Shown piece after piece: positions 1 to 47,658 of a stretch of DNA of 47,658 nt. Made by a program: the position numbers and the translations under genes. The stretch comes from Lachnospiraceae bacterium (GTDB lineage: Bacteria > Bacillota > Clostridia > Lachnospirales > Lachnospiraceae): assembly GCA_017416465.1 (NCBI GenBank), contig JAFQCK010000073.1:102398-150055 (forward strand), given 5' to 3'. The notes under the pieces are model-generated. The model was not told the DNA's origin and made no database searches. It worked only from the letters and a program-made list of their open reading frames with translations. Every line of letters begins with the position of its first letter. The first letter of the stretch is position 1.

Positions 1-1
1 A

Positions 2-121
2 CTAAGTCGTGAAGCTCTTGCAGAATGTTATACATATAACCCTTCTGCTTATCTTGCAAAACCTGTGAGTAAAGAAGTATTAATTGAAAACATTGAGAAA
101 GTACTTAATAATAAAGGTTAA
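2..121 (+). CDS. response regulator, C-terminal fragment of receiver domain (cut by window edge)
   Basis: Reading frame 2 of the plus strand is open from the window edge to a TAA at 119-121 and gives 39 residues. They include the stretch SAYLAKPVSKEVLIENIEKV, which matches the end of a two-component receiver domain: the conserved Lys-Pro after beta-strand 5, then helix 5. The protein ends about 20 residues after the Lys-Pro, so no output domain follows in this part; the N-terminal side lies outside the window. It converges on the minus-strand genes that follow, with a shared hairpin between them. Confidence 0.7.
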   Translation, partial: LSREALAECYTYNPSAYLAKPVSKEVLIENIEKVLNNKG

Positions 122-157
122 TTTTTTTTGACTGTATAAAAATATAAAGAACATAAC

Positions 158-195
158 AGTGGAGGCTGTGACATATACAAGTCACAGCCTCCACT
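158..195. terminator. bidirectional hairpin terminator
   Basis: A perfect 15-bp stem (AGTGGAGGCTGTGAC at 158-172, its complement at 181-195) with an 8-nt loop lies between the ends of two convergent genes. A-rich sequence on one side and T-rich sequence on the other allow it to terminate both the response regulator fragment and the minus-strand argC unit. Confidence 0.85.
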
Positions 196-199
196 AATT

Positions 200-382
200 T
201 TATTCATCAAGTTCAAGTTCTTTACAAATCTTATCTACTTCAATATCCTCTGCCAAATCTTTTCCTGTAATATCCTTAAATGCTTCTTTTACTCCATTTT
301 TAACAGACCATTTTATAATGAAATACAAAGCAAACAAAACAACTACTGCCGTACCAAAGCTTATTCCTAATTCTTCTAACAT
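200..382 (-). CDS. small single-pass membrane protein (DUF6019-like)
   Basis: A 60-residue protein of unknown function. Residues 8-24 form one hydrophobic helix (roughly GISFGTAVVVLFALYFIIKW), followed by a charged tail with the pattern WSVKNGVKEAFKDI and an acidic C-terminus. The layout of one helix plus KNGxxEAFK recalls small clostridial proteins annotated DUF6019; that link is from memory and tentative. The start has a GGAG site 6 nt upstream. It lies 20 bp after argC on the same strand and is probably co-transcribed with it, ending at the hairpin at 158-195. No enzymatic motif is visible. Confidence 0.65.
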   Translation of the reverse strand: MLEELGISFGTAVVVLFALYFIIKWSVKNGVKEAFKDITGKDLAEDIEVDKICKELELDE

Positions 383-402
383 AATTTTTCTCCATTCAAA
401 AT

Positions 403-1350
403 TTACAGATTAAGTCCCTTTGCTTCATCGCATCCAAGCATGATATTCAAGCACTGAATGGCTGCACCTGAGGCACCTTTACCTAGATTATCAAATCTTG
501 TTGATACAAGAATTCTATCTTCATTTCCGGAAACATAAATCTCCATTCCATCCCAGCCCGAACAACCATTTCCGGCGAGAAATCCTCTATCCTCAGCCTC
601 TGCACCAAATGGCATAACCTTGATAAATTTTTCATCAGCAAAATATTCTTCAAAATACTTATGTACTGATTCTGGTGTATGCTTGCCATTTAACATATCT
701 GCATAAAATGGAATTGATACAACCATTCCGCTATAATAATCAGATACTATAGGCGAAAATAATGGTTCTCTGTCTAATCCTGTAATCTTTTTCATTTCTT
801 TAAGATGCTTATGTGTCTGTCCTAAACCATATTCACGAGGAGAATCAAGTAAGATATCTCTATCATCACTTTCATATTCCTCAATCATTTTCTTTCCACC
901 ACCACTATAGCCTGTAAGTGAAAAGCTAGCTACAGGATAATCACTTGGAAGAATATTACCTGCAATAAGAGGATATACTATTGTGATAAATCCTGTTGCA
1001 TGACAACCAGGCACTGCAACTCGCTTACCATTCTTTATTGCATCCCTATGTTTAGCAGATAATTCAGGATATCCATATGCCCATCCTTCTTCTGTTCTAT
1101 GTGCTGTAGATGTATCAATAATTTTTACATTATCATTCTCAACCATTGCAACTGCTTCTCTTGCTGCCTGGTCAGGCAAACATAAAAATGTAATATCTGA
1201 TGCGTTAATAAATTTCTTAATCTCATCAGGGTCTTTTCTAAGTTCAGAAGAAATCTTAAGTAACTCTATATCATCACGTTCTGAAAACCTTTCAAAAATA
1301 CGTAATCCTGTTGTTCCTTCACTACCGTCAATAAAAATCTTTGTTTTCAT
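403..1350 (-). CDS. argC: N-acetyl-gamma-glutamyl-phosphate reductase, type 2
   Basis: NADPH-dependent reduction of N-acetylglutamyl phosphate to the semialdehyde, third step of arginine/ornithine synthesis, cytoplasmic. The 315-residue length and the N-terminal Rossmann segment (IFIDGSEGTTGLRI) fit the short type 2 ArgC family rather than the roughly 345-residue type 1. The catalytic cysteine is visible at about residue 116 in VAVPGCHATGF, and the LTGYSGGGKKMI segment fits the substrate-binding region. No other arginine genes are adjacent, so it stands apart from a full arg operon. The ribosome binding site is weak (AAAGG about 16 nt upstream), so the start is less certain than the identity. 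Confidence 0.93.
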   Translation of the reverse strand: MKTKIFIDGSEGTTGLRIFERFSERDDIELLKISSELRKDPDEIKKFINASDITFLCLPDQAAREAVAMVENDNVKIIDTSTAHRTEEGWAYGYPELSAKHRDAIKNGKRVAVPGCHATGFITIVYPLIAGNILPSDYPVASFSLTGYSGGGKKMIEEYESDDRDILLDSPREYGLGQTHKHLKEMKKITGLDREPLFSPIVSDYYSGMVVSIPFYADMLNGKHTPESVHKYFEEYFADEKFIKVMPFGAEAEDRGFLAGNGCSGWDGMEIYVSGNEDRILVSTRFDNLGKGASGAAIQCLNIMLGCDEAKGLNL

Positions 1351-1407
1351 ATTTATCTTTACACTTTCCTTTCAAATTGTATTTATTTATATTCGATGTT
1401 AATATCC

Positions 1408-1544
1408 AAATTTACAAGTCATTATGCATGCTCTCACTCCGCCTCTCGTACAATTGTGCCATATTGGTTCGTCTTTGACGTACAAATATGACACAATTGT
1501 TCGCTAGGAGTCGCAATTCGCTATGCACCATGACTTGTAAATTT
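1408..1544. repeat. large imperfect palindrome in a 357-bp intergenic gap
   Basis: Outer arms AAATTTACAAGTCA (1408-1421) and its exact complement (1531-1544) enclose inner arms CAATTGTGCCATATT (1451-1465) and AATATGACACAATTG (1485-1499), with one mismatch. The whole would fold into a long interrupted cruciform or RNA hairpin of about 137 bp. It contains no gene-length frame. It looks like a non-coding palindromic repeat or small MITE-like element. The rest of the gap (1351-1407 and 1545-1707) is AT-rich and shows nothing further that I can name. Confidence 0.7.
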
Positions 1545-1707
1545 TATTTTCACAATTCACTATATAAATTTTATACTTATTAAATCTATCATAAATTATA
1601 CACTTATAAAAGTTAGTGTCAAGCGTTAAAGATAAAATGAATCACAATCCTATTTTTACAATCTATAACACAGCCTAAATCAACAGAAACTTCAACTTTT
1701 GTGTGCC

Positions 1708-2259
1708 CTACAAATCAAATTTTTCTTTTATCATTTTTGCAACAACATCTGCTTCTATATTGGAATTATCAATTCTAATGAAGTTTTTGATTGGAACTTC
1801 GCCATCCTCACTAACAAACCTGTGATTTTTTGTATGTTGTATTAAACGTTCATTTGAAGCCGCAATATCTCTTTTAGATACTTTGTTTTTCAATCTATTT
1901 TCAGTGATATTTCTTTTTAACCTCACATCAAGTGGAGCTGTTAGTTCAACACAATATAATTCAGAACCCACCTTCTTAAAGATTTTCAGTATTTTATTCA
2001 TAATTTCCCAATCTTCTTGACTGTCATATGCCCACATACAAGTATATATCATCCCGTAATTCTCTGTTTTTGCAAATTCTTTAAATATTAAATACCGTAA
2101 TTTTAATATTACATCCACATTAAAATCATCAAATATTTCTAAAACGGGTTCTATAGTCATATGGTTGTGAAATAATCTTAAATTTGTTATTTTCATCAAT
2201 TCCTGACCTACGGTCATTTTTCCTACAGCGCCATCGCCAACTATCAATACTAACTTCAT
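1708..2259 (-). CDS. P-loop nucleotide kinase-like protein
   Basis: A 183-residue protein with an N-terminal Walker A motif, GDGAVGKMT at about residues 8-16, after a hydrophobic strand (KLVLIV). The Ser/Thr usually right after the lysine is replaced by Met, with Thr one place later. The later segment DVRLKRNITENRLKNK resembles the Arg-rich lid of shikimate, adenylate and gluconate kinase-type small kinases. The start at 2259 is chosen because AGGAG lies 8 nt upstream; an ATG three codons earlier lacks that spacing. The substrate cannot be told from sequence. It stands alone between the palindrome and the phosphorylase gene. Confidence 0.6.
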   Translation of the reverse strand: MKLVLIVGDGAVGKMTVGQELMKITNLRLFHNHMTIEPVLEIFDDFNVDVILKLRYLIFKEFAKTENYGMIYTCMWAYDSQEDWEIMNKILKIFKKVGSELYCVELTAPLDVRLKRNITENRLKNKVSKRDIAASNERLIQHTKNHRFVSEDGEVPIKNFIRIDNSNIEADVVAKMIKEKFDL

Positions 2260-2332
2260 AGCAAACACTCCTTTCCTTCATAAATTTGAATTTAAAATTA
2301 TTTATCAAAATCTCTATAGCATTTTAAGTGTT

Positions 2333-3112
2333 CTATTCAGATATTCTTACGGCTAATTCCATAGCAAGATTTGCATACAAATCCTTTTCTTCGAATTTCA
2401 CATCACCGCTAAGACTTCTTTTATCCCATTTATCCCCTTCAAGACAGTCCGCAGTATAAAAAAACTGAAAGATATCTTTTTCTCTAAACTGCGCTACTGC
2501 TGCAAGTGCAGAACATTCCATATCCACACATATACAGCCCATTTCTTTTCTTCTTTCCATCTTTGTTTTCGTCTCACGATAGAAAGCATCCGTTGTCCAT
2601 ACTTTTCCAATTCTGTAATTACATTTTACTTCGTCTAATAATGATGTAAATTCAGATATGTATTTTGTATTTACTTCTATTTCATCTGAAGGTTTTACAT
2701 AATGGTAGCTAAGTCCCTCATCTCTTACTGCTGAATTTGGAATGATAATTGAGCAATCCTCAATATTTTCATCAAGTACTCCACATGAACCGAATATAAT
2801 AAATTTTTCCACTCCAAGAGCAATTATTTCTTCTAATTGTCCGCCTGCACCTGCTGCCCCCATATCAGCCATATATAACGCGATTTCCTTATCTTTATAC
2901 TTCACTTTATAAATTGGAAACTCTTCATTAGCATTTCTTGTTACAGCAATTACTTCACCACCCAAAATTTTTACTAATCTTTCAAAAGTCTTGCCTTCAA
3001 AGCAGGATACCGCAATCTTAGGAATTTCGCCTTTAACTCTAATCTCATCTTTTATCCAATCTTCAGGATTTATTATAGCTTTTTTATTTTCATCAAATTC
3101 ACTTAAAATCAT
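2333..3112 (-). CDS. nucleoside phosphorylase (uridine phosphorylase-like, PNP/UDP family)
   Basis: A 259-residue protein of the PNP/UDP phosphorylase superfamily, expected to cleave nucleosides with phosphate to a base and ribose 1-phosphate. Visible signs are the phosphate- and base-binding region MGAAGAGGQLEE followed by FIIFGSCGVL, and the ribose-binding CVDMECSALAAVAQF, where the Met-Glu pair contacts the sugar hydroxyls. A late Asp (TADCLEGDKWDKR) is in the usual place for the catalytic acid. The start at 3112 has AGGAAG 8 nt upstream. It follows the MerR-methyltransferase gene by only 23 bp and may share its transcript. Which nucleoside it uses is not decided by the sequence. Confidence 0.82.
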   Translation of the reverse strand: MILSEFDENKKAIINPEDWIKDEIRVKGEIPKIAVSCFEGKTFERLVKILGGEVIAVTRNANEEFPIYKVKYKDKEIALYMADMGAAGAGGQLEEIIALGVEKFIIFGSCGVLDENIEDCSIIIPNSAVRDEGLSYHYVKPSDEIEVNTKYISEFTSLLDEVKCNYRIGKVWTTDAFYRETKTKMERRKEMGCICVDMECSALAAVAQFREKDIFQFFYTADCLEGDKWDKRSLSGDVKFEEKDLYANLAMELAVRISE

Positions 3113-3135
3113 AACTGTACTTCCTTTCAACATAT

Positions 3136-4311
3136 TTATTTAAAACAATGCCAGAATTTAGAAGTATTTGTAATAACCACTTCACCATCTTTTTCAATTA
3201 CAGCATCAAAATAGCTCTTAATGCTATTTTCGTTGTCTAACAAATATTTTTTATTTTCTGCATATCTCTCGCAGAGCTTTTCAAATACCTCATCACTATC
3301 TTCATATTTCATATGGTTTTCCAAACCGATAATTTCAATTTTTTTAAAATATTTACTAAGAAGCGATTTAAACTCATTACTTGTTTTCTCTTCTTCCTTA
3401 ATTTTTTCTGAAATAAAACCTGTTTTAAGTCCAATACTTTCAAGTATTTCCTTCCAAAATTGGTGTTCATCAGATTCAGTAAATCCATTACAAGAAAACA
3501 TTCCATCAATTGCTAACACTTCTGATGCATGCTTTATAAATAACTCAACATCATTAATAAATTCTAAAAGATAATGTGCGATTACATAATCATACTTTTC
3601 ATCTGTTTCATTCCATAAGTCATTGCCTTCAACATCTTTCCAATTAATCGAAATATCTGTATTATTTGATAATTCATTTTTATGTTCATTAATAAACTCG
3701 CAGAAATTATCTGCCCAACCACCTTTAAGGTCTACTGCGTTAATTTTTACATTTTTAGGAATACGCGTCCAATTATTTCTCCACAATTTACCAAATCCAC
3801 AACCCAAATCAAGAACTGCACTATTTTCAGATAATCCCAATGTTTCATAAATCATTTCATACCAGTCTTTATTATTTACTGAGTGTTTAAGAGCATGATA
3901 ATGCAATTCATCAGCCTGCTGGTCCTGTCTGATTACACATGCAAGTTCTGCAACATTGTTCCAATCCGGATTTCCATTAGTTCTTGCTAGTAGTCCTTTA
4001 ATGAGAGCAATAGTCCTTTCAATTTCAGCTTTCTTTTTCTCCATTATTTCAAGCTGTTCATTAAGAGACTCTACAATATTGATATTTTTACCGGCTATCA
4101 AGCTGTCATATATTTCTTCTAAAGTAAATCCAATATGTTTTAATGCAATAATTTTTTCTAATACAATAATTGCCTCTTTATCATAAAGTCTGTAATTACC
4201 TTCTGAATAATCAATTGGTTTTAATAGTCCTTTTTCATCATATAATCTTACTGTTTTTTGAGAGATCCCTACCTTCTTTGCAATTTCTCCTGATGTCATT
4301 TTTTTATCCAT
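3136..4311 (-). CDS. MerR-family regulator fused to a SAM-dependent methyltransferase
   Basis: A 391-residue two-domain protein. Residues 1-70 are a MerR winged HTH (MTSGEIAKKVGISQKTVRLY, then YDEKGLLKP, GNYRLYD and the IGFTLEEI segment), and residues 75-110 are the charged dimerisation helix. From about residue 130 a class I methyltransferase fold follows, with motif I SAVLDLGCGFGKLW near 165-177, an acidic residue in INAVDLKG, and a later DYVIAHYLLEF segment. In MerR proteins the C-terminal part normally binds the inducer; here it is an enzyme-like domain. GGAGG lies 5 nt before the start at 4311, which excludes the upstream in-frame ATGs. A MerR-type promoter lies 76-107 bp upstream, so autoregulation is likely. 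Confidence 0.85.
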   Translation of the reverse strand: MDKKMTSGEIAKKVGISQKTVRLYDEKGLLKPIDYSEGNYRLYDKEAIIVLEKIIALKHIGFTLEEIYDSLIAGKNINIVESLNEQLEIMEKKKAEIERTIALIKGLLARTNGNPDWNNVAELACVIRQDQQADELHYHALKHSVNNKDWYEMIYETLGLSENSAVLDLGCGFGKLWRNNWTRIPKNVKINAVDLKGGWADNFCEFINEHKNELSNNTDISINWKDVEGNDLWNETDEKYDYVIAHYLLEFINDVELFIKHASEVLAIDGMFSCNGFTESDEHQFWKEILESIGLKTGFISEKIKEEEKTSNEFKSLLSKYFKKIEIIGLENHMKYEDSDEVFEKLCERYAENKKYLLDNENSIKSYFDAVIEKDGEVVITNTSKFWHCFK

Positions 4312-4386
4312 AAAATCCTCCATTCCAAAGTATTTTGTAAATAGTTTTCTTTTAATAAATTGCTTCAATTTTGTTTTGATACATTT

Positions 4387-4418
4387 ATCCTAAGGCATTC
4401 CCTAAGGGGAAGAGTCAA
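4387..4418 (-). promoter_or_regulatory. MerR-type promoter with long spacer and dyad
   Basis: Read on the minus strand: -35 TTGACT (4413-4418) and -10 TAGGAT (4387-4392) separated by 20 bp, longer than the usual 17. The spacer holds CCCCTTAGGG and CCTTAGG, a CCTTAGG-type dyad like those bound by MerR proteins, which activate over-long promoters by twisting the DNA. It drives the MerR-methyltransferase gene directly downstream. The elements are visible; the binding is inferred. Confidence 0.7.
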
Positions 4419-4443
4419 TAGTTCATTTTTACTTTTTTATAAA

Positions 4444-4484
4444 AATTCGGCTAATATTTTGATTAACAAAACATCAGCCGAATT
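4444..4484 (-). terminator. Rho-independent terminator after the lipoprotein gene
   Basis: AATTCGGCT (4444-4452) pairs with AGCCGAATT (4476-4484), with further weak pairing inside. On the minus strand the stem is followed by T-rich sequence. It ends the NUDIX-lipoprotein transcript and isolates the MerR promoter. Confidence 0.75.
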
Positions 4485-4511
4485 AATCTTCCTAAATATT
4501 AATTTATAACT

Positions 4512-5195
4512 TTAGTCTCTATCATATTTTTCAAATTTAATTTCATCAACTTTAGATACTTCTTCTTTGTCGAAAGTTACAAACATTAAATAATTATGTA
4601 TTTTATTTAATGCCCTTTCATAAGAATATGAAACATATACTGTCAAAATATTCTTTCCATCCTTCTCTTCTAATGTTGCTCCTTCAAATATGTATTGCAT
4701 ATTTCCTGAACACGCATCAGCCAAATAACACATTGTATATTTACCAAAAAATTCTTCATCAAACTCATCTTTCTTTTCAATAACTTCTTCTACAAATGTA
4801 CTCTCTACAGCCTGCACCCATTGTTCTTTATCATAAAAAAGTGTATCCGCTAAAGGCTTTTTACTGCTAGATAAATCACTTTCTTCAACTAGTACAAGAG
4901 GATTACCATTTTCTACAACCTCACCACTAGCTTTTACCCATTTTGAGTCTTTTGAAATTTCAACACCTTCAACTTCCTTACGTTCTAATGTATAATTTGT
5001 TCCCTCGGATTCTTTTTCCGAAGTTTCATTTTTCTCATTTCCACTTTCCTGAACAACTTTTTCCGGAGTTTCTTTAGCTTGTGACTCTTCTGTCTTATTA
5101 TCACTCTTATCTCCACAACTAGATAAAAAGCTTACAGATAATACTAAAATCATACTGCAGGCTAACACTTTTTTATATAAATTTTTCTTTACCAT
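4512..5195 (-). CDS. secreted lipoprotein, unknown function
   Basis: A 227-residue protein with a typical lipoprotein signal peptide: positive N-terminus (MVKKNLYKK), hydrophobic core (VLACSMILVLSVSFL) and lipobox LSSC with the lipid-accepting Cys at about residue 27. A low-complexity Glu/Lys/Ser linker (about residues 30-65) leads to a folded domain without a motif that I recognise. It would be anchored on the outer face of the membrane. The start at 5195 has GGAG 7 nt upstream; the longer frame to 5228 lacks one. The NUDIX gene ends 33 bp before this start, so the two are probably co-transcribed. Confidence 0.75.
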   Translation of the reverse strand: MVKKNLYKKVLACSMILVLSVSFLSSCGDKSDNKTEESQAKETPEKVVQESGNEKNETSEKESEGTNYTLERKEVEGVEISKDSKWVKASGEVVENGNPLVLVEESDLSSSKKPLADTLFYDKEQWVQAVESTFVEEVIEKKDEFDEEFFGKYTMCYLADACSGNMQYIFEGATLEEKDGKNILTVYVSYSYERALNKIHNYLMFVTFDKEEVSKVDEIKFEKYDRD

Positions 5196-5228
5196 ATTAT
5201 TTCTCCATTCTTCCTTTAATAAATACAT

Positions 5229-5753
5229 TTATAAATTGAACTCTTCTTGCAATAATTTTAAAACTTTATTTTCTCTATCAAGCATCCCCTTAAAAGTAAC
5301 AATTTCATCTTTTTCAAAATGTTCTCCAAAATTATTAACCTCAATTGCATATGAAATCGGTACAAATTGTAAAACAAATTCCTCTTCAGCTTCATATTTA
5401 TCCAACTCCTGTTCAGCCATTAATTCTTCAGCATCACAAGTATAATAAAAATTTTCCTGAATAAATATATCTTCAAATAATCCCTTTTCAATTCTCTTTA
5501 CATAGCCAAATTCTTTTATCGTCTTCGGCTTAACTATCAATCCGCTTTCCTCTCTAACTTCTCTAATAAGCGTTTCTTCTAAAGTTTCTTCTCCTTCGAT
5601 TCCACCACCAGGCAATTTATAATAATTATATTTTCTACTATACATCATAGCAATTTTTCCATCTCTTAAAATAATGCCTCTAACAGATGGTCGCCTTCCA
5701 ACAGAACCGTCAGGATTATAATTCCTTTTATCTAAAACAAATAATTCTTTCAT
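5229..5753 (-). CDS. NUDIX hydrolase
   Basis: A 174-residue protein with a complete Nudix box at about residues 49-71: GGGIEGEE, five residues, then the REVREESGL segment, giving G-x5-E-x7-R-E-V-x-E-E-x-G-L. These glutamates bind the metal that cleaves nucleoside diphosphate-linked substrates. The N-terminal part (SVRGIILRDGKIAMMYS, YYKLPGGG) is typical of the ADP-ribose/NTP-type core fold. The exact substrate is open. The ribosome binding site (AGGTAG) is modest. It is followed at once by the lipoprotein gene; no functional link is evident. Confidence 0.88.
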   Translation of the reverse strand: MKELFVLDKRNYNPDGSVGRRPSVRGIILRDGKIAMMYSRKYNYYKLPGGGIEGEETLEETLIREVREESGLIVKPKTIKEFGYVKRIEKGLFEDIFIQENFYYTCDAEELMAEQELDKYEAEEEFVLQFVPISYAIEVNNFGEHFEKDEIVTFKGMLDRENKVLKLLQEEFNL

Positions 5754-5825
5754 TTATTCTACCTACATTTTTTTTACTTACACATACTAACAATGCTTTA
5801 TGTTATCATAAATATGCCTTTCATT

Positions 5826-6140
5826 TTACTTTTTTACATTAATTATAAGACACCCCAAAAGAGAAACAATCAAACAAACAGTATACAAAATCATAGCTAC
5901 ATAACTAAATAATATCTCACCTAAATATGAAAATCCTGGCATAACTCCATATCCCGGAAGAGAATCATGATATAACATTACTAGCAATGCTATAGTAACA
6001 GAAATACATTCTACAATAAACATATTAATCCAATGTTTCTTTGTTTTATTCCTAAAAGCCCTAACAATTAAAACAATATTTAATATTAAAATTAATATAT
6101 AAATAATCAAAAAAAATAAAGCCATAGTTACCAACTCCAT
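5826..6140 (-). CDS. small three-helix membrane protein, unknown
   Basis: A 104-residue, strongly hydrophobic protein with three predicted membrane helices: about residues 5-28, 38-58 and 77-100, the last ending in Lys-Lys. No family was recognised. The upstream region has no clear Shine-Dalgarno sequence, so the start and even expression are less certain than for the neighbours. It lies between the two-component operon terminator and the NUDIX gene. Hydrophobic composition on the sense strand and lack of a better frame on the other strand support it as real. Confidence 0.5.
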   Translation of the reverse strand: MELVTMALFFLIIYILILILNIVLIVRAFRNKTKKHWINMFIVECISVTIALLVMLYHDSLPGYGVMPGFSYLGEILFSYVAMILYTVCLIVSLLGCLIINVKK

Positions 6141-6232
6141 AAATTTTAATCTGTTTTTCTATTATACACTATTATTTCTTATTTATAAATAAGTATAGTT
6201 CAGTCACTACAACTCTAAACCAATATTTCAAA

Positions 6233-6258
6233 AAAGTGTCGGCACAAACCGACACTTT
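6233..6258 (-). terminator. Rho-independent terminator of the two-component operon
   Basis: AAAGTGTCGG (6233-6242), loop CACAAA, CCGACACTTT (6249-6258): a perfect 10-bp stem followed on the minus strand by TTTTTGAAAT. It lies directly after the histidine kinase stop codon. Confidence 0.9.
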
Positions 6259-6262
6259 CACA

Positions 6263-7789
6263 TTAAACTTTTATTCTAACCTCAAATACATTATTCTCCA
6301 TATTAATTTTCATCTTAAACTTATGCATATCCATAATTGATTTTGCAATACTAAGTCCAAGTCCTGTACCCGTATTTCCTCTGCTGTCATCACCTTTTAC
6401 AAAAGGCTCTACTAACTGCTTACCAGAATATGTTATATCATTATTATAGCTGTTTTTAATAAGTATTTCATTTTTTTCTAAAATCACTTCAATATTTTTT
6501 CCATCTTCAGAATGTACAATTGCATTATTAATAAGATTTTCTATTGCCCTTGAAAATGCACTTTTATTGCATTTTACAACCAGACTTCCTGTAATATTGT
6601 ATTTAATATTTCTTTCAACCATTAGTTCTTTATTTCTTGCAAATAAATCTTCAAAAACCGATTTTACATCACAGTTTTCTCTTTTTATCTTAACTTTTTT
6701 ATCATTCTGAATTTCATTTAACTCCATTATATTCAAAATAATATCATTCATATGATTTACATTATGACCTATCCCTTTAATATACTTATCATTTTTTTCA
6801 GGATTTACATTTTCTGTAATATTTTCCACACAACCTGAAATTACCATCAAAGGACTTTTTAAATCATGTGCAAGACTTGAAGTAAGTGTTCTTTGATAAC
6901 GCATTTTCTCATAACGTTTGAAATCTAATAATGCAATAAATGCAGAAATAATTATGCTTCCTAAAGCAAATCCAATATAAAGCGGAATAAAATATTTTTT
7001 ACCCAAATTCCATACATTAACCTTATAGTTATAAATAAATTCATATGTTTGCATATACGAATCTTTAATAACATATTCATAACAATTATACTTCATAAAA
7101 CCTTTGTCAGGCTTATAATATGTACTTGCATTATATATATAATGTGCAGACTTATAGTTATAGTCAAAAAATAATTCATCATTAATAACTTTCTCTGGAT
7201 AACTACCAGCTAACACAAAACTTATCCATCCTCCCTTAGTCACATGTGTATATCCATCAGTATTTTCAGGTGTTAAATCTATAGTTTCTATTAAATAAAT
7301 TTTTGATGTATTTTTATCAACGGGATATACTTCAATAATTCCAGGCAAAAAATCTTTTCCATTATAATAATAATCTCTGGCAACAAATCGATAATCTTTC
7401 TTATAGTCAATATTTTCAAAATAAGAAATATCACAAGTTACACATATATCACCATTGTATATGATAGCAATATCTTTAAGAGGTGTAACTATTTCTCTTG
7501 TACTATTATTAACTATTACACCACCCTTTTTGCCATAATTATTTATATATGAAAGCATAAAATTCCTTTTATACGCACTTTCTTCATCCTCCATATTATC
7601 AAAGCCACTTAAATCATATTCAGATAAATAGCCATATGACCATGCTGCACTTTCACTCATCTCATCCTCTAAAATTTTTTTATGAAGTAAATATGTAGCT
7701 ACACTACAAATAATCACTGATATAATAAATGAAATAATTAGTTTTTTATATATGAAATTAAAGTATGACTTCTTTTTCATCCTAAACAT
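6263..7789 (-). CDS. sensor histidine kinase
   Basis: A 508-residue membrane kinase paired with the regulator just upstream. Membrane helices lie at about residues 18-35 and 266-290, enclosing an extracellular sensor domain of about 230 residues that I do not recognise. The cytoplasmic part has the H-box SSLAHDLKSPLMVIS with the phospho-acceptor His at about 308, an N-box (ENLINNAIVHS) and the G-boxes GNTGTGLGLSIAKS. Its short form, without a clear HAMP domain, resembles kinases of peptide or antibiotic stress systems in Firmicutes, but no transporter is nearby to confirm that. GGAG lies close to the start at 7789; an ATG three codons later is possible. The gap to the regulator is 17 bp. Confidence 0.9.
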   Translation of the reverse strand: MFRMKKKSYFNFIYKKLIISFIISVIICSVATYLLHKKILEDEMSESAAWSYGYLSEYDLSGFDNMEDEESAYKRNFMLSYINNYGKKGGVIVNNSTREIVTPLKDIAIIYNGDICVTCDISYFENIDYKKDYRFVARDYYYNGKDFLPGIIEVYPVDKNTSKIYLIETIDLTPENTDGYTHVTKGGWISFVLAGSYPEKVINDELFFDYNYKSAHYIYNASTYYKPDKGFMKYNCYEYVIKDSYMQTYEFIYNYKVNVWNLGKKYFIPLYIGFALGSIIISAFIALLDFKRYEKMRYQRTLTSSLAHDLKSPLMVISGCVENITENVNPEKNDKYIKGIGHNVNHMNDIILNIMELNEIQNDKKVKIKRENCDVKSVFEDLFARNKELMVERNIKYNITGSLVVKCNKSAFSRAIENLINNAIVHSEDGKNIEVILEKNEILIKNSYNNDITYSGKQLVEPFVKGDDSRGNTGTGLGLSIAKSIMDMHKFKMKINMENNVFEVRIKV

Positions 7790-7806
7790 TTTCTCCTTCC
7801 AATATT

Positions 7807-8505
7807 TTAAACACTTGGGTTCTTTATTTTCTCTGTCATTTTATACCCTTTTGCTACAACAGTCTTTATATGCTTACCGCTACTACCTATTGCTTTTCTA
7901 AGCTTTTTAATATGATTATCCACAACCCTGTCATTTCCCTCATAATCATGTCCCCAAATACGACTAATTAATGTCTCTCTATCTACAACACATTCTTTAT
8001 GCTCTAGAAAATATTTTAATAAAGCATACTGTTTTGGTGGTAATGTAATTGTTTCTCCTTTTACCTTAACCACATATGTACTTGGATTTAATGTAATATC
8101 TCCACACACTAGCACTTTACTTCCAATAAGACCTTTTGAACGCTTTAAAAGTGCATTAACCTTTGCATATAATTCACTTAGTGAAAATGGTTTTGTTATA
8201 TAATCATCACAACCTAAATCATAACCATAAAGCATATCTTCTTCGTGAATCTTCGCCGTAATAAAGATAATCGGTACTGTGCTTCTTTCTCGAATTTCAC
8301 GACATATTGTAAATCCATCAACTCCCGGAAGCATTATATCGAGTAGTATCAAATCATATTCTTCTTCGTAAACTCTTAAAAGTCCTTCATCACCATTAGG
8401 TGCCCATATAAGTTCAAACTCTCCTTTACTTTTTCCTTCAAAATAATCACTTATAACCTCTTGTATCTGTATATTATCCTCTACCAGTAGAATTTTATAT
8501 GACAT
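7807..8505 (-). CDS. OmpR-family response regulator
   Basis: A 232-residue transcription factor. The receiver domain (1-120) has the acidic pair E9-D10 after KILLV, the phospho-acceptor D56 in DLILLDIMLPG, the Thr in IIFITAK and the Lys in DDYITKPFS. The C-terminal winged helix (about 135-230) shows LPPKQYALLKYFLEH, RIWGHDYEGNDRVVDNHIK and VAKGYKM, as in the OmpR/PhoB class. GGAGG sits 7 nt before the start at 8505. It is the first gene of a two-gene unit with the kinase. Target genes cannot be read from this window. Confidence 0.93.
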   Translation of the reverse strand: MSYKILLVEDNIQIQEVISDYFEGKSKGEFELIWAPNGDEGLLRVYEEEYDLILLDIMLPGVDGFTICREIRERSTVPIIFITAKIHEEDMLYGYDLGCDDYITKPFSLSELYAKVNALLKRSKGLIGSKVLVCGDITLNPSTYVVKVKGETITLPPKQYALLKYFLEHKECVVDRETLISRIWGHDYEGNDRVVDNHIKKLRKAIGSSGKHIKTVVAKGYKMTEKIKNPSV

Positions 8506-8633
8506 ATTAACCTCCGTTTTAAACAACAATTCAACTATCGAGTGCTGAATTGTTACTAATTTTAAAATCGTTTTGCAATTGCTAATAGTATATTATCATA
8601 AGTGTGTATCCTTTTTATATCCTTTTGAAAATA

Positions 8634-8678
8634 AAAAATACAGCTTTAGGAAAGCTAATATCCCAAAGCTGTATTTTT
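8634..8678 (-). terminator. terminator after the hybrid kinase
   Basis: AAAAATACAGCTTT (8634-8647) pairs with AAAGCTGTATTTTT (8665-8678), a 14-bp stem over a 17-nt loop. It starts right at the hybrid kinase stop codon and is A/T-rich on both sides, so it may work in both directions. Confidence 0.8.
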
Positions 8679-11600
8679 TATTGATTCATATTTCCTTTTA
8701 TTTGTTCTATTAAATTTACTGCATCATCACTCTCAAGATTAAGTACTTTTATAGCCAATTTATTAATTAACTCTGACACAGTTTCATCATACTCAAACTG
8801 TTTTAAATAAATGATAATCTCATCCGCTATATCAACTTCCATTTCTTCCATAGCTATCTTTAATTCATCAAGTTTAAGTAATATATCATTTATATCTTCT
8901 ATCTTTGTAACTTCTATTTCTTCTTTATACATAGATAGTTTCTCTTTATAACTTCTCCATTCTTCAAGAAATGTCGGCGTCATATATTTAACAATCTCTA
9001 TCTTTCCATCCCTTGCAGCAAATTCTAAGGTTTTGGCCATAGCACTTAACATAAGAGCACCAATATATGCTGAAGAGCTCTTCATGGAATGAACCTTAAT
9101 TCTGTATTCATTTAACTGTTCTTCATTATCTTCCACCTGTCTCCAACAGTTTTCCAGATATTCTGCCTCCGTTTCTATAGAGTTGTAAAAGTTCTTAATT
9201 ACACTTTCAAGTGCTTCTTTATCCGGTATGTTAGATAAGGCATATGTCCAATTAATACCATCAATTTCAGGAAAACTCTCTGTTTCTAATGTCACATCTG
9301 TATTTTCTGATTGTTCTTTATTTTCTTTCTGTTCATATGAAACTAACTCTTGCGGCAAATGCTTTTTAATCATTTCCTCCAACTTATCAGTTTGAATTGG
9401 CTTAGATAAAAATCCATCAAATCCTTCCTTCAGATACATTTCTCTTGCGCCTGAAATTGCATTTGCAGTAAGCGCTATTATAGGTACATTTTCGCAAGCA
9501 TTTCCTGACATTTTCTTAATTCTATGTAATGTTTCTATACCATCCATTTCAGGCATCATATGATCTAAGAATATTATATCGTAATGAATATCTTTTATCA
9601 TATCAAGACATTCCATACCACTCTCCGCCTCATCAATCTGAACTTTTGTTTCCTTTAAAAGTTTTATAAATACCTTACGATTAATCATGTTATCATCAAC
9701 AACAAGTAACCTTGCATTTGGTGCTACAAAAGAAGCATCATATGAGTAATTACTAGCTAAACTCTTAATTCTTTCTTCTAAATCACCAATTGGTTCTTTA
9801 TCTATTATCCTTTGTTTAAGGTAAAATGAAAACTTAGAACCTTTACCATATACACTTTCAACCTTAAGCTCACTATCCATAAGTTTTAAAAGCTGTAATG
9901 TAATACTCATACCAAGTCCGGTTCCTTCTATGTTGCGATTTCTATCTTCTTCTATTCTTTGGAACCTTTCAAATAATTTGGATAAATCTTCTTCCTTAAT
10001 ACCTATTCCCGTATCTTCTACTTCGAAGTAAAGTGTAACATATTCTTCTTCTATGCTACCATCAACTGTAAGTGTCAAACCACCTTCTTTAGTATATTTT
10101 ACAGCATTAGTTAAAAGGTTAACCAAAATCTGTCTAATTCTTATCTCATCACCATACACCTTGTAAGGAAGATTTTGATTAACATTAACCTTCATATCCA
10201 AACCTTTATCTTTAGCCTTAGCCATTATCATAGTTACTACATCATGTATAATACTACTAAACTCGTACTCAACCGGAATAATTTCCATTTTCCCGGATTC
10301 TATTTTAGAAAAATCCAAAATATCATTTATAAGATAAAGTAATGTCTGGCCGGCATTTTGAATATTCATTGCATATTCCTTAATTGATTCATCATTACAT
10401 TCCCTAAGAATCATTGCGTCCATACCAAGAACTGCATTAATAGGTGTTCTTATTTCGTGAGACATATTAGCAAGAAAGTTACCTTTTGCCTGATTAGAAA
10501 GAATAGCTTTCTGCTTTTCACTTTCTATGTTCAATATATCTTTCATAGTGTTGATAAATGAAATTATTAATACAAAAACCATTGCTACTGCAATAGCTGC
10601 ACCACTAAACTGAGTAGTCCACTTAAAATATAGGATAATTTGTACCACCGCTGATAAGCACACACCTAAAATACCCAAACCAACAAGAAGATACTCTTTT
10701 ATTCTGCCGGTAATAACATCAATAATCATTGTAATTCCTATTAATGATATAGATATTCCGGCTATAATAACCATAAATTTAATGGTATCAGAAAAATCAA
10801 TAATATTTTTAACATGAAGCACTGTACAGATAATAAAGTCAACAAAATTTGCTACTGTTGCAATAAGATATGCTTTATAGTATCTTTCACCTTGTACCTG
10901 ATTGAGATATAACATAAAAGGTACCGAAAGAAGCATTATCATGAAAAACGCCATATCACTTATTACTGATATATTTTGAAAAATTGTCTGTCTGAATACT
11001 GAGTTAGCAATTATCCAAACTGCTGCCAAAAAGATTCCCCAACCCAAATATTCCATTTCAATCTTTTTTCGATAACAGATTTTTAATGCAATACTTATTA
11101 CAATACTTGCAATACCAAGAACCAAAACAAATATTGCAATAATAAGTTCTACACCACCCTTTTCAAAAAGATATTTCCATATATCTATCATTTCCCCATA
11201 AAATACTTCATGTAAAACACCTGTATATGAAGAATCGGTAGTCAATTCAACTCTTATTGTTTTTCCTGCATCTTCTGTGGTCAAATGTACATATACATAT
11301 GCAACCGCACTAACTTTTCCAAAAGGTCTTGTATCTTTAGTTGAATATTCCTGCCTTAACTCATCATCAATATATATCTTAGTTTCTTGTTTTGAACTTC
11401 GAAAACACATATATAAATTGTCTTCTAAATCAGTTGGTAAAATATTTTCAATTACCATTTTTTCATTTCGTTCTACAGGATTTTTTCCCGGAAGTTGTGC
11501 CTCAAGTCTGGTTCCATCCTCCTTGACCCATATCCAACCTTCTGAAAAATCTTTATAACCATATGATTTTGTCTGATTTTCTGCAGGTAAAAATATTTCA

Positions 11601-11683
11601 CCTAAAATAAGATAAAGGCACACACCAACTGCAAGTAAAACAAAAATCACTTTAGAAATAGTTATTCCTTTACTTTCTTTCAT
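8678..11683 (-). CDS. hybrid histidine kinase with receiver and Hpt domains
   Basis: A 1001-residue multi-domain signalling protein. In order: membrane helix (about 10-30); extracellular beta-rich domain (about 40-165); a block of about seven membrane helices (about 178-380), as in 7TMR-DISM sensors; an HK core with H409 in NMSHEIRTPINAVLG, N-box LVNLLTNAVKY and G-box EGTGLGMSI; a receiver domain (657-775) with D707 in FLDHMMPEMDG; and a C-terminal Hpt domain with H865 in KVHSMKSSSAYIGA. A complete phosphorelay within one chain fits a signal passed to a separate regulator not identified here. AGGAGG precedes the start. The promoter at 11798-11826 suggests it is transcribed alone. Confidence 0.92.
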   Translation of the reverse strand: MKESKGITISKVIFVLLAVGVCLYLILGEIFLPAENQTKSYGYKDFSEGWIWVKEDGTRLEAQLPGKNPVERNEKMVIENILPTDLEDNLYMCFRSSKQETKIYIDDELRQEYSTKDTRPFGKVSAVAYVYVHLTTEDAGKTIRVELTTDSSYTGVLHEVFYGEMIDIWKYLFEKGGVELIIAIFVLVLGIASIVISIALKICYRKKIEMEYLGWGIFLAAVWIIANSVFRQTIFQNISVISDMAFFMIMLLSVPFMLYLNQVQGERYYKAYLIATVANFVDFIICTVLHVKNIIDFSDTIKFMVIIAGISISLIGITMIIDVITGRIKEYLLVGLGILGVCLSAVVQIILYFKWTTQFSGAAIAVAMVFVLIISFINTMKDILNIESEKQKAILSNQAKGNFLANMSHEIRTPINAVLGMDAMILRECNDESIKEYAMNIQNAGQTLLYLINDILDFSKIESGKMEIIPVEYEFSSIIHDVVTMIMAKAKDKGLDMKVNVNQNLPYKVYGDEIRIRQILVNLLTNAVKYTKEGGLTLTVDGSIEEEYVTLYFEVEDTGIGIKEEDLSKLFERFQRIEEDRNRNIEGTGLGMSITLQLLKLMDSELKVESVYGKGSKFSFYLKQRIIDKEPIGDLEERIKSLASNYSYDASFVAPNARLLVVDDNMINRKVFIKLLKETKVQIDEAESGMECLDMIKDIHYDIIFLDHMMPEMDGIETLHRIKKMSGNACENVPIIALTANAISGAREMYLKEGFDGFLSKPIQTDKLEEMIKKHLPQELVSYEQKENKEQSENTDVTLETESFPEIDGINWTYALSNIPDKEALESVIKNFYNSIETEAEYLENCWRQVEDNEEQLNEYRIKVHSMKSSSAYIGALMLSAMAKTLEFAARDGKIEIVKYMTPTFLEEWRSYKEKLSMYKEEIEVTKIEDINDILLKLDELKIAMEEMEVDIADEIIIYLKQFEYDETVSELINKLAIKVLNLESDDAVNLIEQIKGNMNQ

Positions 11684-11797
11684 AAAGTTCCTCCTATATT
11701 AAAGTTTTATCATCATAATAATCCATTTCATTGTTTAATTTAAGGTAATAATTGTAGGTAATATTATTATAATAACTTTCAATAAATATCTTATATT

Positions 11798-11826
11798 ATT
11801 TTACATTTTCTATGACCGGATGTCAA
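11798..11826 (-). promoter_or_regulatory. sigma-A-type promoter of the hybrid kinase
   Basis: On the minus strand TTGACA (11821-11826) and TAAAAT (11798-11803) are 17 bp apart. Predicted transcription starts about 110 nt before the kinase start codon, leaving an AT-rich leader. Confidence 0.6.
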
Positions 11827-11909
11827 ACAAAGCATATACCTTCATCACTATTTTTTATGTATAAATTTGTGTTTCAACTTTCAAAATAAAAGTCATCGTT
11901 TTATCCCCA

Positions 11910-13160
11910 TTATTCCGTAACAGCGATTCCCCCATCTTGTATTTGCCCCTTTGATATGCCCTTCACATCTTTAATCACATTATCATTAACCGTATCAATT
12001 TTACCTCCAAATTTTACAACTACAATATCTCCCACTGCTAAATTTCCATATTTCAGACAACGACTAACTCTTAAATCATTTGTAAGAACTTTAAATATCA
12101 TACCTTCGTTTTCATTAACACATATTTTTGAATCATCAATCAAAATATATTCGTCTGAAATTTCAGTTAATGTTCCTGCAAAAGTATATTCATATGGTTC
12201 TGTTTCCGTTTCTACTGAATTATTCTTTGCATAACTTATGATTTTTACAGCCATCTCTTTACCTATAAAATATACATAATTATAATCAAAGATATTGGTT
12301 GCTAAATATCCATCTTCAGTGATATATAATACCCTTTTATAAACACCTAGTTCCTGTGACGAAATCGTAAAACTAAGATAATTTATATCACCATGATTCC
12401 ATTCATCACAATTTTCATATACTTTTGCTCCCCTACATTCTAAAAGTGTTTCTATAATAAAATCATCATCATCTAATTTATAATAACCTTTTTCATCATA
12501 TCCTTCATATATCATAAATTTATCAAATTTCAACACTTCACCCAAATTGTAATTATCAATTATCTCTCCAAATGTATTTGGTCTGTTACTACTATTTAAT
12601 GAATATATATAATATTCATTTTCCAAACCAACCGCAATCACTTTATTTTCAGATATTCCCTTAACTCTTCGTACTTCAAATGTTTCCACATAATTTTTGT
12701 CAGTATATATGTCATAGCCTTCCGCTTTGCAATTACCAATCACATCAGAAAGCTTGTTAACTTCTATTAATTGACCTTTTGCAACATATTCTCTTCCATT
12801 AAATTTTACAGAACCATATTTTTCAAATGTAGTCTTGTCTTCCCACTTCCATTCTATATTAATTTCTTCCGCTGAGATATTTACGTCTTTGTAATTTCTT
12901 GTAATATCATTGAATACAACTAATTTTCCACTATTATTTGTTGGATTATTAATTAATATATCACCATTGTTTTGCTTATTTACATTTGTATTGTCAGGCT
13001 TTAATATAAATATTACACTAATAATTGCAACCACGCAGATACATACAATGGCAAGCTTTAATTTAAACTTAGATTTGCCGTTACTCACACTCTTCTTGAC
13101 ATCATTAATCATGTCTTCGTCAATATCATTAAGTGCATTTAAAATGTCTTTAGCTTTCAT
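11910..13160 (-). CDS. putative anti-sigma factor, membrane-anchored
   Basis: A 416-residue protein with a short cytoplasmic N-terminus (MKAKDILNALNDIDEDMIND), one membrane helix at about residues 34-53 (LAIVCICVVAIISVIFIL) and a large outside domain rich in beta strands. Its start overlaps the end of the upstream ECF sigma gene by 4 bp (ATGA), the usual arrangement of a sigma factor and the membrane protein that holds it. The C-terminal part includes repeated strand patterns such as FAGTLTEISDEYILID and AVGDIVVVKFGG, like a small beta-barrel. No zinc-binding HxxxCxxC motif is visible, so it is not of the ZAS type. The role is inferred from context. Confidence 0.65.
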   Translation of the reverse strand: MKAKDILNALNDIDEDMINDVKKSVSNGKSKFKLKLAIVCICVVAIISVIFILKPDNTNVNKQNNGDILINNPTNNSGKLVVFNDITRNYKDVNISAEEINIEWKWEDKTTFEKYGSVKFNGREYVAKGQLIEVNKLSDVIGNCKAEGYDIYTDKNYVETFEVRRVKGISENKVIAVGLENEYYIYSLNSSNRPNTFGEIIDNYNLGEVLKFDKFMIYEGYDEKGYYKLDDDDFIIETLLECRGAKVYENCDEWNHGDINYLSFTISSQELGVYKRVLYITEDGYLATNIFDYNYVYFIGKEMAVKIISYAKNNSVETETEPYEYTFAGTLTEISDEYILIDDSKICVNENEGMIFKVLTNDLRVSRCLKYGNLAVGDIVVVKFGGKIDTVNDNVIKDVKGISKGQIQDGGIAVTE

Positions 13161-13717
13161 ATATCAAATCCCTCCTTAATTAAATGTTTTTTTAATTTTT
13201 TTCTAATTCTCATAAGTAATGATTTCACCTTACTTTCACTTATTGAATAATCTTCTGCTATTTCTGAAATAGAATTCATATACCAATATCTTTTAATAAA
13301 TATTTTTCTTTTTTCTAATGGTAACGACCTCAAAAATTCATTTAATGTATCTCTAAGTGCAACACTTTCAACAACATCTGTATCTTGATTACAGTCTTTT
13401 ATACATTCACTAAGCTCATCGAGTACTAGTAAATATTGTCCTACATATCTTTTTTTAGCCAGATTTGATTCCAGTCTGTTTATTGCAAGCTGACGTGTTA
13501 TTTTTCCTAGAAAAGTTTTTAATGGTTTAGGTCTTTGTGGTGGAATTATATTCCATGCCTTTAAATATGTATCATTTACAATCTCTTTTGAGTCTTCATC
13601 ATTTCGTAAAATACCATATGCAATGTAATGAAAATATTTTTCATATAACTTTTTAGTTTCTTCTATTGCCTTCTCTGAACGCTCCCAAAAAAGCTCGACT
13701 ATCTTTTCGTCTGTCAT
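13157..13717 (-). CDS. ECF-type RNA polymerase sigma factor
   Basis: A 186-residue sigma-70 family protein of the extracytoplasmic function group, holding only regions 2 and 4. Region 2 covers about residues 20-95 (YHFIAY-like start, then EEIVNDTYLKAW-like KEIVNDTYLKAW for core binding and -10 recognition). Region 4 covers about 125-182, with an HTH in ISEIAEDYSISESKVKSLLMRIRKKL. The acidic linker between them is free of cysteines apart from one. It overlaps the membrane protein gene downstream by 4 bp, which suggests translational coupling. The targets are unknown, and no autoregulated promoter was identified with confidence. Confidence 0.9.
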   Translation of the reverse strand: MTDEKIVELFWERSEKAIEETKKLYEKYFHYIAYGILRNDEDSKEIVNDTYLKAWNIIPPQRPKPLKTFLGKITRQLAINRLESNLAKKRYVGQYLLVLDELSECIKDCNQDTDVVESVALRDTLNEFLRSLPLEKRKIFIKRYWYMNSISEIAEDYSISESKVKSLLMRIRKKLKKHLIKEGFDI

Positions 13718-13821
13718 TTAATCTCTCCTTCCCAAAATATTATTTTTTCACAATGCTTTCAAAAAATGAATTCTCACCTATATATTTGAAACAAAAGTAC
13801 TATTCACCTTAATATACAGAA

Positions 13822-13896
13822 AAAAGTGCCCTCACGTCGCAGATTTTTAATTTATAACAGTTCAAAGCCTGTTATTTTGCTCAGTTTGACACTTTT
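13822..13896. terminator. nested hairpin between membrane-protein and sigma genes
   Basis: Outer arms AAAAGTG (13822-13828) and CACTTTT (13890-13896) enclose an inner hairpin ATAACAG (13854-13860) with CTGTTAT (13869-13875). A- and T-runs lie outside the outer arms. Probably the terminator of the unit that ends with the membrane protein at 13908. Confidence 0.55.
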
Positions 13897-13907
13897 AATT
13901 TTCGTTA

Positions 13908-14480
13908 TTAATTTAATTCATTCTGTCTTTGATTCTTTTTGCCATTTATATTATTAAGTATATTTTTTACAACTCCATAAACATTGATAGTCAACATCAA
14001 ATATACTGTAATATATACAAGACCATATCCGGTAAAGCATAAAACTAATATATAAATACTTAAAAGTCCTTGTAATACAATCGATACATATAACAATACC
14101 TTCGTGGTCATGTTTTTCCAATTTTTACTTTCACCTATTTGAAATAATCTAGCAATTAAACTAATTATTAATGTAAGTAAATTCACTACAATCGGAATAA
14201 CTAAAAACATAACAATAATTATTATAACAAGAGTTAATTCTCCTAAAAAAGTCATTCCACTTATAACAGCTGATATTAGAATTAATTCTCCTCCTCCCGG
14301 GGTATCACCATCAACTCCTTCAGTCATTGTCGCCCAGACTGTTCTTGTCACTAAAAATTCATGTTCTGTATTAAAAACAAATATTAATCCCATAATAAAT
14401 GTAACACCTAACACAATTAACATCATTACAATCATCTTCTTACTGATTATTTTTAAATTATTGCTTTGTATATTTTCCAT
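13908..14480 (-). CDS. four-helix membrane protein, unknown
   Basis: A 190-residue membrane protein. Hydrophobic stretches lie at about residues 16-36, 68-112 (probably two helices with LTLVIIIIVMFLVIPIVV), 128-150 and 152-172, ending in a polar Asn/Lys/Gln-rich tail. No family was recognised. The start at 14480 is preferred because GAGG lies 7 nt upstream (AGAGGAAATGTAATG); the frame stays open to 14567 but those codons cover the conserved 19-bp core repeat at 14516 and lack a ribosome binding site. It is downstream of the ATPase gene with an 86-bp gap. Confidence 0.6.
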   Translation of the reverse strand: MENIQSNNLKIISKKMIVMMLIVLGVTFIMGLIFVFNTEHEFLVTRTVWATMTEGVDGDTPGGGELILISAVISGMTFLGELTLVIIIIVMFLVIPIVVNLLTLIISLIARLFQIGESKNWKNMTTKVLLYVSIVLQGLLSIYILVLCFTGYGLVYITVYLMLTINVYGVVKNILNNINGKKNQRQNELN

Positions 14481-14515
14481 TACATTTCCTCTTTTCTGAA
14501 ATTCTCGTAATCTAC

Positions 14516-14534
14516 TAATTATCTCTTTGAGAAT
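14516..14534. other. candidate attachment-site core, distal copy
   Basis: TAATTATCTCTTTGAGAAT at 14516-14534 is identical over 19 bp to the core repeat at 16298-16316, and over 15 bp to the rpsI 3' end (28456-28470). It lies in the gap between two genes, right after the ATPase stop codon. The flanking sequence on either side does not resemble the other copies, so it may be an old, eroded end of an earlier insertion rather than a working site. Confidence 0.4.
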
Positions 14535-14566
14535 CATAAAACCTAATTTAGAGGTTTCAAAGTTCA

Positions 14567-15943
14567 TTACTTATAAATATCTTCCAAGTTTATCAATATC
14601 CTATCATCAGATTTCTCACATTCAAATCCTGACCTTGATATAAATCCATATTTGTAACATGAGATACCGGTTTTATCAACTTGCATAATCTCTTCTTTTA
14701 TCACAGATTCAATTAGTGGCTCTTTGCGAAATTTTGCCTCATAAAAAATGTAACCATTATCATCCAACGTTACTATATCAAACTCACCATTTGTTTTATT
14801 CACTGGGTCGTCATAATAATATTTTCCAATCTTTTCAATTGCATTTTTAATATTTCCTACACGATTAAGCCTTACAAGATATTGCTTGCATATTTCTTCA
14901 AAAATTTTAGGTACATATTGTGTTTCAAAATCCTCTTCAATATATTTTTTATAAAACACCTCAGAATCCATAATATTCATTCGAGAAATATTTCTAAAAA
15001 TATATTTATAATAGAATAATGACAAATTATCAGATACAAAATATCCAGTTTTCTTTTTATTATTTTCATCATTTATAGGCGCTTCTTTTTTCACTACATC
15101 CATCCTTATTAACTTATCAAGTGTATCAATAAGTGTAGGACCACTAGACACATTGGATTGATCAAGAATATCTTTATATTTAGAGTAGCCCTTTGCCAAT
15201 GCCTCAAATACTTCATTAGCATTAGTTATCTTCGATATCTCAGAATTCAAATACATAGATACTTCATTTTCCAATCTGGCTCCTGGTGAGGCTATTAATT
15301 CTATAATATTTTCTTTTACACTTTTTTTCTTATCTACAAGCCTGTTGTAATATGGAACCCCTCCGAACACGCTATACAATCTTACTTTATCCTCATTAGA
15401 AAATGTGTCATAAAATAATGCCGACTCATAATAATCCATAGGTTTCAAATCAATTATCAAATCAATCCTTCCAAATAACGGATTCTGATTTGTCAGAAGC
15501 TCCTTCATAGTGTCAACATACGAGCCACATATAATCAATTTCATCTTTGATGTATCTTTATATTTATCAACAATAGTCTGAATTATGCTATCAAGACCTT
15601 TAATATTTTCACGTAAGTAAGGATACTCATCAATCACCAATATCAAGTCTTTGGTTTCCGCTTTTCTAAAAAGAAAACTCAGCAATCCTTCCATATCATC
15701 AAATGAAGGTTTTGGAAAATCAAATGTTTCTGCAACTATTTCAGCAAGACTATCAACGTTATTACGCTCTGTAGTCTGCTTGCATTCATAATATATACTT
15801 TGCATATCTGTCTCTCTTAAAACCTGCTTAATAAGCTCGCTTTTACCTATACGTCGCCTTCCATATATAAGCGTAATCATCTGTTCATTTTTATTTATCA
15901 TATTATGCATACTTTTCTTTTGACGTTCTCTTCCATAAAACAT
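14567..15943 (-). CDS. AAA ATPase of the archaeal-type ATPase/DUF234 family
   Basis: A 458-residue P-loop ATPase. It opens with FYGRERQKKSM, then Walker A IYGRRRIGKSELIKQ near residues 27-36 and Walker B LILVIDEYPYL near 100-110, followed by the sensor segment LIICGSYVDTM. The second half (from about 250) has a winged-helix region and then a C-terminal part with GEFDIVTLDDNGYIFYEAKF, a PD-(D/E)XK-like D...ExK arrangement typical of DUF234. Such proteins are widespread, often on islands, with unsettled roles. The start at 15943 is set by GGAGG 8 nt upstream. It lies between two copies of the rpsI core repeat and may be cargo. Confidence 0.82.
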   Translation of the reverse strand: MFYGRERQKKSMHNMINKNEQMITLIYGRRRIGKSELIKQVLRETDMQSIYYECKQTTERNNVDSLAEIVAETFDFPKPSFDDMEGLLSFLFRKAETKDLILVIDEYPYLRENIKGLDSIIQTIVDKYKDTSKMKLIICGSYVDTMKELLTNQNPLFGRIDLIIDLKPMDYYESALFYDTFSNEDKVRLYSVFGGVPYYNRLVDKKKSVKENIIELIASPGARLENEVSMYLNSEISKITNANEVFEALAKGYSKYKDILDQSNVSSGPTLIDTLDKLIRMDVVKKEAPINDENNKKKTGYFVSDNLSLFYYKYIFRNISRMNIMDSEVFYKKYIEEDFETQYVPKIFEEICKQYLVRLNRVGNIKNAIEKIGKYYYDDPVNKTNGEFDIVTLDDNGYIFYEAKFRKEPLIESVIKEEIMQVDKTGISCYKYGFISRSGFECEKSDDRILINLEDIYK

Positions 15944-16055
15944 TAGCTTTTCCTCCACTTCTTAAATAATTATATGTAACTGCTCAAATCTATTCGGCGG
16001 ATACAACACAACGCGGAAATATAACATATTTTCCAATCTAACTCTGAATAATACA

Positions 16056-16123
16056 ATTATATTATACCATTTTCAATTCGTCAACTTTAATTCGGTTTCA
16101 ACCGAATCGAAGTGTACCGAATT
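16056..16123 (-). promoter_or_regulatory. promoter with upstream palindromic operator for the ATPase gene
   Basis: Minus strand: -35 TTGACG (16079-16084), 17-bp spacer, -10 TATAAT (16056-16061). Just upstream of the -35 lies a perfect palindrome ATTCGGTT-TC-AACCGAAT (16090-16107), and 8 bp further a third half-site ACCGAATT (16116-16123). The position fits a transcription factor site, perhaps for an activator. The region 15944-16415 otherwise holds the terminator at 16252 and the left end at 16298, and no gene. Confidence 0.6.
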
Positions 16124-16251
16124 AAAATCACTAAATCAGCTCTCTTTTTCGACTAATACGTACCATAACTCTGTTTAAATTGCATTATTTCATCTATATA
16201 TCATAAGATTATTACTTATATGTTATGTTCTTACAATATTTTTATACAACA

Positions 16252-16280
16252 ACAACCCAGAACGAATTGTTCTGGGTTGT
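16252..16280 (-). terminator. terminator hairpin, copy 1 (former rpsI terminator)
   Basis: ACAACCCAGAAC (16252-16263), loop GAATT, GTTCTGGGTTGT (16269-16280): a perfect 12-bp stem. It lies 17 bp beyond the core repeat at 16298, on the side where rpsI transcription would arrive if the island were absent. A nearly identical copy lies at 17820-17848. The distance from the core, TAA included, fits the original rpsI terminator. Confidence 0.75.
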
Positions 16281-16297
16281 AATAAATCGTATTGAAA

Positions 16298-16373
16298 TAA
16301 TTATCTCTTTGAGAATGGTCTGACAACTGGAAAAGCTCGATTATAAGGGATTTATCGGTAGAATGTTGCATAC
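16298..16373. other. left end of integrated element A: core repeat plus subterminal motifs
   Basis: Core TAATTATCTCTTTGA (16298-16312) equals the rpsI 3' end at 28456-28470. After it come GAAAAGCTC (16330-16338), AAGGGATT and TGTTGCATAC (16364-16373). The same motifs at the same spacing from the core occur at 17866-17941, and GGAAAAGC also occurs in inverted orientation near the right end (28418-28425). I read them as integrase-binding sites of related elements. Confidence 0.7.
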
Positions 16374-16415
16374 TTGTTTTATTTCAAGGACTGTTGTGGT
16401 CGTTCCAAGACTCCC

Positions 16416-17675
16416 CTACACATACCAACATGGTATCTGTAAAACATTTTCCCTTAACATTCCGGGCATAGAGCACATACATACAACCGCTCCCATTCCA
16501 CGTTTCTTTTCTGACAAATCATCCAAGACTCTAAATGCAGCCGTCATATCCGCAGTAACATTAGCATTTAATTTAATTTCAAGCGGATACAATATGCCAT
16601 TTTCCTCGATAATAAAGTCTATTTCCGCCTCTTCCTGAACAATATCACCATTCTTCTTTTTTCTAATTTTATCCTTTCCTCTATAATATGAAACAAAATA
16701 TTTATAGTCCAATCCCCTATTAGAATAGCTCTTTAAGATTTCGGATATCACAAAAGTTTCAAATATTTCTCCACACATCGCACCATTTGCAAGAGTATCA
16801 GGGGTAAGCCATCTTGTCAAATATGCCACCAGTCCCGTATCTCTGAAATACATTTTAGGTGTCTTAATAACTCTTTTTAATGCACTATTGGCAAAAGGTT
16901 CCAAAATATATACGATTCCCGACGCTTCAAGAATAGATATCCAGTTCTTGATTGTGTTAGCATCTTTTCCAACTTCCTCTGCGATGTTAGCATAATTAAG
17001 CATCTGACCTGTTCTTGCAGCACATGCAACCATAAATCTTCTAAATGCATCTAAATCCTGAACTGCTGCTAATTCACGCACATCTCTTTCCAAATATGTC
17101 TTAATATAGCTGGAAAAATACATATTCCAATCCATGTTTTGATCCTGAATCTCAGGATATCCTCCCCTATGAATGATTTTCCAAATATTATCCGGTTTTT
17201 TAACACTAATATTTCTTTCTTGTATATATTCAAGTGTTGGCAAAAAAGGAGTTTTAAATTCATCATTCATAATTTCTCTGAGCGACAACGGAGTCATTTC
17301 AATAATAGCAATTCGTCCTGCTAAGGAATCCGATACCATATCCATTAGCTTAAATGGCTGTGAACCCGATAGAAAGAACAAACCTTTATCATTACTCTTA
17401 TCACATGACATTTTAATGTATCTAAATAACGACGGAACATATTGTATCTCATCTAAAAATACTGGTGGTTCATTAAGCATCATAAACATATCCGGATTGT
17501 TTTTTGCCTGCTCCTCTGCAAAAGGATCATCAAATGATATTTCCTTAATTTCCGGATACAGGTGTTTTAATAAAGTGGATTTTCCTGTTTGTCTTGCGCC
17601 CGTCACTAATACTGCCTTAAAATTATTTGCTGATTCTTTTACTATATCTTCTATTGCTCTATGTATGTACTCCAT
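16416..17675 (-). CDS. AAA ATPase with DUF4143 C-terminal domain
   Basis: A 419-residue ATPase of the AAA_14/DUF4143 type. Walker A is GARQTGKSTLLKHL near residues 26-39, Walker B is PPVFLDEIQYVPSLFRYIK, and the sensor segment is LFFLSGSQPFKLM. The DUF4143 part shows ETFVISEILKSY and EAEIDFIIEENGILYPLEIKL, a nuclease-like D...ExK arrangement. These proteins are common in gut Firmicutes and Bacteroidetes as single genes of unsettled function. The start at 17675 has AGGAG 5 nt upstream. It is the only gene between two copies of the rpsI core, so it appears to be the sole cargo of a small integrase-less element. It has its own promoter at 17723-17751. Confidence 0.88.
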   Translation of the reverse strand: MEYIHRAIEDIVKESANNFKAVLVTGARQTGKSTLLKHLYPEIKEISFDDPFAEEQAKNNPDMFMMLNEPPVFLDEIQYVPSLFRYIKMSCDKSNDKGLFFLSGSQPFKLMDMVSDSLAGRIAIIEMTPLSLREIMNDEFKTPFLPTLEYIQERNISVKKPDNIWKIIHRGGYPEIQDQNMDWNMYFSSYIKTYLERDVRELAAVQDLDAFRRFMVACAARTGQMLNYANIAEEVGKDANTIKNWISILEASGIVYILEPFANSALKRVIKTPKMYFRDTGLVAYLTRWLTPDTLANGAMCGEIFETFVISEILKSYSNRGLDYKYFVSYYRGKDKIRKKKNGDIVQEEAEIDFIIEENGILYPLEIKLNANVTADMTAAFRVLDDLSEKKRGMGAVVCMCSMPGMLRENVLQIPCWYV

Positions 17676-17722
17676 AAGCTCTCCTTTTCGACCATTCTGT
17701 ATTATCATTCCGTTTTAGTCGC

Positions 17723-17751
17723 ATTATATCATTAATTCTCCATCATTTCAA
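17723..17751 (-). promoter_or_regulatory. promoter of the DUF4143 ATPase gene
   Basis: Minus strand TTGAAA (17746-17751), 17-bp spacer, TATAAT (17723-17728). Transcription would start about 40 nt before the start codon. The gap 17676-18028 otherwise holds the terminator copy and the left end of element B. Confidence 0.7.
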
Positions 17752-17819
17752 TATATATTGTGGTATTTTGATTATTATTTATTCATGCTAAAATTATGTT
17801 TCAGACACTTAACACAAAA

Positions 17820-17848
17820 ACAACCCAGAACGAATTGTCCTGGGTTGT
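17820..17848 (-). terminator. terminator hairpin, copy 2 (former rpsI terminator)
   Basis: Same hairpin as at 16252-16280 with one base change (a G-U pair on the minus strand), followed on that strand by TTTTTGTG. The stretch from the hairpin through the core repeat is nearly identical in both copies for about 60 bp. If element B were excised, this hairpin would again follow rpsI by 17 bp. Confidence 0.8.
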
Positions 17849-17865
17849 AATAAATCGTATTGAAA

Positions 17866-17941
17866 TAATTATCTCTTTGTTAACGCTTGGATAGCTTGAA
17901 AAGCCCAAAACAAGGGATTCCTTACATCAAATGTTGCATAC
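17866..17941. other. left end of integrated element B: core repeat plus subterminal motifs
   Basis: Core TAATTATCTCTTTG (17866-17879), then GAAAAGCCC (17898-17906), AAGGGATT and TGTTGCATAC (17932-17941). The offsets from the core (32 and 66 bp) equal those in the copy at 16298. Together with the core in rpsI at 28456 it delimits a 10.6-kb element. Confidence 0.75.
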
Positions 17942-18028
17942 GTGTTTTACATGGTAGACTGCTCAGGACGTCTCACGACTTCTCTGTACTTACAATCCGC
18001 ATATAGCGTTAATCGAAAGGAGCTACTT

Positions 18029-18271
18029 ATGACTAAAATAATTTTTGCAATGTATAACCCTGAAACCGATTGCGTTGAGGTTAGCCTCAACGATGAAATC
18101 CATGTCTCTTTTAACTGTCAAAAATGCAATGCCTCCGTTCGTCTGAACGAGCCTTCTGATATTGCTTATCTTACAAGGCTTGCCAGAGAAGAACCGGGAC
18201 TGTATGCAAAATTGGCATCCAGAAATGGTGGTTTGCAAGGGTATGTTGAGGCGATGGGGGAGTTTAATTAG
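18029..18271 (+). CDS. small DUF6061-like protein
   Basis: An 80-residue protein, the only plus-strand gene in the left part of the island. It begins MTKIIFAMYNPETDCVEVSL and later has EEPGLYAKL and GYVEAMGEF, a pattern I recall from short mobile-element proteins annotated DUF6061 (AMYNxETxCVEV, then EPxxYAxL, then a Y-x-x-A ending). That assignment is from memory. Two cysteines (CQKC) are present in the middle. AAAGGAGC precedes the start by 6 nt, which decides it against the longer frame from 17942. It ends 11 bp from the stop of the convergent HerA gene. Being next to the left end, it may be an element-maintenance gene. Confidence 0.65.
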   Translation: MTKIIFAMYNPETDCVEVSLNDEIHVSFNCQKCNASVRLNEPSDIAYLTRLAREEPGLYAKLASRNGGLQGYVEAMGEFN

Positions 18272-18282
18272 GTGCTCCTCCT

Positions 18283-20034
18283 TTATTTTTTCATCCATTC
18301 TTTTTTAATAGATGCTATATCCAAATCCTTCCACTGTTCTTTCCAAACTTCAAAATATGGAATATCGTTTGATGATGGCTCTAATTCACACGGAAGAACT
18401 TGCACAACCGAAGGAATAACAACTGAATCTCCAATAAGCAATCCCTCTCCTGCTTTTAATGCTGGCATTTTATCTATCAAATTCCCCATAGTATCAGGCA
18501 ACAATTTTTTAACATAATTCTGATCATTAGGATTTGTCAATCTAAGTGCAACAAAATTATTACATTGTGAAAAAATTGTCTCTGAAATTTCCGACGGTCT
18601 CTGACTAGCAAGCAACAGCGAAATTCCATACTTTCTTCCTTCTTTTGCAATACGTTCAATTGACTCCCTTGAAGCTCTATATTTTGCCAATTCACTTTTC
18701 GGTACATATTTATGTGCCTCTTCATACACAAGTAACAATGGAACATCGTTATTCATTATTTGTTCTGAATCTAACATACTTCTAATTTTCTTGTAATAAT
18801 ATCCATACTCAAACAAAATTCGTGAAATCAAAGAAACTGTAATACTAAGAATATCAAATGGTATTCCACTCAAATCTATTATAGTAACATTTCTTTTTTC
18901 ATCTGAATAGCTTATTAATTGCTCCAATGTTTTTTCAAATGTTATTTCTTTAGATTTTTTACCAAATAGAAATTCTAACCTCTTGTCGTTAATTTTATTT
19001 TCCAATCTATCTATAAAATTAATCAATCCACCATTATTTGTGCCACTTGCCGAACTACCTGTATATTTTACATTTTCCAAAAACAAATCTTTAGCATCGT
19101 TTACATCAAATATTTTACTTTCATTTTTTGCATTTTGATAAGGAATTGAATTATCTTTATCTTTCTTCTCATTATTTCTATTTGATATATATGTTAAAAT
19201 TTCATCAACATCAAAGAAAAATGGCGAATCAAAATGTATTTTTTTCCTATCTTCATCTGCTCCTTGAAAATGCATTTTTCTATTGTTTACTATAGCTTCT
19301 TTTAACACACTTCGTTGTCTATGATCATTAGCCTCCGTATCAATAAACAACTCCATCAACTCATCACTATTTAGCATCCAATAAGGTAAAATCAAATTAT
19401 TTATATCTATCAAATTAGCATCCGGAAAAGCACTTTTATATTCTGAATGAATATCAAAAATAATAATATGCGTGTTATTTAACCCGCTAAAATCGGATTC
19501 TTTCTCCTTAATTGCTGTTTGTATAATTTTAGCTACAGTATGTGATTTTCCCGAACCCGTAGAACCTACTATTGCAATATGTTTACTAAAAAACTTATTA
19601 CCATCAACTGGTACACTTATGTTATGATTCGTGGATAATACAGAAAAACTAAACTGTTTTTGTTTACTTATGGAGTGTTCAAATATGCTTTTTATCTCTT
19701 CTTCTCTTGCTGGTAATACCTCTTTCGGTGGAATTGTTAATGTATCTCCACCTCTTTCAAATCTTTCACCTCTTATAATTCCAAGCGGTGCTGCTTCTAT
19801 GATATACTTTTTCTTCACTATATTATCCAAAACAGTCGGCACTTCTATCATAAAATTCTCAATAACCGCAATCAATACGGCATTATCGTTATCCGCTATT
19901 CTTAAGTATGAACCTACCTTTAACTTTTCTTCAGCAATTTGAAAATCATCTAAATCATCCACTGATATTTTCACCTTGTCGGGATATACGGCAATCACTT
20001 CTGCATTAATCTTTTCCTCTATGCTCTGATTCAT
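18283..20034 (-). CDS. HerA-family hexameric ATPase/translocase
   Basis: A 583-residue HerA/FtsK-superfamily ATPase. It has an N-terminal HAS-type beta-barrel (about 1-70), Walker A GSTGSGKSHTV at 157-167, FDIHSEYK as in HerA proteins, Walker B LLLVYEEAHKYVPK, a candidate arginine finger in ERIAKEGRKYG, and ASQRPSEIS as sensor segment. In archaea HerA works with NurA in DNA end resection; in bacteria stand-alone HerA proteins pair with nucleases in anti-phage systems (SIR2-HerA, DUF4297-HerA). Here the gene follows a DUF4297 nuclease gene by 15 bp, with AGGAGG before the start, so the two almost certainly form a complex. It is the last gene of the defence operon. Confidence 0.9.
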   Translation of the reverse strand: MNQSIEEKINAEVIAVYPDKVKISVDDLDDFQIAEEKLKVGSYLRIADNDNAVLIAVIENFMIEVPTVLDNIVKKKYIIEAAPLGIIRGERFERGGDTLTIPPKEVLPAREEEIKSIFEHSISKQKQFSFSVLSTNHNISVPVDGNKFFSKHIAIVGSTGSGKSHTVAKIIQTAIKEKESDFSGLNNTHIIIFDIHSEYKSAFPDANLIDINNLILPYWMLNSDELMELFIDTEANDHRQRSVLKEAIVNNRKMHFQGADEDRKKIHFDSPFFFDVDEILTYISNRNNEKKDKDNSIPYQNAKNESKIFDVNDAKDLFLENVKYTGSSASGTNNGGLINFIDRLENKINDKRLEFLFGKKSKEITFEKTLEQLISYSDEKRNVTIIDLSGIPFDILSITVSLISRILFEYGYYYKKIRSMLDSEQIMNNDVPLLLVYEEAHKYVPKSELAKYRASRESIERIAKEGRKYGISLLLASQRPSEISETIFSQCNNFVALRLTNPNDQNYVKKLLPDTMGNLIDKMPALKAGEGLLIGDSVVIPSVVQVLPCELEPSSNDIPYFEVWKEQWKDLDIASIKKEWMKK

Positions 20035-20049
20035 TTTTGACTTACCTCC

Positions 20050-21255
20050 TCACACAATCATTCCAACATCCTTTGTGCTCTTTATTGGAATCTTGATATT
20101 ACTATATTGATCATTTTGCCAAAACGGAGCATCTATATAAAACTGATATATTTCCTTTACTCCATTAACATTCTTTACTAATTCCTCCAAATACTGTGGC
20201 TCATTCACAATTTTTAGTTGTATGCCTGTATGAAAGTTTGTTTTCTTCAACATCATATCATTATTGTATTTTGCTCCCAAGTAACTATATCCGTCACAAA
20301 TATTAACTCCACTATTACTAATGATATCCTTTATTGAAATCAAACGCGCAGAGTCAATCCCATGTATGTAAACAAACGGACAAAATGGTTTACTTGTTCT
20401 TTGCGATATCTTCGACCACTTTTTTGCAATCACTAGTAATAAATTAGCCACCTCTTGATCTGTAGTCATTCCATCATATTGTATCAAAAAAAATCTTTCG
20501 TATGGTGATACATTCAATTTTGCAAAATATTGTTCCTTTATATCCTTACAATACTGCTTAATGCCCTTAAATTCAATATACCAACTATCGAACAGCATGC
20601 TTTTATGATTGATTAGTTCTAAAAACATATGTTTACTCAACACTCGATTTTTTACATCTTGTTCTGTTGAGATATTTTTCAATATTCTAAGAGCATTATT
20701 ATAGTAATAATATTCTGCTTCAAACATATCACATTTAAAAGTTTTGCATATTTGAGATAATATCTGTTGTTCCTGTTCCTCATAACTTTTCGCATTAATA
20801 TCAACTACAAGTAAATTCAAAAACTCTTCTAGTTGACTATCGTTCAAATTAAGTTCCGTATACAACACATGCTTGACTTTATTATGTGTATATGTACAGA
20901 TATTAGATTTCAAAAAATCTATATCTAATTTATCAGGATATTTTTCATGCCCACTCTCATAATGACCATAGAGCATATATGAAATAAGCTTTCTAGAATC
21001 TTTTTTTCTTAATGCATAATCCTTTAACATAAGTCTAATGGGAGATGCAATAATAGAGTGATTATATTCTGTTTTAGCATAATATTTGCACTGAACAGCT
21101 TTTAGTATGCCATCTTCACTTATGTCTACATCTTCAACACCTTCTATAGTTACAGTATCAGTGTCTTTTGTCAAATTAAGAAGTTGTAGAATATAATAAT
21201 CAAACTGATAATAATATCCTGTAATTGTATCTATCGCATCTCTTCCTCTTGACAT
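20050..21255 (-). CDS. DUF4297-type dsDNA nuclease, partner of HerA
   Basis: A 401-residue protein. The N-terminal domain fits DUF4297/Cap4-like PD-(D/E)XK nucleases: GYYYQFDYYIL at 13-23, then E38-G-V-E41-D-V-D44, and the active-site Q55-C-K57 in AVQCKYY. The roughly 300-residue remainder is mostly helical with no motif that I know and may carry the HerA-binding or sensing part. DUF4297-HerA pairs are described as anti-phage complexes in which HerA controls a DNA nuclease. The gene starts 13 bp after the second methyltransferase stop, with AGGAG 6 nt before the start. It is therefore part of the same transcript as the modification genes, which is the unusual point. Confidence 0.8.
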   Translation of the reverse strand: MSRGRDAIDTITGYYYQFDYYILQLLNLTKDTDTVTIEGVEDVDISEDGILKAVQCKYYAKTEYNHSIIASPIRLMLKDYALRKKDSRKLISYMLYGHYESGHEKYPDKLDIDFLKSNICTYTHNKVKHVLYTELNLNDSQLEEFLNLLVVDINAKSYEEQEQQILSQICKTFKCDMFEAEYYYYNNALRILKNISTEQDVKNRVLSKHMFLELINHKSMLFDSWYIEFKGIKQYCKDIKEQYFAKLNVSPYERFFLIQYDGMTTDQEVANLLLVIAKKWSKISQRTSKPFCPFVYIHGIDSARLISIKDIISNSGVNICDGYSYLGAKYNNDMMLKKTNFHTGIQLKIVNEPQYLEELVKNVNGVKEIYQFYIDAPFWQNDQYSNIKIPIKSTKDVGMIV

Positions 21256-21268
21256 AAATCTCCTTTTC

Positions 21269-22267
21269 TCAAATCGCTTCTTTTTGTTCCGCTGTTTCCA
21301 CCATCTCTAAATACTTTTTAATCGAATTAGATATATGCCAAAACATTACAGGTGGAATCGCATTTCCAATTTGTCTATATGCATCTGTTTCACTTCCTGC
21401 AAATTCAAACTCATCTGGGAATGACTGTATACGTGCTGCTTCTAATGGTGTGAACCGTCTGTACAATTCCTTATCTGGATCTACTAATAATACCGGATCC
21501 CTTGAATTTAAACTCACCTTCGCCAAATGACTTGTAACCGTCAAACAAGGTTTATCCAAATCTTGGTATAATCCTCTTTTCATATTATTTTTGGCATTTT
21601 TCATCCCTTGAACTGCTCTTTCAGAAAAATAGTATTTTTCTTGTTCAATCGCAAGTTCCGGAACCGCTACCGATAATGGAACCCAGTTGTTTTTATTCGT
21701 TTCCTTAGGAAAACTATATTCCATAATATCATTCAAATCATTTCTGATACCAACAATAATTATTCTTTCTCTTCTTTGTGGCACACCATAATCTGCTGCA
21801 TTAAAAAGCTTTGTATATGTTGTATAACCCACTTCCTCAAAAGCCTTTATGATTCGTTCAAATATTTGCCCTTTATGTAATGTCATCATTCCTTTTACAT
21901 TTTCAGCAATGAATACTTTTGGTTGTTTATCCTTTACAACTCGTACCATCTGCTTATACAAATTTGCTCTGTCATCAAAAGGATCTTTTGTCGGATTAAC
22001 AGTACTGAATGACTGACAAGGAAACCCTCCTACTACAATATCGCATTCAGGAATTTCCTCGGAACCAGTTTCGCATATATCTTTACAAACAACTTTCCCA
22101 CACTCAAAGTTTTTCATATGTGAATTTAGTGCTTTTTGATCAATATCTGTTGCGTACACTAATTCAAAAGGAAGTCTATTATACTTTTTATTATTAAACA
22201 TAAAATTTCCCACAATTCCTTGATCGGCTCCGCCGCATCCTGAGAATAATGAAACTACTTTATACAT
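21269..22267 (-). CDS. DNA (cytosine-5) methyltransferase 1
   Basis: A 332-residue Dcm-type enzyme with the family motifs in order: I FSGCGGADQG (8-17), IV GGFPCQSFS with catalytic Cys84, VI AENVKGM (121-127), VIII QRRERIIIVG, and IX-X RIQSFPDEFEF with QIGNAIPP. The target-recognition region lies between VIII and IX (about 180-270). It transfers methyl from SAM to C5 of cytosine in a specific site. Its start overlaps the end of the DUF3883 gene by 8 bp. It differs clearly from the other methyltransferase in this operon, as expected if each modifies one strand of an asymmetric site. Confidence 0.93.
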   Translation of the reverse strand: MYKVVSLFSGCGGADQGIVGNFMFNNKKYNRLPFELVYATDIDQKALNSHMKNFECGKVVCKDICETGSEEIPECDIVVGGFPCQSFSTVNPTKDPFDDRANLYKQMVRVVKDKQPKVFIAENVKGMMTLHKGQIFERIIKAFEEVGYTTYTKLFNAADYGVPQRRERIIIVGIRNDLNDIMEYSFPKETNKNNWVPLSVAVPELAIEQEKYYFSERAVQGMKNAKNNMKRGLYQDLDKPCLTVTSHLAKVSLNSRDPVLLVDPDKELYRRFTPLEAARIQSFPDEFEFAGSETDAYRQIGNAIPPVMFWHISNSIKKYLEMVETAEQKEAI

Positions 22268-23672
22268 TGTTTTTAATCTCCTCTATAACTATCTGATCAA
22301 TTGCATCTTTACCAAAGTCAATTCTGTATGTTAATGGAACAATATCAATTTTCTTTTCCATCTGCTTCTGATGTATATTATTAATCACATACATTAGTAT
22401 TCGACCTCTAACAAAATAAACTCTGTAAATGCAATAGAATTCACCATGTTGTTGTGCTGCGATCCATTCGTTTCTTGTTATATTAAGCGTATCCATCCAA
22501 TAAGCATCACTCAGATTTGGCTCAGTAACTCTCTTAGTGGATTTTACCTCAATATACTTTGCAAAATCTGCTTTATCACCTTCTTCAGCCACCACTGACT
22601 GAATATCATAACCCAATCCTTTTGTCTTACCTAATGCTAACACTCTGTTTACCAATCGAGGATTAAATTTGAATACTCTATCTTTTTCGTATTCAAATAC
22701 AAAAGCTTCGCCCTCATCACCAATTTCAACAGTTGTTTGACCACTAGTCTCTTTTTTCTTTTTGGGTAATTCATCAGTAACACCTAAGGCACTTGCCGTT
22801 GTTTCAAATTTCTGAACCTTATCACTCAATTTACCGAAATAAGCAGTCCACTCCAGTTCGAATTGTTTACGACCCTCCACTGTTGACAAATCAAATGAAT
22901 AAACATCAAACTCTGGAGTTTTATTCCAATCCGACGCAAATATTTGAATTGCATCACTTTCATTCTGATTAAGCCAAACTTCACCAGTCCCATTGGTATA
23001 AATAAGATTAGCCAATTCTAAATAATTAATTTGTTCATTAATGTGTTGATAATTATAGGATGACGCCTTTCCTTCTGCTTCAATCTTTCTTACAACACCA
23101 TCTTTTCTATCCTTTTCAATAGCTTCCATAACCTCTTCTGGAACTGCAATTCCTTGAAGTACATCCAATGAATTTAGAATATAATATCCTATCTCCTTTT
23201 TGTTTAGCACTAAATGCTTGGCTGCTGCCAATTGTAATACTCTTAATACAAAAGCGTTGGATCTGATAGAAATTTTATTATCTAACAATGGCTGAAATGT
23301 CTGAGGCTTTTGCATTCCATTCGGAAACTGCATTTTATAGCATAAATCCTTAAAAAATGCAGGCTGATCATTATCTTTCAGAAATTTCTTTGTTCTTTCC
23401 GATGCATATACATAGCCATTTTCTTCTACATAATACATTCCAAATAACTTTCCAGCAATTTCAGTTCTATGATTATCCAGTGTCTTCTTTATTCTTTTAT
23501 CTGCTGATAAATATAGTGCTAACAACTCGTTAAATTTCTGAGAAAACTCTTCTACTTCACATGGTGTAATATCATCTATTACTTTTGCGTACGCCGGTAA
23601 TAAATCATCTATTTCTTTTTGAGATTTTCCCCTTATAATTATACATCTGTACTGATTTAATCGATTATACAC
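22260..23672 (-). CDS. DUF3883 PD-(D/E)XK protein, probable restriction endonuclease
   Basis: A 470-residue protein. The N-terminal 300 residues are helical, with a winged-helix-like stretch (FFKDLCYKMQFPNGMQKP, about 107-124) that could read DNA. The C-terminal DUF3883 domain (about 318-440) shows E322, GLGYDIQS with D356, and IEVKST with E375 and K377: the D...ExK active site of PD-(D/E)XK nucleases. It sits between two cytosine methyltransferase genes, 4 bp after the first and overlapping the second by 8 bp, exactly where the endonuclease of a two-methyltransferase restriction system would be. Its role is inferred; DUF3883 also occurs in other defence proteins. Confidence 0.72.
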   Translation of the reverse strand: MYNRLNQYRCIIIRGKSQKEIDDLLPAYAKVIDDITPCEVEEFSQKFNELLALYLSADKRIKKTLDNHRTEIAGKLFGMYYVEENGYVYASERTKKFLKDNDQPAFFKDLCYKMQFPNGMQKPQTFQPLLDNKISIRSNAFVLRVLQLAAAKHLVLNKKEIGYYILNSLDVLQGIAVPEEVMEAIEKDRKDGVVRKIEAEGKASSYNYQHINEQINYLELANLIYTNGTGEVWLNQNESDAIQIFASDWNKTPEFDVYSFDLSTVEGRKQFELEWTAYFGKLSDKVQKFETTASALGVTDELPKKKKETSGQTTVEIGDEGEAFVFEYEKDRVFKFNPRLVNRVLALGKTKGLGYDIQSVVAEEGDKADFAKYIEVKSTKRVTEPNLSDAYWMDTLNITRNEWIAAQQHGEFYCIYRVYFVRGRILMYVINNIHQKQMEKKIDIVPLTYRIDFGKDAIDQIVIEEIKNNV

Positions 23673-23676
23673 AAAA

Positions 23677-24771
23677 TTACCTTCTTTCTATCACTTCAAT
23701 AACTTGTTTCGCAATAGCTTCCGCCATTAAAGGTGGTACTGCATTTCCAACTTGCTTCAACTGGCTAGTCTTAATTCCGATAAATTCAAATACATCTGGA
23801 AACGACTGTATTCTTGCCGACTCTCTTACTGTAGGTACTCTATTTTCTTTATAGTGGAAATGATGATTATGTCCTGTATCAATTGTGAAACACGGTTTTT
23901 CACTATTCATTCTTGTCCACGCTATGTTTACTTTTCTTGTACTTTGCAATTCAACAGGTAAATCTTTATAATTTCCTCCATCCGGCACCATTGCTATTAT
24001 CTGCTTCGTCTGCTCTTTATGAATTGTAATAGAGTGATTCTTAATCATTGAACTTCCAATTCTCATTTTTCTCTGATAATCATTAATTGCCGACAGACTA
24101 TATTCTATATTTTCTCCTAATGATACATCATCTGGAACAAAATCCAAGTCAGAAATAGCATCCTTACAGGTTACTACATCCTTTAATCCCACACCATGAG
24201 TAGGTTCTGGAAATGCAAATTCAACATTTTCATTAAATATCTTTTCGTTGATTCCAACAAAAAATACTCTCTTTCGTTGTTGTGGAACACCATAATCATC
24301 TGACGATAATTGTTGAACCTTAACCCTATATCCAATAGCAGAAAAGTCACTTAACACCTCTTCTTTTACCTTTCCACCAAACAATCTTATCAATCCGGGC
24401 ACATTTTCCATAACAAATACTTTAGGCTGAATTTGTTCAACAAGACTAACAAACGATTTATACAATTTATTCCTTGGATCATCTATCATTCTTTTTCCTG
24501 AAAGAGAAAAACCCTGACATGGTGGTCCACCTATTATTACATCTATTTCGCCTTCCTTACATCCTGCCTTTTTCATAATAGTTTCAGCATCTACAAGTGT
24601 TATGTCTTCATTAATAACACTAGCCTCTGGAAAATTATGTTTGTATGTAGTAGTTGCATCTTTCCACATATCTATACCTAAAGCCATTTTGAATCCAGCT
24701 TGCTTGAATCCATATGAAAATCCACCACAGCCACAAAACAAATCTATTGCAATCAATTTATTATCCTTCAT
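23677..24771 (-). CDS. DNA (cytosine-5) methyltransferase 2
   Basis: A 364-residue Dcm-type enzyme: motif I IDLFCGCGGFSYGF (9-22), IV GGPPCQGFSLSG with catalytic Cys85, VI MENVPGL, VIII QQRKRVFFVGI, IX-X RIQSFPDVFEF with QVGNAVPP. The start at 24771 (GGAA about 10 nt upstream) puts motif I at the usual distance from the N-terminus and overlaps the upstream HTH gene by 11 bp; the frame stays open to 24840 but that extension is basic and unlike the family. Motif IV (PPCQGFS) and the recognition region differ from the first methyltransferase, so the two are not a recent duplication. Confidence 0.93.
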   Translation of the reverse strand: MKDNKLIAIDLFCGCGGFSYGFKQAGFKMALGIDMWKDATTTYKHNFPEASVINEDITLVDAETIMKKAGCKEGEIDVIIGGPPCQGFSLSGKRMIDDPRNKLYKSFVSLVEQIQPKVFVMENVPGLIRLFGGKVKEEVLSDFSAIGYRVKVQQLSSDDYGVPQQRKRVFFVGINEKIFNENVEFAFPEPTHGVGLKDVVTCKDAISDLDFVPDDVSLGENIEYSLSAINDYQRKMRIGSSMIKNHSITIHKEQTKQIIAMVPDGGNYKDLPVELQSTRKVNIAWTRMNSEKPCFTIDTGHNHHFHYKENRVPTVRESARIQSFPDVFEFIGIKTSQLKQVGNAVPPLMAEAIAKQVIEVIERR

Positions 24772-24946
24772 TGTTTTTACATTCCTTTTTTCTATTATCT
24801 TCTGGTTTCTGCGCGTCATCCGGTATCGCCCAATTTTCACCTAATTTGAACACACCTTCAATTCTGTCTTGTGCACACAAAATCTGTACTCTTCTTTGTG
24901 AAATATTCCATTTTTCAGCCGCTTGGCTTGCAGTTATATATCCCAT
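24761..24946 (-). CDS. small HTH protein, possible controller of the defence operon
   Basis: A 61-residue DNA-binding protein with an excisionase/MerR-like HTH: YITASQAAEKWNISQRRVQI (3-22), then a wing with GVFKLGENWAIPDDAQKP. Short clostridial proteins of this kind are common next to defence and mobile genes. The start at 24946 has AGAGG 8 nt upstream. It is the first gene of the six-gene operon and lies directly downstream of a promoter with a palindrome over its -35 box, so it may repress or time the operon, as C-proteins do in restriction systems. C-proteins are usually of the Xre type, which this is not. Confidence 0.78.
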   Translation of the reverse strand: MGYITASQAAEKWNISQRRVQILCAQDRIEGVFKLGENWAIPDDAQKPEDNRKKECKNNEG

Positions 24947-24968
24947 ACACATCACCTCTCACCCTTAC

Positions 24969-25012
24969 ATTATATTCGATGGGGCGAACAATATCAAATG
25001 GTATTTTTGTTC
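24969..25012 (-). promoter_or_regulatory. promoter and operator-like dyad of the defence operon
   Basis: Minus strand -35 TTGATA (24992-24997), 17-bp spacer, -10 TATAAT (24969-24974), giving a leader of only about 15 nt. An imperfect dyad runs from GAACAATATC (24986-24995) to GTATTTTTGTTC (25001-25012), with GAAC and GTTC at its ends, and covers the -35 box. A bound protein would block RNA polymerase. The HTH protein encoded next is the obvious candidate. Confidence 0.68.
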
Positions 25013-25077
25013 ATATGTCAATTATACTGCGCATCATTTTCGAACACAAGTTCTTTTTTTTTGTTTTTCCAAAATTT

Positions 25078-25110
25078 TATGGAGAGATAATTATATTCTA
25101 TCTCTCCATA
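25078..25110 (-). terminator. terminator after the HNH-like gene
   Basis: TATGGAGAGATA (25078-25089) pairs with TATCTCTCCATA (25099-25110), a perfect 12-bp stem. On the minus strand it is followed by AAAATTTTGG and then a long T/A stretch. It separates the HNH-like gene from the defence operon promoter. Confidence 0.85.
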
Positions 25111-25126
25111 CTATATTCATGTTCTC

Positions 25127-25900
25127 CTATTTTTTATCTTTTGGCAATGCTTTAAACTGCAACGGCATCGGTAATGTATCGCTTGTTCTCTCCAAATACA
25201 TCAACCCCCATTGCATATTATACCCTTTACCATATTCAGCTTCAAAAAAGCGCATTATGCTCGCTCCATATTCTATAGGATGTTCTGGTGTAAGATTCAA
25301 AATAAAACCAAAAGGATATGCACCTAAATCAGACACTACCATAGTCTCAAATCCTATATTTGTTTTGTACAAAACCGTACATGGTCCAATCATTAATTGT
25401 CCAACATTAGCTGGTGTCAAATATATACGCAAGTCAAACAGAGTCGTATCTACTTCGTTACTTTCCTTTTCAAGCAACAACTTATCAAATCCTAGGCGTT
25501 TTACTTCTTCTATCGGTAACAAACTACAAAACATCGTTATTACTTGCTTGACAAAAGCCAGCGCAGGAAAATTATTCGATGAAAATCCTAATATATCTCC
25601 ATGCCCTAAGCTTTCCCTATTATGCAAAATTCGAGCCACATCTTTTGCCACATCACTATATTGCGGAACATACCATGAACCAGTTATATTATTGCATTTT
25701 TCACAAAGTGAAAACTTTCCCATACCTTGTTGTCGGCATATATATCTTGATTTTTCTCCTTTGTATCTTTTGACTACATCATCACCTGTATATATTATAG
25801 CTTTATTACTATTAAGCGCATTTTCTGGTGGAATATGTTCGTAAGACAATTTTCTATAACAACCACAAATATGACAATATCCTATTTCCTTTTTTCCCAT
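25127..25900 (-). CDS. HNH-like zinc-binding protein, possible endonuclease
   Basis: A 257-residue protein. The N-terminal 71 residues carry C9-x2-C12, then E21-H22-I-P-P and later C66-x2-C69-N70-N71, a zinc knuckle around an EH...N pair as in HNH/beta-beta-alpha-metal nucleases. An additional C55 lies before the second knuckle. The remaining 185 residues show no motif that I recognise. The start at 25900 has AGGAG 8 nt upstream; the frame remains open to 25969 without such a site. It lies between the relaxase remnant and the defence operon with its own terminator, so it is a separate cargo gene, perhaps a solitary defence effector. Its promoter would lie inside the relaxase gene. Confidence 0.65.
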   Translation of the reverse strand: MGKKEIGYCHICGCYRKLSYEHIPPENALNSNKAIIYTGDDVVKRYKGEKSRYICRQQGMGKFSLCEKCNNITGSWYVPQYSDVAKDVARILHNRESLGHGDILGFSSNNFPALAFVKQVITMFCSLLPIEEVKRLGFDKLLLEKESNEVDTTLFDLRIYLTPANVGQLMIGPCTVLYKTNIGFETMVVSDLGAYPFGFILNLTPEHPIEYGASIMRFFEAEYGKGYNMQWGLMYLERTSDTLPMPLQFKALPKDKK

Positions 25901-25943
25901 TTGTCTATCTCCTAACTTTTTCATAATTATAACATGATTCTTA

Positions 25944-27227
25944 TTATTTGACACTTGTATGAAAACCACTACAGTTTCTATTATCTGTAGTGATTTTCAT
26001 AGAGTTAATTAAATTACCTTCTAAAGCCACCCCTAACTTTCTCAACTCAACCACCTGTCCGATACTCTCCAGAAACCTTTCCAGCAGATTTCTTCCATCT
26101 ACCACAAACTGTTTCATGAAATCATATGCCTTATTCAGTGTTTCCCGAAATTTAGAGTTTTCAGCCTTTAATTGCTCATTTTCATACATAACATCTATGA
26201 GTTTCTCTCTCAAAGCTTCATTGCCACCGGAGCCACAAGCCATTTCATATACCTGTTCTGCAATCTCCGCTTTTCTCTCCAGTTTCGTTGCCTTTTCCTC
26301 CAAATCCACCAGAGTATCACTTTGCGTTTTGATATAAGCCTCGATTCTGTCGGCTCGCTCATTAGCCTCTTTTACTCGTTCATCAGCTTCCTCATAATCC
26401 ATCTGCTTAACCGCTACTCGCATGGATAAAGTGTCATACTCTTGCACAAGCTGTTCCTTTTCACGCTCCAACTGCTCATTCTCCTGCTGCTTTTCGTCAG
26501 CCTGTTCCTTCAATTCGTCGTAACGAATTTCCTCTTTTAACACCTTATACTCCATAACCGATAAATCGTGATTGCGACCTTTTGACTTTTCTCTTATCTG
26601 TTCTCCAAGGACAATTCTCGCTCTCTCATTTGCGAAAGCTCTTAATTTGTCCTGAAGAACTATCGAAAGCACATTTTTGGTAAATACCTTTCGTTTGGAC
26701 ACCTGCTTGGACATTCCCTTTTTGTAATCGGTTCCTACTGGAACACCTACTACATGCATATGAGGACTGTCCTCATCCATATGAACTACCGCATTGGCTA
26801 CCACAAACTGTGGAAGCCGATATTGCAACTCCGCCAAAATCGTTCTGTAGATTTGCCTCATAAAAACTTTGTTTTCCAAATGCTCCTGCCAATAGTCTCT
26901 GTCTCCTACTTGAATGATAATCTCCACCGCCATATCCTGTTCCTTATTGGCTACATGCTCAAAATAGTCTTCAATCTTACGATCTGCTCTGGTTTGATTT
27001 TCATTGTAGACCTTTAAAGCTTCATCAAATTCCTGATGATAAACTGCTTTTACATCCTGAACAAGATTGTCTGTTCCATATACCAGAAAAATATTATAAT
27101 TATCGGCGCTATATTCTTCTGATTTGTATTTTCTTAAGTTGTGCTTTGCCACCCCGGCAAGCTTCGACTTAGATGTTATTGCACTTTTCTTATTGCTCAC
27201 ATGAGCTGTAAATGATATTCCTTCCAT
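25944..27227 (-). CDS. MobV-type relaxase (plasmid mobilisation protein), probably 5'-damaged
   Basis: A 427-residue relaxase of the MobV (Pre/Mob) family, which nicks and carries the transferred strand. Visible are the N-terminal ISFTAHVSNKKSAI and GVAKHNLRKY segments and the metal-binding three-His motif NAVVHMDEDSPHMHVVGVP at about residues 165-183. A long Glu/Lys-rich coiled coil follows (about 240-390). The natural start seems to be MEGISF at 27227, but no ribosome binding site precedes it: the sequence changes abruptly there to recombinase coding sequence on the other strand. The frame is intact, yet translation and transcription signals appear lost. Confidence 0.82.
   Translation of the reverse strand: MEGISFTAHVSNKKSAITSKSKLAGVAKHNLRKYKSEEYSADNYNIFLVYGTDNLVQDVKAVYHQEFDEALKVYNENQTRADRKIEDYFEHVANKEQDMAVEIIIQVGDRDYWQEHLENKVFMRQIYRTILAELQYRLPQFVVANAVVHMDEDSPHMHVVGVPVGTDYKKGMSKQVSKRKVFTKNVLSIVLQDKLRAFANERARIVLGEQIREKSKGRNHDLSVMEYKVLKEEIRYDELKEQADEKQQENEQLEREKEQLVQEYDTLSMRVAVKQMDYEEADERVKEANERADRIEAYIKTQSDTLVDLEEKATKLERKAEIAEQVYEMACGSGGNEALREKLIDVMYENEQLKAENSKFRETLNKAYDFMKQFVVDGRNLLERFLESIGQVVELRKLGVALEGNLINSMKITTDNRNCSGFHTSVK
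25961..25998. repeat. inverted repeat over the 3' end of the relaxase gene
   Basis: GAAAACCACTACAG (25961-25974) and CTGTAGTGATTTTC (25985-25998) form a stem with one mismatch that lies inside the last codons of the relaxase frame. Such hairpins normally follow a stop codon, so the reading frame may run through a former terminator after loss of the original stop. Confidence 0.6.
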
Positions 27228-28057
27228 ACACTGTATATGAGGAATGGTCAAAACGCAAGTACCCAACTGTATCAGAATCCAATGTAAAAGGCTACACAGC
27301 CGCTTATAAGACATGTAGCAGTCTATATCATAAGGTGTTCAAAGATTTAAAGCTTGTGGATTTACAGACAGTCATTGATACCTGTGGTAAGAATTATCCT
27401 ACCTTAAGGAAAATCAAGGTACTGTTCAACCAGCTTTATGATTTTGCTATCAAGAATGATATTTGCAATAAGGATTATTCCACCTTTGTAGATGTTGTTC
27501 AATATAAGGACCGCAATTCTAATAAGTATGACCGAAACAAATTCGAGAAGGAAGAAATTGAACGGATATGGGAGCAGAAAGATGATAAGTATTATCAAAT
27601 CATATTGATGCTATTGTATAACGGAGTAAGAATTTCAGAATTCTTGGATTTGAAAAAGGAAAATGTCCATCTGGACGAACAATACTTTGATGTAATTAGC
27701 AGTAAAACCGAGAATGGAATCCGAAAGGTTCCTATCGCAGACAAGGTCTTACCTTACTACAAAGCTTGGTTTGAAGATAATCTGGAATGCGAGTATCTTA
27801 TCCATACACCGGATGGCAAGCACTTCCAATACCGAAATTACTATGACAGCTACTTCCATCCACTGATGGAACAACTTAAGATTGACCGCACACCACACTG
27901 CTGCAGACACACATGTATTTCCATGTTAGCAGAAGCCGGTGTCGATCAAACGATTATCAAGAAGATTGTGGGGCACTCCGGTGCAATGACTTTAACCGAG
28001 AAAGTATATACCCACTTTGATGTTAAGGAGCTTGTAAATGCAATCAACAAAATTTAA
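27212..28057 (+). CDS. tyrosine recombinase/integrase, N-terminally truncated
   Basis: The catalytic domain is complete: R140 in YNGVRISEFLDL, K165 in SSKTENG, H229-x2-R232 in PHCCRHTC, H255 in VGHSG and nucleophile Y266 in KVYTHFD. The core-binding domain (about 10-95) is present, but the recognisable family sequence begins only at VYEEWSKRKYP, eight codons in, and the N-terminal arm-binding domain of 50-60 residues expected in this type is missing. The first codons are the antisense of the relaxase start, and no ribosome binding site precedes the ATG at 27212. It reads toward the rpsI attachment site 400 bp away, as expected for the element integrase. It is probably not functional as it stands. 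Confidence 0.8.
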   Translation: MIFLPYTVYEEWSKRKYPTVSESNVKGYTAAYKTCSSLYHKVFKDLKLVDLQTVIDTCGKNYPTLRKIKVLFNQLYDFAIKNDICNKDYSTFVDVVQYKDRNSNKYDRNKFEKEEIERIWEQKDDKYYQIILMLLYNGVRISEFLDLKKENVHLDEQYFDVISSKTENGIRKVPIADKVLPYYKAWFEDNLECEYLIHTPDGKHFQYRNYYDSYFHPLMEQLKIDRTPHCCRHTCISMLAEAGVDQTIIKKIVGHSGAMTLTEKVYTHFDVKELVNAINKI

Positions 28058-28069
28058 AGGAGCGTTTGT

Positions 28070-28285
28070 ATGACAAATCCTGATGTAATAAAACAATTAG
28101 ATGCCTTATGTGACTTATACAAGCAACGATGGGGAAAAGATGTTGATTACACAACTCTCCCTAAAGGTATCACGCAAGAAAAGTTAGTTGATGTATTAAA
28201 ACGAATTGTAGATACCGGCGAAAGTATTTTAGTCGGCTATAATAAACTTTATATTACAACTAATAAAAAGGACACTTTCCAGTAA
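28070..28285 (+). CDS. small hypothetical protein next to the integrase
   Basis: A 71-residue protein, 12 bp after the recombinase on the same strand, with AAAGGAG 7 nt before its start. It has a helical N-terminus (NPDVIKQLDALCDLYKQRWG), a YTTLPKGITQEKLVDVLKRI segment and a beta-like GESILVGYNKLYI. I do not recognise a family. A strong hairpin overlaps the stop codon. Its position between integrase and attachment site is often occupied by a small recombination accessory gene, but no DNA-binding motif proves this. Confidence 0.6.
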   Translation: MTNPDVIKQLDALCDLYKQRWGKDVDYTTLPKGITQEKLVDVLKRIVDTGESILVGYNKLYITTNKKDTFQ

Positions 28286-28306
28286 TTCCTTACTGAAAAA
28301 TGTCCT
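28269..28306 (-). terminator. substitute terminator for the rpsI transcript, from the element end
   Basis: AGGACACTTTCCAGTAA (28269-28285) pairs with TTACTGAAAAATGTCCT (28290-28306) with two mismatches over a TTCC loop. On the minus strand the stem is followed by TTTTTATTAG. It is about 150 bp downstream of the rpsI stop codon and would end the ribosomal transcript before it enters the element. Confidence 0.75.
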
Positions 28307-28403
28307 ATACATATCATTGATATTCGTGTTGCATACCGTTTGAAATCCAACACATCTGACAACTTTCCACAACCTCTTGTAACCAAAGTTTTTCTTCGAA
28401 AAA

Positions 28404-28470
28404 CTTGATAAAATCGGGCTTTTCCTGTTTCCCAATAATTTTCTCAAAAAATCGAGTAATTATCTCTTTG
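28404..28470. other. right end of the island: attachment core in the rpsI 3' end plus subterminal motif
   Basis: The core TAATTATCTCTTTGA (28456-28470) covers the last codons and stop of rpsI, so the reading frame stays intact. Inward lies GGAAAAGCCCGATTTTATC on the minus strand (28407-28425), which resembles, in opposite orientation, GGAAAAGCTCGATTATAAG at the left end (16329-16347). TGTTGCATAC, present at both left ends, also occurs at 28328-28337. Confidence 0.75.
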
Positions 28471-28855
28471 AAAACTGTGGTGCACGACGTGCAGCTTTGA
28501 GACCGTATTTCTTTCTTTCTTTCATTCTTGGATCTCTTGTTAAGAAACCTGCTTTCTTAAGTACTGGTCTGAATTCTCCATCAACTTTTAATAAAGCTCT
28601 TGAGATACCATGTCTGATAGCACCAGCCTGTCCTGTGTAACCACCACCATGAACGTTTACTAAAACGTCATATTTACCAAGTGTCTCTGTTGCTACTAAA
28701 GGCTGTCTAACGATAACCTTTAATGTTTCAAGACCAAAGTAATCATCTATTGTTCTTTTATTTATAATAATGTCGCCTTTTCCCGGCACTAAATATACTC
28801 TAGCAATACTCTTTTTTCTTCTACCTGTTCCGTATAATTTTTCTGATTTAGCCAT
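28460..28855 (-). CDS. rpsI: 30S ribosomal protein S9
   Basis: A 131-residue S9. It has the family start [18 protein letters not shown], the [20 protein letters not shown] segment and the C-terminal [17 protein letters not shown], whose tail reaches the P-site tRNA. It is the second gene of the rplM-rpsI pair, 29 bp after rplM. The last five codons are the integration target of the neighbouring island; the C-terminus is unchanged, so the integration was in frame and silent. Its own terminator has been displaced to 17820 or 16252. Confidence 0.97.
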
Positions 28856-28884
28856 TGTAATATCCTCCTTTCATGTTCTCCTAA

Positions 28885-29313
28885 TTAAAATGTTAATGTT
28901 TCCGGTTTCTGAGCTGTATGAGCATGCTCTGCACCAGCGTAAACATGAAGTTTCTTTATCATTTCTCTTCCTAAAGGTCCCTTTGGAAGCATACCTTTAA
29001 CTGCTAATTCGATAACTCTTTCAGGTTTCTTGTTCATCATTTCTCTAAGAGTTGTCTCTCTCATTCCACCTACATAATCTGAGTGGTTGTAGTAAATCTT
29101 CTGGTCTAATTTCTTACCTGTAACTTTGATGTTCTCTGCATTTACTACGATAACATAATCACCTGTATCGATGTGTGGTGTATATGTTGGTTTGTTCTTA
29201 CCTCTTAAAACTTTTGCTATTTCTGATGATAAACGTCCTAATGTATATCCTGTAGCATCAACTACGTACCATTTTCTTTCAATTGTTGCTGGACTAGCCA
29301 TATAACTTTTCAT
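28885..29313 (-). CDS. rplM: 50S ribosomal protein L13
   Basis: A 142-residue L13, an early-assembly protein of the large subunit. The start [20 protein letters not shown], the central [14 protein letters not shown] and the [12 protein letters not shown] motif followed by KLHVYAG are typical. GGAGG lies 7 nt before the start. It is transcribed with rpsI from the promoter at 29451-29479, after a leader of about 130 nt with hairpins. Confidence 0.97.
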
Positions 29314-29353
29314 TGGTTTACCTCCTATGATAATCTAATAATAATTATATTGA

Positions 29354-29450
29354 AAATACTTATTTACCGGGGCTTTGGCTCTAAGTATTTAATATCATTT
29401 TTAATACCGAAGTATTTTTTTGCACAGTTTTAGCACTGTCACAGTTAAAT
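29354..29450 (-). promoter_or_regulatory. structured 5' leader of rplM-rpsI
   Basis: The leader folds into AAATACTTA (29354-29362) with TAAGTATTT (29382-29390) over a GC-rich loop, and AATAC-TTCG-GTATT (29403-29416), a UUCG-type tetraloop hairpin on the minus strand. Firmicute rplM genes often carry an L13-leader RNA for autogenous control. I cannot confirm a match to that family by eye. Confidence 0.5.
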
Positions 29451-29479
29451 ATTATATTACACGATAAAAATTGTGTCAA
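29451..29479 (-). promoter_or_regulatory. strong sigma-A promoter of rplM-rpsI
   Basis: Minus strand TTGACA (29474-29479), 17-bp spacer, TATAAT (29451-29456): both hexamers match the consensus exactly, as expected for a ribosomal protein promoter. Confidence 0.9.
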
Positions 29480-29521
29480 CTCATTTTTTTCCAGTTTTCG
29501 TATGTTTTTACAAAAAAACAC

Positions 29522-30301
29522 TTATCCACAATTTACCTCATTTTCTTCATACTCTATCCCCACTAAAGTAAGACCTTTTGCAGGTGCTTTTGGTCCTGCC
29601 ATATTTCTATCACACGCTTCTATTATCGTCTTAACATGTTCCGGTGGATATACACCTAGTCCCACTTTAATCAAAGTTCCTGCAATAATTCTTACCATAT
29701 TATATAAGAAACCATTTCCGGATATTCGAATGTTAATAACATCACCGGTTTTATCCACATCCAGTGAATACACAGTTCTTACGGTTGTAGTTACCTGAGT
29801 TCTTGCGGAACAAAAACTCTTAAAATCATGTTCCCCAACTATGTACTCTGCCGCCTTTTTCATTTTATCCACATCTAACGGTAAATATACAAAATGGGTA
29901 TAAAGTCTCATCATTGGCACATCAAATCGTCTGTTTAGAATCTTATATTCATATGTCTTAGTACTATTACAATATCTCGGATGAAAATCCGGTGACACTT
30001 CACAGGAATCTTCTATTCTTATATCTTCCGGCAACCTTTGATTAAGTGCAAAACACATTTTTTCCGGCGGAATCTTTGAAAATGTATCAAAAACAGCCAC
30101 ATTTCCAAGAGCATGAACACCTGAATCAGTTCTACTTGCACCTATTACGGCTATTTCTTCACCTAAAAGCCTGCTTAATTCCCTATTAATAATCTCTTCT
30201 ACCGTTATTCCATTTATCTGAATCTGCCAACCACAGTAATTCGTTCCATCATAACTTATAATCAGCTTAATTCTTTTCTTTATTCTTTCAATTTCAGCCA
30301 C
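29522..30301 (-). CDS. truA: tRNA pseudouridine synthase A
   Basis: A 259-residue enzyme that converts uridines 38-40 of the tRNA anticodon stem to pseudouridine. The catalytic Asp lies in GASRTDSGVHALGNVA (about residues 54-69). Other family segments are LIISYDGTNYCGWQ, CSARTQVTTTVRTVYS and GNGFLYNMVRIIAGTLI. It starts with GTG at 30301, with GGAGG 6 nt upstream. It keeps the common Firmicute position between ecfT and rplM, though a small Cys-rich gene separates it from ecfT. Confidence 0.96.
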   Translation of the reverse strand: MAEIERIKKRIKLIISYDGTNYCGWQIQINGITVEEIINRELSRLLGEEIAVIGASRTDSGVHALGNVAVFDTFSKIPPEKMCFALNQRLPEDIRIEDSCEVSPDFHPRYCNSTKTYEYKILNRRFDVPMMRLYTHFVYLPLDVDKMKKAAEYIVGEHDFKSFCSARTQVTTTVRTVYSLDVDKTGDVINIRISGNGFLYNMVRIIAGTLIKVGLGVYPPEHVKTIIEACDRNMAGPKAPAKGLTLVGIEYEENEVNCG

Positions 30302-30368
30302 TTTTCGCCTCCGTACTTACATCATATATAATTTATGAGCGATTTTTCGCGAAGAACCACCCGGTAAT

Positions 30369-30545
30369 CTACATCTGCTTTCTTACAATCTTATACTCAT
30401 CATATAACTGATAGTATGGACATTCAAATCTGTCATTACTTATCAATCTAAAATAATCATCTTCATCCATATTTACCTGACAAAAATATTCCTCATATTC
30501 TTCATCATACACATAAAAACTACATGAATTACAATCTGCTGACAT
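30369..30545 (-). CDS. small cysteine-rich protein (DUF6472-like)
   Basis: A 58-residue acidic protein with four cysteines: C-x2-C near the start (ADCNSCSFYVYDEEYEEYF), one in FCQVN and one in ECPYYQ, ending EYKIVRKQM. The spacing suggests a small zinc-binding fold. The pattern agrees with clostridial proteins I remember as DUF6472. The start at 30545 is decided by GGAGGAG just upstream; the frame remains open to 30584 without a site. The conserved place between ecfT and truA hints at a housekeeping role, unknown. Confidence 0.72.
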   Translation of the reverse strand: MSADCNSCSFYVYDEEYEEYFCQVNMDEDDYFRLISNDRFECPYYQLYDEYKIVRKQM

Positions 30546-30698
30546 AATCTCCTCCATCTGTTTGTATTCATTATTTGAATCCATTTATTATCTTTTTTCC
30601 AAACTCAAAAAAATTGTGTACATTCATCACAATAGTATTATTATCCTATATATTAATTTTCCCAAACAATATTCTACAATTTTTTTATTATATAGTTA

Positions 30699-31496
30699 TT
30701 ATAATAAGTTTATCACTATCATTATCATTGTAAATCCCCCAATAACCGCATATCCTATCCTATCATTTATATTATACTTAAGTGGTCTCATCTTTGTTCT
30801 AAATTCTCCACCTCTATAACATCTTGCGTCCATCGCAGTTGCCAAATCTCCTGCTCTTTTAAATGAAGAAATTATAAGTGGCACAAGAATAGGTATCATT
30901 TTTTTCGCTTTTGTCAAAAGACCGCCACTTTCAAAATCAGCACCTCTTGCAATCTGGGCTTTCATTATTTTATCAGTTTCTTCCATTAATATTGGAATAA
31001 ATCTAAGTGCAATAGACATCATTAATGCAATCTCATGAACAGGTATTTTAATCTTCTTCAGGAAACCAAGAGATTTTTCTAACCCATCTGTCAAATTATT
31101 AGGCGTTGTTGTAAGTGTAAGCATCGATGATGAAATAATTATAAATACAAATCTTATCCCCATAAATACTGCTTTAATTATACCTTCATAGGTAATCTTT
31201 ATAAAATATAATTCAAACAATATCCTTCCCGGTGTATAAAATATATTAAAAAATACACTAATAAACAGAATTATAAATATTGCCTTCAATCCTCTTACGA
31301 TAAATCTTAATGGTACTTTTGATACATATATTATGAACATCAAAAATAAACCTGCTAACAAATAAGAAAATATACTCTCGCAAGTAAACAATAATATCAA
31401 ATATGCAAATACACCAAAAAGCTTAACCCTTGGGTCAAGCCTATGAATAAATGAATCTGCCCTATAATACTGTCCTAAAGTTATATCTCTAAGCAT
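30699..31496 (-). CDS. ecfT: energy-coupling factor transporter transmembrane protein EcfT
   Basis: A 265-residue membrane protein that couples the ATPase to interchangeable vitamin-binding S components. About five helices are visible, with HRLDPRVKL at the N-terminus and the coupling motifs ARGAD (about residue 197) and DARCYRGG (about 240), the two Ala-Arg-Gly-type helices that touch the ATPase. It lies 11 bp after the ecfA stop. No S component is next to it, so this is a group II ECF module that serves several S proteins. Confidence 0.94.
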   Translation of the reverse strand: MLRDITLGQYYRADSFIHRLDPRVKLFGVFAYLILLFTCESIFSYLLAGLFLMFIIYVSKVPLRFIVRGLKAIFIILFISVFFNIFYTPGRILFELYFIKITYEGIIKAVFMGIRFVFIIISSSMLTLTTTPNNLTDGLEKSLGFLKKIKIPVHEIALMMSIALRFIPILMEETDKIMKAQIARGADFESGGLLTKAKKMIPILVPLIISSFKRAGDLATAMDARCYRGGEFRTKMRPLKYNINDRIGYAVIGGFTMIMIVINLL

Positions 31497-31507
31497 ATTT
31501 TATATCC

Positions 31508-33241
31508 TCAACTCAAACATTCTACTGCTTCTTCAACAGTCAATATTGTATAATCATCATTTCCTAACTGACTTATTGCTTTAGTTACATCAGGTACTTC
31601 TAATCCTACTCTTCTCAACTCATTCTTATTTCTAAATACTTTCCTTGTATCATCATCAAATATTATTTTTCCTTCATCCATTACAATAAGCCTGTCTGAA
31701 TATTTTGCCACATCATTCATATCATGCGAAACTATAATAATAGTTTTATTCTTATCTTTTTGTAATATTTTTAAAGAATCCAACAAATACTTTTTATTTG
31801 CCGGGTCTAAACCAGCCACAGGTTCATCAAGAATTATAATTTCAGGCTCCATCGCAATAACTCCTGCAATTGCAACCTTCCTCATCTCACCACCTGAAAG
31901 TTCAAATGGCGAGCTATGATAATATTCTTCACCCATTCCGAGAAATTCAAGTGCTTCCTTAGCAACCTTTCTTGCCTCTTTCTCTGTTAATCCTTTATTA
32001 AGAGGTCCAAACATAACATCTTTTATTATAGTTTCTTCAAATAATTGGCTCTCCGGATATTGAAATACTAAGCCTACATTAAAATGCAAATCTCTCTTAT
32101 TAGAATTAATAGTCTTTCCTTTGTAAAATACATTTCCGGTTGTTGGTCCAATAAGTCCGTTCATTAATTGTAAAATAGTTGATTTACCCGAGCCTGTATG
32201 ACCTATAATTCCAATAAATTCATTTCTGTTGATTATAAGGCTTACATCGTTAACAGCAACAACTTCCATATTAGTTCCAGCTTCATACATATAACTGACA
32301 TTGTCAAATCTTAATACTTCTATATTTTTAGTTTGAACTGCATCTGACTTAGTTTCTTCTATTACTAACTTATTTTTCAAACTTTCTTTACACCCTAATC
32401 CTTCATCCATACATAATAAAACAAATTCTTCTATATCAAACACATCATATCTGCTTAATTTTCCATTTTCAAATAATCTATAAGCTAAATCCATAATAGG
32501 CGGAATTTCTAATCCTAATCTCTTAATATCATCAATCTTTGTAAATACTTCCTTAGGAGTTCCATCTAAAATAGCTTTACCTTTTTCCATAATAACGACT
32601 CTTTTAGCTCTTGCAGCTTCTTCCATATGGTGAGTAATAAGAATAATCGTCATATTTTCTTCTTCATTTAATTTAGTAACCATCTCCATAACTTCCTGCC
32701 TGCCTTTTGGGTCGAGCATAGCAGTCGGTTCATCTAAAACAATACACTGTGGTCTCATTGCCAGAGAAGATGCTATTGCAACTCTTTGCTTTTGACCTCC
32801 AGATAAATGATTTGGAGATTTTAATCTATATTTTGTCATCTCGGTCTTTTCTAACGCTTCATCTACTCTTTTAATTATTTTTTTTGATTCAAGTCCGAGA
32901 TTTTCCGGTCCAAACGCTACATCTTCTTCAACCGTAGTCCCTACAATCTGATTATCAGGATTTTGGAATACCATTCCACAGTCCTTTCTGATTTTCCATA
33001 ATTCATCTATAACTTTTGTATCTTTACCATTTACAATTATATTTCCTTCGTTAGGCATTAAAAGTGCATTAAGATGCTTTGCAAATGTAGTTTTTCCTGA
33101 ACCGTTGTGCCCAAGAATTGCTACAAAATCACCTTTTTCTATATGAATATTAAAGTCATTAAGAATAGTTTTTTCATTAATAACTTTATTATCATCATCT
33201 TTATTAATAATTTTGTATAACAAATTCTTTGCTTTAATCAT
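31508..33241 (-). CDS. ecfA: energy-coupling factor ATPase, EcfA1-EcfA2 fused in one chain
   Basis: A 577-residue protein with two complete ABC ATPase domains. Domain 1 has Walker A GHNGSGKTTFAKH, signature LSGGQKQRVAIAS and Walker B CIVLDEPTAMLDP. Domain 2 (from about residue 290) has GHTGSGKSTILQL, LSGGEMRKVAIAG and IIILDEPVAGLDP. Most Firmicutes encode these as two adjacent genes, ecfA1 and ecfA2; here a linker around 260-290 joins them. With EcfT it powers vitamin uptake. AGGAG is 15 nt before the ATG, too far; a 4-codon frame (ATGTATTTAAGATGA) starts in between and ends over the ecfA start codon. Confidence 0.93.
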   Translation of the reverse strand: MIKAKNLLYKIINKDDDNKVINEKTILNDFNIHIEKGDFVAILGHNGSGKTTFAKHLNALLMPNEGNIIVNGKDTKVIDELWKIRKDCGMVFQNPDNQIVGTTVEEDVAFGPENLGLESKKIIKRVDEALEKTEMTKYRLKSPNHLSGGQKQRVAIASSLAMRPQCIVLDEPTAMLDPKGRQEVMEMVTKLNEEENMTIILITHHMEEAARAKRVVIMEKGKAILDGTPKEVFTKIDDIKRLGLEIPPIMDLAYRLFENGKLSRYDVFDIEEFVLLCMDEGLGCKESLKNKLVIEETKSDAVQTKNIEVLRFDNVSYMYEAGTNMEVVAVNDVSLIINRNEFIGIIGHTGSGKSTILQLMNGLIGPTTGNVFYKGKTINSNKRDLHFNVGLVFQYPESQLFEETIIKDVMFGPLNKGLTEKEARKVAKEALEFLGMGEEYYHSSPFELSGGEMRKVAIAGVIAMEPEIIILDEPVAGLDPANKKYLLDSLKILQKDKNKTIIIVSHDMNDVAKYSDRLIVMDEGKIIFDDDTRKVFRNKNELRRVGLEVPDVTKAISQLGNDDYTILTVEEAVECLS

Positions 33242-33328
33242 CTTAAATACATTTTCTCCTTTTCTTAACTATTTTTTTATCTACAAATGAAATGAGAGAA
33301 ATTTAACCCTTTATTACTTCAAATTAGT

Positions 33329-34435
33329 TCACTCATATTTCTTGAGTTCTTCTAATCTAAGCTTGAACATTTCTTTTTCTTTGTCCATATCTTTAAAATC
33401 ACTATAATCTATTTCTTTAATTTGACGAAGTCCAATTTTTTTTACTGCTTCTATCGCTGCTTCTCTTTGATTTAACTTTCTTGGATAGACAGTCTGACAA
33501 TTTGCACCATTTATATTACCATAAGCAAGAAAACACTGATTAAAATCCATAAGAGGATATAATGATAGATATTCATTTGTTTCATTATCAACCAATACAC
33601 CCCAATTTTCAGGATGCCTATCCGTATTACCCGTGAGATAATCAAGAATATTCATACCATAAAATGTAATTGGGTCTATTCTATCAAATTCTTCAAATAT
33701 ATTTATATCATTATTTGCTGCATAAATTTCAAACGCTATTTTTGATACAATAGAGTATTTCTTAGAAGTAACAATCCTACTTTCTGAAACAATCTGCCCC
33801 TGATATATTTTTTCTTCATATAAAACTTGTGGAATATCAAAGCATCTACATATCTTACTTGCAAGCACTTCTCTTTTTACGGCTTCTTCATCTCCATCTT
33901 TTAATAGTTTAAAAGTATTATTTTCCCTTATCCATGCTTTCGGAAAACAGCCTTTAGTTGATAAATCCGGTGCTAATTCTTTATTTGTTACTGTCATTTG
34001 ATGTCCTTTTAACGACAATTCTACAATTGCTTCATTTAATGGATTATCATATAAATTAATATCTTTAAATTTTATATCTTCCCCAAACTTTCTTATCCAA
34101 TACACATCTGTAAGTGAAACACAATGATATGATAACGAAATATTTGCACGGTCTTTATCTGTTACTGCTTGTATTACACCTATGCTATTTAATATCTCTT
34201 TTGCATATTTTCTATCCAACGACAACACTCGCGATGCACACCAATGATAAAAATTAGTAAGGTTATTCATAAGAGTATCAATATCATTTCCCTGTTCATT
34301 TTCTAAATATAAATCATATGGCATAAATTTCTCATTATAAATTAAAGCTTTTCCGATTGTTGATATCGTAGCAACTATTCTTTCCATATGCATAAGCTCA
34401 TATGTAATAATCTTATTCTTGGTTTTATTTACCAT
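33329..34435 (-). CDS. HipA-like kinase, stand-alone
   Basis: A 368-residue protein with a HipA/PI-kinase-like catalytic core: the phosphate-binding region CFPKAWI (about residue 164), the catalytic loop GNTDRHPENWGVL (about 268-280) with Asp, Arg-His and Asn in the expected places, and the metal-binding MDFNQCF (about 296). No HipB-type antitoxin gene is next to it, so it does not look like a classical toxin-antitoxin pair. The start at 34435 has AGGAG 7 nt upstream. It interrupts the usual rplQ-ecfA order behind a strong terminator, so it has its own promoter. The first 110 residues are unassigned. Confidence 0.75.
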   Translation of the reverse strand: MVNKTKNKIITYELMHMERIVATISTIGKALIYNEKFMPYDLYLENEQGNDIDTLMNNLTNFYHWCASRVLSLDRKYAKEILNSIGVIQAVTDKDRANISLSYHCVSLTDVYWIRKFGEDIKFKDINLYDNPLNEAIVELSLKGHQMTVTNKELAPDLSTKGCFPKAWIRENNTFKLLKDGDEEAVKREVLASKICRCFDIPQVLYEEKIYQGQIVSESRIVTSKKYSIVSKIAFEIYAANNDINIFEEFDRIDPITFYGMNILDYLTGNTDRHPENWGVLVDNETNEYLSLYPLMDFNQCFLAYGNINGANCQTVYPRKLNQREAAIEAVKKIGLRQIKEIDYSDFKDMDKEKEMFKLRLEELKKYE

Positions 34436-34455
34436 TTTGATTCTCCTATTCACAA

Positions 34456-34495
34456 CTCAATTTATCATACTAATTGAGTAGGCTGACTCCTACTC
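34456..34495. promoter_or_regulatory. two overlapping, mutually exclusive hairpins upstream of the HipA-like gene
   Basis: CTCAATT (34456-34462) pairs with AATTGAG (34472-34478), and GAGTAGG (34476-34482) pairs with CCTACTC (34489-34495). They share GAG at 34476-34478, so only one can form. A weaker stem lies at about 34551-34588. They sit in the leader of the HipA-like gene. Confidence 0.4.
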
Positions 34496-34601
34496 GATTT
34501 TGCACACAAACATCTCAAAGCAAAGCTTTTCGATGTTCTTACACCCGGCAAATGAAGTCAAATGCACGCATTACTTCGCTTGTCGGGGTTTTGCTACAAA
34601 A

Positions 34602-34629
34602 AAAGAGGAAAAATTTCTTTTTCCTCTTT
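34602..34629 (-). terminator. terminator of the ribosomal superoperon after rplQ
   Basis: AAAGAGGAAAAA (34602-34613), loop TTTC, TTTTTCCTCTTT (34618-34629): a perfect 12-bp stem followed on the minus strand by TTTTTTTGTAG. Confidence 0.92.
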
Positions 34630-34642
34630 AAAATCATCGTGA

Positions 34643-35179
34643 TTATACTAATTCGAGTACAACCTGCATTGCTGCATCACCTTTACGCTGACCGATTTTG
34701 ATGATTCTTGTGTATCCACCTTTTCTATCAGCATATTTTGGAGCAACTTCATCGAATAATTTCTGTGTTAAATCTACTTTCTTAGTAGCTTTCTTCTTAC
34801 CAGCTGCTTCTGTTGGTACTTCAGTAACTGTATAAAGAACCTTATTCATTTTTCTTCTAGCATGGAGTCTTGAAGGTGTATCTTTCTTAATCACCTTATC
34901 TACCATTTCGAATTTGTCAACTTTCTTTCCGTCAACTTCTTCTTTTACTCTCTTGCCATCTTTATCTTTAATATAAACTTTTGACTGAACTGTAACTTCT
35001 TCGAAGTTATCTTTCTCTTTAACTGCCATAGCTATTAAGCCTTCAGCTATCTTACGAACTTCTTTAGCTCTTGCTTCTGTTGTTTCAATCTTACCATTCT
35101 GGATTAAAGCAGTAACAAGGCTTCTAAGCATAGCTTTTCTCTGTGAAGAAGTTCTTCCAAGTTTTCTATATCCTGCCAT
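34643..35179 (-). CDS. rplQ: 50S ribosomal protein L17, long form
   Basis: L17 normally has about 115-130 residues; this one has 178. The N-terminal half is standard ([36 protein letters not shown]) and so is the C-terminal [17 protein letters not shown]. Between them lies an insertion of about 55 residues rich in Lys, Asp and Val (about 68-135). The frame is uninterrupted. It is the last gene of the alpha operon, 36 bp after rpoA and just before the terminator. Confidence 0.95.
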
Positions 35180-35215
35180 TTTCTAATCTTACCTCCTTTA
35201 CTTAAGAAACCAAGC

Positions 35216-36172
35216 TTATTCAGCATCTTTAAGCTTTAAGCCCAATTCCTTGAGTTTAGCGTATACCTCTTCGAGCGACTTACGCCCAAGATTTCTAACT
35301 TTCATCATATCATCTGCTGTCTTATTTGTTAATTCCTGAACTGTATTAATTCCAGCTCTCTTTAAACAGTTATAAGAACGTACAGATAATTCTAATTCAT
35401 CTATATTCATTTCTAACACTTTTACCTGGTCATTAGCCACTGGTTCAGCCATAACATCAATGTTCATAGCTTTCTCAGAAAGGTTAATGAAGTAATTTAA
35501 ATGCTCACTTAAAACTTTAGCGGCTAAGCTTACTGCTTCATCAGGAGCAAGTGTTCCATTTGTGAATACATCCAATGTAAGTTTATCAAAGTCTGTAATC
35601 TGACCAACACGAGTGTTCTGAATCTGCATATTAACTCTTTCAACAGGTGTGAAGATAGAATCAATAGCGATAACACCAATTGGTAAATCTTCATTTTTAT
35701 TCTTGTCAGCACTTACATATCCTCTACCTTTTGTGATAGTTAATTCAGCATAAAATCTGCTATCTTTTCCACCACTTAATGTAGCGATTACTAAATCTTT
35801 GTTAATAATCTCAACTTCAGAGCTAACCTGAATATCAGCAGCTGTTACAACACCTTCACCAACTTTGTCAATGTATCCTATTACAGGAGCATCTGACTCA
35901 CTATCATTCTTGATTGCAAGACTTTTGATATTCATGATGATTTCTGTAACATCTTCTTTTACACCAGGAATTGAACTGAATTCATGTAAAACTCCGTCAA
36001 ATTTAACCTGGCTTACAGCAGCTCCAGGTAATGAAGAAAGCATAATTCTTCTTAATGAATTACCAAGAGTTGTGCCATATCCTCTTTCAAGAGGTTCAAC
36101 GACAAATCTGCCGTATTTTTTATCTTCTGAGATTTCTGCAATCTCAATATTTGGTACTTGAAAATCGAACAT
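35216..36172 (-). CDS. rpoA: DNA-directed RNA polymerase subunit alpha
   Basis: A 318-residue alpha subunit. The N-terminal assembly domain begins [20 protein letters not shown], which contains the conserved residues for dimerisation and beta contact. The C-terminal domain (about 245-310) holds the helix-hairpin-helix [18 protein letters not shown] and [10 protein letters not shown], which bind UP elements and activators. It sits in the common alpha operon order rpsM-rpsK-rpsD-rpoA-rplQ. Confidence 0.98.
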
Positions 36173-36214
36173 AAAAAAGCCCCTCCTTTTCCTATTTTTA
36201 GGAATTGCCTAAGC

Positions 36215-36808
36215 TTATTTCGAATATAATTCGACGATAAGCATCTCGTCTACTGGTACATCAATGATTTCTCTAGTTGGAACTTCTTTTACTGTTCCGC
36301 TAAGGTTTTCATGGTTAGCTTCTAACCACTCTGGAACTAATCTTCCATCTGTAACTTCAAGAATATCTTTGTATCTCTGAGAATCTTTGTGCTTTTCTTT
36401 AATTTCGATTACATCTCCTGCTTTAACTAAGTATGAAGGGATGTTTACCTGTTTACCATTTACTAAAACATGCTTGTGATCAACAATCTGTCTTGCTTCT
36501 CTTCTTGTTCTAGCATATCCCATACGGAAAATAACGTTGTCAAGTCTAAGCTCAAGTAAAATCATGAGGTTATCACCTGTCATACCGTTCATTTTCTGTG
36601 CTTTTGCAAAATAATTTCTAAATGGTTTCTCTAATACACCATAAATGAATTTTGCCTTCTGTTTTTCTCTTAACTGAAGACCGTACTCACTCATCTTCTT
36701 GTTTGCTCTATTTAACTGTCTTGTTGATTTTTTATCTATTCCTAAATAAATTGGATCCAATCCAAGTGATCTACATCTTTTAAGAACAGGAACTCTATTA
36801 ACTGCCAT
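36215..36808 (-). CDS. rpsD: 30S ribosomal protein S4
   Basis: A 197-residue S4, primary 16S rRNA binder. The S4 RNA-binding domain is seen in LELRLDNVIFRMGYARTRRE and ARQIVDHKHVLVNGKQV (about 87-120). The N-terminal part lacks a CxxC zinc knuckle, so it is the zinc-free form. S4 is an autogenous repressor in other bacteria, relevant to the leader before rpsM. It lies 16 bp after rpsK. Confidence 0.98.
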   Translation of the reverse strand: MAVNRVPVLKRCRSLGLDPIYLGIDKKSTRQLNRANKKMSEYGLQLREKQKAKFIYGVLEKPFRNYFAKAQKMNGMTGDNLMILLELRLDNVIFRMGYARTRREARQIVDHKHVLVNGKQVNIPSYLVKAGDVIEIKEKHKDSQRYKDILEVTDGRLVPEWLEANHENLSGTVKEVPTREIIDVPVDEMLIVELYSK

Positions 36809-36824
36809 CTAATTGCACCTCCTA

Positions 36825-37217
36825 TCAGACTCTTCTACGTTTTGGTGGGCGACATCCATTGTGTGGAACTGGAGTAACGTCCTTGATACTTGTTACTTCA
36901 AGACCACATGCCTGAAGTGCACGAATTGCTGCTTCACGACCTGAACCTGGTCCCTTAACCATAACATCTACTGATTTTAAACCGTGTACCAAAGCTGCCT
37001 TAGTAGCAGTTTCCGCTGCCATCTGAGCTGCATAAGGAGTAGATTTCCTTGAACCTTTAAATCCAAGACCGCCTGCACTTGCCCAAGAAAGAGCATTTCC
37101 TTCAGTATCTGTTAATGTTACGATTGTATTATTAAAAGATGATTGAATGTGAGCCTGTCCGCGTTCAACGTTTTTCTTTACACGCTTTTTTGTCACTTTT
37201 TTTGTAACTTTAGCCAT
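36825..37217 (-). CDS. rpsK: 30S ribosomal protein S11
   Basis: A 130-residue S11, part of the platform near the mRNA exit. Typical segments are [32 protein letters not shown] and the ending [17 protein letters not shown]. It follows rpsM after 118 bp, a longer gap than usual for this pair, which holds only a weak hairpin (GGAAT...ATTCC at 37261-37278). Confidence 0.98.
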
Positions 37218-37335
37218 TTTAAACTAACCTCCCTTATGGGTTCTTTCTATAAATTTTGTCGGAATAAAATATCATTCCTAGTTTCTAATAATCAAACTAC
37301 TGTCCTTAAAACATGTCTGCTATATATAATAAGAA

Positions 37336-37704
37336 TTATTTCTTCTTGTTAGCAACAGTACGTTTTGGACCCTTACGAGTTCTTGCATTTGTCTTTGTCT
37401 TCTGACCACGTACAGGAAGTCCTTTTCTATGACGGATACCTCTGTAGCATCCAATTTCCTGTAATCTCTTTATGTTCATAGCGATTTCTCTTCTTAAATC
37501 ACCTTCAACAAGCTGAGTTGCGTCAATAACTTCGCTAATTCTCTTAACCTCTTCATCTGTTAAATCTCTAACACGAGTATTAGGGTCAACCTTAGCCTCT
37601 GCAAGAATACGATTTGAGCTTACTCTACCGATACCATAGATATAAGTTAAACCGATTTCTACACGTTTTTCTCTTGGTAAATCAACACCTGAAATACGAG
37701 CCAT
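37336..37704 (-). CDS. rpsM: 30S ribosomal protein S13
   Basis: A 122-residue S13, which contacts the 50S head bridge and the P-site tRNA. Segments [33 protein letters not shown] and the basic tail [15 protein letters not shown] are typical. GGAGG lies about 10 nt before the start. A non-coding gap of 263 bp separates it from rpmJ upstream. Confidence 0.98.
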
Positions 37705-37967
37705 GTGTGTATTACACCTCCATCATTAAATTCTTTTTTAATAAGTAGCCCATACGTAGCCCGTTATAAATAACGTCTGAAATGTTGTACGCTGGAACAT
37801 TCCTTATTTTGTAATATTATTTTTATAATTAAGCAATGAACAACTAATCCTAGTGTTTCCTATCTTAGTTTCTACTATCTTAGTGTTTCATTACTGCAGC
37901 CGCATAACAAAAACTACATATCTTCTGATATGCACTCTCACAAACTATTATTCAACAAAACTAGTAA
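37705..37967 (-). promoter_or_regulatory. long non-coding gap between rpmJ and rpsM, possible leader
   Basis: 263 bp without a gene in an otherwise tight operon. It contains a direct repeat, TAGTGTTTC at 37851-37859 and 37881-37889 within CTATCTTAGT-type repeats, and a region of pairing near rpsM (CGTTATAAATAACG at about 37761-37774). The position before the operon that encodes S4 suits an autogenous control leader. No defined RNA family was recognised. Confidence 0.4.
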
Positions 37968-38081
37968 TTAGCCCTGTCTCTGTTTGTGCTTAGGATTCTC
38001 ACAGATTACTCTGATGCTTCCTTTTCTCTTGATGATTTTGCATTTTTCGCAAATTGGCTTAACTGATGATCTTACTTTCAC
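37968..38081 (-). CDS. rpmJ: 50S ribosomal protein L36
   Basis: A 37-residue L36 with a GTG start at 38081, set by AGGAGG 7 nt upstream. It reads [15 protein letters not shown], then [15 protein letters not shown]: the C-x2-C...C-x4-H zinc site is complete, so it is the zinc-binding (C+) form. It lies 92 bp after infA, as in most Firmicutes. Confidence 0.97.
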
Positions 38082-38173
38082 AGTAAATCCTCCTTTCAAA
38101 AAAAGTCCGACTATTAATATAACATAACTTTTTTTATTAATCAAGCAAAAATTAACATATTTTTAATTTCTAC

Positions 38174-38392
38174 TTATTTATCTCTCCATACGATTCTTCC
38201 TTTAGATAAATCATATGGTGAAAGTTCTATTGTTACTTTATCTCCCGGAAGTATTCGAATGAAGTTCATTCTTAACTTTCCGCTAATATGTGCTAATACC
38301 TTATGACCATTTTCCAGTTCTACCTGAAACATTGCATTTGGTAATTTTTCTAACACTGTTCCTTCGATTTCAATAACATCAGTTTTAGACAT
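38174..38392 (-). CDS. infA: translation initiation factor IF-1
   Basis: A 72-residue S1/OB-fold protein that binds the A site of the 30S subunit during initiation. The sequence [20 protein letters not shown], then [20 protein letters not shown] and [18 protein letters not shown] is typical. It starts 12 bp after the KOW protein stop and has AGGAGG upstream. Confidence 0.98.
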
Positions 38393-38404
38393 TCTAACAA
38401 CCTC

Positions 38405-38680
38405 CTAATTTTCAATGCTATTTTTATAGATTTTTATTGCTCTTTTAATATCTTCATTTCGTGGGATTATATTTGATTCAAATTTATTAAGCAGTTCACT
38501 GTCAACTTTATTAATTACTTGAATATGCTTCATTTTCTTCTTCTTTGGTTTCTCAATCATTCTTGACTTTCCATCAACAAGATATACATATTCATCTTCT
38601 ATATTAATTATGACAAAAATCTCATCTTTATCGTGACCTGCTTTTGATTTTGCAAATTCTCCTACTTTACATGCCGCCAT
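38405..38680 (-). CDS. KOW-domain RNA-binding protein (L14e/L27e-like)
   Basis: A 91-residue basic protein. The N-terminal KOW-type fold is seen in VGEFAKSKAGHDKDEIFVII, followed by EDEYVYLVDGKSRMIEKPKKKKMKHIQVI, as in eukaryotic L14e/L6e. Clostridia commonly carry this gene between map and infA. The function in bacteria is not settled; the location suggests a ribosome-related role. Confidence 0.85.
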   Translation of the reverse strand: MAACKVGEFAKSKAGHDKDEIFVIINIEDEYVYLVDGKSRMIEKPKKKKMKHIQVINKVDSELLNKFESNIIPRNEDIKRAIKIYKNSIEN

Positions 38681-38714
38681 ATCATAACCATGCCTTTCTT
38701 TTAATCAGTATTAA

Positions 38715-39473
38715 TTAAATATTTCCCAGAGTTAATATCTCCGGTTCGCCATCAGTTATTAATATAGTGTTCTCATAATGAGCTGATAATGAACCATCTT
38801 TTGATACAACAGTCCAATCATCATCTAAAATCCTAACCTCATATGTGCCTGCATTTATCATAGGTTCAATTGCGAGTGTCATACCGGCCTGTAATCTTAA
38901 GCCTCTTCTCTTTTGTCTGAAGTTAGGAACTTGTGGGTCTTCGTGAAGATTAGTTCCAATCCCGTGTCCTACTAAGTCTCTTACAACTCCAAATCCAAAA
39001 CTCTCAGCATAATCTCCAATGGCCGCTGATATCTCATGTAAATGGCATCCTACCTTTGCAAATTTAATTCCTTCAAAGAAAGACTGTTTTGTTACTTCGA
39101 TTAATTTCTTAGCTTCATTACTAATTTCGCCAACTGCATGAGTTCTTGCAGCATCTGAATGATAACCTTTATAAATCAATCCTGCATCAAGACTTACTAT
39201 ATCGCCTTCTCTTAAGATTTTCTTTTTGCTCGGAATACCATGAACCACTTCTTCATTTACCGATACGCATACAGCCGCAGGAAAGCCATTATAATTTTTA
39301 AAGTTTGGTATGCAACCAAAACTTCTTATTATATCTTCACCTATTTTATCAATTTGAAAAGTTGACATTCCAGGCTTTACGGCTTTTCCCATCTCATCAT
39401 GAACTATCGATAACAATCTGCATGATTCTCTCATTAATTCAATTTCTCTTTGAGATTTGATTGTAACTGCCAT
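38715..39473 (-). CDS. map: methionine aminopeptidase, type I
   Basis: A 252-residue enzyme that removes the initiator Met from new proteins. The five metal ligands are visible: two Asp in SLDAGLIYKGYHSDAARTHAV, His in VGHGIGTNLHE, Glu in LAIEPMI and Glu in SAHYENTILIT. It lacks the N-terminal zinc-finger extension. It starts 2 bp after adk, which suggests coupling. Confidence 0.97.
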   Translation of the reverse strand: MAVTIKSQREIELMRESCRLLSIVHDEMGKAVKPGMSTFQIDKIGEDIIRSFGCIPNFKNYNGFPAAVCVSVNEEVVHGIPSKKKILREGDIVSLDAGLIYKGYHSDAARTHAVGEISNEAKKLIEVTKQSFFEGIKFAKVGCHLHEISAAIGDYAESFGFGVVRDLVGHGIGTNLHEDPQVPNFRQKRRGLRLQAGMTLAIEPMINAGTYEVRILDDDWTVVSKDGSLSAHYENTILITDGEPEILTLGNI

Positions 39474-39475
39474 TT

Positions 39476-40120
39476 TTAAGCTCCTAAAATCTTAACTATA
39501 TCAGCAAATACATCTTTCATATCCTGTGTTCCATCAACTTCAACCATAACACCTTTTCCTGAATAGTAATCAATTAAAGGCTGTGTCTGCTCATGATAAA
39601 CATCAAGACGTTTCTTAACTGTTTCAGGCTTATCGTCATCTCTAAGAACAAGCTCAGCATTACATCTGTCACAGATTCCTTCCACTTTTGTAGGAATGTG
39701 TACAATATGATATGTTGCTCCACATGAAAGACATGCTCTTCTACCTGACATTCTGTTAATAATATTTTCATCAGGAACTTCTACATTTACAGCAAAATCA
39801 ATCTTTTCGCCTAATTTTGTTAATGCAGCGTCAAGGCTTTCTGCCTGTGGAATTGTTCTTGGGAATCCGTCAAGAACATATCCGTTCTTACAATCATCCT
39901 GACTTACCCTGTCGATTACCAAATCAACTGTAAGTTCATCCGGAACTAATAATCCCTGATCCATATATGTCTTAGCTTTCTTTCCTAACTCTGTTCCATT
40001 TTTAATGTTTGCTCTAAAAATGTCACCTGTAGAGATATGAGGGATAGAATATTTATCAGCTATCATTTTTGCCTGAGTACCTTTTCCGGCACCAGGAGCA
40101 CCTAACATAATAATCTTCAT
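39476..40120 (-). CDS. adk: adenylate kinase
   Basis: A 214-residue long-form adenylate kinase (ATP + AMP to 2 ADP). Walker A is [11 protein letters not shown] (7-17), the AMP site is ISTGDIFR and [11 protein letters not shown]. The lid (about 126-160) has CLSCGATYH and CDRC, four cysteines for a structural zinc, as in Gram-positive enzymes. AGGAGG precedes the start. It follows secY after a 177-bp gap that includes a hairpin. Confidence 0.98.
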
Positions 40121-40259
40121 ATTGGAAATCCTCCTGTTTTTATTAATTTTATATTAGTATAATTGTTCATAACCCAACTCCAAAACACTATGTGCTTCTT
40201 CGCTGTGGCGTAACCGCCAAATAGATTTGAATAATTACATAATTCCTTTAAAAGTTTGA

Positions 40260-40289
40260 CAATGGAACGCAATAAATTGCGTCCCATTG
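40260..40289 (-). terminator. hairpin between secY and adk, possible attenuator
   Basis: CAATGGAACGCAA (40260-40272), loop TAAA, TTGCGTCCCATTG (40277-40289), with one mismatch. On the minus strand it is followed by TCAAACTTTT, a weak T tract, so it may only partly stop transcription between the ribosomal part and adk-map-infA. Confidence 0.55.
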
Positions 40290-40297
40290 TATATAAA

Positions 40298-41629
40298 TTA
40301 ATCTAATAAAAATCCTTTGTAGTTACGAACCACCATCTTAGATTCAATGCTCTTAAGTGTTTCAAGAACAACACCTACGATAATGATAAGTGATGTACCA
40401 CCAAATGATACCGAAGCATTTGCAAGACCTGCAAAAGCAATTGGTATTGTTGCAACAATAATAAGTCCGATAACACCGATAAATACAACATAATTTAATA
40501 TGTTATTTAAGTATTCCTGTGTTGGTTTACCTGGTCTGATTCCAGGGATGAAACCACCCTGTTTCTTAATATTATCAGCAACTTCAATAGGATTAAATGT
40601 TATTGATGTATAGAAATATGCAAATGCTATAACAAGTACAATATATACTAAAAATCCAATAGAATATTTTGCATTTGCCAATGTACTAAACTTCCACCAC
40701 ATTCCCTGATTAAGATACTTTAACCATTCAGGAGTTTTTCCGATGAATGAACAAATAACTGTTGGGAACATAAATAATGACTGTGCAAAAATAATTGGAA
40801 TAACACCTGCAGTATTAACTTTAAGTGGAATATGTGTTGAACCTCCACCTACCATATTTCTTCCCTGTAATTTCTTAGAATACTGAACAGGTACTCTACG
40901 CTGTCCATCCTGAAGAATTACTACAAATACAACAATTGCAACTATTATAGCAATTATAATTACGGCAGCTAAGATTGAACCACCGATTGAGCTTGCACCC
41001 TTTACAAACTGATTGAATAAGTTTGCAATATCAGTTGGTATTCTTGAAACAATGTTAATTAAGAGAATTATTGAAATACCATTTCCAACTCCCTTTTCAG
41101 TAATATTTTCACCCATCCACATAAGGAAAGCTGAACCTGCTGTTAAAGCTGCAACAGAAATAATAATTGTTGTTGCATGCTCTGTCTTTGACATAGCATT
41201 AATATCACCGAATATTCCCTGATTACCTAAGCTGATAGATGTTGCTGTTGCTTGTATTAAAGCAAGAACTACAGTAACATATCTTGTAATGCTTTGAATC
41301 TTTTTACGTCCATCTTCACCATCTTTTTGCATTTCTTCAAGCTTTGGAATTGCAATTGTTAACAACTGCATAATAATTGATGAAGTAATGTATGGAGAAA
41401 TGTTTAACGCAAAAATTGAGAATGATTCAAAAGAACCACCTGTCATAGCATCAAAGAAACCAAATGCTCCATTTTTAAAATCACCCATTATACTTTTAAT
41501 GGCTTCCTGTGAAGCGCCAGGAACCGGCAACTGACAACCGATTCTGACAACTATCAACATTAAAAATGTATAGAACACTCTGCTTCTAATCTCTTTGATT
41601 TTAAATGCGTCTCTAACTGTTTTAAACAT
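40298..41629 (-). CDS. secY: protein translocase subunit SecY
   Basis: A 443-residue, ten-helix membrane channel of the Sec pathway. The start [17 protein letters not shown], the plug region GSFESFSIFALNISPYITSS and the cytoplasmic loop KLQGRNMVGGGSTHIPLKVN are typical. The start codon overlaps the rplO stop (TAATG), with AGGTGA upstream; a frame extension to 41644 covers the rplO end and is not used. Confidence 0.98.
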   Translation of the reverse strand: MFKTVRDAFKIKEIRSRVFYTFLMLIVVRIGCQLPVPGASQEAIKSIMGDFKNGAFGFFDAMTGGSFESFSIFALNISPYITSSIIMQLLTIAIPKLEEMQKDGEDGRKKIQSITRYVTVVLALIQATATSISLGNQGIFGDINAMSKTEHATTIIISVAALTAGSAFLMWMGENITEKGVGNGISIILLINIVSRIPTDIANLFNQFVKGASSIGGSILAAVIIIAIIVAIVVFVVILQDGQRRVPVQYSKKLQGRNMVGGGSTHIPLKVNTAGVIPIIFAQSLFMFPTVICSFIGKTPEWLKYLNQGMWWKFSTLANAKYSIGFLVYIVLVIAFAYFYTSITFNPIEVADNIKKQGGFIPGIRPGKPTQEYLNNILNYVVFIGVIGLIIVATIPIAFAGLANASVSFGGTSLIIIVGVVLETLKSIESKMVVRNYKGFLLD

Positions 41630-42069
41630 TAGATCACCTCGCATGTTCCACCAAGAGCCTCAATTTTCTGCTTAGCACCTTCACTGAAAGCATTAGCTTT
41701 TACATTGAGTTTCTTAGTAATCTCTCCATATCCAAGAATTTTAACACCATCTCTCGGATTCTTAACGATTCCACTTTCGATCAATGTTTCTACAGTAACT
41801 TCTGCACCATCATTGAATCTGTCAAGAGCACTTACGTTAATACCAACGATTTCTTTAGTATTTCTATTTGTAAATCCTCTCTTAGGAATTCTTCTGTATA
41901 AAGGCATCTGACCACCTTCGAATCCAGGTCTAGGGCTTCCTGAACGAGCTTTCTGTCCTTTATGACCCTTACCGGCTGTTTTGCCGTTTCCTGAACCGTG
42001 ACCACGACCTCTTCTAAAATTATCACTGTGCTTTGAGCCTTCTGCTGGACTTAAGTTAGATAATTCCAT
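41629..42069 (-). CDS. rplO: 50S ribosomal protein L15
   Basis: A 146-residue L15. The Gly/Lys/Arg-rich N-terminal extension ([20 protein letters not shown], about 19-38) threads into 23S rRNA; the C-terminal fold ends [19 protein letters not shown]. It follows rpmD after 22 bp and overlaps secY by one base. Confidence 0.98.
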
Positions 42070-42091
42070 TGTCGCACCTCCTTATCTGTGA

Positions 42092-42274
42092 TTAAATTTC
42101 TTCAACTTTTACTAAATGTCTTACCTGTTCTATCATACCTCTTACAGCTGCATTATCAGGCATTTCAACTGTTTTGTTAAGTTTTCTTAAACCTAAAGCT
42201 TCAACAGTTTTCTTATGCTTTGGAACTGCACCGATTGTTGATTTAACAAGTGTAATTTTTAATTTATCTGCCAT
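42092..42274 (-). CDS. rpmD: 50S ribosomal protein L30
   Basis: A 60-residue L30 of the bacterial short type: [30 protein letters not shown], ending [20 protein letters not shown] precedes the start, 16 bp after rpsE. Confidence 0.97.
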
Positions 42275-42290
42275 TTCGATTTCCTCCTTA

Positions 42291-42800
42291 TTAGCCTAAG
42301 ATTTCTTCTACAGATTTACCACGAAGTCTGGCTACCTCTTCTGGAGTCTTTAATCCGGCCAAACCTTCGATTGTTGCAAGAACAACGTTCTGTTTGTTGT
42401 TTGAGCCTAATGACTTTGTACGGATATTCTTAATACCTGCAAGCTCTAATACGTTACGAGCAGGACCACCGGCGATAACACCAGTACCGTCTGGAGCCTT
42501 CTTTAATAATACAGAAGCACTTCCAAATTTTCCGATTGTATCATGAGGAATACTTAAGTTTTCATCAATTGCTACTTTTACAAGATTCTTAATTGCATCT
42601 TCTTTTCCTTTACGGATTGCTTCAGGAATTTCAGTTGCCTTACCAAGACCAGCACCAACGTGTCCATGACCATCGCCAACTACAACTAAAGCTGCAAATC
42701 TCATGTTACGTCCACCTTTAACAACCTTAGTAACACGCTTAATTGATACTACTTTTTCTTCCAATTCTAATTGACTAGCATCAACGATTGTACGTTTCAT
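42291..42800 (-). CDS. rpsE: 30S ribosomal protein S5
   Basis: A 169-residue S5, involved in decoding accuracy. The dsRNA-binding N-terminal part ([20 protein letters not shown]) and the [19 protein letters not shown] and [19 protein letters not shown] segments are clear. AGGAGG lies upstream. Confidence 0.98.
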
Positions 42801-42847
42801 GTGTTTTCCTCCTTATATGGAATCCTTATAAATATTTTAATTTCGAA

Positions 42848-43216
42848 TTAGAATTCTAATCCAGCTTCTCTAGCAGCGTCAGCTAATGCTGCGATTTTAC
42901 CTTGATATATAAAGCCGCCTCTATCAAAGACAACTGTTGTAATACCTTTTTCTAATGCTCTTTTAGCGATTACTGTTCCTAAGTATGCTGCAGCATCAAC
43001 GTTATTAGTTTTCTCAAGCTCAGCCTTTACTTCTTTCTGAAGTGTTGAAGCTGATACTAAAGTGTTTCCAACTGTATCGTCAATAATTTGAGCATACATA
43101 TGATTATTACTTCTAAAAACAGCTAAACGTGGTGTTTCAGAAGTTCCAACTAAACGATTACGTAATCTTCTATGCTTTTTAACACGAATTTCACTTCTTG
43201 ATTTTTTACTAACCAT
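42848..43216 (-). CDS. rplR: 50S ribosomal protein L18
   Basis: A 122-residue L18, a 5S rRNA binder. The basic N-terminus with [32 protein letters not shown] and the ending [20 protein letters not shown] identify it. It follows rplF by 18 bp. Confidence 0.98.
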
Positions 43217-43234
43217 ATCTGTTCACTCCTTCAA

Positions 43235-43777
43235 TTATTTCTTACCAGTCTTACCAACTTTACGTCTAATAACTTCATCAGAATACTTAATACCTTTTCC
43301 TTTGTATGGTTCAGGTCTTCTCTTATCTCTGATTTCAGCAGCGAACTGGCCAACTTTTTCTTTATCAATACCTTTAATAGTAATCTTGTTAGTTCCTTCT
43401 ACGATAGATTCAATTCCATCAGGATCTTCCATTTCAACAGGATGTGAGTATCCAAGTGATAATACTAACTTCTTACCCTGTTTCTGAGCTCTGTAACCAA
43501 CACCGTTGATTTCAAGAACTTTTTCATAACCATCTGTAACACCTTTAACCATATTAGCTATAAGTGTTCTTGTAAGACCATGAAGTGATTTCATTTTCTT
43601 TAAGTCGTTAGGTCTTGTAACTACTACTTCTTCACCTTCAACTTTGATTTCCATCTCTTCAGGAAGAACTCTTTCAAGTGTTCCCTTAGGTCCTTTTACA
43701 GTCACTTTATTATTTTCTGCTACATCTACAGTTACACCTGCAGGAATAGCGATAGGCATTCTTCCTATACGTGACAT
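43235..43777 (-). CDS. rplF: 50S ribosomal protein L6
   Basis: A 180-residue L6, beside the sarcin-ricin loop. The start [15 protein letters not shown] at 43777 is fixed by AGGAGG 8 nt upstream; a GTG three codons earlier overlaps that site. The C-terminal [20 protein letters not shown] motif is present. A 169-bp structured gap separates it from rpsH, unusual in the spc operon. Confidence 0.98.
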
Positions 43778-43829
43778 GCCGTGCACCTCCTAAAATTGAG
43801 TATATTAATTTGTTATATATATTCTGATT

Positions 43830-43936
43830 GAATAACCCACAAAGGGTGTTATTCAAACGAATATTATTCATATTAAGTTTCCGAAGAAAGATGCCATAGG
43901 CTTTGCTTTCTTCTAAATACTTGCATAGCAAGTATT
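43830..43936 (-). promoter_or_regulatory. three consecutive hairpins in the rpsH-rplF gap
   Basis: Hairpin 1: GAATAACCC (43830-43838) with GGGTGTTATTC (43844-43854). Hairpin 2: GAAGAAAG (43883-43890) with CTTTCTTC (43906-43913), with an inner GCC-ATA-GGC. Hairpin 3: AATACTTGC-ATA-GCAAGTATT (43916-43936), a perfect 9-bp stem. Together they fill a 169-bp gap that holds no gene. They may be a processing or control element inside the operon; on the plus strand hairpin 3 is followed by a T-run and could stop antisense transcription. Confidence 0.55.
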
Positions 43937-43946
43937 TTGTTGTTTT

Positions 43947-44348
43947 TTACCAAACAAACGCTAAAACTTCTCCACCTACGCCGAGTTTTCTAGCTTCTTT
44001 GTCTGTTACAACACCATTATTTGTTGAAATAATAGCGATTCCTAAACCACCAAGTACTCTTGGAAGCTCATCCTTGCCAGCGTATACACGAAGACCAGGT
44101 TTTGAAATTCTCTTAAGTCCTGTAATGATTTTTTCTGTTTTATCTGCACCGTATTTTAAAGTAACACGGATTGTTTTAAAGTTTCCATCTTCTACAACTT
44201 CATAACTCTTAATGTAACCTTCTTTTAAAAGGATTTCAGCTATAGATAACTTCATCTTTGATGAAGGGATATCAACTGTATCATGTTTAGCAGTATTTGC
44301 ATTACGAATTCTTGTAAGCATATCTGCGATTGGATCATTTGTTGTCAT
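43947..44348 (-). CDS. rpsH: 30S ribosomal protein S8
   Basis: A 133-residue S8, a primary 16S rRNA binder and in E. coli the repressor of the spc operon. Segments [40 protein letters not shown] and [18 protein letters not shown] are typical. Confidence 0.98.
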
Positions 44349-44375
44349 TTAAGTTGCCTCCTTTCTAACTCTATC

Positions 44376-44561
44376 CTACCAGCTTGCCTTTTTAACACCA
44401 GGTATCTGTCCTTTATATGCTAATTCACGGAAGCAAACTCTACAAATTCCGTATTTTCTTAAATATGCATGTGGACGACCACAAATTCTACAACGAGAAT
44501 ATTCCTGAGTTGAAAACTTTGCTTTACGCTGTTGTTTTACTTTCATAGCAGTCTTAGCCAT
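44376..44561 (-). CDS. rpsZ: 30S ribosomal protein S14, zinc-binding type Z
   Basis: A 61-residue short S14. C-x2-C in [10 protein letters not shown] and C-x2-C in [10 protein letters not shown] form a zinc site, as in the type Z protein that many Firmicutes carry in the spc operon. It ends [10 protein letters not shown], as usual. It starts 16 bp after rplE. Confidence 0.98.
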
Positions 44562-44577
44562 TGAATTTACCTCCTAA

Positions 44578-45117
44578 CTATTTTTGAAATGGCATATTGA
44601 ATAATGTCAATAATTCGCGGGCTTCTTCGTCAGTTTTAGCAGTTGTAACAAAAATTACATCCATACCTCTAACCTTATCTACTTTATCATATTCGATTTC
44701 TGGGAAGATTAACTGTTCTTTAATACCAAGAGCATAATTTCCACGGCCATCAAATGCATTAGGATTTACTCCTCTAAAGTCACGTACACGAGGTAATGCA
44801 AGGTTAACCAAACGGTCAACGAACTCATACATTCTTTCTCCTCTTAAAGTAACTTTACATCCAATAGCCTGACCTTCTCTAATCTTGAAGTTAGCTACTG
44901 AATTTTTAGCCTTAGTTGTAACAACCTTCTGACCTGAGATTATCTCAAGATCCTTAACAGCTGCGTCTAAAAGCTTAGCGTTATCCTTAGCTTCACCAAC
45001 GCCCATATTTATAACAACTTTATCAAGTTTTGGTACTTCCATTATGTTTTTGTAACCAAATTTTTTCATCATCGCATCAACGATTTCATTCTTGTAAGTC
45101 TCTTTAAGTCTACTCAA
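44578..45117 (-). CDS. rplE: 50S ribosomal protein L5
   Basis: A 179-residue L5, a 5S rRNA-binding protein that forms bridge B1b. Segments [36 protein letters not shown] and [17 protein letters not shown] are typical. GGAGG precedes the start. Confidence 0.98.
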
Positions 45118-45139
45118 CTTTCCGGACCTCCTCTCTCAA

Positions 45140-45451
45140 TTAGTCAATAACTTCGCCTGTTGCTTTAGCTACACGAACTTTTTTACCATCTTTTTCTGTA
45201 AATCCGATTCTTGTAACTTTTCCATTAACAACATACATTACATTTGATATATCAATTGGGGCTTCCTGATTGATAATACCACCATTCTGGTTAGCTGCAC
45301 TTGGTTTTGTGTGCTTTGTAACCATGTTGATATTTTCAACAAGTACTTTGCCGTTCATTTTATCTACTGAAAGAACCTTGCCCTCTTTATCTTTATCTTT
45401 ACCAGCGATTACTCTGACAGTATCGCCTTTTTTAATTTTACTTGTTGCCAT
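45140..45451 (-). CDS. rplX: 50S ribosomal protein L24
   Basis: A 103-residue L24 with an N-terminal KOW motif ([20 protein letters not shown]) and [17 protein letters not shown]. It is an assembly initiator near the exit tunnel. It follows rplN by 11 bp with AGGAGG in the gap. Confidence 0.98.
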
Positions 45452-45462
45452 GCCTACACCTC

Positions 45463-45831
45463 CTATAATACTTCTGGTGCCAAAGAAACAATTTTCATAA
45501 ACTGCTTATCTCTAAGCTCTCTGGCTACTGGTCCAAAAATACGTGTTCCTCTTGGGTTTTTATCATCTTTGATGATTACAGCAGCATTTTCGTCAAATTT
45601 AATATAAGAACCGTCTTTACGACGTGCGCCTTTAACTGAACGAACTACTACGGCTTTAACAACGTCACCTTTTTTTACAACACCGCCTGGTGTTGCATCT
45701 TTAACCGAAGCAACGATAACATCGCCGATATTAGCATATCTTCTAGTAGAACCGCCCAGTACTCTGATACAAAGTAATTCCTTAGCGCCTGTGTTGTCAG
45801 CAACTTTAAGTCTACTTTCCTGTTGAATCAT
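45463..45831 (-). CDS. rplN: 50S ribosomal protein L14
   Basis: A 122-residue L14. The start [20 protein letters not shown] at 45831 is set by AGGAG 8 nt upstream; an open extension to 45885 overlaps rpsQ and is not part of the family. The ending [20 protein letters not shown] is typical. Confidence 0.98.
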
Positions 45832-45848
45832 AACAATACTCCTTTCTA

Positions 45849-46106
45849 CTATCTTGCTTTCTCGATGATTTCTACAAGTCTCCATCTCTTATCTTTAGAT
45901 AATGGTCTTGTTTCCATTACTTTAACTTTATCTCCAATACCACATTCGTTGTTCTCGTCATGAGCTTTTAATTTGTAAGTTCTCTTAACGATTTTCTTAT
46001 ATAAAGGATGTTTTACATGGTCTTCTACTGCAACAACGATTGTTTTATCCATTTTGTCACTAATAACTTTACCAACTCTGGTTTTTCTCAAGTTTCTTTC
46101 TTCCAC
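45849..46106 (-). CDS. rpsQ: 30S ribosomal protein S17
   Basis: An 85-residue OB-fold S17. [19 protein letters not shown] and the ending [18 protein letters not shown] identify it. GGAGG lies before the start. Confidence 0.98.
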
Positions 46107-46151
46107 AACAAATTCCTCCTTTCATAGATTCATCATGAATAACACTTTTAA

Positions 46152-46352
46152 TTAGTTAGCTTTCTGTGCAATAACTGTCTGAATTCTTGCAATGTTTCTT
46201 CTAACTTCTTTTATTCTGCTTGTGTTCTCTAACTGGTTTGTTGCGTTTTGAAATCTTAAATTAAAAAGTTCCTTTTTAGCAGCTACTAATTCATCATTTA
46301 ATTCTGCAGCTGATTTTGCTTTTAAATCTTCTACATATTTATTAATTTTCAC
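46152..46352 (-). CDS. rpmC: 50S ribosomal protein L29
   Basis: A 66-residue two-helix L29 at the tunnel exit: [40 protein letters not shown]. Of two in-frame GTG codons, the one at 46352 is preferred because AGGCGGTGA lies just upstream; the GTG at 46361 is inside that site. The start overlaps the end of rplP by 11 bp. Confidence 0.95.
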
Positions 46353-46779
46353 TGTTATCACCGCCTTCTAAATCTGCGCGAGAAACTATCTTACACTTTA
46401 CAGGTAATTTGTGCATAGCAAGACGTAATGCTTCTCTAGCTGTCTCTTCTGGTACTCCTGCGATTTCGAACATTACACGACCTGGTTTAACTACTGCTAC
46501 CCAGTACTCTAATGTTCCCTTTCCGGAACCCATACGTGTTTCAGCTGGTTTTGCTGTTACTGGTTTATCAGGGAATATCTTAATCCAAACTTTACCACCA
46601 CGCTTGATGTAACGTGTCATAGCAATACGGGCAGCTTCAATCTGGTTTGATCTAATCCATGCTGGTTCTGTAGCGACGATACCAAATTCACCGTTTGTAA
46701 TCTTGTTTCCTCTTAAGGCTTTACCTCTCATGGAACCACGGAACTGTTTACGACGCTTAACTCTCTTAGGCATTAACAT
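46342..46779 (-). CDS. rplP: 50S ribosomal protein L16
   Basis: A 145-residue L16, near the peptidyl transferase A site. [40 protein letters not shown] and [19 protein letters not shown] are typical. Its ATG overlaps the rpsC stop by one base (TAATG). Confidence 0.98.
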
Positions 46780-47435
46780 TATTTATCGCTCCCTTCCTTA
46801 ACTTCTTTAACTGGAAGAACTTCGCCTTTATATATCCAAACTTTAACGCCAACTTTACCGAATGTTGTATCTGCTTCTGCAAATCCGTAATCGATATCAG
46901 CACGTAATGTCTGAAGTGGAATAGTTCCTTCACTATAAAATTCTGTACGAGCCATATCAGCTCCACCAAGACGTCCTGAACAAGCTGTCTTAATACCCTT
47001 AGCACCTGATTTCATTGCTCTGGACATTACAGACTTCATTGCTCTTCTGAAAGATACACGATTTTCAAGCTGAAGTGCAATGTTTTCAGCAACAAGCTGT
47101 GCATCTCTGTCAGGTCTCTTGATTTCTTTAATATCGATAACTAATTTCTTAGCTGTGAACTTCTGAACTTCTGCTTTAAGTTTCTCGATTTCAGCACCAC
47201 CCTTACCGATTACGATACCTGGTTTAGCTGTATGAACTATAACTTTTAATCTGTCAGATGCTCTTTCGATTTCGATTTTAGAAACACCTGCACTATATAA
47301 CTTATCCTTAAGGTATGTTCTGATTTTGTGGTCTTCTACTAAGTTATCAGCAAAATCAGCTTCAGCATACCATTTTGAGTCCCAGTCTTTAATAACTCCG
47401 ACTCTCAAGCCGTGAGGATTAACTTTCTGTCCCAT
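46779..47435 (-). CDS. rpsC: 30S ribosomal protein S3
   Basis: A 218-residue S3 at the mRNA entry. [20 protein letters not shown], the KH motif [17 protein letters not shown] and [20 protein letters not shown] are characteristic. AGGAG lies before the start, about 35 bp after rplV. Confidence 0.98.
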
Positions 47436-47471
47436 GTTATATCTCCTTTCAATTCAATTAACGTTACAGGA

Positions 47472-47658
47472 TTATGCTCTTTCGTTAAGAACGATTGTAA
47501 TATGACTAATTCTCTTCTCGATTCTATATGCTCTACCCTGTGCTCTAGGTCTGATTCTCTTCATTGTAGGTCCTTTGTTTGCGTAGCATTCCTCAATGTA
47601 GAGCTTATCAACATCCATACCATTGTTGTTCTCTGCGTTCGCAATTGCGGACTTTAAT
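47472..47658 (-). CDS. rplV: 50S ribosomal protein L22, C-terminal part (cut by window edge)
   Basis: The last 61 codons read [31 protein letters not shown] and [20 protein letters not shown], which is the L22 C-terminus with the hairpin that lines the exit tunnel. The N-terminal half lies beyond the window. Followed by rpsC, as in the S10 operon. Confidence 0.96.

Follow-up and report, generated by a model that had tools for sequence, protein, structure and literature searches.

The window, a 47,658-nucleotide stretch of a Lachnospiraceae bacterium genome (contig JAFQCK010000073.1, positions 102,398 to 150,055), contains a row of six minus-strand genes in the order HTH, M1, R, M2, DUF4297 and HerA. 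The first-pass annotation placed this row correctly, and the ORF coordinates confirm the tight packing that it described, with spacings of -11 to +15 bp. The HTH gene (24761..24946) encodes 61 aa and has an in-frame GTG at 24955. M1 (23677..24771; 364 aa) is a C5-cytosine DNA methyltransferase (PF00145, 5.1e-77) with motifs PPCQG, MENV and QQRKR. Its ATG, at 24771, gives an 11-bp overlap with the HTH gene, and a longer frame with a GTG start opens at 24840. R (22260..23672, GTG start at 23672) is a restriction endonuclease of the BpuJI type, with BpuJI_N and NOV_C domains. It is overlapped by 8 bp by M2 (21269..22267; 332 aa), a second C5-cytosine DNA methyltransferase (PF00145, 3.3e-74; motifs FPCQS, AENV and QRRER). 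The row ends with the DUF4297 nuclease subunit (20050..21255; 401 aa), 13 bp after M2, and the HerA hexameric ATPase subunit (18283..20034; 583 aa), 15 bp further on. These score 478 bits with NF042945 and 897 bits with NF042944, above the curated cut-offs of 300 and 850 bits. Both proposed units, the restriction unit with two C5-methyltransferases around R and the adjacent DUF4297-HerA pair, are therefore present. The annotation knew of no described system with this gene set, and indeed the literature searched holds no description of it.

A promoter-like site, TTGATA-17-TATAAT (24969..24997, minus strand), precedes the row and matches 11 of 12 consensus positions. Its spacer contains the element TTGTTCGCCCCATCGAATATAAT, whose inverted repeat TTCG-N6-CGAA makes it a likely operator. 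A search of 17850-25400 gave no terminator-like site. The other promoter-like matches number 35, against a mean of 37.9 in shuffled sequences; they are no commoner than by chance and speak neither for nor against an internal promoter. Thus, of the earlier claim of one promoter and no internal terminator, the strong promoter site and the lack of a terminator stand, and the shuffle comparison leaves the uniqueness of the promoter undecided. From the spacing, we infer co-transcription of the six genes.

The restriction cassette

R had been called DUF3883 nuclease-like. This description fits its C-terminal domain only; the whole protein is a BpuJI-type restriction endonuclease. It matches BpuJI_N over the full length of the family (PF11564, 2.4e-109), NOV_C (PF13020, 4e-13) and, over almost all of R, PADLOC REase_II (489 bits). 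The recognition domain spans residues 2-276 and is followed by the NOV_C/PD-(D/E)XK domain. A phmmer comparison with the BpuJI structures 2vla and 5hlt covers residues 2-282 (3e-80). The nuclease motifs read GYDIQS and YIEVKS, and D356, E375 and K377 are invariant in 12 relatives. R is accordingly predicted to be a nuclease, with a PD-(D/E)XK-like domain bearing D...ExK. Because R is a BpuJI-type enzyme, the first four genes are read as a type IIS-like restriction cassette.

The two methyltransferases flank R, and the order M1-R-M2 is found in all but one of the 12 cassettes examined. In that one (L113), M2 follows R and an M1-like part seems, by reading frame only, to be fused before R. The HTH protein gives weak matches to HTH_17 and HTH_59 of Pfam, below cut-off. 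Seven other cassettes have a homologue immediately before M1, in one of them as a fragment, and the TTGTTCGCCCCATCGAATATAAT element recurs before the HTH gene of 7 cassettes. Gene and element accompany pairless cassettes too (L114, L115, L194, L195 and L196). The small HTH gene is thus likely the regulator of the cassette.

BpuJI recognizes CCCGT and cuts outside this sequence. Avoidance of CCCGT gave no signal as a specificity test (depletion of 0.85 over 216 kb of the source genome, against 0.92 in control loci). CCCGT also occurs in the promoter spacer of 5 of the 7 HTH-bearing cassettes, where it could be imagined as a methylation sensor. Such a sensor cannot explain the window locus, because the spacers of the window (which has CCCAT) and of L195 are devoid of CCCGT. 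Given its TTCG-N6-CGAA repeat, the window spacer more likely holds an operator.

The DUF4297-HerA pair

The DUF4297 protein matches the 8xav chain with 410 bits. Its residues D42, Q55 and K57 align to D40, Q53 and K55 of the solved protein, which are the residues mutated in PMC11291478. HerA matches 8xau with 749 bits and has a Walker A motif, GSTGSGKS, at residue 157. By these alignments, the window pair is a nuclease and ATPase of the solved DUF4297-HerA subfamily, with the predicted active-site residues kept. PMC11291478, the main paper on the pair, describes for a relative a complex of about 1 MDa and abortive DNA degradation, and calls the trigger and the negative control unknown. Taking activity from this same-family relative, the window pair would be an abortive nuclease-ATPase pair.

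One option offered in the first-pass annotation was a single system, with methyltransferases whose marks identify self DNA to DUF4297-HerA. The shared operon is the one observation that agrees with this. As described in PMC11291478, a same-family pair needs no methyltransferases to be active in E. coli, and its DNA degradation hits the host as well as the phage, which argues against marking of self; moreover, 64 of 65 pair loci are without M1/M2-type methyltransferases. We consider this reading very improbable.

An rpsI-integrated carrier element

The row lies in a 10.6-kb segment (17866..28471) that has the rpsI 3'-end sequence TAATTATCTCTTTGA at both ends. One copy is at 28457 and another, matching at 14 of 15 positions, at 17866; further exact copies are at 16298 and 14516. 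A search for att-like repeats gave 6 matches with at most 3 mismatches (0.49 expected). The segment also encodes a tyrosine integrase (27212..28057, plus strand; PF00589, 9e-22) and a MobV-like relaxase (25944..27314, minus strand; PF01076, 7.7e-17; NF041497, 35.6 bits, below the cut-off of 100). Integrase, relaxase and target-end direct repeats together identify the six-gene row as cargo of a putatively mobilizable element integrated at rpsI. The nearest relative of the cassette is also downstream of rpsI, without the pair. The rpsI site gathers defence-like genes, in the window segments between 14516 and 17866 and also in L112.

Cassette and pair are usually apart

None of the 10 other strong BpuJI-type cassettes (two with short flanks) has the DUF4297-HerA pair, and the cassette is present at one of 65 DUF4297+HerA loci (L036). 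Weak BpuJI_N matches (L107-L110, L192 and L193) were left out of the cassette counts; the two loci examined among them, L117 (for L107) and L118 (for L108), have other methyltransferases. The two units are thus separable, and the notion of one system does not hold as a necessity. The earlier proposal would have failed if the units were regularly found apart and abutted only here. They are regularly apart, but L036 provides a second abutment.

A restriction homologue of any kind is found in the flanks of 12 of the 65 pair loci, and none was found in those of the other 53. Besides the BpuJI-type cassette, pairs adjoin type IIG and type III systems, and restriction within 200 bp requires 7 changes on the DUF4297 tree. 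Homologues at 200 bp or less occur at 8 of 62 pair loci and at none of 40 Abi_2 control loci (p 0.015); with near-copies merged, the count is 6 of 60 (p 0.042). This enrichment is modest, and the comparison favours the test set: DUF4297 loci supplied part of the search seeds, and the control (40 Abi_2 loci, from matches in 95 of 392 genomes) covers a single order. Over whole flanks, 2 of the 40 control loci have a restriction homologue. A Pfam scan of immediate neighbours covered 118 proteins at 62 loci and 74 proteins at the 40 control loci, with the first 25 families listed for each.

Scanning viral sequences with R found nothing. With DUF4297, it gave 3 loci, all with the pair alone and no restriction homologue, and phage records gave no DUF4297 match. 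Among plasmids, R has two distant matches only, and DUF4297 is found in 19 records, of which 8 regions examined with seeds hold no restriction homologue. In a BLASTN search with the full row, no plasmid record reached 80% coverage. In one plasmid locus (L017), an IS66 sits between DUF4297 and HerA.

A second six-gene row

L036, from Lachnospiraceae COE1, repeats the row as HTH-M-R-M-(Vsr)-DUF4297-HerA; about 2.1 kb, mostly unresolved N, part DUF4297 from HerA. Its R is only 24% identical to that of the window. These two are the only six-gene rows known. R and M2 trees place them in separate subtypes (100/100), the window beside the pairless L112 (support 93/92 for M2, 100/100 for R) and L036 beside the pairless L115 (86/99 and 92/99). 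On these trees, presence of the pair requires 2 changes. L030 carries a pair 96% identical to the L036 one, and of the Vsr gene only the last 19 codons remain there in front of DUF4297.

Because the L036 row combines another cassette subtype with a non-sister pair, the data call for two or more origins of the join, or for its frequent loss. A single ancestral six-gene unit is unsupported, the window and L036 parts not being sisters in the R, M2 and DUF4297 trees. One join followed by many losses, or a cassette swap, may also account for the pattern. Recurrent joining could signal a functional link tighter than co-regulation.

Since defence genes of other kinds are frequent neighbours of restriction genes, little can be concluded from adjacency by itself. 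The row might then be a chance insertion of separately expressed neighbours, without functional meaning. The gathering of defence-like genes at rpsI agrees with this, as do the 10 other cassettes, none of which shows the pair, and the plasmid (8) and viral (3) pair loci without restriction homologue. Yet the 13- and 15-bp spacings, the lack of a terminator and the recurrence in L036 of the same order, regulator and promoter element, made of different parts, speak against it, and we hold it to be improbable.

A probable composite defence cargo

We think it probable that the row is a composite defence cargo, in which autonomous restriction and DUF4297-HerA units are both expressed from the promoter of the cassette. 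A complete pair would have been joined behind the last gene of a complete BpuJI-type cassette, and would therefore come under its regulated promoter, which the HTH protein may autoregulate. Each methyltransferase would modify one strand of an asymmetric site and so protect the host, while the endonuclease would cut unmethylated incoming DNA. Restriction presumably acts first, with abortive DNA destruction by DUF4297-HerA as a backup. The benefit of the join would lie in common regulation and mobility, not in contact between the proteins. Of the two options in the first-pass annotation, that of two layers is therefore the better one, with the layers read as autonomous and crosstalk between them left out.

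A closer dependence can be envisaged on the model of EcoprrI-PrrC. Restriction proteins or activity would restrain DUF4297-HerA, and a phage that blocks restriction would free the pair and kill the cell. According to PMC2610378, a genetically linked restriction enzyme keeps PrrC silent until an anti-restriction peptide of the phage releases it. The adjoining of pairs to three kinds of restriction system, with 7 changes on the tree, fits this model, and the Vsr remnant of L030 recalls the hsdR relic reported for one rloC gene (PMC2610378). However, PrrC is described there as invariably linked, and 53 of 65 pair loci have no restriction gene found in their flanks. The adjoining systems share no protein that could be a common silencer, and E. 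coli tolerates a pair expressed on its own and is defended by it (PMC11291478). We regard such restraint as unlikely. In a broader version, likewise unlikely in our judgement, DUF4297-HerA would be a kill switch that restriction systems in general can acquire, with separate joining events for BpuJI-type, IIG and type III systems. As long as restriction works, the pair would be restrained or not expressed; its release would follow when phage anti-restriction, or demethylation of the operon DNA, indicates failure.

The position of the pair behind a cassette with its own regulator gives a concrete hypothesis for when DUF4297-HerA is made. Near-identical relatives with and without each half (L036, L115 and L030; window and L112) permit clean comparisons.

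Comparison with known systems

Both units are of known kinds and usually apart; what appears new is their join in one row. R has the recognition domain of BpuJI (PDB 2vla, 5hlt; PF11564), but it shares its operon with a small HTH gene and is followed by DUF4297-HerA; the CCCGT specificity is that of BpuJI. The pair resembles the studied DUF4297-HerA (PMC11291478; PDB 8xau-8xay; NF042945/NF042944) in both subunits, their adjacency and the catalytic residues. The studied pair is described as a two-gene system, whereas here it follows a restriction cassette, presumably under the cassette promoter. As for the carrier, IMESag-rpsI is likewise described as an rpsI-associated mobilizable element with a MOBV relaxase (PMC5090054); that element is streptococcal, and the comparison covers site and relaxase.

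PrrC and the RptR-controlled island are earlier examples of restriction operons linked to an abortive module, and the row adds one more. In EcoprrI-PrrC, as here, an abortive effector is linked to a restriction system; PrrC, however, is described as an anticodon nuclease bound to a type Ic enzyme (PMC2610378), a dependence not seen here. The RptR-controlled island, with DarTG2 within a type I restriction system (PMC12255303), shares with the window a small regulator in first position, one promoter, and restriction combined with an abortive module. In the island as described, the regulator is another one, restriction is of type I and the abortive module is embedded, whereas here it is appended.

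The six-gene row and its promoter

Gene calls and family matches bear out the row: six genes lie on the minus strand between 24946 and 18283, and the spacing from one to the next runs from -11 bp (an overlap) to +15 bp. The row opens with a 61-aa HTH protein, followed by the C5-cytosine methyltransferase M1, the endonuclease R, a second C5-methyltransferase, M2, and finally DUF4297 and HerA. The C5-methyltransferase motifs are retained in both M1 and M2. R had been described as DUF3883 nuclease-like. The match to NOV_C (formerly DUF3883) holds for residues 321-422, but the whole protein is a BpuJI-type endonuclease, with the BpuJI recognition domain at residues 2-276 (2vla and 5hlt match at 3e-80). 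Residues D356, E375 and K377 are invariant in the 12 relatives compared. An asymmetric site would suit one type IIS endonuclease with two C5 enzymes.

DUF4297 and HerA pass the curated family cut-offs, and their nearest chains belong to entries 8xau-8xay (410 and 749 bits). D42, Q55 and K57 of DUF4297 align with D40, Q53 and K55, the residues mutated in published work, which reports that a pair by itself gives protection in E. coli (PMC11291478). The word "methyltransferase" is absent from the main text of that paper.

A promoter-like site (24997-24969) precedes the row, and within the row no sites resembling terminators turned up, as first noted. Homologues of the HTH protein precede M1 in eight cassettes, namely those of the window, L036, L113 (a fragment), L114, L115, L194, L195 and L196. 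The element TT[GA]TTCG[CT]CCC...GAATATA[AC]T precedes HTH in all seven cassettes with a full HTH gene and is absent from four cassettes without this HTH (L025, L111, L112 and L116). Because element and HTH go together, both are part of the restriction cassette; the pair was presumably put under the cassette's HTH and promoter. In the window, this promoter contains TTCG-N6-CGAA, an inverted repeat that suggests a putative operator. CCCGT, the BpuJI site, lies within the element in five of the seven HTH-bearing cassettes (L036, L114, L115, L194 and L196) and is absent from that of the window (24969-24997) and of L195. This hints that expression of those five may be methylation-sensitive.

Cassette and pair in other genomes

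BpuJI_N was searched in three overlapping genome samples and exceeded the cut-off in 9 of 392 order, 8 of 397 family and 2 of 398 phylum genomes, the window's genome being counted each time. Ten other strong cassettes (L025, L111-L116 and L194-L196) were read with their neighbours. For eight of them the flanks reach about 6 kb or more in each direction; L115 stops soon after its Vsr gene and L194 has ~1 kb past M2. The closest to the window's, L112 (identity M1 82%, R 87%, M2 90%), lies 5.3 kb downstream of rpsI without the pair. A one-genome-per-species collection gave 73 DUF4297 loci, 65 with HerA (55 of them with at least 4 kb upstream). In the order sample DUF4297 exceeded the cut-off in three of 392 genomes, and in both of those other than the window's the pair occurs with no cassette. 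The first-pass annotation would have given up a combined system if the halves were regularly found apart and only abutted here. They do regularly occur apart: none of the ten cassettes shows DUF4297 or HerA in the flanks read, tblastn (E up to 1) found no pair remnants in seven of them, and the cassette is present at one of the 65 pair loci. That locus (L036, from Lachnospiraceae bacterium COE1) shares the gene order, so the window is not the only case.

L036 reads HTH-M1-R-M2-Vsr-DUF4297-HerA, with 2.1 kb, mostly N, before HerA. HTH is 74% identical to that of the window and R only 24%, hence the two cassettes are different subtypes. In trees they fall in separate subtypes (100/100), beside the pairless L112 and L115, and the two DUF4297 proteins are not sisters. 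In L036, 2856-7038 matches L115 at 83%, and 6972-8256 and 10354-12157 match the pair locus L030 at 95% and 93%. In L030 (4795-4870) the last 19 Vsr codons stand directly before DUF4297, spaced as in L036. This remnant implies that the L030 pair once came after a Vsr gene or took along its tail; it is either a relic of a restriction-Vsr-pair row or a tail carried along with the pair. Either the cassette-pair join originated at least twice, or a single origin was followed by many losses or by a swap of cassettes. Past HerA, L030 also carries a type I system.

Other restriction neighbours of the pair

By seed searches, 8 of the 65 pair loci carry a restriction homologue no more than 200 bp from the pair, and 12 carry one somewhere in their flanks; none were found at eight plasmid and three viral-contig loci. 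Against 40 Abi_2 control loci the excess at 200 bp or closer is modest, and seed- and sampling-biased (8/62 vs 0/40, p 0.015; 6/60 with near-copies merged, p 0.042). On a DUF4297 tree of 64 rows the restriction-neighbour label, window counted, requires 7 changes. In L064 (3252-10849) and L071 (845-8421), DUF4297 is immediately preceded on its own strand by a type IIG enzyme with its methyltransferase; the same family is divergently oriented in L079 (119-7740) and L082 (3223-10843). These proteins are 44-51% identical between the three lineages; one IIG family adjoins the pair in three DUF4297 lineages and two orientations. L062 has a type III methyltransferase immediately past HerA and a Res gene upstream, and L063 also has a type III methyltransferase. 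Such neighbours could possibly reflect a guard like PrrC (PMC2610378), linking the pair to restriction, but this would need one silencer common to unrelated restriction systems.

In Roseobacter-group plasmids (L019, L020 and L023) the pair sits inside a longer conserved row: TerB-domain protein, ATPase, DEAD/DEAH helicase, DUF4297, HerA, DNA repair exonuclease and AAA ATPase.

A mobile element at rpsI

The rpsI 3' end at 28457 recurs at 17866 (14/15 bases), 16298 and 14516. The six-gene row shares the interval 17866-28457 with genes for a tyrosine integrase and a MobV-like relaxase and with one function-unassigned gene. Streptococci are already known to have an rpsI-associated MOBV element (PMC5090054). 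Two more segments bounded by this repeat lie beside the element, within 14516-17866, with one ATPase gene each: AAA_14+DUF4143, related to PADLOC candidate PDC-S01, and ATPase_2+DUF234, related to PDC-S27. From these stacked segments, it is as if single defence genes pile up at rpsI. In another genome, the stretch downstream of rpsI (L112, 2335-11558) contains the closest BpuJI-type cassette together with ATPase genes and a gene that by eye looks AbiEi-like.

The window also encodes a 280-aa protein (25127-25969) whose CxxC, EH and CxxCN residues look HNH-like by eye. Relatives occur on lactic-acid-bacterial and other plasmids, and one (27%) immediately follows HerA in L044.

Comparison with known systems

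Two readings had been offered, restriction followed by abortive DNA destruction, or methyltransferases marking self for the pair; the former is best supported. Two self-sufficient defences, carried by the same mobile element, would be expressed from a single regulated promoter, with restriction acting first and abortive DNA destruction by the pair serving as backup. Both halves are already known. No paper on their combination was found in the open-licence literature, in line with the initial view that no described system has this gene set. BREX, too, is described as having backup effectors (PMC12839542). The nearest published design is the RptR island (PMC12255303), in which a small repressor stands ahead of a type I system with DarTG2 embedded.
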